Source of the DNA: Haloferax elongans ATCC BAA-1513
Lineage (GTDB): Archaea > Halobacteriota > Halobacteria > Halobacteriales > Haloferacaceae
DNA length: 64,000 nucleotides
Assembly (NCBI RefSeq): GCF_000336755.1
Contig: NZ_AOLK01000024.1
Location: 62,001 to 126,000, forward strand
Direction: 5' to 3'
The notes under the pieces were generated by a model that was not told where the DNA came from, did not search any database, and saw only the letters and a list, made by a program, of their open reading frames with translations. Both the position numbers and the translations under genes were made by a program. Positions 1 through 64,000 of the stretch are shown piece by piece; the first letter of the stretch is position 1; each line of letters opens with the position of its first letter.

Positions 1-397
1 TGACGTTGACAGACCGGGTAAACGAGACGATGAACTTGCCGAACAGGTACGTCCAGCGGTTCGGTGTCGTGTTGCTCGCGCTGAGGAACGCCACGGGAAG
101 CGCCATCACGATTGCGAGCGCCGTCCCGAGAATCGAGATGTTGATGGTTTCGAGAAGCGGCCCCACGATTTCGCTGGTGTAGATGACGTTCGGCGGGTAC
201 ATCCGCGTCAAGAGGTCCATCACCTCGTTCGGCGCGGACGCGACGTAGCCGTAGTTGATGTCCATCGACCGCCACGCGGCGGCGAGAATCACGAGGACGC
301 CCAGCGTGAGGAAGTAGCGAATCAGTCGCTGTCGCGTGTCGAATCGCTCCCACTCGGCACCACTGTCGGCCCCACTGAACTCGGATTTACTCGCCAT
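1..397 (-). CDS. phnE: Phosphonate ABC transporter permease PhnE, second copy (C-terminus outside window)
   Basis: This is the N-terminal 132 codons of a membrane permease for phosphonate-type substrates, read on the minus strand and cut by the window edge. It begins ATG at 397, immediately after the stop of the neighbouring phnE (398-400), so the two are translationally adjacent. Visible are a hydrophilic start (MASKSEF...), a first membrane segment around residues 29-42, and a second starting near residue 86 that opens the permease domain (ETINISILGTALAIVMALP). The first copy has the same layout. Two PhnE permeases in tandem with PhnC and PhnD would form a heterodimeric channel. Family assignment is firm; the substrate is inferred from family only. 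Confidence 0.85.
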   Translation of the reverse strand, partial: MASKSEFSGADSGAEWERFDTRQRLIRYFLTLGVLVILAAAWRSMDINYGYVASAPNEVMDLLTRMYPPNVIYTSEIVGPLLETINISILGTALAIVMALPVAFLSASNTTPNRWTYLFGKFIVSFTRSVNV

Positions 398-1210
398 CTA
401 TTGGACCCTCCGGCGGGCGTAGGCGCTCGCGGCCTCGCCTATCATGACGATGCCGACGATGACGAGGATAATCAGCGAACTGTACTGGTAGTCGTACTTC
501 TGGAAGGAGTTGAGGAGCGTAATCCCGATTCCGCCTGCGCCGACGATACCGACGACGGTACTGTGGCGGAGGTTGATGTCCAGTCGGTAGATGGACAAGC
601 CGATGATTCGCGGGATAATCTGCGGGAGGACGCTGTAGAGGTACACCTGCATGCGACTCCCTCCGACGGCCTCGATAGCGTCCATCTGGCCGGTGTCGAT
701 GTCTTCTATCTCTTCGGAAAGAAGCTTCGCGAAGAATCCTACCGTCTTGAACGCCAGTGCCAGTACGCCCGCGAGCGGGCCGAATCCGACCGCCTTCACC
801 ATGACGATGGCGACGATGAGTTCGTGGAACGACCGCGTGACGGCGATGATGCTCCGTCCGACGAGATAGATTGGTCGAGGTGCGAGGTTGTTAGCCGCCA
901 TGAACGCCACGGGCGCGCTGACGACGATTCCGAGCGTCGTGGCGATAATCGACATGAGAATACTCTCGACGATTCCCTGCACCATCAGGTCGAACTGCAT
1001 CGGCGTCGCCGCCGGTGGGAGCATGTTCGAGACGAGCGTCACCCCGCCTCCGAGACCCCGGAGGAATCGGTCGGGAGAGACCCGGATGTTCCAGAAGCTA
1101 TAGAGGACAAAGCCCGTGATGAGGGCGTAGACGACGTACTTTGTCGTCCGGTTGTAGAACGCAGTCGGGCGCTCCCAATTGCCGTCCACCGAACCGGGTT
1201 GCGTTGCCAT
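398..1210 (-). CDS. phnE: Phosphonate ABC transporter permease PhnE
   Basis: A 270-residue inner-membrane permease of the PhnE family. A first membrane helix lies near residues 24-42, followed by the binding-protein-dependent transport domain (about residues 80-265) with several helices. The EAA-loop region reads MDAIEAVGGSRMQ (about residues 176-188), which contacts the ATPase. The gene is third in a minus-strand operon, phnD-phnC-phnE-phnE, and starts 3 nt after the phnC stop. No phosphonate C-P lyase genes are seen, so it may import phosphonates, phosphite or phosphate esters; the exact ligand cannot be read from the sequence. Confidence 0.92.
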   Translation of the reverse strand: MATQPGSVDGNWERPTAFYNRTTKYVVYALITGFVLYSFWNIRVSPDRFLRGLGGGVTLVSNMLPPAATPMQFDLMVQGIVESILMSIIATTLGIVVSAPVAFMAANNLAPRPIYLVGRSIIAVTRSFHELIVAIVMVKAVGFGPLAGVLALAFKTVGFFAKLLSEEIEDIDTGQMDAIEAVGGSRMQVYLYSVLPQIIPRIIGLSIYRLDINLRHSTVVGIVGAGGIGITLLNSFQKYDYQYSSLIILVIVGIVMIGEAASAYARRRVQ

Positions 1211-1213
1211 CGC

Positions 1214-2008
1214 TTACTCCCCCGCGTGTTGCGTACGCTCCGCTTTGGCCGCATCGCGTTCGGCACGCGATTCGCCGCCGCGGTAGATGATATCCTGTGC
1301 ACGCTCGTCGAGTTCGTCCGCAGCACCCTCGAAGACGAGTTCGCCGTCGCTCAGTCCGACGACACGGTCGGCGTACTCCGTCGCCAAATCGACCTCGTGG
1401 ATGTTGATGAGGACGGGGATGTCGTCCTCACGAGCGATTTCGGTGAGCAGGTCCATCACTTCGACCGACGTCTCGGGGTCGAGCGCACTCGTCGGTTCGT
1501 CCACGAGGAGAATCTTCGGCCGCTGGATGACCGCACGGGCGATGCCGACGCGCTGGCGCTGTCCGCCAGAAAGCTCGTCTGCGCGGTCGTTCTCGACGCC
1601 TTCGAGGCCGACACGCCGAAGAACCTCACGTGCGGTCGCGATGTCTTCGCTGTCGAAGTTGCGACGGAAGGCATCCCACGTACTCATGTAGCCGAGTCGC
1701 CCCGAGAGAACGTTCTCCATCACCGTCAGGCGCTCGACGAGGTTGAACTCCTGGTGAATCATCCCCATGTCGCGGCGCGTCTCGCGGAGTTGCGACCCCG
1801 ACAGTCCGGTTATCTCGGTGTCGTCGAGCCAAATCTCACCGGCTGTCGGCTCGGTGAGCCTGTTGATACAGCGGATGAGAGTACTCTTTCCGGCCCCGCT
1901 CGGTCCGATGATGGAGACGATTTCGTTTCCACTCACATCCATCGACAACCCCTTCAGTGCGCGGTCACCGGAGTCGTACACCTTCTCTACGTCTTTGACA
2001 TGTAACAT
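1214..2008 (-). CDS. phnC: Phosphonate ABC transporter ATP-binding protein PhnC
   Basis: The 264-residue ATPase that powers the PhnDEE importer at the cytoplasmic face of the membrane. It has Walker [10 protein letters not shown] near residue 36, the Q-loop ([13 protein letters not shown]), signature [14 protein letters not shown], Walker [13 protein letters not shown] and a switch His (INIHEVDLA). The start [11 protein letters not shown] is the usual family start, 18 nt after the phnD stop. Length and motif order are typical of PhnC. A histidine/aspartate-rich C-terminal tail ending in HAGE follows the core. Confidence 0.95.
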
Positions 2009-2026
2009 GGAAATCGTGTAGTGGCG

Positions 2027-3115
2027 TTATTCGCCGAGGTTGCCCGTCTTGTATTCGACGCCGTTGTTCTCCTGAATCTGGAGGATGATGTCGTAGGCGG
2101 TCGCGTAGTCGATTTCCGTGAACTTGCCGCGGCCCTCGAACGTCTCTGCAATCTTGGTGTCCGAGTAGTCGTAGTCGATGAACGCAGCGCGGATACCCTC
2201 CTGAATCTCCGGCGTGAGGTTGTACCGATACGTGAAGCTCGTCGTCGGGAACGGGTTGCTCGCCCAGACGACCTTGATTTTCGAAGGGTCGAGGTTGCCG
2301 GAGTTCGCGACGCGGGTCACACACGTACTGCAGACGGGGGCGGCGTCGTAGTCACCGTTCGCCACGCCGAGGATACTTTGCTCGTGCCCGCCGGAGTACG
2401 CGACTTCGTAGTCGTCGCCGGGGACGACACCCTGATTTGCGAAGAGTGCGCGGGGTGCCTGGTTACCGGAGTTAGACGACGGCTCGGAGTGGGCGACGCG
2501 CTTGCCCTCAAGGTCTTCGAGTGCGTCGATGTCGTCGTTGTCGGCTTGTGTCGCCAGCCAGAGACGGTAGCCGAAGTCACCTTCGTCAGAGACCTGCAGC
2601 GAGAACGGAACCGCGCCCGCGAGATTCACCGCAAAGGGCGTCGGACCGGTAGAGAAGCCGGCGACGTGGAGGCGTTCGGAGCGCATCGCTTCGACCTGCG
2701 AGGCGTACGACTGGAGTGGGAAGTATTCGACGTCCTTGCCCGTCTCCTTGGCGATGTTGTCCATCAGCGGTTGCATGGTCGTCCGGTAGGCCGCCGGGTC
2801 CTCCGTCGGCGTCATCGCGAACGCGAGTTTGTCGGGGTCGAGAAGCTCGCTCTCAGAGGACGGAGTCTCTTTGACGGAGTCTCCGTAGCGAGGCTCTTCG
2901 CGCGTCTCCATGTTTTTCAGGTCCGAAAGCGAACCAGTCTCGAAGCCCGATTGAATCAGCGCCGCCATCGGCTGTGGGAACTCCGGGTTCGACGGGTCGA
3001 AGTCGTAGGACTTCGACGGTGTGCTGTCGCCGTCAGATTCGCCACCTTCACCATCAGAACCGCCACTGGAGGTCTGCTTGTCACCTGTGATACACCCCGA
3101 GAGACCGAAGGTCAT
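2027..3115 (-). CDS. phnD: Phosphonate ABC transporter substrate-binding lipoprotein PhnD, disputed N-terminus
   Basis: Periplasm-side solute-binding protein of the PhnD/SsuA/TauA type. Landmarks are a lipobox LSGC close to the start, a Ser/Gly/Asp linker, then the binding lobes including the PhnD-like SEPSSNSGNQAPRALF and KIKVVWASNPFPTTSFTYR. The only in-frame ATG without an intervening stop is at 3115, which leaves MTFGLSGC and no export signal. In the same frame, directly upstream, lie PTRRTLLSST and AATMTFG, a clear Tat signal (RR plus hydrophobic stretch), preceded by TAA at 3157-3155 and ATG at 3169. Either a base change destroyed the start region, the assembly is wrong there, or a non-standard start is used. 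It heads the phnDCEE operon. Confidence 0.88.
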   Translation of the reverse strand: MTFGLSGCITGDKQTSSGGSDGEGGESDGDSTPSKSYDFDPSNPEFPQPMAALIQSGFETGSLSDLKNMETREEPRYGDSVKETPSSESELLDPDKLAFAMTPTEDPAAYRTTMQPLMDNIAKETGKDVEYFPLQSYASQVEAMRSERLHVAGFSTGPTPFAVNLAGAVPFSLQVSDEGDFGYRLWLATQADNDDIDALEDLEGKRVAHSEPSSNSGNQAPRALFANQGVVPGDDYEVAYSGGHEQSILGVANGDYDAAPVCSTCVTRVANSGNLDPSKIKVVWASNPFPTTSFTYRYNLTPEIQEGIRAAFIDYDYSDTKIAETFEGRGKFTEIDYATAYDIILQIQENNGVEYKTGNLGE

Positions 3116-3170
3116 CGTGGCTGCGGTACTCGAAAGAAGGGTACGACGAGTTGGTTAAAATTCAGGCATT

Positions 3171-3179
3171 ACTATAAAT
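3171..3179 (-). promoter_or_regulatory. TATA-like element upstream of phnD
   Basis: On the minus strand the sequence reads AATTTATAG, a haloarchaeal TATA-like box. A start site about 25 nt downstream would fall near 3148, inside the stretch encoding the Tat motif and downstream of the in-frame TAA. This argues that translation does not begin at ATG 3169. Confidence 0.4.
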
Positions 3180-3364
3180 TCACGTGAGCGACAGGACGGA
3201 GATAAGTGTTGTGAATAATTATCTGGTAAAAAGTATGTTAGCGAGTGTCACATATTTCAAGATACAGGACAGGGAACAACGAACGATTCACCGTCCGACA
3301 CGCCACCGCCACGCGAGAAGCGGACGTCAGATTGGGTGTGGCCCTCGCTGGGCGACCGCAAACG

Positions 3365-3802
3365 CTACTCGTCCGACCGGCCGAACTTCTTGGCGATGTT
3401 CGAAAGCGAGTCGTTGGGGCGCTCGACGACGCGATAGACGGTCCGCACGCCGGGGACCCGAACACCGTACTGATAGCCTGCGTCGAGTTCGTCGAATTCG
3501 ACTGCCTCGCCGGGGTCGCGGTCGTTCTCGCGGCACCACTCGACGAGACGGTTTTCACCATCGCCGGGCATGCGCGCGAGGCGCTTGTTGTCGTACGCGC
3601 CGCGAATCACGAGCCCCGAGGCGTCCGACGAGACGCGAGCGTGGTACGAAGTCCCGTCGAGGTGGAGTCTGACGAAGTCGCCGTCTTCGACCGCGGCGTC
3701 GTCTGGAACGCGGAGACATGGGCGGCGAGTGCCGCCGCTCCGCGCGAGATTCGAACGGAACGTCTGGACCGACGGATGGTCGGAGGGTAGTTGCGATGGC
3801 AC
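3365..3802 (-). CDS. Conserved haloarchaeal protein (DUF7112-like)
   Basis: A 145-residue soluble protein with no signal peptide or membrane segment. The N-terminus carries basic residues (TFRSNLARSGGTRRPCLRVP), then a small beta-rich domain (DGDFVRLHLDGTSYHARV ... GLVIRGAYDNKRLARM) and a C-terminal part ending NIAKKFGRSDE. I recognise it as a protein widely conserved in haloarchaea next to rps6e, but I know no function. It lies on the same strand as S6e with a 24-nt gap, so the two may be co-transcribed. The DUF number is from memory and less certain than the conservation. Confidence 0.75.
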   Translation of the reverse strand: MPSQLPSDHPSVQTFRSNLARSGGTRRPCLRVPDDAAVEDGDFVRLHLDGTSYHARVSSDASGLVIRGAYDNKRLARMPGDGENRLVEWCRENDRDPGEAVEFDELDAGYQYGVRVPGVRTVYRVVERPNDSLSNIAKKFGRSDE

Positions 3803-3826
3803 GTGAGACAGAAGGGAAAAACTGCG

Positions 3827-4228
3827 TTACTCTTCGTCTGCTTCGTCGTCGCCCTCGCCGAAGGCGGCGGCGACGTCGCCGTCACCGGAGACGACCTTCA
3901 CGTTGATCTGGACGGTCTCTTCGTTGATTTCGCGACCGCGGACCGTGATGCGCTTGCGCTCGCCCTCGCGGGACGGGTTGAAGCCGATACCGTCCTCGGC
4001 GAGGACCTCTTTGAGGTTGCCGCCGGGGACGTCGGGGTGCATCGGGCGGCCAGCCTTGTCGGAGCCACCGGTCAGTTCGAGCGTGAAGCCGTCGAGGCCG
4101 ACGGCATCGCCGTCGACCTCGTCGCCGAGGTCACGGCCGAGGAATCGGTTTGCGTCCTGTCCTTCGACGTCGACCTGGTAGGTCTCGCCGGAATCGGGGT
4201 CGGCGACGACGACCATGAATTCTGCCAT
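3827..4228 (-). CDS. rps6e: 30S ribosomal protein S6e
   Basis: A 133-residue archaeal/eukaryal-type small-subunit protein S6e. The start [18 protein letters not shown] is the normal one; a longer reading frame to 4366 has a non-archaeal extension and is not used. Diagnostic pieces are [29 protein letters not shown] and a basic segment [15 protein letters not shown]. The tail is acidic ([19 protein letters not shown]), a haloarchaeal extension. As a universal archaeal ribosomal gene it suggests that this replicon is the chromosome. Confidence 0.97.
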
Positions 4229-4384
4229 GCGCGGATGAAAACGGTCGCGGATAAAAAGTACGTCGAAAGCGCGTCTCGGTCGCCTCACCCGTGAATCGGC
4301 TCGTCGCGGTCGAATTTGGGGTATTGAGGCCGAAACCATACTGTGGTAACAGTTAACTTTGAACATACTGTATCCACCACCGTG

Positions 4385-4708
4385 ATGGAGGATACCAACA
4401 CCCAGGAGTCACCGGATTTGGTCGAAGCGAAGACGAGAGCACTGGTCGAACAGCGGCCGAGAGCGTTGGTCGAGGCTCGTTCGCGTGAACTCGTCGAAGC
4501 CGAACCGCGGTCTCTCGTCGAGGCCCGTCCACGAGACCTCGTCGAAGCAGCGCCGATGGAACTCGCAAAGACGGAGACGACTGCGCTCGTCGAACGAACG
4601 TGGTACGAGTGTCCCTCGTGTGGCTACCGCTCGGGCCACAGCGTCCACGAACAGTTGTGTCCGCACTGCGGCGAGCGACTAACGCATATTGGTGTCGCCG
4701 AAGAGTGA
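4385..4708 (+). CDS. Octapeptide-repeat protein with C-terminal zinc ribbon
   Basis: A 107-residue protein of unknown function with two parts. Residues 11-74 are eight units of eight residues following xLVExxxR (for example [32 protein letters not shown]); the seventh unit is degenerate. Residues 75-97 form a zinc ribbon with C76-x2-C79 and C92-x2-C95 (CPSCGYRSG and CPHCGERL). I chose ATG 4385 because it gives a polar start right before the repeats; an in-frame start at 4343 adds 14 unlikely residues. It is divergent from S6e and convergent with the HiPIP-like gene, ending one base before that gene's stop. Function unknown. Confidence 0.7.
4415..4606 (+). repeat. 24-bp tandem coding repeat, eight units
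   Basis: Eight consecutive 24-nt units encode the xLVExxxR octapeptides. The best-preserved unit starts are CTGGTCGAACAG, TTGGTCGAGGCT, CTCGTCGAAGCC and CTCGTCGAGGCC. Third-position differences between units suggest the array is old and kept by selection on the protein rather than freshly duplicated. Confidence 0.75.
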
Positions 4709-5245
4709 CTACAGGACGTACTCGGCTTCTCCACCCCCGCCTCCATCTTCGCCTTCTTCCTGCTCGGCCTCCGCTTCCTCGATTGACTCCCAGAGCGAGC
4801 ACCAGTCCTCGGGGTCGATGTATCCCTCGACGCGGGCGCAGGCACCGAATCCGTCGCCGTTCTTGTCCGGGATGTACTCCGCACAGTTCCCGCAGTTTTG
4901 ACCCTCTTGGGCCAGTCCCGCTTCGACCGCGTCGGTCGCCTCCTGAAACTGCGTCGCCTCCTTGGTGAACAGTTCGTCGGGATTCCGCCTCTCGTTCGCT
5001 TGCGAGAGCGCAGTCCGGTACTCCTCTGGGACCGGCCCACTCACGAACTCCTCCTCGGAGACGCCCTCCGGGAGTTCCTCTTCGTGCTCGTCTCCCTCTT
5101 CTTCTGCTTCGGTCGTCGTCTCCGTCGCCGTGGTAGTCGTCTCCGCTTGCTCGCCATCGCCACCGAGACAGCCAGCGAGACCCACGACAGTGCCACTGCC
5201 AGCGAGGTGGAGAAATCGGCGTCGCGTTTCGTCAGAAAGTGACAT
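4709..5245 (-). CDS. HiPIP-like iron-sulfur Tat lipoprotein
   Basis: A 178-residue exported protein. The N-terminus has a Tat motif and lipobox (TRRRFLHLAG ... GLAGCLGG), so it should fold with its cofactor in the cytoplasm and be lipid-anchored outside. A Thr/Glu-rich linker (TTTTATETTTEAEEE) follows. The C-terminal domain has the high-potential iron-sulfur spacing: C-x2-C (NCGNC), C after 14 residues (FGACARVEGY), C after 12 more (DWCSLW), with the Gly and Trp expected near the cluster. Start chosen at 5245 (MSLSDETRRR), since upstream in-frame Met adds residues before the Tat motif. It ends in a Gly/Glu-rich tail. Likely an outer-face electron carrier; its partner is not visible. Confidence 0.8.
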   Translation of the reverse strand: MSLSDETRRRFLHLAGSGTVVGLAGCLGGDGEQAETTTTATETTTEAEEEGDEHEEELPEGVSEEEFVSGPVPEEYRTALSQANERRNPDELFTKEATQFQEATDAVEAGLAQEGQNCGNCAEYIPDKNGDGFGACARVEGYIDPEDWCSLWESIEEAEAEQEEGEDGGGGGEAEYVL

Positions 5246-5375
5246 ATGTGGAACTAGCCACCGAATCGGTTTTAGTAGGGACTGTGTTACCAAATGTCAT
5301 TTACTCGGCGTAGCTCACAAACGCTATCCTAACCGAGAAATACGAGACAGATGATGTATCGGCGAGTGGTTTGGG

Positions 5376-6476
5376 CTACCCGTCGAACCCGTCTTCCCAG
5401 CGGAACGTGCCGTTTCGCTGGACGACTTCGCCGTCGACTTCGATGAACGAGTCTTCGCTCATGTCCGTAATCATGTCCACGTGGACCGCAGACTGGTTTC
5501 CGTCCTCGCCCTCGGGGAGACACGACCCGTAGGCGCGACCCACCGCGAGGTGGATGGTGTCGCCCATCTTCTCGTCGAAGAGGATACTGTCGGTAAAGCG
5601 GTCGATGCCGCGGTTCATCCCGATACCGAGTTCGCCGAGGCGACGTGCGCCCTCGTCGGTGTCGAGGATACCGGCGAGCGCCTCTTCGCCCGCGCCCGCG
5701 GAGAAGTCAACGACTTCGCCACCTTCGAACGTGAGGTGGACGTTCTCGACGCGCTGGCCTTCGAGCGTCATCGGCACGTCGAAGAACACCTCGCCCTCGA
5801 CGGCGTCTTCGACGGGTGCGGTGAATACCTCGCCCGACGGGAGGTTGTGCGAATCGTAGGCGACGGAGGCAGCGGAGTTGACCGCGGTCCGGCCCTCGAT
5901 AGACATCGTGAGGTCGGTGTCTTCCTTGACGATGCGGACCTCGGAGCCGTCGTCGAGAATCTCCTTCATGTTCGCCATCTCGTCGGCGAGTTCCTCCCAG
6001 TCGCGGAGGACCGCGTCGTAGACGAAGTCGGCGTACTCCTCGTAGGACATCCCGGCCTGCTGAGCCATCGCGCGGGTCGGATGGACCGTCGAGACCCAGT
6101 CGGTGTCCATGCGCGCCTCGCGCACCTCGCTGGCGGCGCGGTTGTAGTCCTGTCGCGTCGCTGTCGGCACGTCTGCCGTCGCTGCCGTGTTTCGCGTGCC
6201 GCCGAGGAAGAGTACCGAGTCGGCGGCCTCGTAGAGGGCGAGTTCGTGTTCAGGGAGTTCGAAGTCGCCGTCGTGCGCGCGGAGGTACGCCCGCTGAACC
6301 TCTTCCGACGAGTACGTCGTCACGACGTTCGCGCCGCGCTCGCCGAGGGCTTCAGCGACAGCGACCGCAAGGTCGTGGGCACCTTCGCCGACCGACACGA
6401 CCACGTCGTCGCCGGCCTCGATTCGTGCGCTCCAATCGACGAGCACCGCGGCGTGCTCGTGGATGCGTTCGTCCAT
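5376..6476 (-). CDS. M29 family aminopeptidase
   Basis: A 366-residue metallo-aminopeptidase of the M29 (AmpS/AmpT) family, predicted cytoplasmic. Family landmarks are VSTVHPTRAMAQQAGMSYEEY, LPSGEVFTAPVEDAVEGEVFFD (with the metal-binding Glu), GIGMNRGIDRFTDSILFDEKMGDTIHLAVG and AVHVDMITDM near the C-terminus, which supply the His, Glu and Asp ligands. Start MDERIHEHA at 6476 is chosen because the upstream in-frame extension is arginine-rich and unlike the family. It stands alone, divergent from the ATP-grasp gene. Confidence 0.92.
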   Translation of the reverse strand: MDERIHEHAAVLVDWSARIEAGDDVVVSVGEGAHDLAVAVAEALGERGANVVTTYSSEEVQRAYLRAHDGDFELPEHELALYEAADSVLFLGGTRNTAATADVPTATRQDYNRAASEVREARMDTDWVSTVHPTRAMAQQAGMSYEEYADFVYDAVLRDWEELADEMANMKEILDDGSEVRIVKEDTDLTMSIEGRTAVNSAASVAYDSHNLPSGEVFTAPVEDAVEGEVFFDVPMTLEGQRVENVHLTFEGGEVVDFSAGAGEEALAGILDTDEGARRLGELGIGMNRGIDRFTDSILFDEKMGDTIHLAVGRAYGSCLPEGEDGNQSAVHVDMITDMSEDSFIEVDGEVVQRNGTFRWEDGFDG

Positions 6477-6563
6477 ACCGGCCCCTCGCGCGGGCCGGTA
6501 AAAACCTCGGCGTCTGCCGTTGCTGACGGAACGCTTATCGCTAGTCACACGTCACCAACTGTC

Positions 6564-7433
6564 GTGACCACTATCGCCCTCGCCACCTGTGCAGACCTTC
6601 CTTCACTCGTCGACGACGACGCCTCGTTCCTCACGGCGCTTTGCGACCGAGGGGCGACAGCCGACCCGGTCGTCTGGTCTGACGACTCGGTCGAGTGGAA
6701 CGACTTCGACGCCGTCGTCGTTCGGTCGATTTGGGACTACTACAGGCAGCCAGCGGCGTTCGACGACTGGGTCGACACCCTTGCCGACGCCGACTGCGAC
6801 GTGTGGAACCACCCGGACATGCTGCGGTGGAACAGTCACAAATTCTACCTGCGCGATTTGGAAGGGCGAGGCGTCTCGACACTGCCGACCGAGTACGTCG
6901 AATCCGGTGGCGACGTGGACCTCGGGACCATCTTCGACGAGCGCGGTTGGGACGAACTCATCGTCAAGCCCGCGGTGAGCGCCGGAGCGTTCGAGACGAA
7001 GCGCATCCCCCGCGACGCTGCCGACGACGAACAGTCGTGGGTGGACGAACTCGTCGCGCGGAAAGACGTGCTCGTCCAAGCGTTCGCCCCCGACATCACC
7101 GATGGCGAGTGGTCGCTCGTGTTCTTCGGCGGTGAGTACAGCCACGCCGTGGTCAAGCGCCCCGAAGCCGGTGATTACCGGGTGCAGGAGAAACACGGTG
7201 GGAGCGTCCACGTCGAGACACCCGACGAGGGACTGCTCGAACAGGCCGGAGACGTGGTTGACGCGGTCGCCGAAGAGGTCGGCGAAGAGCCGCTGTATGC
7301 GCGGGTCGATGGCGTCGAGCGCGACGGCGACTTCCACCTTCTCGAAGTCGAACTCATCGAACCGGAGTTGTTCTTCAGGGTCGACTCGGGGGCGGGCGAT
7401 AGATTCGCCGAGACGATTCTCGAACGGGTTTGA
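6564..7433 (+). CDS. ATP-grasp domain protein (RimK/DcsG-like)
   Basis: A 289-residue protein with an ATP-grasp fold, starting at GTG 6564 (VTTIALATC). Visible elements: an N-terminal domain with DAVVVRSIWDYYRQP, then NSHKFYLRDLEGRGVSTLPTEYV typical of glutathione-synthetase-like ATP-grasp ligases, ELIVKPAVSAGAFETKRI (nucleotide-binding Lys), LVQAFAPDITDGEWSLVFFGG and the metal-binding LEVELIEPELFF near the end. Such enzymes join a carboxylate to an amine using ATP. Neither substrate is indicated. It is divergent from the M29 peptidase and 63 nt ahead of gnd. Confidence 0.82.
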   Translation: MTTIALATCADLPSLVDDDASFLTALCDRGATADPVVWSDDSVEWNDFDAVVVRSIWDYYRQPAAFDDWVDTLADADCDVWNHPDMLRWNSHKFYLRDLEGRGVSTLPTEYVESGGDVDLGTIFDERGWDELIVKPAVSAGAFETKRIPRDAADDEQSWVDELVARKDVLVQAFAPDITDGEWSLVFFGGEYSHAVVKRPEAGDYRVQEKHGGSVHVETPDEGLLEQAGDVVDAVAEEVGEEPLYARVDGVERDGDFHLLEVELIEPELFFRVDSGAGDRFAETILERV

Positions 7434-7496
7434 CGACGCGCTTTCACGGGCGGGGAAACCACAACCACTACCTCCCCCCGAATCGGAGTCCGTCGC

Positions 7497-8396
7497 ATGC
7501 AACTAGGCGTCATCGGCCTCGGCCGGATGGGGCGCATCGTCGTCGACAGAGTGCTCGATGCCGGGCACGACGTCGTCGCGTTCGACCTCTCCGAAGAGGC
7601 AGTCGCGGCGGCCGCCGACGCGGGTGCAGAGCCCGCCGACAGCGTCGCCGACCTCGCAGACCGACTCGGCGACGACAAACGAATCTGGCTCATGGTCCCC
7701 GCGGGCGACGCGGTGGACGCGACCCTCGACGACCTCGACCCACACCTCGACGAAGACGACGTGGTCGTCGACGGCGGCAACTCCCACTTCGAAAAGTCGG
7801 TCCGCCGCGCAGAAGCCTGCTCTGCGGCGTACCTCGACTGCGGCACCTCCGGCGGCCCCGCCGGTGCCGAACTCGGCTTCTCGCTCATGATTGGCGGCCC
7901 GCAGTGGGCCTACGACGAGATGACGCCCGTCTTCGACGCCGTCGCGACCGGTCCTGACGGCCACGACCGAATGGGCGAATCCGGCTCCGGCCACTACGTG
8001 AAGATGGTCCACAACGGCGTCGAGTACGTCCTCATGCAGGCCTACGGCGAGGGCTTCGAACTGCTCGCCGAGGGGCGCTACGACCTCGACCTCGAATCCG
8101 TCTCGCGCACGTGGAACAACGGCGCGGTCATCCGCTCGTGGCTCCTCGAACTCTGCGAAGAGGCGTTCCGCGAGGAAGGAACCGACCTCGGCGACGTGGA
8201 CGACCACATCGCCGGTGGTTCGACGGGCACGTGGACGGTTCAGGAAGCGCTCGAACAGGAAGTTCCCGTCCCGCTCATCTACCAGTCGCTGGCCGAGCGA
8301 TTCGGCTCCCGCGCCGACGACCGCTTCTCGCGCCGTCTCGCGAACCGTCTCCGCTACGGGTTCGGTCGCCACGAAGTCGCCCGAAAAGACGAGTAA
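7497..8396 (+). CDS. gnd: 6-phosphogluconate dehydrogenase (short form)
   Basis: A 299-residue enzyme that oxidatively decarboxylates 6-phosphogluconate to ribulose 5-phosphate with NAD(P)+ in the oxidative pentose phosphate pathway. N-terminal Rossmann motif GLGRMG at residues 7-12; substrate-binding DGGNSHFEKSVRRAE; GTSGG; and the catalytic helix KMVHNGVEYVLMQAYGE. The length matches the short GndA type of haloarchaea rather than the 470-residue bacterial form. Confidence 0.95.
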   Translation: MQLGVIGLGRMGRIVVDRVLDAGHDVVAFDLSEEAVAAAADAGAEPADSVADLADRLGDDKRIWLMVPAGDAVDATLDDLDPHLDEDDVVVDGGNSHFEKSVRRAEACSAAYLDCGTSGGPAGAELGFSLMIGGPQWAYDEMTPVFDAVATGPDGHDRMGESGSGHYVKMVHNGVEYVLMQAYGEGFELLAEGRYDLDLESVSRTWNNGAVIRSWLLELCEEAFREEGTDLGDVDDHIAGGSTGTWTVQEALEQEVPVPLIYQSLAERFGSRADDRFSRRLANRLRYGFGRHEVARKDE

Positions 8397-8541
8397 CGCG
8401 TTCACTCGCGGGCGGCCACGTGGACTCGCCCACTATATTTTGGGAATTTACCGGAGAGCGCCCGCAGCGTCGCAAAAATCCCCGTTGGAGGCCGCCGACA
8501 TAATCACAATTTCCTTAACCCCTCACTCCATATCCGCCCTC

Positions 8542-9126
8542 ATGGCAGTCATCAGTCTGGTGGGTGTCGGGGCCGGATTGGTCCTGGTACTCCTCACCGT
8601 CGCCCTGCACTTCTCGAAGGGGACCGGTTGGGAGCCGACCGCCGACATCACACAGGAGGTCCTCGAGCGCCGTGCGGCGACCGTTCCAGAGACTGACTTC
8701 CCCGAGCCGATGAACCGGTCTATCGGCGGCGGCGGAGTCGCTGGCGCAGTCGCTGGTGGCGAGGAAGGTGGCGAACTCGAAGGCGACGAGGCCGCCGAAG
8801 AAGAACAGAGCCCCGCCGACATGCCCGAAGACGAAGTCGAATACTTCGAAGTCGAGTTCGTCAAACAGGGCGAAACCATCGAACTCGCGAGCAACGAGAC
8901 AGTGCTCGACCAGGGTGAAGACGCCGGGATGGACCTCCCGTACGCGTGTCGCCAGGGTCAGTGTGTCTCTTGCGCCGGGAAGATTACCGACGGTCCGGCC
9001 GACGAGTACGTCACCCACTTCAAACAGGAGACGCTCTCTGGCGACGAGATGGACAACGGGTACACCCTGACCTGCGTCGCCTACCCGAAGGCCGACTTCT
9101 CCATCGAAACCGGCGAAGCGCCGTAA
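8542..9126 (+). CDS. Membrane-anchored plant-type [2Fe-2S] ferredoxin
   Basis: A 194-residue ferredoxin with an N-terminal membrane helix (AVISLVGVGAGLVLVLLTVA). A linker rich in Gly/Glu leads to a plant-type [2Fe-2S] domain. The cluster ligands are in YACRQGQCVSCAGKI (C-x4-C-x2-C) and LTCVAYP. ATG 8542 is preferred over in-frame upstream codons because it places the membrane helix at the very N-terminus. The longer reading frame runs back into gnd. It probably carries electrons for a membrane-associated reaction; the partner is not in the window unless it feeds the Rieske oxygenase, for which there is no direct evidence. Confidence 0.88.
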   Translation: MAVISLVGVGAGLVLVLLTVALHFSKGTGWEPTADITQEVLERRAATVPETDFPEPMNRSIGGGGVAGAVAGGEEGGELEGDEAAEEEQSPADMPEDEVEYFEVEFVKQGETIELASNETVLDQGEDAGMDLPYACRQGQCVSCAGKITDGPADEYVTHFKQETLSGDEMDNGYTLTCVAYPKADFSIETGEAP

Positions 9127-9299
9127 CGTCTCGAACCCACCACTCGCTTTTCTCGCTGCCTCCTGCCGAGCCGTGACTCGCGTCTGCGCGCTCATCTGTG
9201 TGCCGCCGGTCACCGGCGCGTCACTGGGTTCGCGTCGAACCGGCAGCCCGTACCACCTACCGACGCTTTGAAACGCACACCCCGTGTTTCAGAGTATCT

Positions 9300-10766
9300 G
9301 TGTCTGTCCCCGAAGGAGGTTCCCTCACCGAAGGTGACCTCAAACGTCCGATGTTCGCCCTCGCGTGGCCGATAATCGTCACCGAACTCCTTCAGGTGGC
9401 GTACAACCTCGCCGACACGGTGTGGCTCGGCCGCCTCTCGACTGACGCCGTCGCCGCTATCAGTCTCGCGTTCCCGCTTATCTTCCTTCTTATCTCTGTC
9501 GGCGGCGGGTTCACTGTCGCCGGAAGCACGCTCGTCGCGCAGTACACCGGCGCAAAGAGCGAAGGCTCCGCCGGAACCGTCGCCGGACAGACGCTCTCGT
9601 TTATCACCGTCATCGCAATCACCGTCGGCATCATCGGCTTTTTCGCCACCGACGCGATGCTCGGCATCCTCCCGAGTTCGCCCGCCACCGCCGGGCAGGT
9701 CATCCCACTCGCCGGCGACTACATGCGGGTGTTCTTCCTCGGCTTGCCGTTCCTCTTCGGCTTTTTCGTCTTCTCGGCGCTCATGCGCGGCTACGGCAAC
9801 ACCCGTGCCCCGATGGTCGTGATGTTCATCAGCGTCGTCATCAACGTCCTCATCGACCCCATCTTCATCTTCGGCTTCGAGTCGAACCCGCTGTTCGGGA
9901 TGTTCGGCCTCCGAGGTCTCGAATCGACGCTCTTTGCGGCGACCGAGTTCGAGGGCTACAAAGTCGCCGGGGCGGCCTACGCGACCGTCCTCTCCCGCGC
10001 TGTCGCCACCATCATCGGCATCTACATCATCTTCGGTACCTCCGCCGGTCCCGACGTCCAGCTCTCGGACTTCCGCCCGCAACTGAAGTACATCAAGAAA
10101 ATCGTCAATATCGGCGTCCCGAGCGCTATCGAGCAGTCGGCGACCGCTCTCGGATTCATCACCCTCACCGCGATGGTGGTCACCTTCGCCCCCGAAGTCG
10201 TCGCCGCCTTCGGTCTCGGCAACCGACTCACGTCGCTCGTGTTCCTCCCCGCACTCGGGCTTGGCCGTGCGACGAACACCATCGTCGGCCAAAACCTTGG
10301 TGCGCAGAAACCCGAACGCGCAGAGAGTGCTGTCTGGCTGGCGGCGAAAGTCGGCGCGAGCGTCATGGTCGTCACCGGCGTTCTCGCGTACATCTTCGCG
10401 GAGCCAGTGGTCGCGTTCTTCATCTCGACCGGGACCGAGTCCGCGACTCAGACCATCAACCTCGGCGTCGAGTACGTCCGTATCCGTGCCTTCGAGTTCG
10501 GCTTTATCGGCGTCCTGCAGGTCGTTCTCGGTGCGTACCGCGGGGCCGGAAACACGAAGACTGCGCTCACGTTCTCGCTGCTCGCGCTCTGGCTCGGCCG
10601 CATCCCCACCGTGTATCTGCTGTCGTTCCAGTTCGGCTTCGCCGAAACCGGTATCTGGCTGGGGATGGCTGTCGGGCAGATTATCGGGGCGATTGCGGCG
10701 ACCGCGTGGTTCACCCGCGGCACGTGGAAAGAAAGCGTCGTCGACGCCGACCCGACTCCTGCGTAA
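9300..10766 (+). CDS. MATE family efflux transporter
   Basis: A 488-residue multidrug and toxic compound extrusion transporter with about 12 membrane helices. The start of the domain reads LTEGDLKRPMFALAWPIIVTE, followed by the MATE hallmark NLADTVWLGRLSTDAVAAI. Repeated half-domain features include FSALMRGYGNTRAPMVVM and IGVPSAIEQSATALGFI, and the second-half GAYRGAGNTKTALTF. GTG 9300 (VSVPEGGSLTEG) is chosen because the upstream frame is out of character. MATE proteins exchange Na+ or H+ for cationic compounds; the substrate is unknown. The tRNA-Arg follows 62 nt downstream. Confidence 0.9.
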   Translation: MSVPEGGSLTEGDLKRPMFALAWPIIVTELLQVAYNLADTVWLGRLSTDAVAAISLAFPLIFLLISVGGGFTVAGSTLVAQYTGAKSEGSAGTVAGQTLSFITVIAITVGIIGFFATDAMLGILPSSPATAGQVIPLAGDYMRVFFLGLPFLFGFFVFSALMRGYGNTRAPMVVMFISVVINVLIDPIFIFGFESNPLFGMFGLRGLESTLFAATEFEGYKVAGAAYATVLSRAVATIIGIYIIFGTSAGPDVQLSDFRPQLKYIKKIVNIGVPSAIEQSATALGFITLTAMVVTFAPEVVAAFGLGNRLTSLVFLPALGLGRATNTIVGQNLGAQKPERAESAVWLAAKVGASVMVVTGVLAYIFAEPVVAFFISTGTESATQTINLGVEYVRIRAFEFGFIGVLQVVLGAYRGAGNTKTALTFSLLALWLGRIPTVYLLSFQFGFAETGIWLGMAVGQIIGAIAATAWFTRGTWKESVVDADPTPA

Positions 10767-10828
10767 TCGACCGGCGGCGTGGGTTCCACAACCGTTTTAC
10801 GTTGGTATCGTGTACCACTCTTCGCTGA

Positions 10829-10901
10829 GGGCCTGTAGCTCAGTGGACAGAGTGCTTGGTTCCGGACCAAGATGTCGCGGGTTCAAATCCCGTCGGGTCC
10901 G
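10829..10901 (+). tRNA. tRNA-Arg(CCG)
   Basis: A 73-nt tRNA folds cleanly. The acceptor stem is GGGCCTG with CGGGTCC (two G-U pairs), the D stem GCTC/GAGT, and the anticodon stem CTTGG/CCAAG enclosing loop TTCCGGA, giving anticodon CCG for arginine. The T arm is GCGGG TTCAAAT CCCGT and the discriminator is G73. No intron and no encoded CCA. Its last 14 bases (10888-10901) recur six times downstream, marking it as the attachment site of the following island. Confidence 0.97.
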
Positions 10902-11044
10902 TTCCTCTTCTAATCGATAGACAGCAGCGACTTGAGTTACCCCTATGACGAACTCGCGTAGATTTCGTTCACCTAAGTATACGTCACCAGAGAGTACAGC
11001 AAACGGGCTAACGCTTATTATACCTCGTTGCACAAAATCAGACA

Positions 11045-11734
11045 GTGTCCGACGAAGCGAAACAACATATAAATATCTGCCTTCCCGTCATCCCTGGTGA
11101 CGATTCGAAGATATTCAGGCTCCACGCAGCCGACGACGTGCTTCGACTACTCGTCGACGCCCACCAGTCGGAGTTCACACTGAAAGATCTCTCCGAAATG
11201 ACCGACCGGAGCCGGTCGACAGTCTGGCGAGCGGTCGAGTTCCTCGACGGACTCGGCGTCGTCCAAGTACGAGAGACGACACAGCGAAAGTACGTCTCCA
11301 TTGACCCTGCGCGGCTCCAGAAAGACGACCCGGTACTCGGTATCGAACAGACCGAGTATCACGCTCCAGTTCGTGCGTTCGTAGAGAACGTCGAGACGGC
11401 GGTCGAGAACTCGGACGGAGTCGAACAATTACTCGGTGTTCTCGTATTCGGGAGCGTCGCTCGCGGTGAGGCCGACCGGAAGAGCGATGTCGACGTGTTC
11501 GTCCTCGTCGACGGCGACCGAACGACCGCCCGCCGCGTGGTCTCGAACGTGGCCAGTGAACTCGGCGAAGAACGATTCGACGGCGATCGGTACACGTTCG
11601 AACCGTTCGTCGAGAGCGAGGAGAGTGCGCTCCGAGCAGGCGAAAAGCTCCGAGAGATATTCCGGGAGGGAGTCACCGTCTACGGCGGTGACGAGTTCCA
11701 ACGAATCCGGACCGGGGTGATGAGTGGTGAGTAG
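11045..11734 (+). CDS. HTH-fused MNT-type nucleotidyltransferase (antitoxin-like)
   Basis: A 229-residue protein starting at GTG 11045. Residues 25-85 are a winged helix (LRLLVDAHQSEFTLKDLSEM, SRSTVWRAVEFLDGLGVV). The second half is a minimal nucleotidyltransferase with the motif GSVARGEADRKSDVDVFV, giving the catalytic GS and the D-x-D pair, and a later acidic residue in RYTFEPFVES. It overlaps the downstream HEPN gene by 11 nt, the classical MNT-HEPN toxin-antitoxin arrangement in which the MNT protein modifies and silences the HEPN partner. The fused HTH suggests it also represses its own promoter. Confidence 0.88.
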   Translation: MSDEAKQHINICLPVIPGDDSKIFRLHAADDVLRLLVDAHQSEFTLKDLSEMTDRSRSTVWRAVEFLDGLGVVQVRETTQRKYVSIDPARLQKDDPVLGIEQTEYHAPVRAFVENVETAVENSDGVEQLLGVLVFGSVARGEADRKSDVDVFVLVDGDRTTARRVVSNVASELGEERFDGDRYTFEPFVESEESALRAGEKLREIFREGVTVYGGDEFQRIRTGVMSGE

Positions 11735-12212
11735 TTCCCGAATCGAGACGTTGGTCGATGAGGTGCAAGTCGCCTTCGACTATCGACCCGAGGATATCGA
11801 GGACGGCCTGGAGACGAACGAGGCGGACGTCCTCCAACTCCGAAAGTCGTGCCGACTACTCGCGGGCGCAGAGACGCTGTTAGAGCGAGGATTCTATACG
11901 TTGGTTATCGAGGCGTCGTTCGTCGCTATCGAGCGCGTCGTCGAGTTCAAACTTCTCGAAGGCGGCGTCGAACCACGGGACCTACCCGGAACGCATCCCG
12001 GCGTGTACACGGAAGCGGCGAGGCGTGGAATCCTGTCGGGGTACATCGCCGACAACCTTCAGGACCTGTGGCGGAATCATCGTGCCAAGACGTACTATCA
12101 AGACGGGCTCGCCGCGAGAGAGCGTGCAGAGAAACTGTTCGAACTCGCGTCGGAGACCCACGAATACGTTGTCAACCAGTCGACGAAGAGACACGAGTGT
12201 ATCTGCGAATGA
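11724..12212 (+). CDS. HEPN domain protein (toxin partner of MNT)
   Basis: A 162-residue all-alpha protein starting GTG 11724, overlapping the MNT gene. Features of the HEPN family are the central helix AGAETLLERGFYTLVIEASFVAIERVVEFKLL and the motif region DLWRNHRAKTYYQDG, which matches the RNase motif R-x(4-6)-H only loosely: after R-N the expected His position holds Tyr. The C-terminus ends in RHECICE. By analogy with MNT/HEPN pairs it would be an RNA-targeting toxin or a nucleotide-binding partner; the imperfect motif leaves activity open. A fragment of a close relative of its 3' end is found at 15446-15517. Confidence 0.82.
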   Translation: MVSSSRIETLVDEVQVAFDYRPEDIEDGLETNEADVLQLRKSCRLLAGAETLLERGFYTLVIEASFVAIERVVEFKLLEGGVEPRDLPGTHPGVYTEAARRGILSGYIADNLQDLWRNHRAKTYYQDGLAARERAEKLFELASETHEYVVNQSTKRHECICE

Positions 12213-12242
12213 AGTCGCGCAGTAGGTGACTGGACTGTTCCA

Positions 12243-12386
12243 ATCTTGCGTAGTACCGATTACCCGATAATCGCCAGACTACGACCCGATTAACACGATT
12301 CTGTCACACGCGATGACGCATTCCCGTCGGGTCCGTACAGTTCTGGAACGGTGTAGAACCAAAGAGCGAGTGCTGTGCCCGTCGAA
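12243..12386 (+). repeat. Island repeat copy 1 (tRNA-Arg tail with flanks)
   Basis: Core TCCCGTCGGGTCCG at 12322-12335, identical to the tRNA 3' end. The left flank (CGATTAACACGATTCTGTCACACGC and following) is shared with copies 2, 3 and 4. The right flank (GAACGGTGTAGAACCAAAG, GAGTGCTGTG) is shared with copy 4 at 18774-18820 and not with the tRNA locus. The rest of the 284-nt gap holds the promoter of the HTH-PIN operon. Confidence 0.8.
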
Positions 12387-12464
12387 TCCCATATTTTTCC
12401 ACCGAGAGGTTTCGTCACGCAGCGTGACGAACTCGCATTCCGGTGGGCTGGTATCGCCAGCACA

Positions 12465-12483
12465 AATCTAAAATACATAGATT
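12465..12483. promoter_or_regulatory. Inverted repeat over the HTH-PIN promoter
   Basis: AATCTA and TAGATT are perfect inverted arms around a 7-nt AT spacer, ending 14 nt before the ATG at 12497. The dyad overlaps the region where the TATA box of a leaderless gene should be, so it is a good candidate operator for autorepression by the 12497 HTH protein. Confidence 0.5.
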
Positions 12484-12496
12484 TCGTACTTAGAGT

Positions 12497-13111
12497 ATGC
12501 CCACCCTCTCTGACCGTGGTGATGCCCACCCAATTGACGACGGCGCACCCCAGTCGTTCGACGATTTCGACGGGCTGTTGGCCGCCACGACGTTGCTGCA
12601 GAACCCACGTCTCGCCCGTGAGTACGTCTATCTCTGTTACTACGGGCCAGCAAACATCCAGGACCTCATCGACGAACTGGACCTCGCTCGTGCAACGGCC
12701 TACGACGACGTCGAACAACTCGAACGACTCGGCGTCATCGACCGCGACGAGAGCACACGCCCCCACCAACTCACCGCAGAACCGTTCGCGTTCGTCGACG
12801 GCCGCGAAGTTGCAATCACCCCGACGCTGATCCACGCAGTCGCTCTCACAGAGTTCGACGACGACGCCGAGTACTTCCACAATCGGTACGGCATCGGGCG
12901 ACTCGTAAGAGCAGTCCGAGCAGCAGCAGAGTACTACGCTGGAAAACTCACCCAACGAATGGCGGCCGAGGAGATGGACGTCAAACCAGTCGAAGGGATG
13001 GCCATCATCTATGCAGTCCGACCCGTGCTTGAGGCTGGTCGGGAGAACGATCCATACTTCGAACAACTCATCTCGTCTGACCCTGACGAACTGGAGTTCG
13101 ATGGGGAGTAG
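12497..13111 (+). CDS. Winged-helix protein paired with PIN toxin
   Basis: A 204-residue protein. Residues about 30-100 form a winged helix (YGPANIQDLIDELDL, ARATAYDDVEQLERLGVIDRD). The C-terminal half (AEYFHNRYGIGRLVRAVRAAAEYY ... AIIYAVRPVLEAGREND) is alpha-helical and of unknown function, probably for binding the partner. It overlaps the PIN gene by 11 nt, the arrangement of an antitoxin-toxin pair, and has an inverted repeat at its promoter. The family is known to me only as a haloarchaeal HTH protein found next to PIN genes. Confidence 0.75.
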   Translation: MPTLSDRGDAHPIDDGAPQSFDDFDGLLAATTLLQNPRLAREYVYLCYYGPANIQDLIDELDLARATAYDDVEQLERLGVIDRDESTRPHQLTAEPFAFVDGREVAITPTLIHAVALTEFDDDAEYFHNRYGIGRLVRAVRAAAEYYAGKLTQRMAAEEMDVKPVEGMAIIYAVRPVLEAGRENDPYFEQLISSDPDELEFDGE

Positions 13112-13622
13112 TGACCTCCACTCGGACGACTTCGTCCTCGCGGATACGAACCTCTTCGTCGCTGTGGGTGGCCCGGAAAATCCAAAGTTCCAGAAACTTC
13201 GGAAGTTCGCTGCACGGCATCAGATAACCTTGCAAGTGCCCCAGCGTGTTGTCGAGGAACTGAGCACGATGCACATCGCGGACCGAGTAGAGACAGCCAT
13301 CGAGGAAGGGTGGGCTACGAAGATTAATCCACCGTCACCGACTGATTCCGATGCAGTCGTCGCGATGGACTACGTTCGAAGAGAGATTGCGCGAAGGTCT
13401 GGCAAGAACGAACACGAAGTCGAGAAAGCAGATACCGTATTCGCCGGGTTAGCAATCGAATTGCTACGAAGTGGTCATCCACGAGTCGTCGTTCTCACTG
13501 ACGACAAGATTGCGGCGGCAGCCATAGAAGGTGCAGTTGAACAGCAAGGATACGATGAGTCGATTCTCGTGGTGCGTCGAAGCGACATCATGGACGACGG
13601 TGGCGACGTCCGAGTGATTTGA
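13101..13622 (+). CDS. PIN domain ribonuclease (VapC-like toxin)
   Basis: A 173-residue PIN-fold protein. The start MGSSDLHSDD at 13101 lies inside the last codons of the upstream gene, so the pair is translationally coupled. Acidic active-site positions are visible: D in FVLADTNLFV, E in VPQRVVEELS, D in VEKADTVFAGLAIE and D-D in VVVLTDDKIAAAA. PIN toxins cleave tRNA or mRNA with Mg2+. The partner is the 12497 HTH protein. Confidence 0.88.
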   Translation: MGSSDLHSDDFVLADTNLFVAVGGPENPKFQKLRKFAARHQITLQVPQRVVEELSTMHIADRVETAIEEGWATKINPPSPTDSDAVVAMDYVRREIARRSGKNEHEVEKADTVFAGLAIELLRSGHPRVVVLTDDKIAAAAIEGAVEQQGYDESILVVRRSDIMDDGGDVRVI

Positions 13623-13639
13623 ACAGGACTTGAATCAAA

Positions 13640-13776
13640 TCGGCCGACAGCGAACCGATTAACACGATTCTGTCACACGCGATGGCGCATTCCCGTCGGG
13701 TCCGTTCGCTTCTAATCGCCAGACAACGGCGACTTGAGATGCCCGTGTGACGAACTCGCGTAGATTTCGCTCGATA
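13640..13776 (+). repeat. Island repeat copy 2 (tRNA-Arg tail with flanks)
   Basis: Core TCCCGTCGGGTCCG at 13691-13704. The right flank (CTTCTAATCGCCAGAC, GGCGACTTGAG, TGACGAACTCGCGTAGATTT) repeats the 70 nt that follow the tRNA itself at 10902-10972, with scattered substitutions. The left flank matches copies 1 and 3. This copy therefore carries the full chromosomal-side sequence of the tRNA locus and looks like an attR/attL duplication. Confidence 0.85.
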
Positions 13777-13798
13777 CGTGAAATATGGATCTCGCCGT

Positions 13799-14944
13799 TC
13801 ACTCGAACACGTCAAACACTTCGACCGCCTTGTATTCTTGACCCCACTCAGCCCCAGTCACTTCTTCGATGAGGCCGGTGTCTTCGAGGTTCTCGATGAC
13901 GTTGTACGCTGTCCCGCGGGAGACATCGAGTTCCCGGACGATGTCGTTCGCCGTGAAGTACGGAACTTCGAGTAATTTGCGGGCGAACCTATCTGTCGAC
14001 GTGCTCCCAGCGTAGTCTCTCTCGTACTTCGACTGCAGTTCTTTGAGCGCCCACGTCCGGTCGTACGACTCTGCGGCCTGCGAGCGGAGCGCTTCGAGGA
14101 AGAAGTCGATCCACTCGACCCACTCGCCCTGTTCGCTCACGGCGCGCATCTTCTCGACGTACTCGACCTTGTGCCGGTTGAAGTAGGCACTCGGGTAGAT
14201 GTACGGGCTCTCGATGTAGCCCTGATCGACCAGATAGAGGATGATAACGAGTCGGCCAAGACGGCCGTTCCCGTCCGAAAACGGATGAACCGTCTCGAAG
14301 AAGTAGTGGATAATAGCGGCATCGACGAGTGGGTGGTACTCGCCGTCTGCCTCGACGTACTCGACGAGCGACGACATGAGACGGTCGAGCGACGACGCTG
14401 ATGGGGGAATAAACGGGTCTTTGGCTGGATTCGGACTGTTGAGCCGAACCATGTGGTCACGGAACTCTCCGACGATGTCGCCCTCGTTACGGACGCCGTC
14501 GAGGAGCATTTCGTGGAGGTGTTTGAGCAAGTCGAGCGTGATTTTACCACCGCCTTCGACGTGCTCGATACCATACAGAAGAGCATCCTCATAGTTCAGG
14601 GCCTCCCGCAAGTCCTTGCTTTGCGGCTCGGCCTCGGCACTATCTTCGTGTTTCGTGTGGAACGCGGCGACGTCCTGATAATCGACCACTGCACCCTCGA
14701 TTCGAGCAGACTCGACCGCCTCGATTCGGATGAGCGTCGTGTAGAGGACAGCCGCGAAATCAACTGTCGAACTGATACCATCGACGCGACCAATCTGGTA
14801 CGCTGCGTCGGCGACGAGGTCGTGTGTCTCGTCGGAGAGTTCTATTTTTGGATCCGGAGGAAGCGAATCTGGTGAGTAATACGGACGTGGATGATACTCG
14901 ACGTACTTCCCCGGTGCCTCCTTTGGGAGCTTTTTCGTCCGCAT
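13799..14944 (-). CDS. Fic family protein with inhibitory helix and winged helix
   Basis: A 381-residue Fic-domain enzyme. The catalytic loop reads HPFSDGNGRLGR, matching H-x-F-x-(D/E)-G-N-G-R-x2-R, so AMP transfer to protein side chains is likely. An N-terminal motif SARIEG matches the inhibitory (S/T)-x3-E-(G/N), so the enzyme should be self-inhibited (class II). The C-terminus is a winged helix (YFTANDIVRELDVSRGTAYNVIENLEDTG). I chose ATG 14944 because a TATA-like TTATAC at 14976-14971 on the minus strand predicts a leaderless start there; ATG 14959 adds five residues. It is a stand-alone regulator or stress module between repeat copies 2 and 3. Confidence 0.9.
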   Translation of the reverse strand: MRTKKLPKEAPGKYVEYHPRPYYSPDSLPPDPKIELSDETHDLVADAAYQIGRVDGISSTVDFAAVLYTTLIRIEAVESARIEGAVVDYQDVAAFHTKHEDSAEAEPQSKDLREALNYEDALLYGIEHVEGGGKITLDLLKHLHEMLLDGVRNEGDIVGEFRDHMVRLNSPNPAKDPFIPPSASSLDRLMSSLVEYVEADGEYHPLVDAAIIHYFFETVHPFSDGNGRLGRLVIILYLVDQGYIESPYIYPSAYFNRHKVEYVEKMRAVSEQGEWVEWIDFFLEALRSQAAESYDRTWALKELQSKYERDYAGSTSTDRFARKLLEVPYFTANDIVRELDVSRGTAYNVIENLEDTGLIEEVTGAEWGQEYKAVEVFDVFE

Positions 14945-15240
14945 TTCTAAGCAGTACATGGGGAGATAATGTATAACTACTCATATACTGGTTGAACAAG
15001 TGCAGGAGTGAAACGCAGTATGTACAGAACAAGCCGTAGAATTTGAAATTGTATTCACTGGGACTAGGGCTTGTGAAACATGTATTTGAATGGATAAACA
15101 AAGTGTGCTGCGTGAGTCTCTATCGTCTAGTAGAGAGGAAGAGATTCGACAACGAGAGCTTCGCCACGTGAAAGAGTTGAGTCAAAGCGGAATTTGTAGA
15201 CAGAATCGTCGAGCGTGCCGAAAGCGTCCTCAGGTAGCTC

Positions 15241-15450
15241 TGAGACTCAGTTCTCTGTTTCGCTAATCGCCAGACAGCGCACCGATTAAACCATTTCTGT
15301 CACACGAGATGACGCATTCCCGCCGGGTCCGTTCGCTTCGCTCACTCCCCCGGCGTACTCACACTCGCTTCCGCTCGCGTGAGTCCCGTCGGGTCCGTCC
15401 CGCTTCTAATCGACAGGCTACGTCGGCCTGAGCTGCCTGTATGACGAACT
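15241..15450 (+). repeat. Island repeat copy 3 (double tRNA-Arg tail)
   Basis: Two cores lie 66 nt apart: TCCCGCCGGGTCCG at 15318-15331 (one mismatch) and TCCCGTCGGGTCCG at 15384-15397. The DNA between them contains an inverted repeat around ACTCGCTTCCGCTCGCGTGAGT. The left flank starts CTAATCGCCAGACAGC. The right flank again copies the tRNA downstream DNA (CTTCTAATCGACAGGC ... ATGACGAACTCGCG) but then switches into HEPN-like sequence. The double core is also seen in copy 4. Confidence 0.82.
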
Positions 15451-15517
15451 CGCGTCAGAGACCCACGAGCACGTCGTCAGCCAGTCGGCGAACAGACACG
15501 AGTGTATCTGCAAATGA
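15446..15517 (+). pseudogene. 3' fragment of a HEPN gene
   Basis: Twenty-three codons and a stop encode ELASETHEHVVSQSANRHEC followed by ICK. This corresponds closely to the last residues of the HEPN gene at 11724-12212 (ELASETHEYVVNQSTKRHEC, ICE). The fragment joins the tRNA-flank repeat at GAACTCGCGT, a string present in both parents, so it looks like the product of short-homology recombination that removed the rest of an MNT-HEPN pair. Confidence 0.8.
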
Positions 15518-15541
15518 GCGTCACACGAGAGGCACAACTAG

Positions 15542-15912
15542 TCAAACGGAGATAGGGTCTCGTCTAGTCGCCCAATCGTACTCGTTGAGCGCTGCTCGAA
15601 CGACGGGGACGCAGTCAACGAGGTGCTCCCACTCGCTGGCGACTTCTCGCCGCGTCTCAACTTCGTCGGCGTCGCCGAGGTCGGCGATACTCGCTCGAAG
15701 TTCACCGGGCGTCTCAACGTCGTAGGACTGCTCCCAGTCCGTACTCTTGGTCCTATCACTGCTCCAAACTGAGCCATCAACGACTTAGTCAATGTTTTCC
15801 AGATATCACACTTGTCCGTTGAGTAGACCACATATCGAGGTGCCGTTCGTTCACCCAGTTCCTCAAAAAAAGAACCATGATGAAATAATGAGGGATTGAG
15901 GTGGACTGGCAA
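15542..15912 (-). pseudogene. Frameshifted remnant of unknown gene
   Basis: Two minus-strand pieces with coding character lie in different frames. The upstream piece starts near 15912 (MPVHLNPSLFHHGSFFEELG, then RYVVYSTDKCDIWKTL). The downstream piece, from about 15784 to the TGA at 15542, reads SVWSSDRTKSTDWEQSYDVE and continues through ELRASIADLGDADEVETRRE to RRDPISV. A TAA at 15787-15785 blocks the second frame, so a frameshift around 15.77-15.79 kb must be invoked to join them. I do not recognise the family. Lies next to the HEPN fragment and is probably debris of a lost module. Confidence 0.45.
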
Positions 15913-15929
15913 CGAAGTATTCGTCGAAG

Positions 15930-16253
15930 ATGGACAGTGTAGCTAGTGGACTTTCGTTCGACTTACAACTCAGCGCAATACACCACATCGAGCGGCGTCA
16001 ACTGCTTCTCGCTCTTCTCAAAGGGGTGGCAACCGACGAGACCCCACTCGACGTCACTCAGTTACCACCACGTACCGACGAGCAACAACTGCGAATGCAC
16101 CACGTACACCTTCCAAAACTGAGACAGATGGGCATCATCGAATCGAGCGGAGAACAATCCCACGTCAGCAGAGGACCCCACTTCGACGACATCGTGCCGC
16201 TCCTCCGGATTATCGACACCTATCGAGACGAGTTGCCGACCGACGTGTTGTAG
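15930..16253 (+). CDS. Small winged-helix-like protein (DUF7344-like)
   Basis: A 107-residue protein with a helix-rich N-terminal half (AIHHIERRQLLLALLKGV), a polar middle (TPLDVTQLPPRTDEQQLRMH) and LPKLRQMGIIESSGEQ, an arrangement typical of the small haloarchaeal winged-helix proteins grouped as DUF7344. The C-terminus contains DIVPLLRIIDTYRDELP. It probably binds DNA. It sits alone between remnants and the first TrmB gene, which is convergent with it. Confidence 0.6.
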   Translation: MDSVASGLSFDLQLSAIHHIERRQLLLALLKGVATDETPLDVTQLPPRTDEQQLRMHHVHLPKLRQMGIIESSGEQSHVSRGPHFDDIVPLLRIIDTYRDELPTDVL

Positions 16254-16327
16254 CGTCGACGAACGAATCGAGTTGCTGGTGAGTCACACTAGAATGGAGC
16301 CTGAGTGGAGTATTCCCGAAGCGTGGG

Positions 16328-17128
16328 TTAATTCGGGTCCTTGCTAGCTAACAATCCCTGAGAGAGTAATCGACGCGAGATTACGATGAGGCCGTTCTGG
16401 AACCCACCACCGAAGATTGCGTTTTCTTCCCCACTCTCGGGAATGAGGGTACTGACGAGAATCGTCGAGCGGTCAACGAGCAAGAGGCGGCCAATCGCGA
16501 GCGAATCCGAGGGCGCACTCTCGTCGCGTAGCCATTCGAGACCCGAGACGAACGTCGTTGCGTCCGGGATTAACTCTCGAATCTTTGTTTGCAACGGAGA
16601 CGTTGCCGCTCCGATGAGTACGTCAACGTCGTCGGTGCGAGCGTTCAGCCTGGCGACGAGTTTGTCGGTCAACAGGGAATCGTCTCCGAGGACGAGCACG
16701 ATTTCACTATCTGCGTCATCGAGAAGATTGAATGTCCGATTTTCGATGGCCTTCTTTCCGGACATCGCCCAGACCTCTTGGACCGAGCCCTTGTCGTCTG
16801 ACTCGATTTTCTCGGCTTGCTCCAGGGCGTTCGTGAGTCGCTCGATACGGTTTTCGTACTGGCTGCGAAGTGTCTCAGTCGCTTCTGCGAGTGGGACGGC
16901 GCGGAATTGCTGTGGGCTGGTGTGTTGAATCTCGACGAGCCCTTGTGCCTCCAACACGCGAATCGCATCGTAGATACGAGTTCGCGGTACATCGGTGATT
17001 TCACTGAGTTGCTTCGCGGTCCCCGTCGAAACGCGCGCGAGGCCGACAAAACACTTGGCCTCGTATTCTTTTAACCCGAGTTGCTGAAGTACGTCGATAG
17101 CGTCTTCTTGTGGATGCTCCGTGCTCAT
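16328..17128 (-). CDS. TrmB family transcriptional regulator
   Basis: A 266-residue regulator. Residues about 10-75 are the TrmB winged helix (LQQLGLKEYEAKCFVGLARV, AKQLSEITDVPRTRIYDAIRVLEAQGLVEIQ), followed by a coiled segment (ATETLRSQYENRIERLTNALEQAEKIE) and a C-terminal sensor-like domain (EIVLVLGDDSLLTDKLVARL ... IFGGGFQNGLIVISRRLLSQ). ATG 17128 (MSTEHPQED) is used because the upstream extension is not protein-like. It is divergently paired with a second TrmB of exactly the same length across 392 nt. The effector is unknown; the classical sugar-binding pattern is not evident to me. Confidence 0.85.
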   Translation of the reverse strand: MSTEHPQEDAIDVLQQLGLKEYEAKCFVGLARVSTGTAKQLSEITDVPRTRIYDAIRVLEAQGLVEIQHTSPQQFRAVPLAEATETLRSQYENRIERLTNALEQAEKIESDDKGSVQEVWAMSGKKAIENRTFNLLDDADSEIVLVLGDDSLLTDKLVARLNARTDDVDVLIGAATSPLQTKIRELIPDATTFVSGLEWLRDESAPSDSLAIGRLLLVDRSTILVSTLIPESGEENAIFGGGFQNGLIVISRRLLSQGLLASKDPN

Positions 17129-17520
17129 GTGTCCCAATACGCACCCCGAGTCGTCTCGGTGTCTTTCAGGAACTAGCAGTGGAAGGCAGATAACAGTTGT
17201 TACTGAGAGTGGTGAAAACATAGTATCTCTAAAATTGAAAACACGCTTTCCGCACTGTCAGGACGCATATATAGCAGATACTACAATATATTGTTGTGAT
17301 TCTAATAGTGACAGAGAGTGAATTCTCGAATCACAAGGTGTGAATGATGTTTTTCACCATCCTCACTAATTCACTCAGTTAATCACAAAAACCTATTAGC
17401 GAGGAGAACCCTAGTAGAGTCGCGGCACACAGAGAAAATCTGTGTCCCAACCACAGCTGTCACGTGCCGCTTCAGTCACACACTGTGACTGAATTTACGG
17501 GACAAAAGAGGCACCCCAAA
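17129..17520. promoter_or_regulatory. Divergent AT-rich promoter region between two TrmB genes
   Basis: No gene is seen in these 392 nt. The middle (17250-17330) is AT-rich, with several TATA-like stretches such as GCATATATAGCAG and ACAATATATTG. The right end carries the perfect palindrome at 17471-17493. The arrangement suits mutual or self regulation of the two paralogues. Confidence 0.5.
17471..17493. promoter_or_regulatory. Perfect 10-bp inverted repeat, candidate TrmB operator
   Basis: Arms TTCAGTCACA and TGTGACTGAA are exact reverse complements around CAC. The site ends 27 nt before the ATG at 17521, the position where a repressor would block or overlap the promoter. TrmB proteins bind such palindromes; assignment to this paralogue is inference. 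Confidence 0.65.
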
Positions 17521-18321
17521 ATGAGTATTGACCCGGTCGATGACCCCCGTTCTGTCGCAATCGAGCAACTGGAACAGTTTGGGCTCAGCGCGTACGCTGC
17601 CCGGACGTTCGTGGCGCTCACCAGCCTTGGCATTGGCACGGCCAAAGACGTCAGCAACATCTCTGACGTTCCTCGTACTCGGGTGTACGATGCAGTCGAT
17701 GAGTTACACGAGCGGGGACTCGTCGACATTCAACAGTCGTCTCCCAAGCAGTTCTGGGTGGTGTCCGCAGACACCACGTGTCGGAAGTTCGAACAGGAAG
17801 TACAACGGCGGACAGACATCCTGACGACGGCACTGCGAGAACTTGGTCCGGCGGAGCCAAAACAAGAACAGCGAGGCGTCTGGACGGTAGACGGTCAACC
17901 AGCGGTCACAGACCGCGTACTGGAATTCATTCGCACCGCAGACGAAGAAGTCGTCTACATGACTGTTGAGGAACTTCTCACAGAAGATATCATCGACGAA
18001 CTAACCGACGCCGAAGACCGAGGCGTTTCGATTCGGCTCGCTGGCATCTCTCCGGAGGTCCAGGACTTGATTCGAGACAGAATCCCACAGGCGGAGCTGT
18101 TCGACACCCTGTGGCTGTGGTCAGACACCCCAGCGGGGAGAGTCATGATGGCCGACGAGAGTGAAACGCTCGTGAGCGTGCTCGTCAACGGAAAAGACGC
18201 ATCCCCGTCGGACCCCCGGTCGGAGACCGCAATCTGGGGCTCGGGTGAGACGAACAGTCTGGTCGCTGTCCTCCGTGCAATCTTCACGTGGCGACTGGAA
18301 GACGGCAAACTAGCCGACTGA
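17521..18321 (+). CDS. TrmB family transcriptional regulator, second paralogue
   Basis: A 266-residue TrmB protein with the winged helix at residues 10-75 (IEQLEQFGLSAYAARTFVAL, AKDVSNISDVPRTRVYDAVDELHERGLVDIQ) and the same C-terminal layout as its divergent neighbour (VVYMTVEELLTEDIIDELTD ... AIWGSGETNSLVAVLRAIF). Start MSIDPVDDPR at 17521 is preferred; an upstream in-frame ATG at 17464 would put the palindrome inside the coding sequence. A HalOD1 gene starts 8 nt after its stop, so the two are co-transcribed. Confidence 0.87.
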   Translation: MSIDPVDDPRSVAIEQLEQFGLSAYAARTFVALTSLGIGTAKDVSNISDVPRTRVYDAVDELHERGLVDIQQSSPKQFWVVSADTTCRKFEQEVQRRTDILTTALRELGPAEPKQEQRGVWTVDGQPAVTDRVLEFIRTADEEVVYMTVEELLTEDIIDELTDAEDRGVSIRLAGISPEVQDLIRDRIPQAELFDTLWLWSDTPAGRVMMADESETLVSVLVNGKDASPSDPRSETAIWGSGETNSLVAVLRAIFTWRLEDGKLAD

Positions 18322-18328
18322 GGCGTGA

Positions 18329-18637
18329 ATGGTTTCAAATTCTACCGGTTCGTGCGGTGAGGACGGAACAATCCGAGCATGGTTCGACTGGGAAACCGAG
18401 ACCCCATCGGCGGCGCTCGTTGAGGTTCTCGCCATCGCAACCGATAGCGACCCGACCAAACTCGGGCCGCTGAACTATGCTATCGACTTGGATGCATTGG
18501 ACGCACTCGTTCAACCAATGGAACCGAGAACAGCCGAACACCGGACGACTGTCTCGTTCTCGGTTTCCGACCGGAGAGTCACGATTCACAATACCGGTGA
18601 AGTCGTCGTTCAAATGGAAGATTTGAGAGAGTCTTAG
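18329..18637 (+). CDS. HalOD1 output domain protein
   Basis: A 102-residue protein matching the haloarchaeal HalOD1 domain: a start region with ALVEVLAIATDSDPTKLGPL, then NYAIDLDALDALVQP and a beta-hairpin end SFSVSDRRVTIHNTGEVVV. These domains occur in signal-output proteins and stand-alone in haloarchaea; the biochemical role is not established. It is 8 nt downstream of the second TrmB gene and may share its control. Confidence 0.82.
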   Translation: MVSNSTGSCGEDGTIRAWFDWETETPSAALVEVLAIATDSDPTKLGPLNYAIDLDALDALVQPMEPRTAEHRTTVSFSVSDRRVTIHNTGEVVVQMEDLRES

Positions 18638-19127
18638 GCCAGATTGGCAGCCCATACATCAATTAAAACAACTCCGTCACGCGCGAGGGCGTATTTCCGT
18701 CGGGTCCGTTCGCTTCGCTCACCCCCCAACGTCCTCACACTCGCTTCCGCTCGCGTGAGTCCCGTCGGGTCCGTGTACTTCTAGAACGTTTTAGAACCAA
18801 GGGCTGAGTGCTGTGTCGTCGACTACGCATGCTATGAAACATACATTTCTCAAAATCAATTCAAAAACTAATTTCTGATATTATGTGTGAATTTTATGTC
18901 ATTGTTTCGGTCATTGGGTGATAGACGACAACAAATATCTTAATGATAAATGATGTCGAATTCATATATGTCGAGCCAATTACGGAAACACCCAGAGGAT
19001 AACCGGAGATAATGAGTCCACGCATCCCACAAACCGTTTTCGAAGGGAACAGCCACCGGGTCTGGAGCCACACTAACGGGGCATCACATCCGCCGTTGAC
19101 CAAATTGTCTGAGGGGAGCGTAGGCTG
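18638..19127. repeat. Island repeat copy 4 (double tRNA-Arg tail) and right boundary
   Basis: No gene in these 490 nt. Cores: TTCCGTCGGGTCCG at 18695-18708 (one mismatch) and TCCCGTCGGGTCCG at 18760-18773, separated by the same palindromic GCTTCCGCTCGCGTGAGT stretch as copy 3. The right flank (CTTCTAGAACGTTTTAGAAC, GAGTGCTGTG) matches copy 1. After 18830 the DNA becomes AT-rich and shows no more copies, so this is the likely outer edge of the island. The last 100 nt lead into the PGF-CTERM gene. Confidence 0.75.
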
Positions 19128-19922
19128 ATGGGTAACGCTCGTACAGTCGCCGTACTCGTCGTATTGGTCACGTTACTCGTCCCCGTCGGGGTCGTAGTCG
19201 CAGACGAGGCATCTATCAAATCGGTTAGCGTGGTCGACACAGTCGACAACGACGGCGATGGAGCAGTGTCGTCGTTTAACATCGAAATTGTCGCAGACAC
19301 GAAGTGTTTTGGCTGCAATGATGAGTCTGACGACGACCCGGACATCGAACCCCGGTTTACCGTCACGCTCGTCGGAGAGGACGGTAACGACGTCAAGTTG
19401 GATACGACCGAAACACTGCCCAACGAAGACCCGTTCACGTACGTTTACCAGATACCCGATAGTTCTGTACAGAGCTTCGATGCGCAGTCACTCGAGGTTC
19501 GCGTCGTCTTTACCGACCACGACCCATGGGCCAGTGACAGAATAGACGAACAGACCATCCAGGTGAGCTACGAGCCACCGTCTATGGACCAAGCGACATC
19601 CACAGCCACGCCCACAGCAACACCCACTCCGACAGAAACACCGACCCCAACAGCAACACCCACTCCGACACCAACCCCCACAGCGACGCCTACTCCCACA
19701 GCAACACCTACCCCTACAACCGAGAGTGTGAACACCGAGGCGCAAGTTCGCGACAGTGACAACGACGGCGTTATCGATAGCCGAGACTACGCGCCGAACG
19801 ACCCAGAGGTCCAGGAGAAAGCGGATGTCAGTAGTACGCCAGTACCGGGATTCGGCCCCATCGTCGCCCTCGCTGCACTCGGTGTCTTCGGGTCACTGTT
19901 ACTCATCAAGCGGTGGAGATGA
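19128..19922 (+). CDS. PGF-CTERM surface protein with Thr-Pro linker
   Basis: A 264-residue secreted protein. N-terminal signal (RTVAVLVVLVTLLVPVGVVVA), an extracellular beta domain (residues 27-155) with CFGCNDESDDDPD, a long low-complexity linker of TPTATPTPT units (about 160-200), a calcium-binding-type DSDNDGVIDSRDYAPND, and a C-terminal PGF motif (PGFGPIVALAALGVFGSLLL) with a final KRWR. This tripartite end is the signal for archaeosortase A, which removes the helix and attaches a lipid. The Thr-rich linker is probably O-glycosylated. The ligand is unknown. Confidence 0.85.
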   Translation: MGNARTVAVLVVLVTLLVPVGVVVADEASIKSVSVVDTVDNDGDGAVSSFNIEIVADTKCFGCNDESDDDPDIEPRFTVTLVGEDGNDVKLDTTETLPNEDPFTYVYQIPDSSVQSFDAQSLEVRVVFTDHDPWASDRIDEQTIQVSYEPPSMDQATSTATPTATPTPTETPTPTATPTPTPTPTATPTPTATPTPTTESVNTEAQVRDSDNDGVIDSRDYAPNDPEVQEKADVSSTPVPGFGPIVALAALGVFGSLLLIKRWR

Positions 19923-20007
19923 GATGAGGTACCTCGAAGAGGGCATGTACAGTACTGCAGGCGTCGCTTTTGCGATGTGAAACCCCGAGTCGAGAGACCA
20001 TCGTAAT

Positions 20008-20691
20008 ATGCCACTTCTCAACCCCGATGTGAGTAAGTCACGCGTCGCAGTCCACCTCCTGATAGTCGTGACGGTCGGTGGGGTCGTACTCTACACCATC
20101 CACGACCAGGTTGGGCTCTTCACGAATATCTCCCGGCTAAAAGCGTTCATCCTCTCGTTTGGCGTGTTTGCTCCCGTAGTGTTCATCGCGTTGCAGGCGC
20201 TACAGGTGGTCGTCGCGCCGATTCCGGGACAGGTCATGGGCTTCGCCAGTGGCTACATCTTCGGGGGCTATTGGGGAACGCTCTACAGTATCATCGGGAT
20301 TACACTCGGGAGCTTCGTTGCCTTCGTCATCGCGCGACGAGTCGGTCGTACCTACGTCGAACGAGTCGTCGACCCGGGTATCGTCGAGCGATTCGATTCG
20401 ATGATAGACGAACGCGGCGTGGTGGCAGTGTTTATTCTCTTTCTCATTCCGGGGCTTCCAGACGACGCAATTTGTTTTATCGCTGGGCTCTCGCTCATCC
20501 GGATTCGTACACTCGTCGTACTCGCATTCGTCGGTCGGCTCCCCGCGTTCTTGATTGTGAACGTCGCAGGAGGAGAGTTAGCCGAGTCGAGAATCGAGTC
20601 GATGGTTGGACTGTTAGTACTGCTAGTCGCGCTCTCGGTGCTCGGCTACCGATACCAAGAGTGGATTCTCTCACTCGGCCGGAGTCGGTGA
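20008..20691 (+). CDS. TVP38/TMEM64 family membrane protein
   Basis: A 227-residue membrane protein with about six helices. Family landmarks are the re-entrant region APIPGQVMGFASGYIFGGYWGTLYSIIG and FLIPGLPDDAICFIAGLSLI, typical of the VTT/DedA-like domain. Such proteins are linked to membrane homeostasis and lipid scrambling, without a proven substrate here. It stands between the PGF-CTERM gene and the convergent SLC13 permease. Confidence 0.88.
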   Translation: MPLLNPDVSKSRVAVHLLIVVTVGGVVLYTIHDQVGLFTNISRLKAFILSFGVFAPVVFIALQALQVVVAPIPGQVMGFASGYIFGGYWGTLYSIIGITLGSFVAFVIARRVGRTYVERVVDPGIVERFDSMIDERGVVAVFILFLIPGLPDDAICFIAGLSLIRIRTLVVLAFVGRLPAFLIVNVAGGELAESRIESMVGLLVLLVALSVLGYRYQEWILSLGRSR

Positions 20692-20739
20692 GCGTGTTGC
20701 GGGCCTCCGGTCACACCAACCTCACGCACCACGACAAAC

Positions 20740-22611
20740 TCACACGCGCACCCCCCAGAAGAACGCGATGCCGAGGACGGTAACGACCGAGAGCAACAGC
20801 TGCAGTGGCGCGCCGACGCGGATGAAGTCGGAGAACTTGTAGCCACCGGGGCCGTAAACGAAGAGATTCGTCTGGTATCCGACCGGTGTCATGAACGCTG
20901 TCGAGGCGGCGAACGTCACGGCGAGGACGAACGCGAACGCGTTCGCGCCAATCGATTGGGCAGCGCTGGCAGCGACGGGAATCATCAACACCACGCTCGC
21001 ATTGTTGCTGATGACGCTCGTCAACAGCCCAGTCGCGATGTAGAACACCCAGAGGACACCAATCGCTGGGAGGAACGTCGCCGTCGAGGCGACGGCGTCT
21101 CCAAGGAGTGCTGCCGCGCCCGTCTGCTGAAGTGCGGACCCGAGCGGGATGACACCCGCGAGGAGGAAGATGACGTTCCACTCGACCGACGAATAGAGTT
21201 CCGTCGGCTTGAGGACGCCAGAAAAGACCATCGCGACGACGCCCGCGAGCGCCGAGACGACGATTGGCAAGATGTTCAACGCGGGCAGCGCGACGACGCC
21301 AGCGATGATGGCGGCCGCAAACGGAATCTTCTCGCTCCGATAGGTCACCTCGTCGAACTCGTGGGCGACGATGAAGTCCTCGTTTTCGACGAGCCGGGTG
21401 AGGCTATCCGGCGGTGCCTGCACCAAGAGCGTGTCACCGACACGAATACGGATGTCTCCGAATCGGTCGCGGACGACGTCACCTCGGGTTCGAAAGGCGA
21501 GGACGTTCGCATCGTAGCGTTGCCGGAACGTCGAACTCGCGAGCGTTTCGCCGACGAGAAACGACCCCGATGGGATGACGACCTCGACGAGAACCGGTTC
21601 TTCTTCCCCGGGATGCAAGTCGCCTTCTGTCTGCGGGCCACCAGTGAGCCTGAGCCCCTCGGCGTCCATGATTTGTTCGAGCGTCTCCCGATTCGTTCTG
21701 AGTCGGAGTGTGTCGCTCTCGCGAATCTCTTTCCGAGCGAGCGGGTCCGAAAAACGCTCTCCGTATCGGATGAGTTGCAACACGTCGATGTCGAGTTCGT
21801 CGTCTCCCAACGCCTCCTCAACTGTCTGTCCGATCAGCGGCGAGTTCGCGGGAACGACGACGTCTGCGAGGTACTCTTGGAGGGCGTACTCTTCGACGAG
21901 GTCCTCGTCGGCAGGGATTCGTTCAGGGAGCAGTCGAACACCGACTGTCATCAGATAGATGGAACCCACCGCGAAGACGAGCACACCCAATTTGGTGAAC
22001 TCGAACATTCCGAACGCATGCAAGCCGAGTTCGGGCGATTCCGCACCGATTTGCGCCGCGATATCGCTGGCGAGGATGTTCGTCGACGTGCCGATGAGCG
22101 TGAGTGTCCCTCCGAGCATCGACGCGAACGACAGTGGCATCAGCAGCTTCGACGGCGAGGTCTTGCCGTTGTGTGCGAGGTCGTTGATAACGGGGACGAG
22201 AATCGCGACGACCGGCGTGTTGTTGATGACACCCGAGACCGGGCCGGTGATACCGACCGTCGCAGCGAGTTGTTTGCGTCGGTCGGCGCCAGCGAACGCC
22301 GCCATCTTGCGGCCGATGAGTTGGACGATACCGGTTCGGTTGACGCCAGTACTCAGGATGAGCATGGCGAGAACGGTAATCGTCGCCGGGTTGGCGAACC
22401 CCGAGATTCCCTCCCGCGGAGAGATTTGTGTCCACGGTTCGAGAACCATCAAGAGCACCATCAGCAAGATAGCGGTGACGTCGATTGGGAACCACTCGGT
22501 CGCAAAGAGCACGAGCGCGAGGAGGATGAGCGCGAAAACGACGAGCATCTCGACAGTCAGGGGCGTAGAGACCAAAAACTGGCCCACCAGAGATGGTAAA
22601 GAAAAGGGCAT
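20740..22611 (-). CDS. SLC13-type anion permease with central TrkA-C domains
   Basis: A 623-residue transporter. The N-terminal membrane block (residues 10-190) holds the ion-binding hairpin GVINNTPVVAILVPVI and SFASMLGGTLTLIGTSTNIL. A cytoplasmic middle of about 200 residues contains two TrkA-C-like regulatory domains (ANSPLIGQTVEEAL ..., GDTLLVQAPPDSLTRL). The C-terminal membrane block repeats the hairpin (SVISNNASVVLMIPVA, STAFMTPVGYQTNLFVYGPGGYK). The fold suits Na+-coupled uptake of sulfate or dicarboxylates; substrate unknown. Start at 22611 (MPFSLPSLVG) is preferred over 22662. Confidence 0.88.
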   Translation of the reverse strand: MPFSLPSLVGQFLVSTPLTVEMLVVFALILLALVLFATEWFPIDVTAILLMVLLMVLEPWTQISPREGISGFANPATITVLAMLILSTGVNRTGIVQLIGRKMAAFAGADRRKQLAATVGITGPVSGVINNTPVVAILVPVINDLAHNGKTSPSKLLMPLSFASMLGGTLTLIGTSTNILASDIAAQIGAESPELGLHAFGMFEFTKLGVLVFAVGSIYLMTVGVRLLPERIPADEDLVEEYALQEYLADVVVPANSPLIGQTVEEALGDDELDIDVLQLIRYGERFSDPLARKEIRESDTLRLRTNRETLEQIMDAEGLRLTGGPQTEGDLHPGEEEPVLVEVVIPSGSFLVGETLASSTFRQRYDANVLAFRTRGDVVRDRFGDIRIRVGDTLLVQAPPDSLTRLVENEDFIVAHEFDEVTYRSEKIPFAAAIIAGVVALPALNILPIVVSALAGVVAMVFSGVLKPTELYSSVEWNVIFLLAGVIPLGSALQQTGAAALLGDAVASTATFLPAIGVLWVFYIATGLLTSVISNNASVVLMIPVAASAAQSIGANAFAFVLAVTFAASTAFMTPVGYQTNLFVYGPGGYKFSDFIRVGAPLQLLLSVVTVLGIAFFWGVRV

Positions 22612-22892
22612 ACAGACTGGTGATGCTTGCAACCCAAAAGGGCTGGTATCCACGCCGACCACCTGGATGTGGACCGAACGTCACGAACGGCGAACTTCGT
22701 CCAGTTCGAACTACCGATTCATCGGAAGCACTGGTTCATTCTGCTGAATCAGATGCACCTGCCACCTAGAACCACCGAGGTAGACAAATATCCAGATATT
22801 AACCTCTTTTATTCGTTTTCGTTTTTCCAATTCAGATTTTAGAAAACAAATGCGGAAGTATTAACCGTGTGTTCGGTTTGTGTATAGTTGTA

Positions 22893-23087
22893 ATGGCAAA
22901 CGGTAAAGTTGATTTCTTCAACGACACTGGCGGCTACGGTTTCATCTCGACGGACGATTCGGACGACGACGTGTTCTTCCACATGGAAGACGTTGGCGGC
23001 GACGATCTTACGGAAGGGACGGAAATCGAATTCGATATCGAACAGGCCCCTAAGGGCCCTCGCGCGAAGAACGTCCTTCGGACGTAA
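22893..23087 (+). CDS. Cold shock protein CspA family
   Basis: A 64-residue single-domain cold-shock protein that binds single-stranded nucleic acid. RNP1-like GGYGFIST and RNP2-like DVFFHMED carry the aromatic binding residues, and the start is the usual MANGKVDFFNDTGGYGFI. The upstream 281 nt (22612-22892) contain no gene and an AT-rich leader. A short upstream in-frame ATG at 22869 is ignored. Confidence 0.95.
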   Translation: MANGKVDFFNDTGGYGFISTDDSDDDVFFHMEDVGGDDLTEGTEIEFDIEQAPKGPRAKNVLRT

Positions 23088-23101
23088 GCACGTTTCACGT
23101 C

Positions 23102-23142
23102 GTCGCCTAACGGGCGACACTGTGTAACGACGTTTTCTCTTG
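23102..23142 (+). terminator. Hairpin and T-rich tract after the cold-shock gene
   Basis: GTCGCC and GGCGAC form a 6-bp stem with a TAACG loop at 23102-23118, followed about 14 nt later by CGTTTTCTCTT. In haloarchaea T-rich tracts alone can terminate, so the hairpin may be incidental. Confidence 0.35.
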
Positions 23143-23269
23143 TACCCAAACCTTCGAGAGCAACAGCTATTTTCAGAACGTGAGTCTCCGGCCGATAAGT
23201 GTTCAGAGTGGTGAGACAGCTAACAGTATATCCAGCACTGAGAGAAAAAACCGGTGGGACGACGCGGAT

Positions 23270-23524
23270 TCAGTCGCGAGATTCCGACGAATCGAACTCC
23301 TCGTCGAAACTGCGGTAGGTGATAGTCAACCGACCCGGAGATTGAGACTGCACCGCATCTCGGAGTGCCTCGAACGAATTGAGGAGTTCAGTTGCGTCTT
23401 CCGTCCCGTCTCGGACAGTGCGCGATTCCTCTCGAATCGTGTCGTAGGCGTGCGCCAAGATACGACGAGTCGCAGTCGCGTCCGTCGGAGATTCGATTTC
23501 GAAAGCAGCCTCGTGGTTCGACAT
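23270..23524 (-). CDS. Small haloarchaeal protein of unknown function
   Basis: An 84-residue acidic protein starting MSNHEAAFEIESP at 23524 (upstream Met codons at 23533 and 23542 are possible). It is mainly helical (TRRILAHAYDTIREESRTVR, ATELLNSFEALRDAVQSQ) with an end LTITYRSFDEEF. Coding character is good, with acidic composition and no signal peptide. I do not recognise a family. It lies between the cold-shock gene and katG. Confidence 0.5.
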   Translation of the reverse strand: MSNHEAAFEIESPTDATATRRILAHAYDTIREESRTVRDGTEDATELLNSFEALRDAVQSQSPGRLTITYRSFDEEFDSSESRD

Positions 23525-23720
23525 GCTTGTCATTGGGTCCATACCGGGTTAACACCCCGTATCAGCCAGAATCTAGACACGAGAGAAGACAGAGTCGACA
23601 CCGGGAATAGCGAAAACAGCGGAGATAGCGAAACAACAGAGACCGCGAAACAGCGGAGACAACAAAAAATAGCAAAAACGCCGCGACAGCGCCGAAGGCG
23701 TCGAACGGAGTGCTCGACGC

Positions 23721-26884
<3,164 letters not shown>

Positions 26885-27655
26885 CTACACTGACGAGTGC
26901 TTGAGCGTGAGTTCGATTTCGTTCGCTTTCTCCAAGAGCACTTGCGCAATCTCCTCGGCCCGCTGCTCGTGGTTGATTCGATTGGCGGGGCCAGCGACAC
27001 TCATCGCACCGATGGGCTGTCCGTCGTCGAGTCGAACGGGGACACCGATAGCGTACAGCCCCCTCAGGTGCTCGTCCCGGTCGATGGCGTACCGACGCTC
27101 GCGAATCGCTTCGAGTTCGGCTTGGAGGCTTTCGACCGAGGTGATGGTGTGCTCGGTTTTTCCAGGCAGACCGTGTTGGTCGATAACGTCCGCAACGTGG
27201 TCCTCGGGCAGGTACGCGAGGAGGGCCTTTCCAGCGGTCACGTGGTTGAGATACACGCGATTTCCGATTCGCGTACTCGTCTCGACCGCGTGGTCACCCG
27301 ACTCCCGAACGATGAACACGCCGAGCCCGTGCTCCTCGACGAGATACTGGCATAGCTCACCCGTTTCGTCGGCTACTTCTCGGACCTTCTGTCGGATTAA
27401 CTGGTATCCGGGCTGCCGCTGTCGAGCGTACTCCCCGTGGTCGAGCAGGCCGAGTCCGACGTAGTAGACGTCGTCTTCTTGAACGACGTATCCGTACTCT
27501 TCGAGTGATTTCAGGTGGTTGTACGCAGTACTCTTGGAAACGTCGAGTTCCCGGGCTAGCTCGGACACACCAGCCCCATCGAGTAGTTGAAGCGTCCGAA
27601 GTAACTCCGCCATCCGCGCGATGGACTTGACCGGAACATCCGCGTGCGTGCTCAT
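26885..27655 (-). CDS. IclR family transcriptional regulator
   Basis: A 256-residue regulator. Winged helix at residues 8-70 (RMAELLRTLQLLDGAGVSEL, SKSTAYNHLKSLEEYGYVVQ) and the IclR effector-binding domain (about 80-250; ELCQYLVEEHGLGVFIVRES ..., YLNHVTAGKALLAYLP, YAIDRDEHLRGLYAIGVPV, IGAMSVAGPANRI). IclR proteins commonly control aromatic and carboxylate catabolism, fitting the genes that follow. Start MSTHADVPVK at 27655; an alternative Met at 27664 is possible. It is divergent from the ABC ATPase. Confidence 0.9.
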   Translation of the reverse strand: MSTHADVPVKSIARMAELLRTLQLLDGAGVSELARELDVSKSTAYNHLKSLEEYGYVVQEDDVYYVGLGLLDHGEYARQRQPGYQLIRQKVREVADETGELCQYLVEEHGLGVFIVRESGDHAVETSTRIGNRVYLNHVTAGKALLAYLPEDHVADVIDQHGLPGKTEHTITSVESLQAELEAIRERRYAIDRDEHLRGLYAIGVPVRLDDGQPIGAMSVAGPANRINHEQRAEEIAQVLLEKANEIELTLKHSSV

Positions 27656-27849
27656 AGTTAACATTCAAATCCGTGCTACTTCACCGTTTCGCATTGCCGA
27701 ACGAAGAATGGTACACAATAACATAGACCATGGACGCCCCATACTGAGTTGCTTCAGTCGGCGGCAAGCCGCCGGAGGTGCAAGGCAAGGTTTCGTTATG
27801 GAAAACAGTGAGACACCGGACTCAGCGTGCGAAAGTCGCCGAATTCTCC

Positions 27850-27878
27850 ATGAGGATTAAATACTAGTACCACCTCAT
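27850..27878. promoter_or_regulatory. Inverted repeat flanking the ABC ATPase promoter
   Basis: ATGAGG (27850-27855) and CCTCAT (27873-27878) are inverted arms around an AT-rich core ATTAAATACTAGTACCA that contains a TATA-like TTAAATAC. The site ends 13 nt before the ATG at 27892 and lies 195 nt from the IclR start, so IclR control is plausible but unproven. Confidence 0.4.
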
Positions 27879-27891
27879 CCGCAGCAGAGGC

Positions 27892-28647
27892 ATGATAGAG
27901 ATTGACTCGGTTCGAAAGGTGTACAACGAAGACGTCGTTGCAGTCGGCGACGTGTCGCTCACGATAGAAGAAGGAGACTTCGTGAGCGTCCTCGGCCCAT
28001 CTGGCTGTGGGAAAAGTACACTGCTGTTCATGCTCGGCGGGTTCATCGAACCTACATCCGGGACGATTACGGTAAACGGGGAACAGGTAACGTCCCCTGA
28101 CCCGTCCCGTGGGATGGTGTTCCAAGAGAGCGTGCTGTTCCCGTGGATGACCATCAAAGAGAACATCACGTGGGGCATGAAGGTGCTCGGCGTCGGAGAA
28201 GAAGAGCGCGAACGAGAGGCAGAAGAGTACATCGAGATGATTGGACTGTCGGGGTTCGAAGACGCCTATCCGAACTCCCTGTCCGGCGGCATGAAACAGC
28301 GGGCCGCGATGGCGCGTGTCCTCGCCGTCAACCCCTCTGTCCTCCTGATGGACGAGCCGTTCGGTGCCCTCGACGCGCAGACGAGAGAGATGATGCAGCA
28401 CGAACTGCTCGATATCTGGAGTCAGACCGGACAGACCTGTATGTTCGTCACCCACAGTATCGACGAGGCGCTGTACCTCTCAGACAAAATCGTCGTGCTG
28501 AGTTCCCGACCGAGCAGCGTGGAGTCAATCATCGACGTGAGCGAGCACTTCGAACGTCCGCGGGAAAGCGACATCCGAGAGACGGAGACGTTCACCGAAC
28601 TCCGGCAACAGCTCTGGGGAATGATTCAAGAAGAAGTGACGGTGTGA
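27892..28647 (+). CDS. NitT/TauT-type ABC transporter ATP-binding protein
   Basis: A 251-residue ATPase of the SsuB/TauB/NrtD class. Walker A GPSGCGKST near residue 39, Q-loop VFQESVLFPWMTIKENITWG, signature SLSGGMKQRAAMARVLA, Walker B VLLMDEPFGALDAQTREMMQ and switch VTHSIDEALYLSDKIVVLSSRP. It should energise the permeases at 31148-32784 together with the binding protein at 38664. The import cassette is split among catabolic genes. The substrate is likely an organic acid, inferred from context. Confidence 0.93.
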   Translation: MIEIDSVRKVYNEDVVAVGDVSLTIEEGDFVSVLGPSGCGKSTLLFMLGGFIEPTSGTITVNGEQVTSPDPSRGMVFQESVLFPWMTIKENITWGMKVLGVGEEEREREAEEYIEMIGLSGFEDAYPNSLSGGMKQRAAMARVLAVNPSVLLMDEPFGALDAQTREMMQHELLDIWSQTGQTCMFVTHSIDEALYLSDKIVVLSSRPSSVESIIDVSEHFERPRESDIRETETFTELRQQLWGMIQEEVTV

Positions 28648-28793
28648 ACAGCGGTCAGACTTCGGCAAGCGCCATCGTGTGAGAGACGCTCGAATTCGAG
28701 ACGCGTAACTGTGTGAAAGGAGCCAGCAGCGGTCGAGTACTGCGAAGAAAAACGTCGATACCCGTCGATTCCGACGAGACGGTGGCTGTGCCG

Positions 28794-29375
28794 CTATTCC
28801 TCTTTCAGCTCTTCAGAGCCAGTCCACACGTTCCACGTGTGTTCGTTCTTCGGCCACCGGCGAGCGGGTTTGCCACCTTCCTCGGGTGCGTCCTCCATGT
28901 TCGCAGTCAGTTCGATTGGGTAGCCGTCGGGGTCCGGGAAGTAGAGGAAGAAGTTGTCACCGGGACCGTGCCGACCGGGACCGCGATAAATCGGGTGGTC
29001 GATTTCGCGAAGCCCCTCTTCAGCGGCCTTGAGCGCCTTGAAGTTGGGAACCTCGAACGCGATGTGGTAAATCGGCCCAGTCGTCGGCAGCATCGGCGGG
29101 CCGTCCTCGGGGAGTTCCTCCTCGAAGTCGTGCAGGTCGATGTCGAGTTCGCCGCGCTCTTCGAGCACGTCGAGTTCGGCGTCGGACATCTGTGTAATGT
29201 TCATTTCGTGGTGCTGTGCCTGTGCTGCGACGCTCGGCGTGCGAAGGAATGCAACGCTGTCTCCGATGCGGTCTGAAACCTCCATGTTGAGGACGTTTCG
29301 GTAGAACGCAACGGACTCGTCGATGTCGCGTACTTTGATGGCTATATGGTCTAAGCCCATGTTCTCGACAACCAT
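28794..29375 (-). CDS. VOC family protein, possible extradiol dioxygenase
   Basis: A 193-residue vicinal oxygen chelate protein. Metal-ligand positions are visible: His in LDHIAIKVRDIDE, His in GPIYHIAFEVPNFKA and Glu in DPDGYPIELTANME. Between the two modules is an unusual insert (QMSDAELDVLEERGELDIDL, HDFEEELPEDG). The C-terminus (RRWPKNEHTWNVWTGSEELK) is acidic and unusual. Start MVVENMGLDHI at 29375; MGLDHI at 29360 is an alternative. It could cleave a catechol, or act as a lyase or isomerase. Divergent from the NicX-like gene. Confidence 0.8.
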   Translation of the reverse strand: MVVENMGLDHIAIKVRDIDESVAFYRNVLNMEVSDRIGDSVAFLRTPSVAAQAQHHEMNITQMSDAELDVLEERGELDIDLHDFEEELPEDGPPMLPTTGPIYHIAFEVPNFKALKAAEEGLREIDHPIYRGPGRHGPGDNFFLYFPDPDGYPIELTANMEDAPEEGGKPARRWPKNEHTWNVWTGSEELKEE

Positions 29376-29607
29376 ACGAATCTGAGGATTACGCCCATTG
29401 CTAACTAGCTTACGGTTCTGGCAGAGACACACTAGCATGACAAGAGGACGCCTGTAGCACTTGCCACCCAAGCCACCACCCTTTCGGCAAACTGGGAGAC
29501 ACCGACTAGATACTCGGCGTAGACAGAGCCTCCACAGTCGTTTCGACCAGACATCGTTCGCCTGAAACTCTACGCCGAAATGTAAGTTATCAAGTAACAT
29601 CCGCAAC

Positions 29608-29616
29608 AGTTTTTAT
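29608..29616 (+). promoter_or_regulatory. TATA-like box for the NicX-like gene
   Basis: GTTTTTATC lies about 27 nt upstream of the ATG at 29643, suiting a leaderless or near-leaderless transcript. A similar TTTTATC or TTATC stands before the genes at 32973 and 38101. Confidence 0.45.
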
Positions 29617-29642
29617 CGTTCTCTCAGTCTGTAACGGTGCGT

Positions 29643-30704
29643 ATGGAGAAAGCAGGCCTACTAGTGCCTCTGTTCCGGAGGCAGATGGAGCATTGTCAGG
29701 TAAACGACTCAGAGACCGTTGCATTGGTCACAGACGTGAAGAGTCCCAGGGAGTACGTCGGAGCGGGATTTGCGGCCGCTCAAGACCTCGGCGCCGACGT
29801 TTTCGAGGTACAAGTTCCCGAGTACGGACGCAACTCCGTTGGTCCGGAAATCTCGACTGGACAGGGTGGCACGCTCCGCCTGCCGGAAGGTCCCGTCGAG
29901 GCGTGCAAGAACGCGGATATGGTGTTCGACTTCACGCTCGAAGGATTCATCCACGTACCGGAGCGGACGGAGATTCGCGATTCCGGAACCCGAATCCTCC
30001 GGGTCGGTGCTCGCGAACCGTTCTACCTCCGTCGTCTCATGCCGTGGACCGAAGACGAAGCACAGGCGGTCAAGGAGAAGGTGCAAAAACACAGCCAACT
30101 CCTCGCCGAGACCGACGAGATGCGTATCACGTCCGACCACGGCACGGACGTGACGATGCAAGTCGAGTCGGACACCGCGTTCGACTCCTACGGCTTCGTC
30201 GACACGCCGGGCAAGTGGGACGTCTGGGGGCAGAACATGGTGTCGAACTACCCGACGAACGTCGAGGGAACCATCGTCATCGCGCCCGGCGACTACAATG
30301 TCGTTCCGTTCGCGGACTACGTGAACTCGGCTATCGAGTGCGTCATCGAAGACAACTACATCGTCGAAATCAACGGCGAGGGCGGCGACGCCGAACTGAT
30401 GCGCGGCCACATGGAGAGCTACGACGACCGCGACGTCTTCGCGACGAGTCACTTCGGCTGGGGGCTGAACCCCCACGGGAAGTTCTACGACATGGCACTT
30501 CACGACCGGAAGCCCGACGAGACGGGCGTCAGCGCGAGTGAGGGTCGCGTCTGGTCCGGGAACATGCTCTGGAGCACGGGGCCGAACACGCACATCGACC
30601 GGTACGCGCCGTGCCATTACGACATCGCACAGAAGGGATGTACCGTCTACCTCGACGGGACGCCCGTCGTCGAAGATGGCACCGTCGTCGAAGACATCGT
30701 CTAA
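29643..30704 (+). CDS. 2,5-dihydroxypyridine 5,6-dioxygenase-like protein (NicX family)
   Basis: A 353-residue protein of the M29-like superfamily that matches NicX, the Fe(II) enzyme opening the ring of 2,5-dihydroxypyridine to N-formylmaleamate in nicotinate catabolism. The putative iron ligands are in place: His270 in ATSHFGWGLNPHG, then His325 and Asp327 in APCHYDIAQKGC. The blocks PGKWDVWGQN, ALHDRK, GNMLWSTGPNTHI and CTVYLDGTPVV also agree with NicX. The start with EKAGLLVPLFRRQMEHC aligns with the NicX N-terminus, so ATG 29643 (or GTG 29637) is used. It is often misnamed aminopeptidase. The true substrate may be another hydroxylated N-heterocycle. Confidence 0.82.
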   Translation: MEKAGLLVPLFRRQMEHCQVNDSETVALVTDVKSPREYVGAGFAAAQDLGADVFEVQVPEYGRNSVGPEISTGQGGTLRLPEGPVEACKNADMVFDFTLEGFIHVPERTEIRDSGTRILRVGAREPFYLRRLMPWTEDEAQAVKEKVQKHSQLLAETDEMRITSDHGTDVTMQVESDTAFDSYGFVDTPGKWDVWGQNMVSNYPTNVEGTIVIAPGDYNVVPFADYVNSAIECVIEDNYIVEINGEGGDAELMRGHMESYDDRDVFATSHFGWGLNPHGKFYDMALHDRKPDETGVSASEGRVWSGNMLWSTGPNTHIDRYAPCHYDIAQKGCTVYLDGTPVVEDGTVVEDIV

Positions 30705-31147
30705 TCGCAACCGTAGAGCCGCCAGCGCCGCACCGCCGACGAAGTAGTCACGGGTAGCACGAACACCGGTTCGTCTGAAGACGCGACACACTATTTTCAC
30801 CGCCGACGGCGGCTTTAGCCACGAATTCCGTACTGTTGGGTTTGAGCCTCGACACGTGCTGTTTCCGGTCGGGTTGGCACGTGCCGTTGCCGTGTAGCCT
30901 CAGCACTGAGTGTACGCGCAGTTCGTGTCCTCCGCGCTGAGTGTGCGCGCACTTCGTGTGGGGCAGACCCGAAGTGAACGCATACACGCTGAGACAGCAC
31001 CACACGGTCACGACTGGGGCGCTGGAACACGAGACGAGGGAATGGTCGGCTGCTCGGAGAAACCGACAGTACGGCCTCTCAGGAGGGAGAGGCGAGTCCA
31101 CGCGAAACAGACGGAAAACGGAGAAAAAAGAGGGCCGCGCAGCGAGG
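30705..31147. repeat. 443-bp convergent gap with a 23-bp direct repeat
   Basis: No gene is supported. A 23-bp sequence starting CTGAGTGTACGCGCA occurs at 30906-30928 and, with three differences, at 30937-30959. A weaker inverted copy (GAAGTGAACGCATACACGCT) lies at 30971-30993. The region separates the ends of the convergent NicX-like and permease genes, so these may form terminators or a protein-binding site. Confidence 0.5.
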
Positions 31148-31975
31148 TTACATGTCGATACTGACGTCGCCCGCCCAGAAGAGCAGGCGTCCGCGGAGGC
31201 GTGCGAGGATTTGGTCGAAGACAATCCCGAGAATCGAGATGAGCACGACGCCCGCGAACACGGTCTCGTACTCGAACGACCCCTGTGCTCTGATGATGAG
31301 ATAGCCGATTCCCTGGCTGGACGCGACGAGTTCCGTCACGACAGTCACGATGAGCGCGATAGGCATCGCCATCCGAATCCCCGAGAAGATGTAGGGGAGA
31401 CTCGCGGGGAGGACGATGTCGCGGAAGATTTGGGTGCGAGAGGCACCGAAGTTCTTGCCGGACCAGATGTGGAGTTTGCTCACGCTCTGGACCCCGTAGT
31501 ACGAGCCGAGCAGGATGGGGATGAGCGACTCGATGAAGATGATGACCAGCTTCGGCGCGTGTCCGAGGCCGAGGATGGCGAGGAGCAAGGGGTAAAACGC
31601 GATGCGTGGAATCGGGTAGAGCGTGCTGATGAGGGGGTCGAGAACGAACTCTACGCGGTCGTCAGAGCCCATCCACAGCCCGATTGGAATCCCGACGACG
31701 ATGGCGGCGGTGAAGCCGACGAACACCCGGAAGAGAGTCGCAAAGATGTCCGAGTACGCGGTGCCCTCGGTGACGAGCATGGTGTATAGCTGGACTGCGA
31801 CGACCTCGACGCGGGGGATGAGCGGCGGGCCGAACGACGACGTGACGAGGAGCGCGCCGAGTTCCCAGAGGACGAGCAACCCGAGGATAGAGAGGTATCC
31901 AATCGGGAACGTCGTCTGTTCCGCCCAGTCGTTCAGGCGACTGAACCACGCTTCACCGCGAGATTGGACGCTCAT
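31148..31975 (-). CDS. NitT/TauT-type ABC transporter permease
   Basis: A 275-residue permease of the SsuC/TauC class with six predicted helices. The EAA-type loop reads GKNFGASRTQIFRDIVLPASLPYIFSGIRMAM. The first helix is at YLSILGLLVLWELGALL. Its start codon overlaps the stop of the upstream permease (ATGA at 31975-31972), so both are co-translated. Partner of the 31972 permease and the 27892 ATPase. Confidence 0.92.
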   Translation of the reverse strand: MSVQSRGEAWFSRLNDWAEQTTFPIGYLSILGLLVLWELGALLVTSSFGPPLIPRVEVVAVQLYTMLVTEGTAYSDIFATLFRVFVGFTAAIVVGIPIGLWMGSDDRVEFVLDPLISTLYPIPRIAFYPLLLAILGLGHAPKLVIIFIESLIPILLGSYYGVQSVSKLHIWSGKNFGASRTQIFRDIVLPASLPYIFSGIRMAMPIALIVTVVTELVASSQGIGYLIIRAQGSFEYETVFAGVVLISILGIVFDQILARLRGRLLFWAGDVSIDM

Positions 31976-32784
31976 CGCTCGTCACCCTCCTGGTAGTAGA
32001 GGAGTCGGCGACGAATCAAAAGCAGCAGGCGGTCGTGGAAGACCCCGAACAACGCAATCACGGAGATTGAGCTGAACATGAGTTCGTAGTTGTTGAACTG
32101 TCTGGCCTGCAGTGCAAGCTGTCCGAGACCGAGGTCGGACTGAATCAGTTCGGCCGAGAAGACGACGATGAACGCGAGCGCGAGCCCGACGCGCAGCCCC
32201 GAGAGAATCTGCGGGAGGCTGTCGGGGATGACGACCTCCGTGAGAATCTGGAACCGCGACGCGTCGAAGTTCTGCGCCGACCAAACGTGAAGCTCCGGGA
32301 CGCCTCGAACCCCGTCGAACGTGTGAATGTACACGGGGTAGAACGCGGCGAGGAACACGACAATCGCCTTCGACATGAACCCGATACCGAACCAAATCAC
32401 GAAGATGGGGAACAACGCAATCTTGGGAATCGGATAGGTCATCGAGACGAGTGGGTCGAACAATCGCCCGAAAAGGGTAATTCGACCCGTGAGGACGCCG
32501 AGGACGATCCCGAGTGCAGCGCCCCCAAAGAACCCTACGTAGACGAGTTGAAGCGTCGCCCACGCGTTCTTGATGAGCGTCCCCTCCGCGAACATCACAA
32601 ACAGGTGGTTCACGATAGTCGTCGGCGCGGGAACGTACACCGGCAGCGCCCCGACGAATCCGAGTGCTTGCCAGAGGAACAAGAGAGCGAGGACCGGTGA
32701 GCTTCGAGTGAGCACCCCGACAGCCGCTTTGACACCCTCTGGAACGGACCCGAACTCGCTCCTGTTTGTCGATTCAGTTTTCAT
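31972..32784 (-). CDS. NitT/TauT-type ABC transporter permease
   Basis: A 270-residue permease with the same organisation as its downstream neighbour: helix VLALLFLWQALGFVGALPVYV and EAA loop AQNFDASRFQILTEVVIPDSLPQILSGLRVGL. Start MKTESTNRSEFG at 32784 is used; the upstream in-frame extension to 33000 lacks membrane-protein character. The two permeases are distinct sequences and should form a heterodimer. The TPP enzyme gene is divergent on the other side of a 188-nt region. Confidence 0.92.
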   Translation of the reverse strand: MKTESTNRSEFGSVPEGVKAAVGVLTRSSPVLALLFLWQALGFVGALPVYVPAPTTIVNHLFVMFAEGTLIKNAWATLQLVYVGFFGGAALGIVLGVLTGRITLFGRLFDPLVSMTYPIPKIALFPIFVIWFGIGFMSKAIVVFLAAFYPVYIHTFDGVRGVPELHVWSAQNFDASRFQILTEVVIPDSLPQILSGLRVGLALAFIVVFSAELIQSDLGLGQLALQARQFNNYELMFSSISVIALFGVFHDRLLLLIRRRLLYYQEGDER

Positions 32785-32972
32785 AGTCTCTCTCCCTCGA
32801 CGATACCGCACTGTTCTGCTCGCTCGAACCCATGCATCATGCGTGCTATCAATAGTGACGACAAGTGCAAAAAGTGTATCTGTCGGTTCCGGCAGAAGCT
32901 GAAGGGTTCGTATCAACTGATTCAAACGACTGGGAGCAAGTTTTATCGTGGCACCTGTTCGAATGGTGAACG

Positions 32973-34634
32973 ATGACAAAGGGAGGAGACTCCGTAGCAC
33001 GCGTGCTCGCGGAGAACGACGTTTCTGAGACCTACGTACTGCTCGGCAATCAGACGGTAGACATCGCCGATGGACTCTTCGAACGCGACATCGACGTGGT
33101 CACGGCACGCCACGAGTACAACGCGGCCGTTATGGCGGACACCTACGGACGGCTGACCGGGAGTCCCGGTGTCGCAATCACTGTTGCTGGACCCGGTGCG
33201 ACGAACGCGCTGACGGGTGTCGCACAGGCGTACACCGCTGCGTCACCGATGGTGCTCGTGAGCGCAGTGTTGCCGGAAGACGCGCCAACCGAGTCGCTGC
33301 ACGGCGTCGACGACCCCTACTTCGTCCAGAAGGCGTTCGAGCCAGCGACCAAGTGGAGCACGCAGGTCCACGACCCCGAGCGTGTTCCCGCCGCACTCAA
33401 CCGGGCGTTCGACGTGGCGACGACCGGTCGCCCCGGACCGGTGTTCGTCGGCATCGACGAAGAAATCCTCATGGAGACGGTGGACATCCCCGAATCGGCG
33501 TTCGAGTGGACACACATCACCGAGACGCCGCCGTCGGCCGAGGCAGTCGTCGACGCGCTCGAACCTATCGAACGTGCCGAGAAGCGAGTGCTCTACCCCG
33601 GAAAAGGCGTTCTCCGGGCGTTCGCGACCGACGAACTCGTCGCAGTCGCCGACGCGCTCGACTGTCCGGTCGTCTGTCCGCGGCACTATCCCGACTCGTT
33701 CCCGAACGACCACGAGGCGTTTGCGGGGACGGTCGGGATGTCCGACCATCCGGCCGCGGTTGCCGCCCTGTCCGAGGCTGAGGCGGTTCTCTCCGTCGGC
33801 GTTCGGCCGAGTTCCCACGAGGCCGCCGTGCTCGACGACCGCACGCCCGACGGCGTGGACATCGTCTACTTCGACTCCGGTGCGGTCGAGTTCCCGCAGT
33901 CGGACGCGGCGGCATTCGTCAACGGCGACCTCTCGACAGTGCTCGGTGCGGCGGCAGACGTGCTGTCCGAGACCGCAGGGACGACCGACCCCGACTACCG
34001 AGCCACTGTCCGCGCAGAGGTCGAGCGCGTTACCGAGGAGGTGGACGCGTACCTCGAAGCAGTCCGTGACCAGACGCCGATTCACCCGCTCGTCATCATG
34101 GCCGAGCTTCGTGACGTGGCCGACGACGACGTGATTATCACGGGGGACGCGGGGGCGGCCGGCGGCGCGTGGCCGAACGACGCCTTCGAATACCGGGCGA
34201 CGAACTCCTTCCAGCACTCCCGGCTGTACGATTCCATGGGGTTCCCCGTTCCGGCCGGGAACGCCGCAAAGCTCGTCGACCCCGACCGACAGGTGGTCAA
34301 CCTCATCGGCGACGGTGGGTTCCTGATGTGCAACATGGAGCTGGCGACGGCCGTCGCAACCGAGACCGACGCCGTCACCGTCGTGATGAACGACGCAAAA
34401 TACGGGATGATTTGGAACTACCAGCGCTCCGACGGGCACGCCGAGATTGCGACCGATATCCCACCGACCGACATCGCGGCGATGGCGGAGTCGTTCGGCG
34501 TGCGGGGCGTCGCCGTCGAGCACCCAGACGAGGTTCGTCCGGCGCTCGAATCGGCGCTCGAAGCGGACGAACACGTCGTCCTCGACGTACACATCGACCC
34601 GACGGCCGAGTACGTCTCCCGGAAGGTCTGGTAG
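32973..34634 (+). CDS. Thiamine-pyrophosphate-dependent enzyme (acetolactate synthase/decarboxylase-like)
   Basis: A 553-residue TPP enzyme with the three-domain layout. The N-terminal PYR domain holds the catalytic Glu in TARHEYNAAVMADTYGRLTG (about residue 48). The C-terminal PP domain has the cofactor motif NLIGDGGFLMCNMELATAV ending at VVMNDAKYGM. AGPGATNALTGVAQAYTAASP is conserved in the acetolactate synthase and benzoylformate decarboxylase group. It may decarboxylate a 2-oxo acid from ring cleavage or make an acyloin. A TTTTATC box at about 32941 suits a leaderless start. Exact reaction unknown. Confidence 0.85.
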   Translation: MTKGGDSVARVLAENDVSETYVLLGNQTVDIADGLFERDIDVVTARHEYNAAVMADTYGRLTGSPGVAITVAGPGATNALTGVAQAYTAASPMVLVSAVLPEDAPTESLHGVDDPYFVQKAFEPATKWSTQVHDPERVPAALNRAFDVATTGRPGPVFVGIDEEILMETVDIPESAFEWTHITETPPSAEAVVDALEPIERAEKRVLYPGKGVLRAFATDELVAVADALDCPVVCPRHYPDSFPNDHEAFAGTVGMSDHPAAVAALSEAEAVLSVGVRPSSHEAAVLDDRTPDGVDIVYFDSGAVEFPQSDAAAFVNGDLSTVLGAAADVLSETAGTTDPDYRATVRAEVERVTEEVDAYLEAVRDQTPIHPLVIMAELRDVADDDVIITGDAGAAGGAWPNDAFEYRATNSFQHSRLYDSMGFPVPAGNAAKLVDPDRQVVNLIGDGGFLMCNMELATAVATETDAVTVVMNDAKYGMIWNYQRSDGHAEIATDIPPTDIAAMAESFGVRGVAVEHPDEVRPALESALEADEHVVLDVHIDPTAEYVSRKVW

Positions 34635-34694
34635 AAAACGGCGTGGGTTGCACAAGAATCATGGTGTCCGCCCACAATCGAACCATGTGTTACC

Positions 34695-35573
34695 ATGCCA
34701 GTAATGGAGCCAACGCCGGAGGATATCGACCTCCGCGCGATGAACTACGAGGCCGACGACGGAATGGAACTCGACGGATTCGAGATTACGAGCGAATCCG
34801 AGACGTTTCACGGTGAACACACCTGCGTCATTTTCCTGCACGGACTCCGCGGATTCGCACTCGGTGCGGGCATCTCTCCGGTCGCCTACCCACTCGCTCG
34901 GGAGGGGATTCGGTGTGTCTCCATCAACAAGCGAAACAGCGGGAAGGGCTACGAGACGTCAGACTTCGCCGAGCTCGACCGCGACATCGCGGGTGCAGTC
35001 GACTGGGCGACGGACAACGGCGCGACGGAAGTCGTCATCTGGGGCCGGAGTCTCGGCGCGACCGAGGCGGCGTACTTCCAAGGGAAGCGAAACGACCCGG
35101 ACGTGGACGCGGTCGTCCTCGCGGCACCCTTCGCCGACATCCGAGAACGGTCGACGAGGGGCTACTTCGAAGCGGTCTCGGACGACGCCGACGCGGCGTA
35201 CGAGAACTTCGTCAGCAACGCCCGCGACCTCGTCGATGCCGGTCGCGGAAACGAAATCGTCGCGCTGCCCCGGCCGGTCGGCGGCGACATCGAATACATC
35301 CCGATGACTGCTGAGTCGTTTCTCTCGTACCGGTCGCCGGAGAGCAAGTGTGCGACCATCGACTGGACGCCCGACATCGAGGTTCCGATACTCCTCCTCC
35401 CGCACTCGTCGGACCGAAACGTCACCCCGGCCGAGGCGGAGGAAATCGCCGAGACGGCGACCGCAAGTCGGCTCGTGGAAGTCGAGCCAATCGCGGCCGA
35501 CCACTTCTTTACCGGAAGCGAACGACAGGTCGCAGACCTCACCGCGTCGTTCATCGAACGCGCTCGCGAGTAG
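34695..35573 (+). CDS. Alpha/beta hydrolase
   Basis: A 292-residue alpha/beta hydrolase. The oxyanion region is CVIFLHGLRGFALGAG; the nucleophile elbow is VIWGRSLGATEAA with Ser in G-x-S-x-G; the general base His is in EPIAADHFFTGSERQ; a candidate acid Asp is in LLPHSSDRNVTPA. In this context it could hydrolyse a ring-cleavage product or N-formylmaleamate-like amide, but the sequence alone does not show which. Start MPVMEPTPED at 34695; 34704 is an alternative. Follows the TPP enzyme by 60 nt in the same direction. Confidence 0.82.
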   Translation: MPVMEPTPEDIDLRAMNYEADDGMELDGFEITSESETFHGEHTCVIFLHGLRGFALGAGISPVAYPLAREGIRCVSINKRNSGKGYETSDFAELDRDIAGAVDWATDNGATEVVIWGRSLGATEAAYFQGKRNDPDVDAVVLAAPFADIRERSTRGYFEAVSDDADAAYENFVSNARDLVDAGRGNEIVALPRPVGGDIEYIPMTAESFLSYRSPESKCATIDWTPDIEVPILLLPHSSDRNVTPAEAEEIAETATASRLVEVEPIAADHFFTGSERQVADLTASFIERARE

Positions 35574-35618
35574 GGGTAAGCGCCTGCGTCGAATCTGCAG
35601 CGAAAACGTGCGTCGAAG

Positions 35619-36077
35619 CTAGTGGAACAACGGGTCGTCGTCGTGGTCATCGACGGGACCCATCGGCGTGTGGAGAAGGTCTGAAAACAGCGACATGTCT
35701 TTTCGACTCAGTGCAACCAGTTCCGCGACGCCCAGCCGGCACGAGTAGCCGAGCTTTGGCGAATCGATTTCGAGTCGCGGCCCGTCGTCGGTGTCGAACA
35801 CGGTGAGTTGGACGACGGTGTACTCGTTTCCAATCTGTAGGGTTTCGTCGGTCGAAACCGGGTTCTCTCCCGGGGCGTATTCGACGCCAGTCAGTTCGGT
35901 GAAGAACTCGTCTTCCTGCCACGTGAGGCTCTCCAGTGCGAGTGCGTCGAGGCGTATCGAGTCGTCGTCCGTCTCGAGGCGGAGCCGCTCTCCCGCGGGG
36001 GTCAGTTCCCGGGTGAGCGAAACCGTTCGGTCGTCGCCCCGGAGCGTTACGGTCGGGTTGTCGGTCGTGTCGGTCAT
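35619..36077 (-). CDS. Unknown protein linked to the Rieske dioxygenase
   Basis: A 152-residue protein without signal peptide or membrane segment. Its ATG at 36077 overlaps the stop of the oxygenase beta-subunit gene, so translation is coupled. The sequence is beta-rich and acidic (TVTLRGDDRTVSLTRELTPA, LRLETDDDSIRLDALALESL, ..., YTVVQLTVFDTDDGPRLEI) and ends in DDHDDDPLFH. No Cys or Rieske motif, so it is not the usual ferredoxin or reductase. I do not recognise the family. Its position suggests an accessory or stabilising subunit of the oxygenase. Confidence 0.75.
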   Translation of the reverse strand: MTDTTDNPTVTLRGDDRTVSLTRELTPAGERLRLETDDDSIRLDALALESLTWQEDEFFTELTGVEYAPGENPVSTDETLQIGNEYTVVQLTVFDTDDGPRLEIDSPKLGYSCRLGVAELVALSRKDMSLFSDLLHTPMGPVDDHDDDPLFH

Positions 36078-36586
36078 AGGATTATCGAGAGCGTGTTCGT
36101 CGGGATTATCGTGTGGTCGAGCAGGACGCGCCGCTCGGCGATTTTGAATCCCTCGTCTGTTCGCCGGAGCGTGTCGTGGCGCTCCATCGAGAGGATGTCG
36201 GGGTCGGTCTCGTCGCCCTGCTGTCGGAAGATGAGGAGGTTGTTCTTGAGCGTGACCTCCTCGCCGTCGTCGTCGACGATGCGGACGTTGCTCACGTGAC
36301 GACGCGTTCGCGACGGCGGGTCTTCCGACCACGCGAAGTCGCTTTGCATCCGCTCGGTCCGCACCTCTAACGTCCCCCAGTCTTCCTTCATGTGGAACGA
36401 AGTGTCGCTGAACTCCGTGGTGTTGGACCGTTCGCGGGTCGTGCGGATGGGGACGCGGTAGTCGATGTCCTCGGTCACGAGGTCGTGCCACTCGGTGAGC
36501 TTGCGGTCGTCGAGTAGTTCGGCCGCGTGATAGAGGAACTCCTCGCATTCGGCCCGGAGCGTCGGGTTCGAAACGGATTCGCTCAT
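36074..36586 (-). CDS. Aromatic-ring-hydroxylating dioxygenase, beta subunit
   Basis: A 170-residue small subunit of a Rieske ring-hydroxylating dioxygenase, fold of the SnoaL/NTF2 type. Landmarks: CEEFLYHAAELLDDRKLTEWHDLVTEDIDYRVPIRTTRE, SDTSFHMKEDWGTLEVRTERM, SRTRRHVSNVRI, and the C-terminal RRTDEGFKIAERRVLLDHTI. It has no metal site and shapes the hexamer. It starts one base after the alpha-subunit stop. Confidence 0.93.
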   Translation of the reverse strand: MSESVSNPTLRAECEEFLYHAAELLDDRKLTEWHDLVTEDIDYRVPIRTTRERSNTTEFSDTSFHMKEDWGTLEVRTERMQSDFAWSEDPPSRTRRHVSNVRIVDDDGEEVTLKNNLLIFRQQGDETDPDILSMERHDTLRRTDEGFKIAERRVLLDHTIIPTNTLSIIL

Positions 36587-37963
36587 CTACATCCCCCCGT
36601 CAGAGGTCATCGCCTCGTGCCAAGTCCGATAGAAGTCGAGTTGGTTCTCGTCGGTCATGCCGCCTTCGAGGTACGCGGTTCCGGGGCCGACCCACTCGTC
36701 GTAGACGGTCGCCGCCGGGTTCTCGCCGCGACCCATCGTAAACAGCGTGTTCACGTCGTCGTTCTGGCGGGCGAAGACGCTGCCGGCGGCCTCGTCGATA
36801 CCGTACCAGATGCCGACGTCGTCGACCTCGAAGTTCCCCGAGGGGCTGAAGTTCGACATCCCAACCTCGTAGACGCGCTCTTTGTACTCGTCGGAGGCGT
36901 CCTTCGGGGCGAGTATCCAGTTTACGACCTCCATCTTTCCGGCTCCCCGCGGCTCCCACTTTCGGAGCAGGAAGGTGCCGACAGAGTCTTTCTCGGGGTC
37001 GTCGCGGCCGCCGAGGAAGATAAACGAGAGGTTCGGGAAAATCGTTCCCAGCGTCACGCCGGACTTCCGCGCAACTTCGTGTTGGTCGTCGTCGAGCGCG
37101 TCGTGATTGAACGTCTCGACGACCTCCGGCGGGTGGCCCCAGTAGCTGTCTTCTTCGGACTCGATTTGGTAGAAGCTGAACCCGTGGCCGTCGCAGTCGG
37201 CGATACCGTACAGGTTACTCTCTTTTTCACCCGTCGCCGTGTCGCTGCCCACGCCCGCGTCGATGGCAGACTTGTGGCCCATCGGGATGTGGTAGTTGTC
37301 TCCGTAGAAGTTCTCTGTCGGCGTCTTCCAGTCGTTTTCGACCTCCCAGCGGTGGGGGTCGCCGATGACTTCCATGTCGATGAGGTCGAAGTACATGTCG
37401 AGGAACCACGTCGCACCGCCGAGGAACTCCTCCAGTGGCTCAACTTCCGGCGCGACACAGGCGAATACGAGACCGTTGTACTCCTCGACGTGTGGGGCCT
37501 CGTGGAGGCCTCGTTCCTCGGCGTCGAGATGGTCGAACCCGGCGGCCTTCTGCGGAACGCCCACGAGGTCGCCCGTGTTCTTGTACGTCCACCCGTGGTA
37601 GGGACACCGGAAGTGCGAGGTGTTGCCCTTCTCCGCCCGGCAGACGTTCGCCCCTCGGTGTCGGCAACTGTTGAACAGGACGCGGAAATCGCCGTCCTCG
37701 CCGCGGACGAAAATGAACGGGTCCTCGCCGATGGTCCGCTGTCGGTAGTCCCCCGGCTCTGGGACCTCGGACTCGTGGCCGACGTACACCCACGTCTGTC
37801 CGAAAATTCGTTCGAGCTCAAGTTGGTGGACGGCGTCGTCGTTCAGTATCTGCATCGGTACCTCGCCGTCTTCGAGGGTCTCGCCCATTCGTTCGAGAAG
37901 CGCCTTCACTCGACCGAACTCCGTCTGGCTAGTAGACTGTGATTCGTCAATACCGTGTGACAT
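36587..37963 (-). CDS. Aromatic-ring-hydroxylating dioxygenase, alpha subunit
   Basis: A 458-residue catalytic subunit that adds both atoms of O2 to an aromatic ring, giving a cis-dihydrodiol. The Rieske [2Fe-2S] motif is C100-x-H102 (CRHRGANVCRA) and C120-x2-H123 (CPYHGW). The mononuclear iron site shows D222, H225 and H230 in NFYGDNYHIPMGH. The C-terminal domain continues to HEAMTSDGGM. TTTATG about 27 nt upstream of ATG 37963 suits a leaderless transcript. No reductase or Rieske ferredoxin gene lies nearby. Closest in type to benzoate/biphenyl-like enzymes; substrate unproven. Confidence 0.95.
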   Translation of the reverse strand: MSHGIDESQSTSQTEFGRVKALLERMGETLEDGEVPMQILNDDAVHQLELERIFGQTWVYVGHESEVPEPGDYRQRTIGEDPFIFVRGEDGDFRVLFNSCRHRGANVCRAEKGNTSHFRCPYHGWTYKNTGDLVGVPQKAAGFDHLDAEERGLHEAPHVEEYNGLVFACVAPEVEPLEEFLGGATWFLDMYFDLIDMEVIGDPHRWEVENDWKTPTENFYGDNYHIPMGHKSAIDAGVGSDTATGEKESNLYGIADCDGHGFSFYQIESEEDSYWGHPPEVVETFNHDALDDDQHEVARKSGVTLGTIFPNLSFIFLGGRDDPEKDSVGTFLLRKWEPRGAGKMEVVNWILAPKDASDEYKERVYEVGMSNFSPSGNFEVDDVGIWYGIDEAAGSVFARQNDDVNTLFTMGRGENPAATVYDEWVGPGTAYLEGGMTDENQLDFYRTWHEAMTSDGGM

Positions 37964-38100
37964 CGCGTGTCAAAGACCGCTTCGAGCCAGCATAAATTTT
38001 GCCCTTATCAAACACCTCGCACTCCGTGCCGTCCGTAATTTCGCCGTATTGACTGCGTCCAAACAGTTATCGTTGAGAAATCTGTGTATTCAGGTGGACA

Positions 38101-38529
38101 ATGGTAGGTACTGCCACACACTACGGACTGAACGTCTCGGACATGGACGACGCGCTCGCGTTCTACAGCGACCTGCTCGGACTCGACGTCGACAGACAGT
38201 TTCCGGTCAGCGAGGTGCAAAGCGACATCGTCGGCGTCGACGGCGTCGAAGGAGACATCACGTTCCTCGACGCGGGCGGGTTCTTCATCGAACTCATCGC
38301 CTACGACGAGCCGCCGAACGAGAACGTCCACGAGACGGCATCGGGCCACGATGTCGGTGTCGCTCACCTCTGTCTCGAAGTCGACGACGTGTGGGCGCTC
38401 TACGAGGAGTTACGCGACGACGCCGAATTCATCCACGAACCGAAAACGGTCGGAAACGGGGCGCAGATAACCTACATGCGCGACCCCGACGGCAACTACG
38501 TGGAACTGATGGAACCGCCAGCCGAGTGA
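38101..38529 (+). CDS. VOC family (glyoxalase-like) protein
   Basis: A 142-residue VOC protein with the two-module fold: HYGLNVSDMDDALAFYSDLL, FLDAGGFFIELIAYDEPPNE, VGVAHLCLEVDDVWALYEEL and DPDGNYVELMEPPAE. His, Glu, His, Glu positions for a divalent metal are present. Candidate reactions are an epimerase, lyase or dioxygenase step in the catabolic pathway. It is divergent from the dioxygenase alpha subunit. A TTATC box lies about 30 nt upstream. Confidence 0.8.
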   Translation: MVGTATHYGLNVSDMDDALAFYSDLLGLDVDRQFPVSEVQSDIVGVDGVEGDITFLDAGGFFIELIAYDEPPNENVHETASGHDVGVAHLCLEVDDVWALYEELRDDAEFIHEPKTVGNGAQITYMRDPDGNYVELMEPPAE

Positions 38530-38611
38530 ACCCAGTGGCGTCTCACGAGAGGGTTCTGACCAAATCCAGTATAAATAGCCCCGATATAACGGGATAAATC
38601 CACGAATGTAG

Positions 38612-38628
38612 CCGGAGATATTTTCCGG
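38612..38628. promoter_or_regulatory. Inverted repeat ahead of the ABC binding-protein gene
   Basis: CCGGA and TCCGG are inverted arms around GATATTT, directly upstream of the TATA-like TTATATTC at about 38633-38640, which itself lies about 25 nt before the ATG at 38664. Candidate regulator site. Confidence 0.4.
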
Positions 38629-38663
38629 CAGAATTATATTCGGTTGTCGTTTTTGATTTTACG

Positions 38664-39674
38664 ATGCCTGTGAGAGACACTCATGCAAACAGGCGAGACG
38701 TTTTGAAAGCGACCGGCACCGCAGTCGCCGCAGGCAGCCTCGCCGGCTGTCTGGGCAGTGTCACCGGCGGTGGGTCGTCGACAGTCTCGATCACGCTCGG
38801 ACACGGAATCGCATCGGAAGAACCCCTGTGGCTGATGGATGCGATGCCCGATATCCTCGACCACTGGGGGAGCGCGTACGAAGCGGAATTCAAGGCGTTC
38901 CCCGCAAACAACCAACGCTTGCAAGCGTTCCAAGCGGGCGAATTACAGGCGGGGACTTCGGCGGCCGTCACCGCCATCTTCTCGACGAACAAGGGCCTCC
39001 CGCTCACTGTCGTCGCGAACATCACACAGGAGCGGGAAGACACGTTCCACGAGAAGTTCCTCGCCCGACCGGACTCGGGCATGAACGGGCTGAACAAGGA
39101 ATCGCTCGAAGGGAAGAAAATCGGCATCTGTGCGTTCAAGTCCTGGTGTGACCTGTGGGCGCAGTCGGCGATTCGAGAGGTCGGCCTCGTACCGGACGAA
39201 GACGTCGAACTGGTGAAGGTCCCGTTCCCGTCGATGGGAGAAGCGGTGAGTAAAGGACAGGTCGACACCGCGATATTCCCGCCGGTGTTCGAGATGCTGG
39301 GGAAGCAGAAACACGGCCTAGAACCCATCTTCAGCGTCATCGACACGGTCGGCTGGGAACACGACCTGATGGAGCTGTGGTTCTCGACCCAGTTCATCGA
39401 ACAGAACCCAGATGTCGTCGAGAAGTTCCTCCAGGACTACTCGACCGCCGTCGACTACTACAACCAAAACACCAAGGAATCGAAGCGGGCGATTCACGAT
39501 GCTGGGTACGTCCAGACGCCGAAAGAGACCTACGTGTCGCTCCCCAACTACACCCACAGCGTTCAGCCGCTCACCGAGAGTCTGAAGAAAATCAACCAAC
39601 TCGTCGCCGACATGGGGTGGATCGAAGAGCCGGTGGATATTGACAACCTCTACAACCTCGACTACCTCCCCTAA
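38664..39674 (+). CDS. NitT/TauT-type ABC transporter substrate-binding lipoprotein
   Basis: A 336-residue extracellular binding protein. The N-terminus is a Tat lipoprotein signal: NRRDVLKATGTAVAAGSLAGC with the lipid-modified Cys near residue 30. The mature part follows the NMT1/SsuA pattern (SITLGHGIASEEPLWLMDAM, QRLQAFQAGELQAGTSAAV, EGKKIGICAFKSWCDLWAQS, KGQVDTAIFPPVFEMLGKQ). It delivers substrate to the permeases at 31148-32784. The ligand is likely the aromatic compound degraded by neighbouring genes, by context only. Confidence 0.92.
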   Translation: MPVRDTHANRRDVLKATGTAVAAGSLAGCLGSVTGGGSSTVSITLGHGIASEEPLWLMDAMPDILDHWGSAYEAEFKAFPANNQRLQAFQAGELQAGTSAAVTAIFSTNKGLPLTVVANITQEREDTFHEKFLARPDSGMNGLNKESLEGKKIGICAFKSWCDLWAQSAIREVGLVPDEDVELVKVPFPSMGEAVSKGQVDTAIFPPVFEMLGKQKHGLEPIFSVIDTVGWEHDLMELWFSTQFIEQNPDVVEKFLQDYSTAVDYYNQNTKESKRAIHDAGYVQTPKETYVSLPNYTHSVQPLTESLKKINQLVADMGWIEEPVDIDNLYNLDYLP

Positions 39675-39818
39675 ACCGACAACAACCATTTTCGGGCAGC
39701 CTTTGAAGCGCACACTGGCACGACGGACACCGAGCGCGGCACACGCCGCGTGCGGATTCTCCGGCGAACGTTCGTCCCCTGCACACACTTATGGTTCTGG
39801 TCTCCCTTCGTCGGTGTA

Positions 39819-40637
39819 ATGACGTGGCTCGACAACCAAGTAGCATTGATTACGGGTGGTGCCTCAGGCCTCGGTCGCGCAGTGGTCGAACGCTTCCTCG
39901 ACGAAGGAGCCAAAGTGGCCGTCCTCGACGTCGACCGCGACCGACTCGACGCACTCGAACACGAGTCTGACGACGTTCTCACCATCCACGGCGACGTGAC
40001 TTCGTTCGACGACAACGAGCGGGCAGTCTCGGAGACAGTCGACCAGTTCGGCCGACTCGACGTGTTCGTCGGCAACGCTGGCGTCTTCGACGACAACGTC
40101 TCGCTTCCGGAACTCGACGCCGACGACATCGGCACGAGTTTCGCCGAACTGTTCGAAATCAACGTGCTCGGCTATCTACTGGGTGCCCGCGCCGCACTCC
40201 CCGAACTTGTCGAGACCGAAGGCCGAATCGTATTCACCGCCTCGCAGGCGAGTTTCAACTCCGACGGCGGGGGTATCCTGTACGTCCCCTCGAAACACGC
40301 AATCGCGGGCATCGTTCGACAACTCGCGTTCGAGCTCGCACCCACCGTCCGAGTCAATGCGGTCGCTCCGGGATACGTCCCGACGGAGCTTAGCGCGACC
40401 GACACGCTCGGCGGGGACCGAGCAATCGTGACGGCCGAGGAGTTCGACGCTTCCAACCACCCGCTCGATATCGTCCCGACACCCGAGGACTACACCGGTC
40501 CCTACGTGCTGTTGGCGTCCCGGGAGAACTCGCGGCCCATGACGGGGACGATTATCCGCGCCGACCTCGGTCGCTCGGTCCGGGGAATCACGTCCGTCGC
40601 CGGCCGTGCAGCCGAGTTCGTCACAGACGGGCTCTGA
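39819..40637 (+). CDS. SDR oxidoreductase, cis-dihydrodiol dehydrogenase-like
   Basis: A 272-residue short-chain dehydrogenase. Cofactor motif TGGASGLGRA at residues 10-19, acidic D in AVLDVDRDRL suggesting NAD+ preference, NAG in VGNAGVFDDN, catalytic Ser in FTASQAS and Y-x3-K in YVPSKHAIAG. Overall it resembles BphB-type cis-2,3-dihydrodiol dehydrogenases (ENSRPMTGTIIRADLGRSVRG), which restore the aromatic ring after Rieske attack, and this is its likely role here. Start MTWLDNQVALIT at 39819. Confidence 0.85.
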   Translation: MTWLDNQVALITGGASGLGRAVVERFLDEGAKVAVLDVDRDRLDALEHESDDVLTIHGDVTSFDDNERAVSETVDQFGRLDVFVGNAGVFDDNVSLPELDADDIGTSFAELFEINVLGYLLGARAALPELVETEGRIVFTASQASFNSDGGGILYVPSKHAIAGIVRQLAFELAPTVRVNAVAPGYVPTELSATDTLGGDRAIVTAEEFDASNHPLDIVPTPEDYTGPYVLLASRENSRPMTGTIIRADLGRSVRGITSVAGRAAEFVTDGL

Positions 40638-40768
40638 CTGTCGGCGACGACAGCGGACGCTGATTACTGGGAGACTGGTGCCAGCTAGCACTGATTACTG
40701 AGAGCCCGGTGGCCGCAGAGTCCGCCGTTCCCGAATGACTTTTGCTACCGTATTACAACGAACGTACT

Positions 40769-41596
40769 ATGCCGCTTAGAGTGAGCCTCTTCGGTTGCGG
40801 AACCATCGGTACAGAAGTCGCCCGTGCGTTCGCCGACGGGACAATCAACGCCGACCTCGTGCGTATCTACGACCGAAACGCGGAGAAGCGCCAGTCCGTC
40901 GTCGACGAATTTCGAGCGGGCGACGCCCCGGAGCCAGTCGACGATTTCACAGACCTGTTCGACGGCGTGGACCTCGTGGTCGAAGCCGCCGGGCAGTCCG
41001 CTGTCGACGAGGTGACCGTTCCGAGCCTCGAATCCGGATGCGACGTCCTGCTCTTGAGTGCCGGTGCGCTCGCCGCTTCCGAACTCCGCCAGCAGGTCGT
41101 TCGAACCGCCGAGCGGGAAGGACAGGTCGTTCACGTCCCCTCAGGAGCTATCGCAGGCCTCGACGCGGTGAAAGCCGCAGCCCTGACCGGCGATTTGGAG
41201 ACAGTCTCGTTGACGACGACGAAGAACCCCGCCGGCCTCGAAGGGGCACCGTACCTCGTCGAGAACGACATCGACCTGTCGGCGCTCGACTCGGCGACGA
41301 CCGTGTTCGAGGGCTCCGCGACGGAAGCGGCGCTCGCATTCCCGTCGAACATCAACGTCGCGATGGCACTGAGCCTCGCGGGTATCGGGCCGGGTGGGAC
41401 GACGGTTCGAATCGTTGCCGACCCCGATGAGTCGAACAACGTCCACCACATCGAGGCGACGGGCGGAATGGGGTCTATCGAGACGACGGTGCGCAACGTC
41501 CCGTCACCGACGAATCCGAAGACGAGCTATCTCGCTGCCGTCTCGGCCATCGAGAAGCTTCGGACCATGGGTGCGACGGTCCGGGTTGGAACCTAG
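40769..41596 (+). CDS. L-aspartate dehydrogenase-like NAD(P) oxidoreductase
   Basis: A 275-residue protein of the aspartate dehydrogenase/NadX family. Rossmann motif SLFGCGTIGTEVA at the N-terminus, then VEAAGQSAVDE, LLLSAGALAA, HVPSGAIAGLDAVKAAAL, LTTTKNPAGLEG, FPSNINVAMALSLAGIGPGG and the catalytic His region NNVHHIEATG. The enzyme interconverts aspartate and oxaloacetate with ammonia, or makes iminoaspartate for NAD synthesis. No nadA or nadC is nearby. In a catabolic cluster it may handle an amino or imino product of ring opening. Start MPLRVSLFG at 40769. Confidence 0.85.
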   Translation: MPLRVSLFGCGTIGTEVARAFADGTINADLVRIYDRNAEKRQSVVDEFRAGDAPEPVDDFTDLFDGVDLVVEAAGQSAVDEVTVPSLESGCDVLLLSAGALAASELRQQVVRTAEREGQVVHVPSGAIAGLDAVKAAALTGDLETVSLTTTKNPAGLEGAPYLVENDIDLSALDSATTVFEGSATEAALAFPSNINVAMALSLAGIGPGGTTVRIVADPDESNNVHHIEATGGMGSIETTVRNVPSPTNPKTSYLAAVSAIEKLRTMGATVRVGT

Positions 41597-41602
41597 ACAC
41601 AG

Positions 41603-42475
41603 ATGGAGGCGGTACTCCCCGTCCTGTTCGCGCTCGTGACGGCGTTCGCCTTCGCCGTCTCGACGGTTCTCGTCCGGGTGGGTGTGAGAGAATCGAGCCC
41701 GCTTGCCGCGCTCGTCGTCACGATGGCCGTGAACGTGGCTGTTCTGTGGGGGCTGAGTCTCGTCTGGTACGACGTGTCCGTCGACCTGTGGTCGTGGCGC
41801 TGGTTCATCCTCGCGGGCATCTTCGCGCCGGCACTGGGTCGGCTCGCCAACTACATCGGAATCCAGCGCGTCGGCGCGAACCTCGTCTCCCCGATTACCA
41901 ACATGAACCCGCTCGTGTCGGTCGGACTGGCGATTGTGTTACTCGGCGAACGCCTGCCGATTCCCGGATACGTGGGAGTGGTGCTCGCCGTCGCAGGCGG
42001 CGTCGTCCTCGCGTCAGTTCGCGGCGACGGAATCAATCGCGTTCGCAGAACTGACCTCCTGTTTCCGCTGTTCGGTGCGCTCACGTACGGGACGGTTCAG
42101 ATATTCCGAAAAATCGGGACCGACCTCGTCGCCGAACCGACAATCGGCGCGGCAGTGAACTTGACCACGTCGTTCGTTCTCGTTGCGGGCGGTATCGTCG
42201 CCACGGGGCGACTGGAGACACTCGTTGTTCCGCGCCGCGACGCGCTCACCTTCGTCGCCGCCGGCGTCGTCTCCAGCCTCGGCTTGGCGTCGCTGTACGC
42301 CGCGCTCAGTCTCGGGAAGGTGACCGTCGTCACGCCGATATTCAACGCCTCGCCGCTCTTCGTCCTCTTGTTGACGGGGCTGTTCGTCCGAGACGGCGAG
42401 CTATTTAGCAAGCGCGTCCTCGTCGGGACAGTGACCATCGTCGCCGGAGTGGCGGTGCTGACGATGTGGACGTGA
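41603..42475 (+). CDS. EamA/DMT family transporter
   Basis: A 290-residue membrane protein with ten predicted helices in two five-helix EamA repeats (first AVLPVLFALVTAFAFAVSTV; second LLFPLFGALTYGTVQIFRKI). PIFNASPLFVLLLTGLFVRDGE near the end is typical. Such proteins export metabolites or amino acids. It starts 6 nt after the aspartate dehydrogenase-like gene, so they share a transcript, hinting at export of a related compound. Confidence 0.88.
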   Translation: MEAVLPVLFALVTAFAFAVSTVLVRVGVRESSPLAALVVTMAVNVAVLWGLSLVWYDVSVDLWSWRWFILAGIFAPALGRLANYIGIQRVGANLVSPITNMNPLVSVGLAIVLLGERLPIPGYVGVVLAVAGGVVLASVRGDGINRVRRTDLLFPLFGALTYGTVQIFRKIGTDLVAEPTIGAAVNLTTSFVLVAGGIVATGRLETLVVPRRDALTFVAAGVVSSLGLASLYAALSLGKVTVVTPIFNASPLFVLLLTGLFVRDGELFSKRVLVGTVTIVAGVAVLTMWT

Positions 42476-42565
42476 CGCGACTGGAACGAACTGGGAACGC
42501 ACTCCCTAACATCCGCTATTCGACCGACGTTAACATTTATCTCGGATGTCCGCACTAATACAGAT

Positions 42566-42991
42566 ATGGCTGTACTCGCTGCAGTGAGCGGTAATAAGTC
42601 ACCAGACGACGTCGTCACCGTTGCAAACAACCTCGCCAAAGCCCACGGTGAGGAGTTACTCGTACTCCACGCGATTTCCGAGGAGTCCTTCGAGCAACGG
42701 GCGGAATCGACGGACGACTACTTCCGTGACGATGCGGTCCACGACGCGAAACAGGTGGCACAGCGGATTGTCAAAGAGACCCTCGGCAACACCGACGGTG
42801 TCAGGCTATTGGGTCGAATCGGAACCCCCGCGTCGGCCATTCTGGATACGATCGAAGAACGGAATCCGACCTACATCGTAATCGGGTCGCGGAAGCGGAC
42901 TCCAGTCGGAAAGGCGCTGCTCGGAAGCACGACCCAATCGGTGATGTTGCACACGGACGTCCCCGTCGTCGCCGTCCCGGAAGAAGAGTAG
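42566..42991 (+). CDS. Universal stress protein UspA family
   Basis: A 141-residue Usp-fold protein. The ATP-binding signature appears as VIGSRKRTPVGKALLGSTTQSVM followed by HTDVPVVAVPEEE. The N-terminus MAVLAAVSGNKSPDDVVTVANNLA is typical. CATTTATC about 28 nt upstream suits a leaderless start. Role in stress tolerance is general to the family. Confidence 0.92.
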   Translation: MAVLAAVSGNKSPDDVVTVANNLAKAHGEELLVLHAISEESFEQRAESTDDYFRDDAVHDAKQVAQRIVKETLGNTDGVRLLGRIGTPASAILDTIEERNPTYIVIGSRKRTPVGKALLGSTTQSVMLHTDVPVVAVPEEE

Positions 42992-43104
42992 CTCGTTTTA
43001 GACCGCACCGGACGACCCGAAAAGCGACCTGACACCGGGTTCGACGCGTCGGCCTGGTGTCGGGTAGCAAAATGTTTATGCACGAGTGAGTGCGACAAAT
43101 TACC

Positions 43105-43311
43105 ATGCCAGACGGACGCATTAATTTCCCCGAGTGCTGTGGCTACTGTCCGCACCGACAGCGTTTCTCGGCCGCATGTAGCCACGACCTCAGACAGTCG
43201 CTCGTCTTCGAGTTAGCAGCAGCAGAAAAGCCCTGTCCGGTGTTCGACGACTGGCACGCGCGGGAGATGTCGCGGTTGGAGCGTGAGCTACCGACCGGCG
43301 CAGACCGGTGA
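43105..43311 (+). CDS. Small Cys-rich protein
   Basis: A 68-residue protein with Cys in FPECCGYCPHRQ, AACSHDL and EKPCPVF, and His residues between, suggesting one zinc or iron-sulfur site. It is preceded by a TATA-like ATGTTTATG about 25-30 nt upstream. MPDGRINFPE at 43105 is taken as the start. Of unknown function; small zinc-finger proteins of this size are common in haloarchaea. Confidence 0.6.
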   Translation: MPDGRINFPECCGYCPHRQRFSAACSHDLRQSLVFELAAAEKPCPVFDDWHAREMSRLERELPTGADR

Positions 43312-43411
43312 CACACAGAATTCGCATCGCAGTCAGTCGGACCAGTGAGCACGGCAGGGTAGACAGACAGGAGAGACAGACACGACAGAACAACACGACC
43401 GACACGACGAG

Positions 43412-43699
43412 ATGATGCCCCGACACGAAGAACACCACAACTCGCCACCATCCAGTTCGGGAGGAGGCGACCTGCAGCCCCTCGACGAGATGCCACCGAG
43501 TGCAAACCGCGTCTACGGTGTTCTCGAACAGACGGACAGCCCGCTTTCGAGTACCGAAATTGCCAGTCGAACGCCGCTGGCCTCTCGAACGGTTCGAAAC
43601 GCGCTCCACCAGCTTCGAGAAGCGGACCTCGTGGGTGTCCGGGCGAGTATTTTAGACCCGCGGAAACGCCAGTACGAGCTGAACGATACCGAACGCTGA
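43412..43699 (+). CDS. Small winged-helix transcription factor
   Basis: A 95-residue protein. After a Ser/His-rich start, residues 28-90 form a MarR-like winged helix (ANRVYGVLEQTDSPLSSTEI, SRTVRNALHQLREADLVGVR, wing ILDPRKRQYEL). Start ATG 43412 is followed by a second Met. It is isolated between the Cys-rich gene and a long gap. Target genes unknown. Confidence 0.7.
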   Translation: MMPRHEEHHNSPPSSSGGGDLQPLDEMPPSANRVYGVLEQTDSPLSSTEIASRTPLASRTVRNALHQLREADLVGVRASILDPRKRQYELNDTER

Positions 43700-44883
43700 A
43701 CCCCCAACTGTCGTCCCACTCCTTGTGTAAGGGGGTCCGCCAGGCAATTTGGAAAACATGGCGACGTGACCGCGATGGAGTAGCAGATTCCGAGACGCGA
43801 TACACTGCACAGTAGCAGCGAAAGCTGACCGCTGAAATCGGGAGGAAAGCGCCGTGACGGAGGGAGTCACACGAAGTGTGGGATGAGCAGAGATACCGAA
43901 CGGCGGATTTCGGAGATAGACTGTTCAGCCCGTTGCTACTCTGCCGCTGACCGTCGCACTGGGCGTCTTACCGACCGATATCGGATGAAAAGTGAACAGA
44001 GACGCTCGCTCGACGACGTGACCACGTGTAGAATCAGGATAGTTCGTTTCCTAATGCCGAACAGATGTGGGTGAGAGTAGTATTTCGATAGGACCCTACA
44101 ATTACAAACGTACTGTTGTAATGTTATGCCGGAAAAGAATGTTCATATTGCGTACGTTGAAACAGCATAATATCTGAATTCTCTGACCATATGCACATAT
44201 AACCCTGTTTGTACCTCATTCTAAATGGTAAAATACTTTGTATATAGCAATCCCCTCCCTCGGTATCGGAGCGTTTTGCATTAGCGAACGGGAGAGAACT
44301 AATTGGTACCAATTAGCTATCAATCTAAGAAACCTCACGCAAGTCGTCGGAAAGGATAGAGAGACGTTCATTCCCCAGTCACCAACACAGCTCAAGAGAC
44401 CAGTAATCTTGTGTATTTTATACAATATTGAGACAACCTCATAACAGACAGAATACGTTGTTTTTGTCGTGTGATAGGACTCTATGAGCCAAACAGTAGC
44501 CTTTCGAGCAATAGATAGTAAAAGTTTGAATAATAACCCCTACATAAATTGTTATTAGAGAACCCCAACCTTGAACAAAAATTTTTACTAGTAGATCGTA
44601 GCTACGCCATACATATGTTGTCTTCTTCTATTAACTAGTGTTGCTTATATATAGCAATACTATAAAGGAACGACGACGATATTCTCCGACAGGAAACAAT
44701 CAGGCTGGGGAGCCAACAACGAACGGACGAAACGAAGCGTGACGTTCTCGTCCCCGACCAGAACAGCGACCGCGCGATGAGCCAGCCTCTTTGGATTCCC
44801 AGCGTCAAAGACGCTCTTCAGAGCACCACCATCATATTATAAACATAATCAACAGTCATGTGTATTCAGTGAGCAGTACCGAT
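43700..44883. other. 1.2-kb AT-rich intergenic region
   Basis: No gene is supported. From about 44080 to 44700 the base composition drops well below the haloarchaeal level, with many A/T runs (for example ACAAAAATTTTTACTAGTAG at about 44575) and a near-palindromic TTGCTTATATATAGCAA at 44641-44657. Short frames here lack acidic haloarchaeal composition. It may carry the aldehyde dehydrogenase promoter or be a scar of a lost element. Confidence 0.5.
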
Positions 44884-46245
44884 ATGGAATCGAGAAACCC
44901 CGCGACGAACGAACAAATCGGCACCTACGAGAAGGACACCGACGAGGACGTCGAAGCGGCGCTCTCCCGCTCCATGGACGCGTTCGAGGAGTGGCGCGAG
45001 CGACCGATTCGCGAACGCGAGGAACTCCTCGCGAACGCTGCGGGCGTCCTGCGAGAGAACAAGCGCCGGTACGCTGAGTTGATGACGAAGGAGATGGGAA
45101 AGCCAATCTCGCAAGCCATCGGCGAAGTCGAGAAGTGCGCGTGGGCGTGCGACCATTACGCCGAGTACGCGAGCGCCTATCTCGGGGGCGAGCACCACCC
45201 CAGCCCACCGGGAACCGAAGTCGCGACCGTCCACGACCCGCTCGGTCCGGTACTGGCCGTGATGCCGTGGAACTTCCCATTCTGGCAGGTCATCCGCTTC
45301 GCCGCGCCGTATCTGACCGCCGGGAACGTCGGCCTGCTCAAACACGCCTCGAACGTGCCGGGGTGCGCACTCGCACTCGAAGAGGTGTTCCGAGAGGCCG
45401 GCTATCCAGACGGCGTCTTCCAGACCCTGCTTATCGGGTCGGGCAAGGTCGACGACGTGCTTTCTGACGACCGCGTGCGCGCAGCGACGCTCACCGGAAG
45501 CGGACCAGCCGGCCGGGCAGTCGCCGAAACAGCCGGGAAGCACCTGAAAAAGACTGTCTTGGAACTCGGCGGGTCGGACCCGTTCATCGTCCTCGACGAC
45601 GCCGACCTCGACGCGGCAGTCGAGACGGGCGTCCAAGCCCGAACCCAAAACGGCGGCCAGTCCTGTATCGCCGCGAAGCGCTTCATCGTCCACGAGGCAG
45701 TCTACGACGAGTACGTCGAGCGGCTGGTCGAGGCGTTCGAAGCTCTCACTATCGGCGACCCGATGGACGAGGCGACAGATATCGGCCCACAGGCCGACCC
45801 CGAGCTGATGGCCGAACTCCACGACCAAGTCCAGCAGAGCGTCGACGCCGGGGCGACAGTGCTGACGGGTGGCGAACCACTCGACCACGAGGGCGCGTAC
45901 TACCCGCCGACTGTCCTGACTGACGTTCCCGCCGGGTGCCCCGCCGACAACGAGGAGACGTTCGGTCCCGTCGCAGCCGTGTACAAAGTCGCCGACGAAG
46001 CGCAGGCCATCGAGAAAGCGAACGACACTCGGTTCGGACTCGGCGCGAGTCTCTGGACCGAAGACAGAAAGCGAGGCCAGCGTCTCGCGCGCGACATCGA
46101 AGCCGGATGTATCTACATCAACGAGATGGTGAAATCCGACCCGAGGGTCCCCTTCGGCGGTATCAAAGACGCCGGCTACGGCCGCGAACTCTCCGAAGCG
46201 GGCATCAAAGAGTTCGTCAACCGCAAGACGGTCTGGACGCAGTGA
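44884..46245 (+). CDS. NAD(P)-dependent aldehyde dehydrogenase (succinate-semialdehyde dehydrogenase-like)
   Basis: A 453-residue aldehyde dehydrogenase. Conserved elements are [32 protein letters not shown], the catalytic Glu in [14 protein letters not shown], the catalytic Cys in [14 protein letters not shown], and [12 protein letters not shown]. The length and the IGTYEK start resemble GabD/succinate-semialdehyde types. It may oxidise an aldehyde from the catabolic route upstream. Start [11 protein letters not shown] at 44884; an upstream extension to 44791 lacks sense. Confidence 0.93.
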
Positions 46246-46278
46246 CACAAGCGAGGGTGCCGGTGTCGCCCTCGCCGT

Positions 46279-47289
46279 TCAGAAGAACTTGTGCGCCTCG
46301 TAGCCGTAGGTTTCGGGGTCGACGTCGACGACGCTCTCGTCGTGTAACGAGGTGAAGTAGGTCGCGTCGCTCCAGTAGTACTCGTCGAACACCGACCGTG
46401 CAGTGATGTTCATCACCGGCGGCAGCGCGGGGTCGTCGCGCTCGATGAACATGGCGACGTTGAAGCTATTCAGGCCGACCGAGGCGTAGTACGAGAGCAC
46501 GTTCACCAGGCCTTCTGCGAAGTCGTGTGCGACATCGCCGCGGGGGGCGGGAACGCCCGTGTGAATCTGTGCCGCGACGCCGACGAGGTGGCGGTGGTGC
46601 TTCGGCGCGAAGGGAGCAAGCCAATGGACGCCGCCCGTCTCGGCCACGTACCGGTCACCACCGCGCACTTGCATTGCGAGTTCCGACCAGTACGACTCGT
46701 CGTGTTCCTCGTAGAACTCGCGAGCAGCATCGGCGATGCGGCGCTGTTCGTTCGTCCCGCGGTCGTCGACGAGCGTCTGCATGTGCGGGTGGATGAGACT
46801 CGACCCGGCGGGGCGAAGGAAGTTCATGTTCACCGATGCGAACCGGGCGTCGTCGTCGTGGTCGAAGACGTCCCGGACGTACTGGAACGCCGCACAGAGT
46901 CCGTCAGCGAACTGCTCCGTCGTGAACTCGTCTATCGGGACGAAGTGCTCCTCGGTGAGCGCGATGACGTTCGAATACGACCCGTACGGATTCAGATTCG
47001 GGAACGAGGTCGCCTCGCCGCTTTTCCCGCGGTCGGTGCCGACCCACTCGGGGTACGTGGGCGTCGCTTCCTCGACCGTGCCCGGACAGAAGAAACAGCC
47101 CTCGCTGTCGAGGACTGAGTCGTCGATTTCGGGGTCCTTGGGGAGCAGGAAGTTGTCGGCGACGACTCGCGTGGTACGCCCGGTCAGCGGGTCGACCCGA
47201 ATCTCGGTTTCGACTGTCGTCTGCTCGAACTCCTCGAGCGGACTGTGGAACGTCGCCTCCTGCGTGTCGAGTTCGAACTGTATTGACAT
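46279..47289 (-). CDS. Galactose-1-phosphate uridylyltransferase-like HIT superfamily protein
   Basis: A 336-residue protein with GalT-type motifs: CFFCPGTVEEATP (zinc Cys pair), FPNLNPYGSYSNVIAL, and the active site LIHPHMQTL, in which the first His would be uridylylated. A C-terminal half includes HWLAPFAPKHHRHLVGV. The family transfers nucleotidyl groups between sugar phosphates. Substrate here not determined. Start MSIQFELDTQEA at 47289. Lies between the aldehyde dehydrogenase and the cobalamin region, convergent with the former. Confidence 0.82.
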   Translation of the reverse strand: MSIQFELDTQEATFHSPLEEFEQTTVETEIRVDPLTGRTTRVVADNFLLPKDPEIDDSVLDSEGCFFCPGTVEEATPTYPEWVGTDRGKSGEATSFPNLNPYGSYSNVIALTEEHFVPIDEFTTEQFADGLCAAFQYVRDVFDHDDDARFASVNMNFLRPAGSSLIHPHMQTLVDDRGTNEQRRIADAAREFYEEHDESYWSELAMQVRGGDRYVAETGGVHWLAPFAPKHHRHLVGVAAQIHTGVPAPRGDVAHDFAEGLVNVLSYYASVGLNSFNVAMFIERDDPALPPVMNITARSVFDEYYWSDATYFTSLHDESVVDVDPETYGYEAHKFF

Positions 47290-47397
47290 AACCAGAGGTT
47301 CGACGGGCCGCGTGAAAAGCCTAGCTCCGAGATGTGAGACAGTCGAGTTCGTACATCTCGATGCGTCGTTTGCAGGGGCCGAGTTCGTAGTCTCGTG

Positions 47398-47805
47398 TCA
47401 GCCCTGATCGTTGGCATCGCCAGACTGGTCGGCCACGTCGGCCTCGCCATGCTGGTCGACCGCGCCAGCATCGACAGACTGACCGAGCGCGTCGGCCTCG
47501 TCTCCGAACTCGTTGCGCAGCAACTCTGGAACGTCCTCCGGTCGAACGTCGGAATACCAGCGATTTCGCGGGTGAATCGCAATCGCGGCACCGTCGGCGC
47601 TGCACAGCCCGAGGCAACTCGTCTCGGCGACGTAGACGTGCGACCAGAACACGCCGCGGTCACGGAGCCACGATTTCACCGCGTCGTACACGGCCGGGCC
47701 GTGAGCCTCTGCGCAGGCCGCGTACTCGGAGTCTCGACTGTTCGTACAGACCAGCACGTGGTCCGTGAAGCCGTGTTCTCTGACCTCGTCGGTTCGGTCC
47801 TTCAT
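47398..47805 (-). CDS. Thioredoxin-like [2Fe-2S] ferredoxin of the cobalamin locus
   Basis: A 135-residue protein with a thioredoxin-fold [2Fe-2S] domain: HVLVCTNSRDSEYAACAEAH and ETSCLGLCSADGAAIAIHP (four Cys), then RWYSDVRPEDVPELL. An acidic tail ends DQSGDANDQG. The same domain forms the C-terminus of CbiX at 55.9-56.2 kb. It overlaps the stop of cbtA by one base, so it is in the cobalt uptake operon cbtB-cbtA-fdx. Probably supplies electrons for corrin or cobalt reduction, by context. Confidence 0.85.
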   Translation of the reverse strand: MKDRTDEVREHGFTDHVLVCTNSRDSEYAACAEAHGPAVYDAVKSWLRDRGVFWSHVYVAETSCLGLCSADGAAIAIHPRNRWYSDVRPEDVPELLRNEFGDEADALGQSVDAGAVDQHGEADVADQSGDANDQG

Positions 47806-48707
47806 CAGTCGGCTGAGAGCGTTGCCCCACGGCTCGCAGCCGAGGGGTCAGTCTGGGAGGAATTCGACGACCGAAGCTGTGCGTGCGTCGTCGCGAGGAG
47901 CAGCCACACGAGGACCTGCCCGAATACGAACAGTCCAGTCATCCCGGTTCGAAGTTCGGGCGAGAGCGCACCCTGAATCGTGTTCGTCGGGGCCAACACG
48001 GCTGGAATCGCGAGGAGGCCGAAGGGGAGAATCCCGCCGACGATGGCGGCACCACGGCCGTTCGACGCCCGCAGTCGGTTGTACACGTACCCTGCCAACA
48101 GACAGGTGAGCGCCCCGGCGACCATCATCCCAGCGTAGAGCGGGATGCGAGTCGAGACTGGAAGCGACTGCTGCGCACCGGGTGACGCTGGCGGCAACAC
48201 CAGCCACGGAGCACCCGAGACGGTGACGAATCCGGCAAGTCCCATCGCGTAGCTCTTGGCCGCGCCAGTCCCCGGAATCGCGGGTTCGAGGAAGTAGAAT
48301 GCGATACCGAAGAACGCGCCACCGAGCAAGATGGCCCAGAGACCGCCGGAAATGACGCTCACCGCCTTGTTGACTGCCATCGAGACGGCGGTGTCGTGGT
48401 GGCCCTCGCCTCCGTCGGCGTGGCCCGTACCCTCACCCTCGTCGGTGTGGCCTCCTGCTTCGTGACTGTGTCCTGCTTCTTCGTGGTCGTGCCCACTACC
48501 TTCCTCGTGACCGTGGTCGCCTTCGTCTCCGTGGGCGTGAGCAGCCTCAGATTCGTGCTCGTGCCCGCCATCGACTTCCGCTGCAGCGTGGTTCATCTCG
48601 TCGGCGTAGACGACAAGCGGGTTGGCGACGACGGCCATGAACAGGCCGAAGACGATTCCGGCGACGAGCCCCGCTTTCACGCCTCGCGTCAGATACTCCG
48701 CGAGCAT
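47805..48707 (-). CDS. cbtA: Cobalt transporter subunit CbtA
   Basis: A 300-residue membrane protein. The first helix is LVAGIVFGLFMAVVANPLVV. An extracytoplasmic loop of about 65 residues is unusually rich in His, Glu and Gly (HEHESEAAHAHGDEGDHGHE and further HDHEEAGHSH), a likely metal-gathering segment. Four further helices follow (SVISGGLWAILLGGAFFGIA ...). CbtA/CbtB pairs are known cobalt uptake candidates, often next to cobalamin genes. Co-transcribed with cbtB 2 nt upstream. Confidence 0.92.
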   Translation of the reverse strand: MLAEYLTRGVKAGLVAGIVFGLFMAVVANPLVVYADEMNHAAAEVDGGHEHESEAAHAHGDEGDHGHEEGSGHDHEEAGHSHEAGGHTDEGEGTGHADGGEGHHDTAVSMAVNKAVSVISGGLWAILLGGAFFGIAFYFLEPAIPGTGAAKSYAMGLAGFVTVSGAPWLVLPPASPGAQQSLPVSTRIPLYAGMMVAGALTCLLAGYVYNRLRASNGRGAAIVGGILPFGLLAIPAVLAPTNTIQGALSPELRTGMTGLFVFGQVLVWLLLATTHAQLRSSNSSQTDPSAASRGATLSAD

Positions 48708-48709
48708 GG

Positions 48710-48898
48710 TCAGTGGCAGGCGATACCGGCCGCGTGACGGAAGTTGTGCATCGAATCGTGCACGAGCGGGTCCTGCATGAACAGCAGTGTATAGCCGAGT
48801 GCGGCGACGAAGAGCAGCCCCGCAGCCATCTGAATCGGTGTCAGTTCGACCCGCGCCTGTTCGACTCGCCCGTGAACGGTGTTGGCAGTGGATGCCAT
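48710..48898 (-). CDS. cbtB: Cobalt transporter subunit CbtB
   Basis: A 62-residue protein with one membrane helix (MAAGLLFVAALGYTLLFM) and a C-terminal His-rich motif (DPLVHDSMHNFRHAAGIACH) typical of CbtB. It heads the minus-strand operon and is divergent from cbiT across 173 nt. Confidence 0.92.
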   Translation of the reverse strand: MASTANTVHGRVEQARVELTPIQMAAGLLFVAALGYTLLFMQDPLVHDSMHNFRHAAGIACH

Positions 48899-49071
48899 TC
48901 TAAATTCAGATTGAGTAACCGCAAACTAGATTGTAAAAGTTTCGAGAGAAGTCAACATAGGTTGTTCTAACGCAATTTTATTTTAATAACTCAGAGTCGT
49001 ATTTTATGAAACTGTAGTTTCTGTAGTACAAGCACAATTGTTTTCAAACGGCGCTCAGATTGTTAGCGCAA
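48899..49071. promoter_or_regulatory. Divergent AT-rich promoter of cobalt uptake and corrin operons
   Basis: 173 nt drive cbtBA and the cbi operon. AT-rich stretches include CAATTTTATTTTAATAAC. A dyad GAAACT-GT-AGTTTC lies at 49008-49021, and CTGTAGT is directly repeated there. No B12-riboswitch-like structure is apparent to me. A cobalt- or B12-responsive repressor site is a guess. Confidence 0.4.
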
Positions 49072-49629
49072 ATGTCACGCCTACAACTCCCGCACGACGC
49101 CAAGGCGGGTCCCACGAAACCCGAGGTGAGAGCGGTGACACTCGACAAACTCGGCTTGCGCCCGACAGACCACTTCGTCGACGTTGGGTCGTGTACCGGC
49201 TCTGTCACCATCGAGGCGGCACGGCGAGTTCGACGAGTGACGGCAGTCGAGCGAAAACCGAACCGACTGGACGTCACGAAGAAAAATCTCGCCGCGAACG
49301 AGTACGACGCCGACGTGACGCTTCGCGAGGCGGAAGCCCCCGAAGGCCTCCCCGAAGACGCCGACGCGATGTTCATCGGCGGAAGCCGGAACTTCGAGGC
49401 GGTGCTCGACCACGCCGTCGAGACCGACGTGGACCGCATCGTGATGAACGTCTCGCGGGTCGAACCGACGGGTGCGGCCATCGAGGCGTTCCGCGAGCGC
49501 GACCTGCTCGACGAAGTCGTCCAGATGCAGGTGAACCACGGGTACGAACTCGCCGGAGCGACGAGTTTCCGGTCGAACAACCCCGTCTACATCATCGTCG
49601 GCCGACGCGACGCCGGAGGGCTGGACTGA
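49072..49629 (+). CDS. cbiT: Cobalt-precorrin-6B (C15)-methyltransferase, decarboxylating
   Basis: A 185-residue SAM enzyme that methylates C15 and decarboxylates the C12 acetate of cobalt-precorrin-6B. Glycine-rich SAM motif FVDVGSCTGSVTIEAARR near residue 40, AVERKPNRLDVTKKN and DADAMFIGGSRNFEAVL are typical. Its partner methyltransferase CbiE is not in the window. Start MSRLQLPHDAKAG at 49072. Its stop overlaps the cbiL start by one base, so this begins a tightly packed operon. Confidence 0.94.
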   Translation: MSRLQLPHDAKAGPTKPEVRAVTLDKLGLRPTDHFVDVGSCTGSVTIEAARRVRRVTAVERKPNRLDVTKKNLAANEYDADVTLREAEAPEGLPEDADAMFIGGSRNFEAVLDHAVETDVDRIVMNVSRVEPTGAAIEAFRERDLLDEVVQMQVNHGYELAGATSFRSNNPVYIIVGRRDAGGLD

Positions 49630-50357
49630 TGACCGTCTACGGAATCGGTCTCGGTCCCGGCGACGCCGACCTCGTGACCGTCAAAGGAAAGCGAATCCTC
49701 GAATCGGTCGATGTCGTCTACTCGCCGGGGCGACTCTCCCGGACAGTCGCGCTGAACCACGTTCCCGAAGAGCGAATCGGCGACCTCGACTTCCCGATGA
49801 CGCGCGACCCGGACGAACTCCGGCGCGCGTGGAAGGAGGCCGCCGCGGAAGTCGCAGCGAGAGCCAAATCCGACGATGTCGCGTTCGTGACGCTCGGCGA
49901 CCCGAACGTCTACTCAACCTTCGGTCACCTCCGCCGAACGCTCGACGCGTTCCACCCCGAAATCGAACTCGAAGTCGTCCCCGGTGTGAGCGCGATGACC
50001 GCGTTCGCAACCGCGCTCGGCGTCGAAATCGAGTCGGGAACCGGGCTCGCACTTCGCGAGGCCGCCAAGGGAGCAGCCCCGACCGGTCCCGACAGGATGA
50101 TTCTGTTCAAGGTCACGGACGCTCCCGCGACCTACGAGGGGCTGACTGAAGCCGGATACGACGTGAAATTCGGCCGTCGGCTCTTCATGGAACAGGGCGA
50201 GACGCTCGTCACCTCCGACCCCGGGGAACTCGAAGAGCGCGACTACTACACGCTGGCCTACGCCGAGCGAGAGGGTATCGAACGCGACGTTGCGACCGCG
50301 GAATTCGAGGCCGAGTCGGCGGACGCCGACGCGGTCGAGCCGGAGGTGTCGAAATGA
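49629..50357 (+). CDS. cbiL: Cobalt-factor II C20-methyltransferase
   Basis: A 242-residue class III methyltransferase adding the C20 methyl group of the corrin ring. Motifs GIGLGPGDADLVTVKG at the N-terminus, FVTLGDPNVYSTFGHL and EVVPGVSAMTAFA. The acidic tail ends VEPEVSK. Start MTVYGIGLG at 49629. Overlaps cbiF by 4 nt. Confidence 0.94.
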   Translation: MTVYGIGLGPGDADLVTVKGKRILESVDVVYSPGRLSRTVALNHVPEERIGDLDFPMTRDPDELRRAWKEAAAEVAARAKSDDVAFVTLGDPNVYSTFGHLRRTLDAFHPEIELEVVPGVSAMTAFATALGVEIESGTGLALREAAKGAAPTGPDRMILFKVTDAPATYEGLTEAGYDVKFGRRLFMEQGETLVTSDPGELEERDYYTLAYAEREGIERDVATAEFEAESADADAVEPEVSK

Positions 50358-51199
50358 GCGACACCGTCGACGGCGACGCAGACACCGGGTTCACCGACAA
50401 CGAGGGCATCCCCTTCATCGGTGCCGGTCCGGGCGACCCCGAACTGCTCACGGTCGCCGGACGGCGACTCGTCGAGGAAGCTGACCTCGTCGTTCACGCC
50501 GGGTCGCTCGTCAACAGTGAACTCTTGGACGAGTACTGCGACCACGCCGAACAGGTCAACAGCGTCGGCAAGGACCTCGAAGAGCTGATTCCGCTGATGG
50601 CCGACGCCTACGAATCCGGCGAGACGGTCGTCCGACTCCACAGCGGCGACCCGGCGATATACGGAGCCGCACTGGAGCAGATGGACGCGCTGGCGGAAGC
50701 GGGCGTTCCGACCTACCTCGTTCCGGGCGTCACCTCGGCGTTCGCCGCGAGCGCGACCCTCCGCACGCAGTTGACCCTGAATGAGGTCGCCAACCACGTC
50801 GTCTTCACCCGACCGCAGGGCCGAACACTCACTGCCGAAGAAGACCATATCAGCGATTTCGTCGGCTTCGGCGACACCACGGTCTGTATCTACCTCGGCA
50901 CCCACGCCGTCGCGGAGACGATGGACCGCCTCCTCGACGAGGGCCACGACCCGGACACCCCCGTCGCGGTCGTCTACCACGCCTCGTGGCCGGACGAGGA
51001 CGTTATCGAAGGCACCATCGAGACCATCGGCGAGAAGGTCGAAGACGCGGGCTATCGCGCTTCGGCACTCGTCATGATTGGCGACGCCGTCACTGGCTCG
51101 GACTACGAGCGGTCGTTCCTCTACGGCGACTGGGCCCGCGGCGGCGACGCACCGAACGACGACCCCGATTCTGAACCACAGGAGCGTGATGCACAATGA
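50354..51199 (+). CDS. cbiF: Cobalt-precorrin-4 C11-methyltransferase
   Basis: A 281-residue class III methyltransferase. FIGAGPGDPELLTVAGRRL, VVRLHSGDPAIYGA and LVPGVTSAFAASATL identify CbiF/CobM; NEVANHVVFTRPQGRT supports the C11 assignment. Acidic N- and C-terminal extensions (MSDTVDGDADTGFTDN; NDDPDSEPQERDAQ) are haloarchaeal. ATGA overlaps join it to cbiL and cbiG. Confidence 0.94.
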   Translation: MSDTVDGDADTGFTDNEGIPFIGAGPGDPELLTVAGRRLVEEADLVVHAGSLVNSELLDEYCDHAEQVNSVGKDLEELIPLMADAYESGETVVRLHSGDPAIYGAALEQMDALAEAGVPTYLVPGVTSAFAASATLRTQLTLNEVANHVVFTRPQGRTLTAEEDHISDFVGFGDTTVCIYLGTHAVAETMDRLLDEGHDPDTPVAVVYHASWPDEDVIEGTIETIGEKVEDAGYRASALVMIGDAVTGSDYERSFLYGDWARGGDAPNDDPDSEPQERDAQ

Positions 51200-52158
51200 G
51201 TGATTCTGATTCCGGAAGCGGACACTGCCAAACGCCAGACAGCGACGGAGAGGTCGCACGCGAGATTGGCATCGTCAGTTTCGAGCGAAAGATGGAGACG
51301 GCCGAGGAAATCAAGGCCGAACTCGCCGACGACTACGACCGCATCGACATTCTGCCCTACCACGGCGAGGTGTTCGCCGAGCACTGGGGCGAATACGACT
51401 GTTTCGTCGGCCTGATGGCCAGCGGCATCGCCATGCGAAAGACCGCTGGCCTCCTCGACGACAAGTGGGACGACCCCGCGGTCGTCGTCGTGGACGAAGA
51501 ACTGACGTGGGCGATTCCGCTCACGGGTGGCCACCACGGCGCGAATCAAGTCGCCTACGACCTTTCGAAACTCGGCGCGGTCCCGGCGATGACGACCGCC
51601 TCCGAGGCGGCCGGAAAGCAGGGCGTCGAGAGCAAGGCGAAGGCACTCGACACGCACGTCGTCAACGGCGATTCGACCGTTGCGACGAACCTCGCGGTCC
51701 TCAACGACGAACTCGGGCCAGTCGCCCGACTCGACGGCCCGAAAGCCGTCCTCGTCGACGACGACGTGACCGTCCTCAAACGAAACGGCGACGACGGCGT
51801 CGTCCTCGGAACTGGCAGCGTCTCCGGCGCGAAGAAAGAGCAGTTCCTGACCGCGTGGGAACGCGCCCTCGACGACGCCGACTGCGACTGGGGCGACGTG
51901 GACTTCGTCGCGACCGGGACGCGAAAGGCCGACGAACCCGGCATGCTCGACGCTGCCCAAGAAATCGGCGCGGGCGTCGTCTACTTCGAGAAGGAGACGC
52001 TGACCGAGTTCGAAGGACCGACCCCGTCGCGGTCGAAGGAACTCATCGGCTGGCCGGGAATTGCTGAAGCGAGCGCGATTGCTGGCGGCCGTGACCACGA
52101 ACTGGTCGTCGAGAAACAGCGCTACGACGATGCAGTGACCGTGGCGGTGGGACGATGA
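51196..52158 (+). CDS. cbiG: Cobalt-precorrin-5A hydrolase
   Basis: A 320-residue protein opening the lactone of cobalt-precorrin-5A and releasing acetaldehyde. The central domain shows GLMASGIAMRKTAGLLDDKW and VVDEELTWAIPLTGGHHGAN; the C-terminal domain shows TGSVSGAKKEQFLTAWERAL and ATGTRKADEPGMLDAAQEIG. This marks the cobalt-early (anaerobic-type) branch. Confidence 0.93.
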   Translation: MSDSDSGSGHCQTPDSDGEVAREIGIVSFERKMETAEEIKAELADDYDRIDILPYHGEVFAEHWGEYDCFVGLMASGIAMRKTAGLLDDKWDDPAVVVVDEELTWAIPLTGGHHGANQVAYDLSKLGAVPAMTTASEAAGKQGVESKAKALDTHVVNGDSTVATNLAVLNDELGPVARLDGPKAVLVDDDVTVLKRNGDDGVVLGTGSVSGAKKEQFLTAWERALDDADCDWGDVDFVATGTRKADEPGMLDAAQEIGAGVVYFEKETLTEFEGPTPSRSKELIGWPGIAEASAIAGGRDHELVVEKQRYDDAVTVAVGR

Positions 52159-53027
52159 GCGACGGTGCGGAGACGATGAACGACGGCGCGGCGACGGCGA
52201 CAGACAGCCACTCGGAAGTCCCCGACGATTACGGCACACTCTACGTGGTCGGCATCGGCCCCGGCCTCCCGGCGCACATGACCCAGCGCGCTAAGGAAGT
52301 CATCCAAACCGCAGACTGCGTGGTCGCGTCGAACCTGTATCAGGAGTTCCTCCGCGACGACGACACGCTCCCGCCCAAGGACAGCGACGACGGCCCGGAA
52401 GTCGTCCGGTCGTCGATGGGCCAGCAGGTCGAACTGACCCGCGAGGCCTTCGAGCGAGTTCGCGCGGGAGAGGACGTAGCGCACGTCTCCGGCGGCGACC
52501 CGAACGTCTACGGCAAGTCCGACCTCGTGTTCACGATGGCCGACGCCGACGACGCGACGGACGTGCCAATCGAAATCGTCCCCGGCGTGACCGCCGCGCT
52601 CGGCGGCGCGGCGATGATGGGTGCGCCGCTGTCGAACGACTTCTGTACCATCTCGTTGTCCGACAAGTGGCGCGGGTGGGACGAAATCGAGGAGAAACTG
52701 CGCGCGGCCGCCATCAGCAACTTCGTCATCGTCCTGTACAACTGCTGGCGGAACTACACCCGCGCCATCGACATCATCCGCGAGGAACGCGACGACGACG
52801 TTCCGGTCGGCATCTTCAACGACGCAGGCCGGGGCGAAGCCGGTCGAAATCTGGACGACGAGACGTTCTCGATTACGACCCTCGGCGACGCGAAATCCCA
52901 CGACGAGGACGTCGGCGGGATGGGAACGTCGATTCTCATCGGCACCCACGAGACCGAACCCTGGAGCAACGACTACGAAACGTACCTCGTCACGCCCCGC
53001 GGCGGGCGCGACGTCGACGACTTCTAA
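52155..53027 (+). CDS. cbiH: Cobalt-precorrin-3B C17-methyltransferase, copy 1
   Basis: A 290-residue class III methyltransferase related to CbiH/CobJ. YVVGIGPGLPAHMTQRAKEV, HVSGGDPNVYGKSDLV, IVPGVTAALGGAAMMGAPLS and FVIVLYNCWRNYTRAIDIIREERDD. A second, different CbiH follows, so one may have taken another methylation step or catalyses a partial reaction. Overlaps cbiG by 4 nt and lies 3 nt ahead of the second copy. Confidence 0.9.
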   Translation: MSDGAETMNDGAATATDSHSEVPDDYGTLYVVGIGPGLPAHMTQRAKEVIQTADCVVASNLYQEFLRDDDTLPPKDSDDGPEVVRSSMGQQVELTREAFERVRAGEDVAHVSGGDPNVYGKSDLVFTMADADDATDVPIEIVPGVTAALGGAAMMGAPLSNDFCTISLSDKWRGWDEIEEKLRAAAISNFVIVLYNCWRNYTRAIDIIREERDDDVPVGIFNDAGRGEAGRNLDDETFSITTLGDAKSHDEDVGGMGTSILIGTHETEPWSNDYETYLVTPRGGRDVDDF

Positions 53028-53030
53028 TCC

Positions 53031-53990
53031 ATGAGCGACAGCAACACAGCATCCGAATCGAAGTGCGGCGGAAAGACGACCGAATCAAGCGACTCCTCGG
53101 CCTCCAAATGCGGCGGGTCGAAGAAGTCGGACTCCTCGTCGAGTTCCAAGTGCGGCGGGTCGAAGAAAGAACAGACCGACGAGAAAGTCGAAGCGACAAT
53201 CGACGACTTCGACGGCGAACCCGGCCAACTCGTCGCGGTCGGTCTCGGCCCCGGCCGAGCGAGCGAGATGACGACGCTGGCGAAAGAGACGCTCCGCGAC
53301 GCAGAACACATCGTCGGCTACACGACCTACATCGAACTCCTCCCGGACGACATCGTCGAAGGCGCAGAAGACATCTACTCGACGCCGATGTGCGGCGAAG
53401 TCTCCCGAACCGAAGAGGCAATCGACCGGACGCTCGCCGGAAACGACGTGGCAATCGTCGGCAGCGGCGACCCGAACGTCTACGCGCTGGCCGGTCTCGC
53501 GCTCGAAATCCTCGAATCGAAGGGCGCGACCGCGAGCATGGTCGATTTCGACGTGGTTGCCGGTGTGCCCGCTGCGCAGTCCTGTGCGGCCCGACTGGGT
53601 GCGCCACTGGTGAACGACACCGTCACCATCAGCCTCTCTGACCACCTGACGTCGATGCCGACCATCGAGTCGCGTCTGCACTCGGCCGCGAAAGAGGGCT
53701 TCACCATCGTCATCTACAACCCGTGGAGTCGCAAGCGCCGGTCGAACTACGAGAAGTGCTGTGAGATTCTGCTCGAACACCGCGCCCCCGAGACGCCGGT
53801 CGGTATCGTCCACGGCGCGGGCCGCGACGACGAGGAAGTCGAAATCGTCGAACTGCAAGACCTCCCCGAACTCGGCGAGACCGACCTCGTGGACATGACG
53901 ACGACGCTGCTCGTCGGCAACGAGGAGACCTACGTCTGGGACGACCGGATGGTGACGCCCCGCGGCTACGAACAGAAATACGAGTACTGA
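53031..53990 (+). CDS. cbiH: Cobalt-precorrin-3B C17-methyltransferase, copy 2, with triple SKCGG tail
   Basis: A 319-residue enzyme with full CbiH motifs: AVGLGPGRASEMTTLAKETL, IVGYTTYIELL, IVGSGDPNVYALAGLALE, VAGVPAAQSCAARLGAPL, and YNPWSRKRRSNYEKCCEILL. Residues 1-50 are a Ser/Lys-rich extension carrying three SKCGG units at about 10-14, 25-29 and 39-43. Three spaced Cys in an otherwise disordered tail suggest metal binding or docking. The catalytic domain begins near residue 63. This copy is the better CbiH match of the two. Confidence 0.9.
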   Translation: MSDSNTASESKCGGKTTESSDSSASKCGGSKKSDSSSSSKCGGSKKEQTDEKVEATIDDFDGEPGQLVAVGLGPGRASEMTTLAKETLRDAEHIVGYTTYIELLPDDIVEGAEDIYSTPMCGEVSRTEEAIDRTLAGNDVAIVGSGDPNVYALAGLALEILESKGATASMVDFDVVAGVPAAQSCAARLGAPLVNDTVTISLSDHLTSMPTIESRLHSAAKEGFTIVIYNPWSRKRRSNYEKCCEILLEHRAPETPVGIVHGAGRDDEEVEIVELQDLPELGETDLVDMTTTLLVGNEETYVWDDRMVTPRGYEQKYEY

Positions 53991-53991
53991 G

Positions 53992-54237
53992 ATGTTCGAA
54001 ATCGAAATCGACCGCGACGCCTGCGACGGCATCTTCGCCTGCCTCACCCGCGACGAGCGGTTCATCGAAGACGACGACGGACTCGCCACGGTCGACCCGA
54101 ACGCAGCGGGCGTCGTGTCAGTGTCTCGGGATGGCGACAGAGTCGTTGCGACCGTCGATGGCGACATCGACGACGCGAACCTCGCCGCGAAAGCGTGCCC
54201 GCCAAATGCCATCGTGATTCGGGAGGCAGAGACATGA
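53992..54237 (+). CDS. Ferredoxin-like protein with reduced Cys set
   Basis: An 81-residue protein with an iron-sulfur pattern: RDACDGIFACLTRDE at the N-terminus and AAKACPPNAIVIRE at the C-terminus. Compared with 4Fe-4S or 3Fe-4S ferredoxins, a Cys in the first motif is missing, so it may hold a 3Fe-4S cluster or none. It is translationally packed with cbiH2 and the next gene. Likely an electron donor within corrin synthesis. Confidence 0.7.
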   Translation: MFEIEIDRDACDGIFACLTRDERFIEDDDGLATVDPNAAGVVSVSRDGDRVVATVDGDIDDANLAAKACPPNAIVIREAET

Positions 54238-54941
54238 GCGATACCGGTATCGACACTGAGACCGAGACCGACACCGATATCGATGTCGCCCCCGCCGACG
54301 ACCTGCTGAAGAGCGCGCCCGAGACGGCCTACCTTTGGGGCCACGTCGCCGGGAGCGGTGATATCGAAGCTGAGGCGGCGACGATTCACACGAACGACGA
54401 GACGTGCGCGAATCGCCTCGCCGCAATCGCCGGGGGCGGCGACATCGACAAACAGGAGACAGCGCACCCCTACGCGCACAACACCTCCGTCACCCGCCGG
54501 AAGGACGAGTACCTCGTCACAATCGAAGGCGCAGTCGTCGCGAACGCGACCGGCGCGTTCGGCCTCCCAGTCGGCGACGACGCGGGCGGCTACCGATTCG
54601 ACGTGTTCGAGGACGCCCGGAAACAACTGCTCCGGGGCCTCCTCGAAAGCTGCGGGACGGTCTGTTTCAAGTCCTCCAGCGGCACGGTCGGCATCTCGTT
54701 CGTCCACGACGACCGGAATCTGCTGGAGCGAATCGACCGCCTGCTCGACTCCTGTCCAGTAGACGCGCCGACTGGCGACATCAGTGAAACCTCCTCGGGT
54801 GGCTACTGGTTCGGCATCGACGACGACGCCGCGGGAGACTTCGGCACGTGGGTCTACGACGGCAGCGGCGAGACGAACCTGTTCGCGCCGACGCGCCGAC
54901 AGAAGCTCACGCGAAGCCTCGAAGAGGCCGAAAACGCATGA
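54234..54941 (+). CDS. Degenerate LAGLIDADG-fold-like protein in cobalamin operon
   Basis: A 235-residue protein, conserved in haloarchaeal cobalamin loci as far as I remember, with no assigned function. Residues 33-43 (YLWGHVAGSGD) and 132-141 (LLRGLLESCG) sit where the two LAGLIDADG helices of a homing endonuclease would be. After the second, GISFVHDDRNLLERIDRLL and FGTWVYDGSG resemble the usual endonuclease continuation. The acidic catalytic position is Ser in the first and Cys in the second motif, so it should not cut DNA. ATG 54234 overlaps the ferredoxin-like stop. The fold reading is my inference. Confidence 0.6.
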   Translation: MSDTGIDTETETDTDIDVAPADDLLKSAPETAYLWGHVAGSGDIEAEAATIHTNDETCANRLAAIAGGGDIDKQETAHPYAHNTSVTRRKDEYLVTIEGAVVANATGAFGLPVGDDAGGYRFDVFEDARKQLLRGLLESCGTVCFKSSSGTVGISFVHDDRNLLERIDRLLDSCPVDAPTGDISETSSGGYWFGIDDDAAGDFGTWVYDGSGETNLFAPTRRQKLTRSLEEAENA

Positions 54942-54955
54942 ACCACCCCGGTTCT

Positions 54956-54995
54956 GAACGAGCATGACAGCCGCCAAGCCCGAACGAGCATGACA
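54956..54995 (+). repeat. 14-bp direct repeat before cbiX
   Basis: GAACGAGCATGACA occurs at 54956-54969 and 54982-54995 in the 74-nt gap ahead of cbiX, the only sizeable gap in this operon. It may be a slippage product. Confidence 0.5.
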
Positions 54996-55015
54996 CCCAC
55001 CGAATCCGACCACGA

Positions 55016-56230
55016 ATGAGTCTCGACCATCCCTCACTCGACGACGAGACGGTCCTCCTCGTCGGCCACGGGTCGCGCCGAGAGAAATCCAACGAGCAGG
55101 TTCGGACGCTCGCCTCCAAACTCGAATCTCACCTGTCGCTCCCCGTCGACGCGGCGTATATCGAGCTTGCCGAACCCGCAATCGAAGACGCCATCGAGTC
55201 ACTGGCACCGACGTGCCAGTCGATGACCGTCGTTCCGCTGTCGCTGTTCGCCGCCAGCCACGTCAAAAACGACGTTCCGCTGGCGGTCCAGACCGCCCGG
55301 GCGCAGTACGACGACCTGAACTTCCACGTCGGGTCGCACCTCGGTATCCATCCCTCTATCGTGGACCTGCTCGACGACCGCGCTCGGGCCGTCGAGACCG
55401 ACCTCGGCGTCGACCGCGAGGCTGACGACGTGGCGGTCGTCCTGTGCGCCCGCGGGTCGAGCGACCCGGATTCGAACGGCGACGTGCACAAACTGGCCCG
55501 GCTGCTCTACGAGGGCCGCGAATTCACCCGCGTCGAGTCGGCCTTCATCGGCGTCACGACGCCCCGCCTCGAAGAGACGCTTCACATCGTGGCGAAAGAC
55601 CGGCCGGACGCAATCGTCGTCCTCCCGTACATGCTCGGTGACGGCGTCCTGACCCAGCGAATCGTCGACAAGACGGAGACGTTCGACGAGGAGTATCCTT
55701 ACGTTCGCGCTGGCGCATCTGGGCCGCTTGGCACCGACAGCCGAGTCGTGGATGTACTCGCCGACCGCTGCCAGGAAGCGCGGACCGGGAGCGTGCAGAT
55801 GTCCTGTGACACCTGCAAGTACAAAGTCGAACTCTCGGGCTACGAAGAAGACCAAGGCGGCGCTCGTGCGATGCTCCGCTCGCTCGTGCATCAGGCCGAA
55901 CACGCCGACCGGAGCGACGTCGACGACGACCCGCACGTCCACGACGCGCCCGAGAAACACGTCGCCGTCTGTACGAACCAGACCTGCGCCGCGAGCGGCG
56001 CGGCCACCGTTCTCGAACGCCTCAGACAGGAGTCGCGGGACGCCGACGACTGCGACGTGCACGTCTCGCGCAGTTCCTGTCTGGGGCAGTGTGGTGACGG
56101 CCCAATCGTCGCCGTCTATCCTGATAGCATCTGGTACGGCGGCGTGACGCCCGACGACACAGAACGCATCGTTTCGTCCCACCTCGAACGGGACCGCATC
56201 GTCTCCGACCTCGTCCACCAATCACTCTAA
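55016..56230 (+). CDS. cbiX: Sirohydrochlorin cobaltochelatase CbiX with C-terminal [2Fe-2S] domain
   Basis: A 404-residue fusion. Two CbiX-like chelatase halves (LLVGHGSRREKSNEQVRTLA; VVLCARGSSDPDSNGDVHKL) insert Co2+ into sirohydrochlorin, the first committed step of the cobalt-early route. A Cys/His bridge (SCDTCKYKVELSGY ... VHQAEHADR) may bind metal or a cluster. The last 100 residues are a thioredoxin-fold [2Fe-2S] domain (VCTNQTCAASGAATVLERLR, SSCLGQCGDGPIVAVYPDSI). The same domain exists alone at 47398. Fusion of chelatase and ferredoxin is the notable feature. Confidence 0.92.
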   Translation: MSLDHPSLDDETVLLVGHGSRREKSNEQVRTLASKLESHLSLPVDAAYIELAEPAIEDAIESLAPTCQSMTVVPLSLFAASHVKNDVPLAVQTARAQYDDLNFHVGSHLGIHPSIVDLLDDRARAVETDLGVDREADDVAVVLCARGSSDPDSNGDVHKLARLLYEGREFTRVESAFIGVTTPRLEETLHIVAKDRPDAIVVLPYMLGDGVLTQRIVDKTETFDEEYPYVRAGASGPLGTDSRVVDVLADRCQEARTGSVQMSCDTCKYKVELSGYEEDQGGARAMLRSLVHQAEHADRSDVDDDPHVHDAPEKHVAVCTNQTCAASGAATVLERLRQESRDADDCDVHVSRSSCLGQCGDGPIVAVYPDSIWYGGVTPDDTERIVSSHLERDRIVSDLVHQSL

Positions 56231-56232
56231 CC

Positions 56233-56610
56233 ATGGCATGCGCTGAACTCGAAGCACTCCGACTCGCACTGATGAACATCACCGGCACGACCGACGAGAG
56301 CGTCAAACGACACGCCGAAGCCGAACTCGAAGGCTACCTCGACGAACCCGGCCCGATTCAGGCGCTCGCGAACGCGACCACCCTCGACGAGGCACAGCGG
56401 CACCTCGACGCCGCCCTCGTCGACCTCGAAGAGAAGGCGACGCAGACGCCGAACGACGACCCGAAATCCGGCTATCTCCGAGGTCGTGTCATCGCTGTCC
56501 GGGACGCCGAGCGGTCGCTTCGGCGACTTCGCACCCAGACGGACTCACTCCTCGACGACCTCGGCGAGGCGCACCACGGCCTTCACGACACGTTCCCCGT
56601 CGAGGAGTAA
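56233..56610 (+). CDS. DUF3209 family protein
   Basis: A 125-residue, all-alpha soluble protein (ELEALRLALMNITGTTDESV, RHAEAELEGYLDEPGPIQAL, YLRGRVIAVRDAERSLRRL). It is 2 nt downstream of cbiX and belongs to a family I know as DUF3209, seen beside cbiX and cobN in haloarchaea. No function assigned. Conserved position suggests a role in cobalt handling or chelatase assembly. Confidence 0.75.
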   Translation: MACAELEALRLALMNITGTTDESVKRHAEAELEGYLDEPGPIQALANATTLDEAQRHLDAALVDLEEKATQTPNDDPKSGYLRGRVIAVRDAERSLRRLRTQTDSLLDDLGEAHHGLHDTFPVEE

Positions 56611-56614
56611 CGCG

Positions 56615-57850
56615 ATGGCCGACTTCACGAACCACCGCGAACTGGGACCCCTCGACGCCGCCCGAAGCCGACACAACTGGGCGCGGTCGGCAGTCGCGAC
56701 GGCCGACAGCCGTGTGTTCGTCGGCACAGCAGACGGTCGAATCGTGGCGTACGATTCGGCTCTCGACCGTGTGCAGTGGGATGCAGACGGTGGGGAACAG
56801 CAAGACGCGACCGGCGACCACCGAATCGTCTCGATGGCCGCAACCAACGACTGTCTCGTCGTCGGCGAACGCGGCGGCGACGGCACCATCAGCGCCTTCG
56901 ACCCGGAGACGGGAACAGAGCGCTGGTCGTACGCGACGACCGACGATATCGGTACTGCGACGAAGGACTCGCTGTTTTTCCTCCCTTACGTCGTCGATGT
57001 CGCGGTCACAGAGGAGCGAGTCGTCGCCGCCGCCAGACGCTACGAACGCGACGGTGAGAAGCGAGTCTGGTCGAGCGTCGTCCTCGGATTCGACCACGAC
57101 GGCGCGGTCCAGTGGCGCTCCTGGGTCGCCGCCTCGCCAATCGCGCTGGATACCGATGGCGAGCGCGTCGCCGTCGCGTACAACCGCTGTCCCGAACCTG
57201 AGCAAGATGGACTCGTCGTGCTGGACGCCGAAACGGGCGATTCGGTCACGACGTGGGACCCCGAACTCGACGCAGAACGCCGCGTCGGCGACGTGGCGTT
57301 CGCGGGCGACGACATCGCCGTCTCCTGCCACGGCGACAAGCGCGGCTATCTGCTCGATTCCGACGGGAAAGAGCGGTGGTCGGTCGACCTCGCGGTGAAA
57401 GAACCAATCGGCGACGAGACGGTGTACGCCTATCCGAACCACGTGTGCGTCGCCGACAGTGTCGCGGTCTTCGTGACGGGCAACACGTTCGCTGAATCGA
57501 CCCGCGACCCGGACGCGAGACATCCACAGGAACACACTGCGTTCGCTGTCGAAGACGGCGAGATACTGTGGACCCACGATATCGGCGGGTTCGCCCGCGG
57601 CGTCGAGTCAGTCGGTGAGCACGCACTCATCCCTTCGGCCCAGAACTTCCGGCGGCGGAGCGCCGACACCCACGGCGTCCACGTCTTCGATGCGGAAGGC
57701 GGACACAGCGAGACGACCGCACTGTCGGGGATTCCGACGGCGCTCGCAGTCGGCGACGGCCTGCTCGCAGTGGTCGAAGAGCCAGTCGAATATCACGACG
57801 AAGAAGTCACGCACGGAGCGTATCGACTCCACTCAGGAACGCTGGAATAG
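56615..57850 (+). CDS. PQQ-like beta-propeller protein of the cobalamin operon
   Basis: A 411-residue protein made of about seven propeller blades with the WD/PQQ-type pattern: VFVGTADGRIVAYDSALDRV, GTISAFDPETGTERWSYA, DGLVVLDAETGDSVTTWD, GYLLDSDGKERWSVDL, TAFAVEDGEILWTHDIGG. There is no signal peptide, so it is cytoplasmic, unlike most PQQ propellers. No PQQ site is evident, so it is more likely a scaffold. It is the last gene of the plus-strand cbi operon and convergent with the ChlID gene. Confidence 0.82.
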   Translation: MADFTNHRELGPLDAARSRHNWARSAVATADSRVFVGTADGRIVAYDSALDRVQWDADGGEQQDATGDHRIVSMAATNDCLVVGERGGDGTISAFDPETGTERWSYATTDDIGTATKDSLFFLPYVVDVAVTEERVVAAARRYERDGEKRVWSSVVLGFDHDGAVQWRSWVAASPIALDTDGERVAVAYNRCPEPEQDGLVVLDAETGDSVTTWDPELDAERRVGDVAFAGDDIAVSCHGDKRGYLLDSDGKERWSVDLAVKEPIGDETVYAYPNHVCVADSVAVFVTGNTFAESTRDPDARHPQEHTAFAVEDGEILWTHDIGGFARGVESVGEHALIPSAQNFRRRSADTHGVHVFDAEGGHSETTALSGIPTALAVGDGLLAVVEEPVEYHDEEVTHGAYRLHSGTLE

Positions 57851-57864
57851 CTGTTTTCGGGGGG

Positions 57865-60030
57865 TCAGCGCTCCTGTTCGGACGTCGCCGCGTCCGCCAC
57901 TCGTTCTGCCGAGAGTTCTGAAAGCGGGATTCGCTGGCCGCCCGTCTCGGAGACGAGGATATCGGTCACGCCGACGCCGTCATCTCCGGCATCGACGACG
58001 ACGACCGAGGCATCCGCGGTTGCGAGTTGCCGCGCCGCCGAGCGCGTCTCCCCGGTCGGACTGCCGTCGGCGACGTTGGCCCGGCCGTCGGTTACGACGA
58101 CGACGAGCGACGAGTCGGCCTTCGCGTGGGTGACAAGTCGGTGTGCTGCGTCCAATCCGGACGGAAGCGGCGTTCTATCGCCCGTCGGGAGTTCCTTCAG
58201 GTGGCGGGCCGCGAGCGTCACGCTGTTGGTCGGCGGAAGGAGCACTTCGGCCGAGTCGCCAGCGACCGCGACGAACGCGACTTCGTCTCGTTGCTGGTAG
58301 GCGTCTTCGAGGAGAGCCATCACCGTCCCTTTCGTCTGGCGCATCGCCGACCGCATCGACGCGCTCGCGTCCACGACGAAGACGACGAGCGAGCGGGCCG
58401 AGCCGCGTTTGACCGACGTTTTGAGGTCTGATTTGGTGACGCTGGTTCGCCCGCCGGTCGCCGCCGCCCGAACCGAGGCGGCCACGTCGATGTCGTCGGA
58501 TCCCGTCGCCGATTCGGTTCGAACTCGTGACCCGCGTCCCTGCCGCGATTCGCCGACAGTGGCCCGGGTTCCGCCGCCGGGCGTCTCTGCTCGTAGCTCC
58601 GTGTCGTCGACTGGTGGTTGGTCGACCTCGCCGATTGACGCCCGCTGCTGTCCGGGAAGAAGGGGCGTCGCTTCGGGTGCGTCGTCTTCGTCGTCAGAAT
58701 CCGAGTCCGACGGAGAGTTGTCGTCGCGGTCGTGGTCGGAGTCGCCTTCGTTGTCGTCGCTATCGTTGCCGTCGCCTTCGTGGTTTGGGGCCGTCTCGAT
58801 GTCGCGGGACTCAGACCCGTCCTCGTCTGTCGGAGAGTCGCCGCCGCTTTCGCCGTCACGCTCCGAATCTCCGTTTCCCTCGTCGCCAGTTTCTGTCTCG
58901 CTGTCGGCGCCCGTTTCGTTGTCGGGGTCCGTCTCGTCTTCGGCGTTCGTTTCGCCATCGGCGTCTGTCTCATTGTCGGCGTCACCCTCACCCGACTGTT
59001 CTTCGTCGTCGAAGTGGTCGTCGAGAATCTCGTCGGTGTCGGGGGCGTCGTCGAACGGTCGGCTCTGGAGGCGATGGGGGAGCGCGAGCGCGGCCGCCTC
59101 GCGAACGTCGCCCTCGATGACCTTGGTTCGGCCGTCGAGGGCGGCCAGCGTCCGAGCCGTACGGGCGATGGCGATGTCGGCCCGGTGGCCCTCGACGCCC
59201 GCGTCCAGACAGAGTTCGGCGATGTCGCGCTTGAAGTCAGTTGGGAGCGAGACGGCGTCCAGCAGGTCCGCCGCGTCGTGGACCCGCGATTGCAAGGCTT
59301 CGGTCTCGTCGCGGTACGCGTCGGAGGCCGGGGGCGACTCGGAACCTGCTGCCGACGAGTCGCGGCCGCGGTTCAGCGCGCGGTCGATAATCGTGACTCG
59401 CTCGTCGATGTCGCGGCTTCCGACGACAGTCGCCTGTAGCGCGAATCGGTCCCGAAGTTGCGGACGTAGGTCGCCCTCTTCGGGGTTCATCGTCCCGACG
59501 AGCGTGAACTCCGCGGGGTGTTCGACGCTCACACCGTCGCGTTCGACGCGGTTGACGGCACTTGCGGCCGCGTCCAACAGGAGGTCCACGAGGTGGTCGT
59601 CGAGGAGATTGACCTCGTCCACGTAGAGGATGCCGCGGTTTGCGCGAGCGAGCAGGCCGGGGTCGAAGGTGGCCTCTCCGGCAAGTGCATCTGAGACCGA
59701 GAGCGTCCCGACGACCCGGTCCCGAGTCGCGCCGAGCGGGAGCGTGACGAGCGGGACCGACCGCAATTCTACCTCGTGGTCGTCGCGCTCGCGGCACGAC
59801 TCGCACTGTCGGGGCGGGTCGTCTGGCGGACATCCGTAGGGGCAGTCCACGACGACTGTCTGTTTCGGCAGCAACTCAGAGAGCGCCCTGACGGCGGTCG
59901 ATTTCGCCGTCCCCTTCTCGCCGCGGACGAGCAAGCCGTCCAATTTGTCGTTCACGCCGACGGCCAAGAGCGCCCGCTTCAACTCCGCCTGCCCGACGAT
60001 TGCCGGGAACGGAAACGACTGCGTCTTCAT
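57865..60030 (-). CDS. ChlI/ChlD-type chelatase ATPase fusion (cobaltochelatase partner of CobN)
   Basis: A 721-residue protein uniting AAA+ and von Willebrand A domains. N-terminus: Walker A GEKGTAKST at residues 37-45, Walker B GILYVDEVNLL, and a Cys group CPYGC ... CESCRE that may bind zinc. A strongly acidic linker of about 130 residues (DADNETDADGETNAEDETDP and more) separates the domains. The VWA part has MIDAS motif VVFVVDASASMRSAM and VVVVTDGRANVADGS. With CobN it forms the ATP-driven large chelatase. Divergent from cobN across 48 nt. Confidence 0.92.
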   Translation of the reverse strand: MKTQSFPFPAIVGQAELKRALLAVGVNDKLDGLLVRGEKGTAKSTAVRALSELLPKQTVVVDCPYGCPPDDPPRQCESCRERDDHEVELRSVPLVTLPLGATRDRVVGTLSVSDALAGEATFDPGLLARANRGILYVDEVNLLDDHLVDLLLDAAASAVNRVERDGVSVEHPAEFTLVGTMNPEEGDLRPQLRDRFALQATVVGSRDIDERVTIIDRALNRGRDSSAAGSESPPASDAYRDETEALQSRVHDAADLLDAVSLPTDFKRDIAELCLDAGVEGHRADIAIARTARTLAALDGRTKVIEGDVREAAALALPHRLQSRPFDDAPDTDEILDDHFDDEEQSGEGDADNETDADGETNAEDETDPDNETGADSETETGDEGNGDSERDGESGGDSPTDEDGSESRDIETAPNHEGDGNDSDDNEGDSDHDRDDNSPSDSDSDDEDDAPEATPLLPGQQRASIGEVDQPPVDDTELRAETPGGGTRATVGESRQGRGSRVRTESATGSDDIDVAASVRAAATGGRTSVTKSDLKTSVKRGSARSLVVFVVDASASMRSAMRQTKGTVMALLEDAYQQRDEVAFVAVAGDSAEVLLPPTNSVTLAARHLKELPTGDRTPLPSGLDAAHRLVTHAKADSSLVVVVTDGRANVADGSPTGETRSAARQLATADASVVVVDAGDDGVGVTDILVSETGGQRIPLSELSAERVADAATSEQER

Positions 60031-60078
60031 GAAGTCATGAAACCTTACTTGTAGTAGGGCAATAATGCTTTACTAAGA
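60031..60078. promoter_or_regulatory. Compact divergent promoter between ChlID and cobN
   Basis: Only 48 nt separate the two start codons, holding AT-rich TATA-like parts (CAATAATGCTTTACTAAG). Both transcripts must be leaderless or nearly so, and the two chelatase subunits could share one regulator. Confidence 0.4.
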
Positions 60079-63000
60079 ATGCCAACAATCGGCTTGTACA
60101 CGGCAACCGAAAACGAGTTGGGTGCGGTCCAACAGGCCGCCCAGCGACTGGACGGACTCGACCTCGTCGTCCGGTCTTCGAGCGACCTTGACGACGTGAC
60201 CGACGTGGACGCGTTCGTCGACGAAATCGAGTCGGCGACGGCAGTCGTGCTCTGGCTGCACGGGTCCGAAGACAGCATGCCCGGCTACGACCACGCCGTC
60301 GAGCGACTGGCCGACGCGGGCGTCCCGCTCGTCGTCAAATCAACTGGCGACGCTTTCGCCCTCCAGGATACGACCGTCGCCGAGGAAGACCGCGACCGAG
60401 CCTACGAATACCTCGAACGCGGCGGTGTGGTGAACATCGAGAACCTCTGTCGGTTCCTCGCCACCGAGTACGACGACTTCGACGCGGCACCCGACGACCC
60501 GGTCGAACTGCCGACCGAGGGCGTCTACCACCCGGACTACCCCGGCGTCGAGTACGAGGAACTACTCGACACCCACGACGACGACAAGCCGACGATTGGC
60601 CTGTGGTTCTACGAATCCCACTGGACGCACGCGAACACGCGGTACGTCGATGCGATGGTCGAACGACTGGAATCGCTCGGCGCGAACGTCCTGCCTGCGT
60701 TCTGTAACCCCGCGACCGACGAGGAGGGGCAGGAGAACGCCGAGTGGGTCGCGAAAAACTGGTTCTCCGACGACGACGGCCCACTCGTCGATGCTGTGGT
60801 CAGTTCGTTCATGTTCTCGCTGTCGATGAGCGAGCGCGGCCGAAGCGCGTCCGACGAAGGCGACGATGCAGAAGACGTGTTCCTCACGGAACTCGGCGTC
60901 CCCGTGTTGCAGGCGATGACGACGATGCGGTCGCGCTCGCGGTACGAAGCAAGCGACACCGGCGTGATGGGCTTCGAACTCGCGCTCTCTGTCGCCCTGC
61001 CGGAGTTCGACGGTAACGTCATCACCCACCCGATTAGCGGGAAAGAGCGAATGGAAGACGAGGCGGGCGTCGGCAGCGCGCCGAAACAGCACTTCCCTAT
61101 CGAGGACCGCGTGGACCACGTCGCCCGACTGGCAGTCAACTGGGCGAACCTTCGACACCTCTCGAACGACGAGAAGAACGTCGCCGTCGTCCTCCACAAC
61201 TACCCACCGAGCGACGACGGCATCGGCACGGCCTTCGGGATGGACAGCCCGGCGAGTACAGTCAACCTCCTGTCCGAACTGCGGGAGCGTGGCTATTCCG
61301 TGGGCGACGTGCCGACCGACGGGCAGGCGCTCATCGAGGAACTCACGTCGCAACTCACTCTCGACGACCGCTGGGTCGCACCCGATGATGTTCGGGACCT
61401 GAGCGTCGACGTGGTCTCGCCCGACCAGTACGGCGAGTGGTTCGAGGAGACTGACGAACGCTTCCAAGAAAATCTCATCGACGAGTGGGGCGAACCGCCG
61501 GAGCGCCCCTTCGCGATTCCGGGCGTCGAGTTCGAAAACGTCCTCGTGACGGTCCAGCCGCCGCGCGGCTTCGGGATGGACCCCTCGAAGGTGTACCACG
61601 ACTCGGACCTGCAGCCACCCCACGACTACCTCGCGTTCTACGGCTGGCTTCGAAACGAGTTCGAGGCCGACGCCGTGGTCCACCTCGGCACCCACGGGAG
61701 TCTCGAATGGCTGCCCGGCAAGACGGTCGGGCTGAACGGCGAGAGCGCGCCGGACCAGTTGGTCGGCGACCTCCCGAACGTCTACCCGTACATCATCAAC
61801 AACCCCGGCGAGGGAACGCAGGCCAAGCGCCGCTCGTACGCAGCCATCGTCGATTACCTGACGCCCGTCATGCGAACCGCCGGAACCTACGACGACCTCG
61901 CCGACCTCGAAGAACTCGCCCGCGAGTACCGCGAGGCGGGGATGGACGAGGCGCGACCCGACCGCGGCGACCACCTCCGCGAACTCGTCTTAGAGGCGGT
62001 CGAAGAACTGGACCTCGCGGTCGAACTCGGCTTCGAGGACGCCGACGATATCGACTCGTTCGACCCCGGAAACGTCGATTTCGACAATCTCGTCGAGCGC
62101 ATCCACGAGTACCTGACCGACGTGAAGACGACGCAGATTCGACTGGGGCTGCACACGATGAGCGAACCCCCAGAGAACGACCGCCTCGTGGAGTACCTCG
62201 TCGCTCTCACGCGACTGCCGAACGCCGACACGCCGAGCCTCCGAGCGAGCGTCGCGGGCGTCATGGGCGTCGATTACGACCAGATGCGAGACGAACCCGG
62301 AACCTACGACGAGGACCTCGGGATGTACCTCTCGGAGGCGGCCGACCACGTCTACGACCAGTGTGTCGAACTGGTCGAAACCCTCGCGGAACACGACTTC
62401 GACGTGCCCGAATCGGAGGTCGAAGCCGACCCCGACGACGAGGTGAACATGAACCTGCTCGTCGTCGATATCGACCAACTCGGCGACGCGCGAGCGAAGC
62501 GCGGCGCGCACGACGACCTCCGAGAGGTGCTGGCGTTCATCTGCGACGAGGCCGCCCCGCGAATCGCCGCCGCGGAAGACGAGATCCCGCAGACCGCGAA
62601 CGCACTCGCAGGTGAATACGTCCAACCGGGTGGCTCCGGCGCACCGACTCGCGGCGGCGTAGACCTGCTCCCGACGGGCCGGAACTTCTACACGCTCGAC
62701 CCCCGGAAGGTTCCCGCCAAACCGGCGTGGGACGTGGGCAAGCGCGTCGCTGAAGGCGTGCTCGAACGCCACCACGACGACCACGACGAGTACCCAGAGG
62801 AGTTCGGTGTCGTCGCGTGGGGGACGCCGACGGTTCGAACCCGCGGCGAAACCATCGCGCAGGTGCTCGCGTTCATGGGCGTCGAACCGGTCTGGACCGA
62901 CGCGGGCCGCATCGACGACGTAGAGCCGATTCCGCTCGACGAACTCGACCGCCCGCGAATCGACGTGACCACCCGCGTCTCGGGACTCTTCCGCGACGCG

Positions 63001-63906
63001 TTCCCGCAAGCCGCGAGCGTTATCAACGACGCCGTGGACGTGGTCGTCGAACTCGACGAACCGCACGAGATGAACTACGTCAAGAAGCACGTCGAGGAGG
63101 AAGCCGAGGAGTTGGAAGCCGACGGCTTCGACGCCAGCGAGGCCGAGAAACTGGCCAAGCACCGCGTCTTCACGACCACGCCCGGCGGGTACGGCGCGGG
63201 GACGAACAAGGCAGTCGACGAAGGCAACTGGGACGACAGAAGCGACCTCGCGGACGTGTACGTCCAGTGGGGCGGCTACGCTCTCGGGAGTCGCGGCCGA
63301 GTGACCGAAGCCCACGACGCGTTCGAACGACGCCTGAGCGGAGTCGAAGCGACAGTGAAAATCGAAGACACCGCCGAGCAAGACGAGTTCGACTCGTCGG
63401 ACTGGTACGCCTTCCACGGTGGGTTCATCTCCGCAGTCGGCGAGATTTCCGGCAGCGACCCGGCGTCCTATGTCGGCGACTCCAGCGACCCGGACAACCC
63501 ACAGATCTACACCAACGAGGAGAAGGTTCGCAAGACGATGCGGGCGCGCGTCCTCAACCCCGATTGGCTCGATAGCATGGAAGAACACGGATACAAGGGT
63601 GCTGGCGACCTCTCGACGACGGTCGATGTCGCGCTCGGCTGGGACGCGACGACCGGCGTCGTCAGCGACACCCTCTGGGAGAGTCTCGCCGAAGCCTACG
63701 CCTTCGACGAGGACCGACAGGAGTGGATGCGCGACGTGAACCCGTGGGCGCTCGAAAGCATCACCGAGACGTTCATCGAGGCCATCGACCGCGGTCTCTG
63801 GGACGCCGACGCCGACGTGAAAGAACAGCTACAGGACATCAACCTCTCCGTCGAGGGAGACCTCGAAGCGAACACGACCAACGCGGTGACGCAGACCAAT
63901 GACTGA
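60079..63906 (+). CDS. cobN: Cobaltochelatase large subunit CobN
   Basis: A 1275-residue catalytic subunit of the ATP-dependent chelatase, cytoplasmic. Landmarks: N-terminal PTIGLYTATENELG, ALSVALPEFDGNVITHP, PSDDGIGTAFGMDSPAS, the hallmark VHLGTHGSLEWLPGK near residue 535, LGLHTMSEPPENDRLVE, VVAWGTPTVRTRGETIAQVL and the C-terminal MRARVLNPDWLDSMEEHGYKG. It works with the ChlID fusion. With CbiX present as well, two cobalt chelatases of different types are encoded. Its stop overlaps the following cbiC start. Confidence 0.96.
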   Translation: MPTIGLYTATENELGAVQQAAQRLDGLDLVVRSSSDLDDVTDVDAFVDEIESATAVVLWLHGSEDSMPGYDHAVERLADAGVPLVVKSTGDAFALQDTTVAEEDRDRAYEYLERGGVVNIENLCRFLATEYDDFDAAPDDPVELPTEGVYHPDYPGVEYEELLDTHDDDKPTIGLWFYESHWTHANTRYVDAMVERLESLGANVLPAFCNPATDEEGQENAEWVAKNWFSDDDGPLVDAVVSSFMFSLSMSERGRSASDEGDDAEDVFLTELGVPVLQAMTTMRSRSRYEASDTGVMGFELALSVALPEFDGNVITHPISGKERMEDEAGVGSAPKQHFPIEDRVDHVARLAVNWANLRHLSNDEKNVAVVLHNYPPSDDGIGTAFGMDSPASTVNLLSELRERGYSVGDVPTDGQALIEELTSQLTLDDRWVAPDDVRDLSVDVVSPDQYGEWFEETDERFQENLIDEWGEPPERPFAIPGVEFENVLVTVQPPRGFGMDPSKVYHDSDLQPPHDYLAFYGWLRNEFEADAVVHLGTHGSLEWLPGKTVGLNGESAPDQLVGDLPNVYPYIINNPGEGTQAKRRSYAAIVDYLTPVMRTAGTYDDLADLEELAREYREAGMDEARPDRGDHLRELVLEAVEELDLAVELGFEDADDIDSFDPGNVDFDNLVERIHEYLTDVKTTQIRLGLHTMSEPPENDRLVEYLVALTRLPNADTPSLRASVAGVMGVDYDQMRDEPGTYDEDLGMYLSEAADHVYDQCVELVETLAEHDFDVPESEVEADPDDEVNMNLLVVDIDQLGDARAKRGAHDDLREVLAFICDEAAPRIAAAEDEIPQTANALAGEYVQPGGSGAPTRGGVDLLPTGRNFYTLDPRKVPAKPAWDVGKRVAEGVLERHHDDHDEYPEEFGVVAWGTPTVRTRGETIAQVLAFMGVEPVWTDAGRIDDVEPIPLDELDRPRIDVTTRVSGLFRDAFPQAASVINDAVDVVVELDEPHEMNYVKKHVEEEAEELEADGFDASEAEKLAKHRVFTTTPGGYGAGTNKAVDEGNWDDRSDLADVYVQWGGYALGSRGRVTEAHDAFERRLSGVEATVKIEDTAEQDEFDSSDWYAFHGGFISAVGEISGSDPASYVGDSSDPDNPQIYTNEEKVRKTMRARVLNPDWLDSMEEHGYKGAGDLSTTVDVALGWDATTGVVSDTLWESLAEAYAFDEDRQEWMRDVNPWALESITETFIEAIDRGLWDADADVKEQLQDINLSVEGDLEANTTNAVTQTND

Positions 63907-64000
63907 AAAAGAAGCCTACGCGGACCTCGGTGCAACGACGCAGGAAGCGATGGATATCGCGGAGACGAGCATGGACATCGTCCGGACGTTCGTCCCCGAC
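63899..64000 (+). CDS. cbiC: Precorrin-8X/cobalt-precorrin-8 methylmutase (N-terminus only)
   Basis: The first 34 codons (MTEKEAYADLGATTQEAMDI through DIVRTFVPD) of a methylmutase moving the C11 methyl to C12 to form cobyrinate. The start overlaps the end of cobN by 8 nt. The family is judged from the N-terminal similarity to haloarchaeal CbiC/CobH and from its position; the rest is outside the window. Confidence 0.7.
   Translation, partial: MTEKEAYADLGATTQEAMDIAETSMDIVRTFVPD

Follow-up and report, generated by a model that had tools for sequence, protein, structure and literature searches.

A NicX-family dioxygenase-like protein encoded in a conserved Rieske oxygenase gene cluster of haloarchaea

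The closest described relative of the protein considered here is NicX of Pseudomonas putida KT2440. In the crystal structure of NicX, iron is bound by His265, Ser302, His318, and Asp320, and replacement of each of these residues by Ala resulted in the loss of both activity and iron (PMC7910607). The substrate, 2,5-dihydroxypyridine, is held by His105, Glu177, and His189, with Glu308 acting as a gate of the channel (PMC7910607). According to the same study, NicX and Hpo constitute a subclass of their own among the non-heme iron dioxygenases, and no obvious full-length structural homologue emerged when the authors searched with DALI (PMC7910607).

The stretch of Haloferax elongans DNA that we analysed, referred to here as the window, is 64,000 nucleotides long and contains an open reading frame for a NicX-like protein (Table 1) that extends from an ATG at 29643 to a stop codon ending at 30704, with an in-frame GTG two codons upstream of the ATG. 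The only credible match of this protein in a phmmer search of all PDB chains was NicX (7CN3, 7CNT, and 7CUP; E 1.1e-50, residues 7–349), and a profile built from 50 sequences of the family likewise matched NicX alone in the PDB (E 9e-131). The identity between the two proteins was 34.5% in a multiple alignment. A sequence-only reading of the same DNA had described the product as a NicX homologue with blocks agreeing over the full length, and sequence comparison confirmed this homology to be full-length and far above chance. An AlphaFold2 model of the protein (pLDDT 86.5, pTM 0.86) was overlaid on NicX, a check that the sequence-only reading had proposed, and VIA-align showed the same fold (Z 45.6 to 7cn3_C, with an rmsd of 1.7 Å over 334 aligned residues); Foldseek was consistent with this match.

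His270, His325, and Asp327, located in the motifs SHFGWGL and CHYD, had been put forward as iron ligands. Their correspondence to His265, His318, and Asp320 of NicX held, and to these must be added a fourth ligand, Ser311, which had been omitted. All four residues were invariant in 50 aligned relatives, and the overlay and the alignment together predict that their side chains converge as in NicX. With the copies of Pfam and NCBIfam that we used, no model matched either this protein or the NicX of a nicotinate cluster (L034 9980-11026). The absence of such a model may be the reason why NicX-family proteins are labelled, for example, leucyl aminopeptidase or hypothetical protein. The earlier warning of mislabelling was indeed borne out: database entries of bacterial relatives carry the names "leucyl aminopeptidase" or "peptidase M29."

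Table 1. Genes of the cluster and predicted iron ligands of the NicX-like protein (window coordinates).
Feature	Coordinates	Strand	Basis
IclR-family regulator	26885..27664	-	PF01614, PF09339
ABC importer ATPase, taurine/nitrate type	27892..28647	+	PF00005, NCBIfam
VOC-family protein, 188 aa, His/His/Glu metal triad; possible second dioxygenase	28794..29360	-	PF00903 4.5e-16
NicX-family dioxygenase-like protein, 353 aa	29643..30704	+	phmmer 7CN3, AlphaFold model, invariant ligands
Predicted Fe ligand His270	30450-30452	+	aligns with NicX His265; motif SHFGWGL
Predicted Fe ligand Ser311	30573-30575	+	aligns with NicX Ser302
Predicted Fe ligand His325	30615-30617	+	aligns with NicX His318; motif CHYD
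Predicted Fe ligand Asp327	30621-30623	+	aligns with NicX Asp320; motif CHYD
ABC importer permease	31148..31975	-	PF00528
ABC importer permease; true start probably downstream of ORF start	31972..33000	-	PF00528
ThDP-dependent enzyme (acetolactate synthase / benzoylformate decarboxylase superfamily), 553 aa	32973..34634	+	PF02775/02776/00205
Alpha/beta hydrolase, 292 aa; possible hydrolase for ring-cleavage product	34695..35573	+	Pfam; conserved beside NicX-like and ThDP genes
Small conserved hypothetical protein, start approximate	35619..36077	-	Salinigranum homologue; unnamed Halocatena gene in equivalent place
Rieske ring-hydroxylating dioxygenase beta subunit	36074..36586	-	PF00866 1.1e-34
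Rieske ring-hydroxylating dioxygenase alpha subunit	36587..37963	-	PF00355, PF00848
NMT1/THI5-like ABC solute-binding protein	38664..39674	+	PF09084
Short-chain dehydrogenase (SDR), candidate cis-dihydrodiol dehydrogenase	39750..40637	+	PF00106 1.9e-45
L-aspartate dehydrogenase-like protein	40742..41596	+	PF01958 7.7e-32; PDB 2dc1 6.7e-31
EamA-family transporter	41603..42475	+	PF00892

Close orthologues (77–88%) were present in three of 147 related genomes in addition to that of H. elongans itself, and none was detected in 14 other genomes of the genus Haloferax. The gene is plasmid-borne in two of these three, Halostella pelagica and Salinigranum rubrum, and a further plasmid copy was found in Halocatena salina. 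A further scan, limited to a single genome for each species and covering at least 80 loci, added (among the matches listed) Haloarcula amylovorans, Natrialba chahannaoensis, Natrarchaeobius chitinivorans, and Halobacteriales YIM A00010, together with a homologue at 49% in Metallosphaera javensis. A NicX-like gene is thus carried by at least nine haloarchaea and one Metallosphaera and is not confined to H. elongans. The archaeal origin stated in the sequence-only reading is supported, and its suggestion of novelty agrees with the open-access literature that we searched, which yielded no report of an archaeal NicX. In a maximum-likelihood tree, the ten archaeal sequences formed one branch (support 98/100) apart from that of the nicotinate NicX proteins (100/96). 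Given the patchy distribution and the plasmid location, lateral spread of the gene is suggested.

The genes around the NicX-like gene in H. elongans resemble a catabolic set. In the Rieske alpha subunit, both the CRH/CPYH motif of the Rieske centre and the DNYHxxxxH motif of the iron site are intact, and the best PDB match of this subunit was Rhodococcus naphthalene dioxygenase (1.8e-93). The solute-binding protein showed no solved homologue at E 0.001, and the small conserved protein had no Pfam match. Among the cluster genes examined, none for a ferredoxin or reductase that would serve the Rieske oxygenase was seen, which counts against the reading that we prefer below. Elsewhere in the window, a catalase-peroxidase-like open reading frame (714 aa, 23721-25865) just outside the catabolic cluster resembles katG of other haloarchaeal plasmids, and a cobalamin biosynthesis cluster (several TP-methylases, CbiG, and CbiX; 49038-56230) lies near a gene for a CbtA cobalt transporter (47805-48707).

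A Rieske ring-hydroxylating dioxygenase is encoded beside the NicX-like gene in all 10 archaea listed. The genes for the NicX-like protein, the ThDP enzyme, the aspartate dehydrogenase-like protein, both Rieske subunits, the IclR regulator, and a VOC protein are present in nine of nine haloarchaeal clusters, with the genes in shuffled order; the alpha/beta hydrolase gene is found in eight of the nine (it was not seen within the Natrarchaeobius stretch) and that for SDR in seven. The VOC protein retains its His/His/Glu triad in eight haloarchaea and has a two-domain form in one genome (G108). Of the 147 genomes, those with an orthologue of the ThDP enzyme are exactly the four that have the NicX-like gene, a coincidence of 1 in 1.9e7 by simple counting that ignores kinship; the aspartate dehydrogenase is encoded in these four genomes and in two others. 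In Metallosphaera, the NicX-like gene is accompanied by genes for Rieske alpha and beta subunits, an SDR just downstream, and a two-domain VOC protein. The Rieske alpha gene of S. rubrum (L023 13556-14892) appears to be split over two reading frames near codon 104, which might reflect a frameshift or a pseudogene.

NicX-family genes also accompany Rieske alpha and beta and SDR genes in three bacteria: Neobacillus vireti (L051 30-11690), Thermomonospora (L094 4225-13813), and Amycolatopsis (L116 1315-13836). These clusters additionally contain genes for maleate isomerase and an isochorismatase-type amidase, and a CN-hydrolase gene lies just downstream of NicX in the two checked, those of N. vireti and Amycolatopsis. 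They have the look of pyridine pathways that begin with a Rieske oxygenase and end in maleate, and such gene sets would link Rieske oxidation to the opening of pyridine-type rings. A different set (L032 9980-17708), which consists of a NicX-family gene (pocket Thr/Val/His/Tyr) with genes for an acyl-CoA-dehydrogenase-like protein, an alpha/beta hydrolase, a glutamine-synthetase-like protein, and a flavin reductase, is widespread in alphaproteobacteria (also L031, L059, L063, L079, and many others).

We consider it probable, with a likelihood of about two in three, that the H. elongans protein is an Fe(II) ring-cleaving dioxygenase of the NicX family that acts after Rieske dioxygenation on a substrate different from that of NicX and probably N-heteroaromatic. 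The N-heterocyclic part of this reading is an analogy with the habit of the family and with the bacterial neighbourhoods. In the pathway that we envisage, the ABC importer would take up an aromatic, probably N-heteroaromatic, acid, the Rieske oxygenase would add two hydroxyls in keeping with the chemistry of its family, and the SDR would rearomatise the resulting dihydrodiol. The NicX-like enzyme, with its predicted iron on His270, Ser311, His325, and Asp327, would then open the ring; by analogy with NicX, the bond cut would be that from a hydroxylated carbon to the carbon adjoining nitrogen. An N-acyl or 2-oxo-acid product might be converted to central metabolites and ammonia by the alpha/beta hydrolase, the ThDP enzyme, and the aspartate dehydrogenase-like protein in any order, one possibility being hydrolysis followed by ThDP-dependent decarboxylation and then a deamination or amination step. 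In the case of 3,4-dihydroxypyridine, the equivalent bond is cut by an unrelated enzyme, and deformylation then yields 3-formylpyruvate, a 2-oxo acid (PMC7356986). A product of this type would provide natural roles for the alpha/beta hydrolase and the ThDP enzyme.

Given the deposited names of its relatives, the protein might instead be a metallo-aminopeptidase of the M29 type, in which case calling it a dioxygenase would be an error. Peptidases of family M29 have a two-metal site with Glu ligands. The M29 enzymes AmpT (2ayi), PepS (4icq), and AmpS (1zjc) do show a distant kinship of fold with our model (Z about 22, rmsd 4.0–4.4 Å), and haloarchaeal M29 relatives share His and Asp at the positions of His325 and Asp327. 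However, the fold of NicX is far closer, Glu and Ala take the places of His270 and Ser311 in the haloarchaeal M29 relatives, and the Pfam M29 model PF02073 did not match the H. elongans protein up to E 10, whereas it matched a haloarchaeal M29 relative, which served as a positive control, at E 1.8e-15. A peptidase is therefore very improbable. A true 2,5-dihydroxypyridine 5,6-dioxygenase of an archaeal nicotinate or pyridine pathway deserves more weight, NicX being the sole solved homologue and all four iron ligands being present together with His104 and Arg302, the equivalents of NicX His105 and Arg293; several bacterial nicotinate clusters themselves encode Phe at the position of His105. The alignment of pocket residues, from which the distant sequences dist_L007, L010, and L020 were left out, nevertheless showed that Glu177, His189, and Glu308 of NicX are replaced by Ser182, Val194, and His317 in all ten archaeal members listed, whereas NicX proteins of nicotinate clusters retain Glu, His, and Glu. 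No bacterial sequence in the aligned set has Val at the position of His189. The H. elongans cluster also yielded no gene for NicA/B, NicC, NicD, NicE, or NicF, and a NicE query of the whole genome gave no match for a maleate isomerase. A companion family search of the H. elongans genome with PF17645 carries no weight here, as the control genomes gave no match. One weak match to an isochorismatase domain was found in the H. elongans genome on another contig, and no BLAST match was seen between NicD and the cluster alpha/beta hydrolase in the loci compared. The changes in pocket and gate residues thus disfavour 2,5-dihydroxypyridine as the substrate, although they do not thereby prove another. 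We regard the 2,5-dihydroxypyridine-type activity proposed in the sequence-only reading as improbable.

The VOC protein, which is found in every haloarchaeal cluster, in Metallosphaera, and in N. vireti, is a competing candidate for ring cleavage and counts against our preferred assignment. It might open the Rieske/SDR product itself, with the NicX-like enzyme acting later or on the second ring of a bicyclic substrate. The conserved metal triad fits such a role, as do the extradiol-like two-domain forms in G108, Metallosphaera, and N. vireti and a Caballeronia cluster in which a VOC gene, and no NicX gene, accompanies those for a Rieske protein, a ThDP enzyme, and an aspartate dehydrogenase. 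We nonetheless judge this division of labour to be rather unlikely, given that the Rieske/SDR/NicX clusters of Thermomonospora and Amycolatopsis gave no VOC match within the 19 kb examined and that the haloarchaeal protein is shorter than classical two-domain extradiol enzymes. More speculatively, the archaeal clade might open a non-pyridine ring, carbocyclic or otherwise heteroaromatic, supplied by the Rieske dioxygenase. The NicX fold would then represent a general ring-cleaving family plugged into both bacterial and archaeal Rieske pathways, with the haloarchaeal downstream route passing through the ThDP enzyme and the aspartate dehydrogenase-like protein; we hold this to be a minority possibility.

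An archaeal branch that combines the iron site of NicX with an altered pocket and with a Rieske partner would broaden the known chemistry of the fold. Haloarchaea and one member of Sulfolobales would gain a ring-opening step that is not named by any Pfam or NCBIfam model, and the cluster predicts that a single gene set of operon size, in many cases carried by a haloarchaeal megaplasmid, enables growth on an aromatic compound.

The auxin iad pathway was considered as a described counterpart because of its Rieske/ABC set and was rejected; no mention of a NicX-like or aspartate dehydrogenase protein was found for it in the text consulted. In Rhodococcus rhodochrous PY11, breakdown of 2-hydroxypyridine by the hpo pathway is reportedly started by a multicomponent ring-hydroxylating dioxygenase, and the ring-opening enzyme HpoH is said to be a cyclase-type protein. 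As so described, the PY11 pathway would share with the archaeal cluster the proposed Rieske-type start and would differ in that its ring opener is not a NicX homologue. Bacterial neighbourhoods of aspartate dehydrogenase genes were mixed and mostly unrelated, with only plasmid pNK84 of Caballeronia sp. NK8 (L041 1666-13516) resembling the haloarchaeal set in its genes for Rieske, SDR, ThDP (26% identity), aspartate dehydrogenase, aldehyde dehydrogenase, VOC, and IclR proteins. The NicX-family proteins of N. vireti, Thermomonospora, and Amycolatopsis retain the four iron ligands and have Rieske/SDR neighbours, as do those of archaea. In contrast, the maleate isomerase, isochorismatase-type amidase, and CN-hydrolase genes of these bacteria are absent from the archaeal clusters, and the three sequences have Gln and His at the positions of Glu177 and His189 and were not placed specifically with the archaeal clade by the tree. 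Given this lack of grouping, the archaeal pathway need not be the same as the bacterial one. Compared with P. putida NicX, the archaeal protein shows about 34% identity, belongs to a separate clade with an altered pocket, and has no nicotinate genes nearby, whereas full-length homology, fold, the four iron ligands, and the equivalents of His105 and Arg293 are alike in the two proteins.
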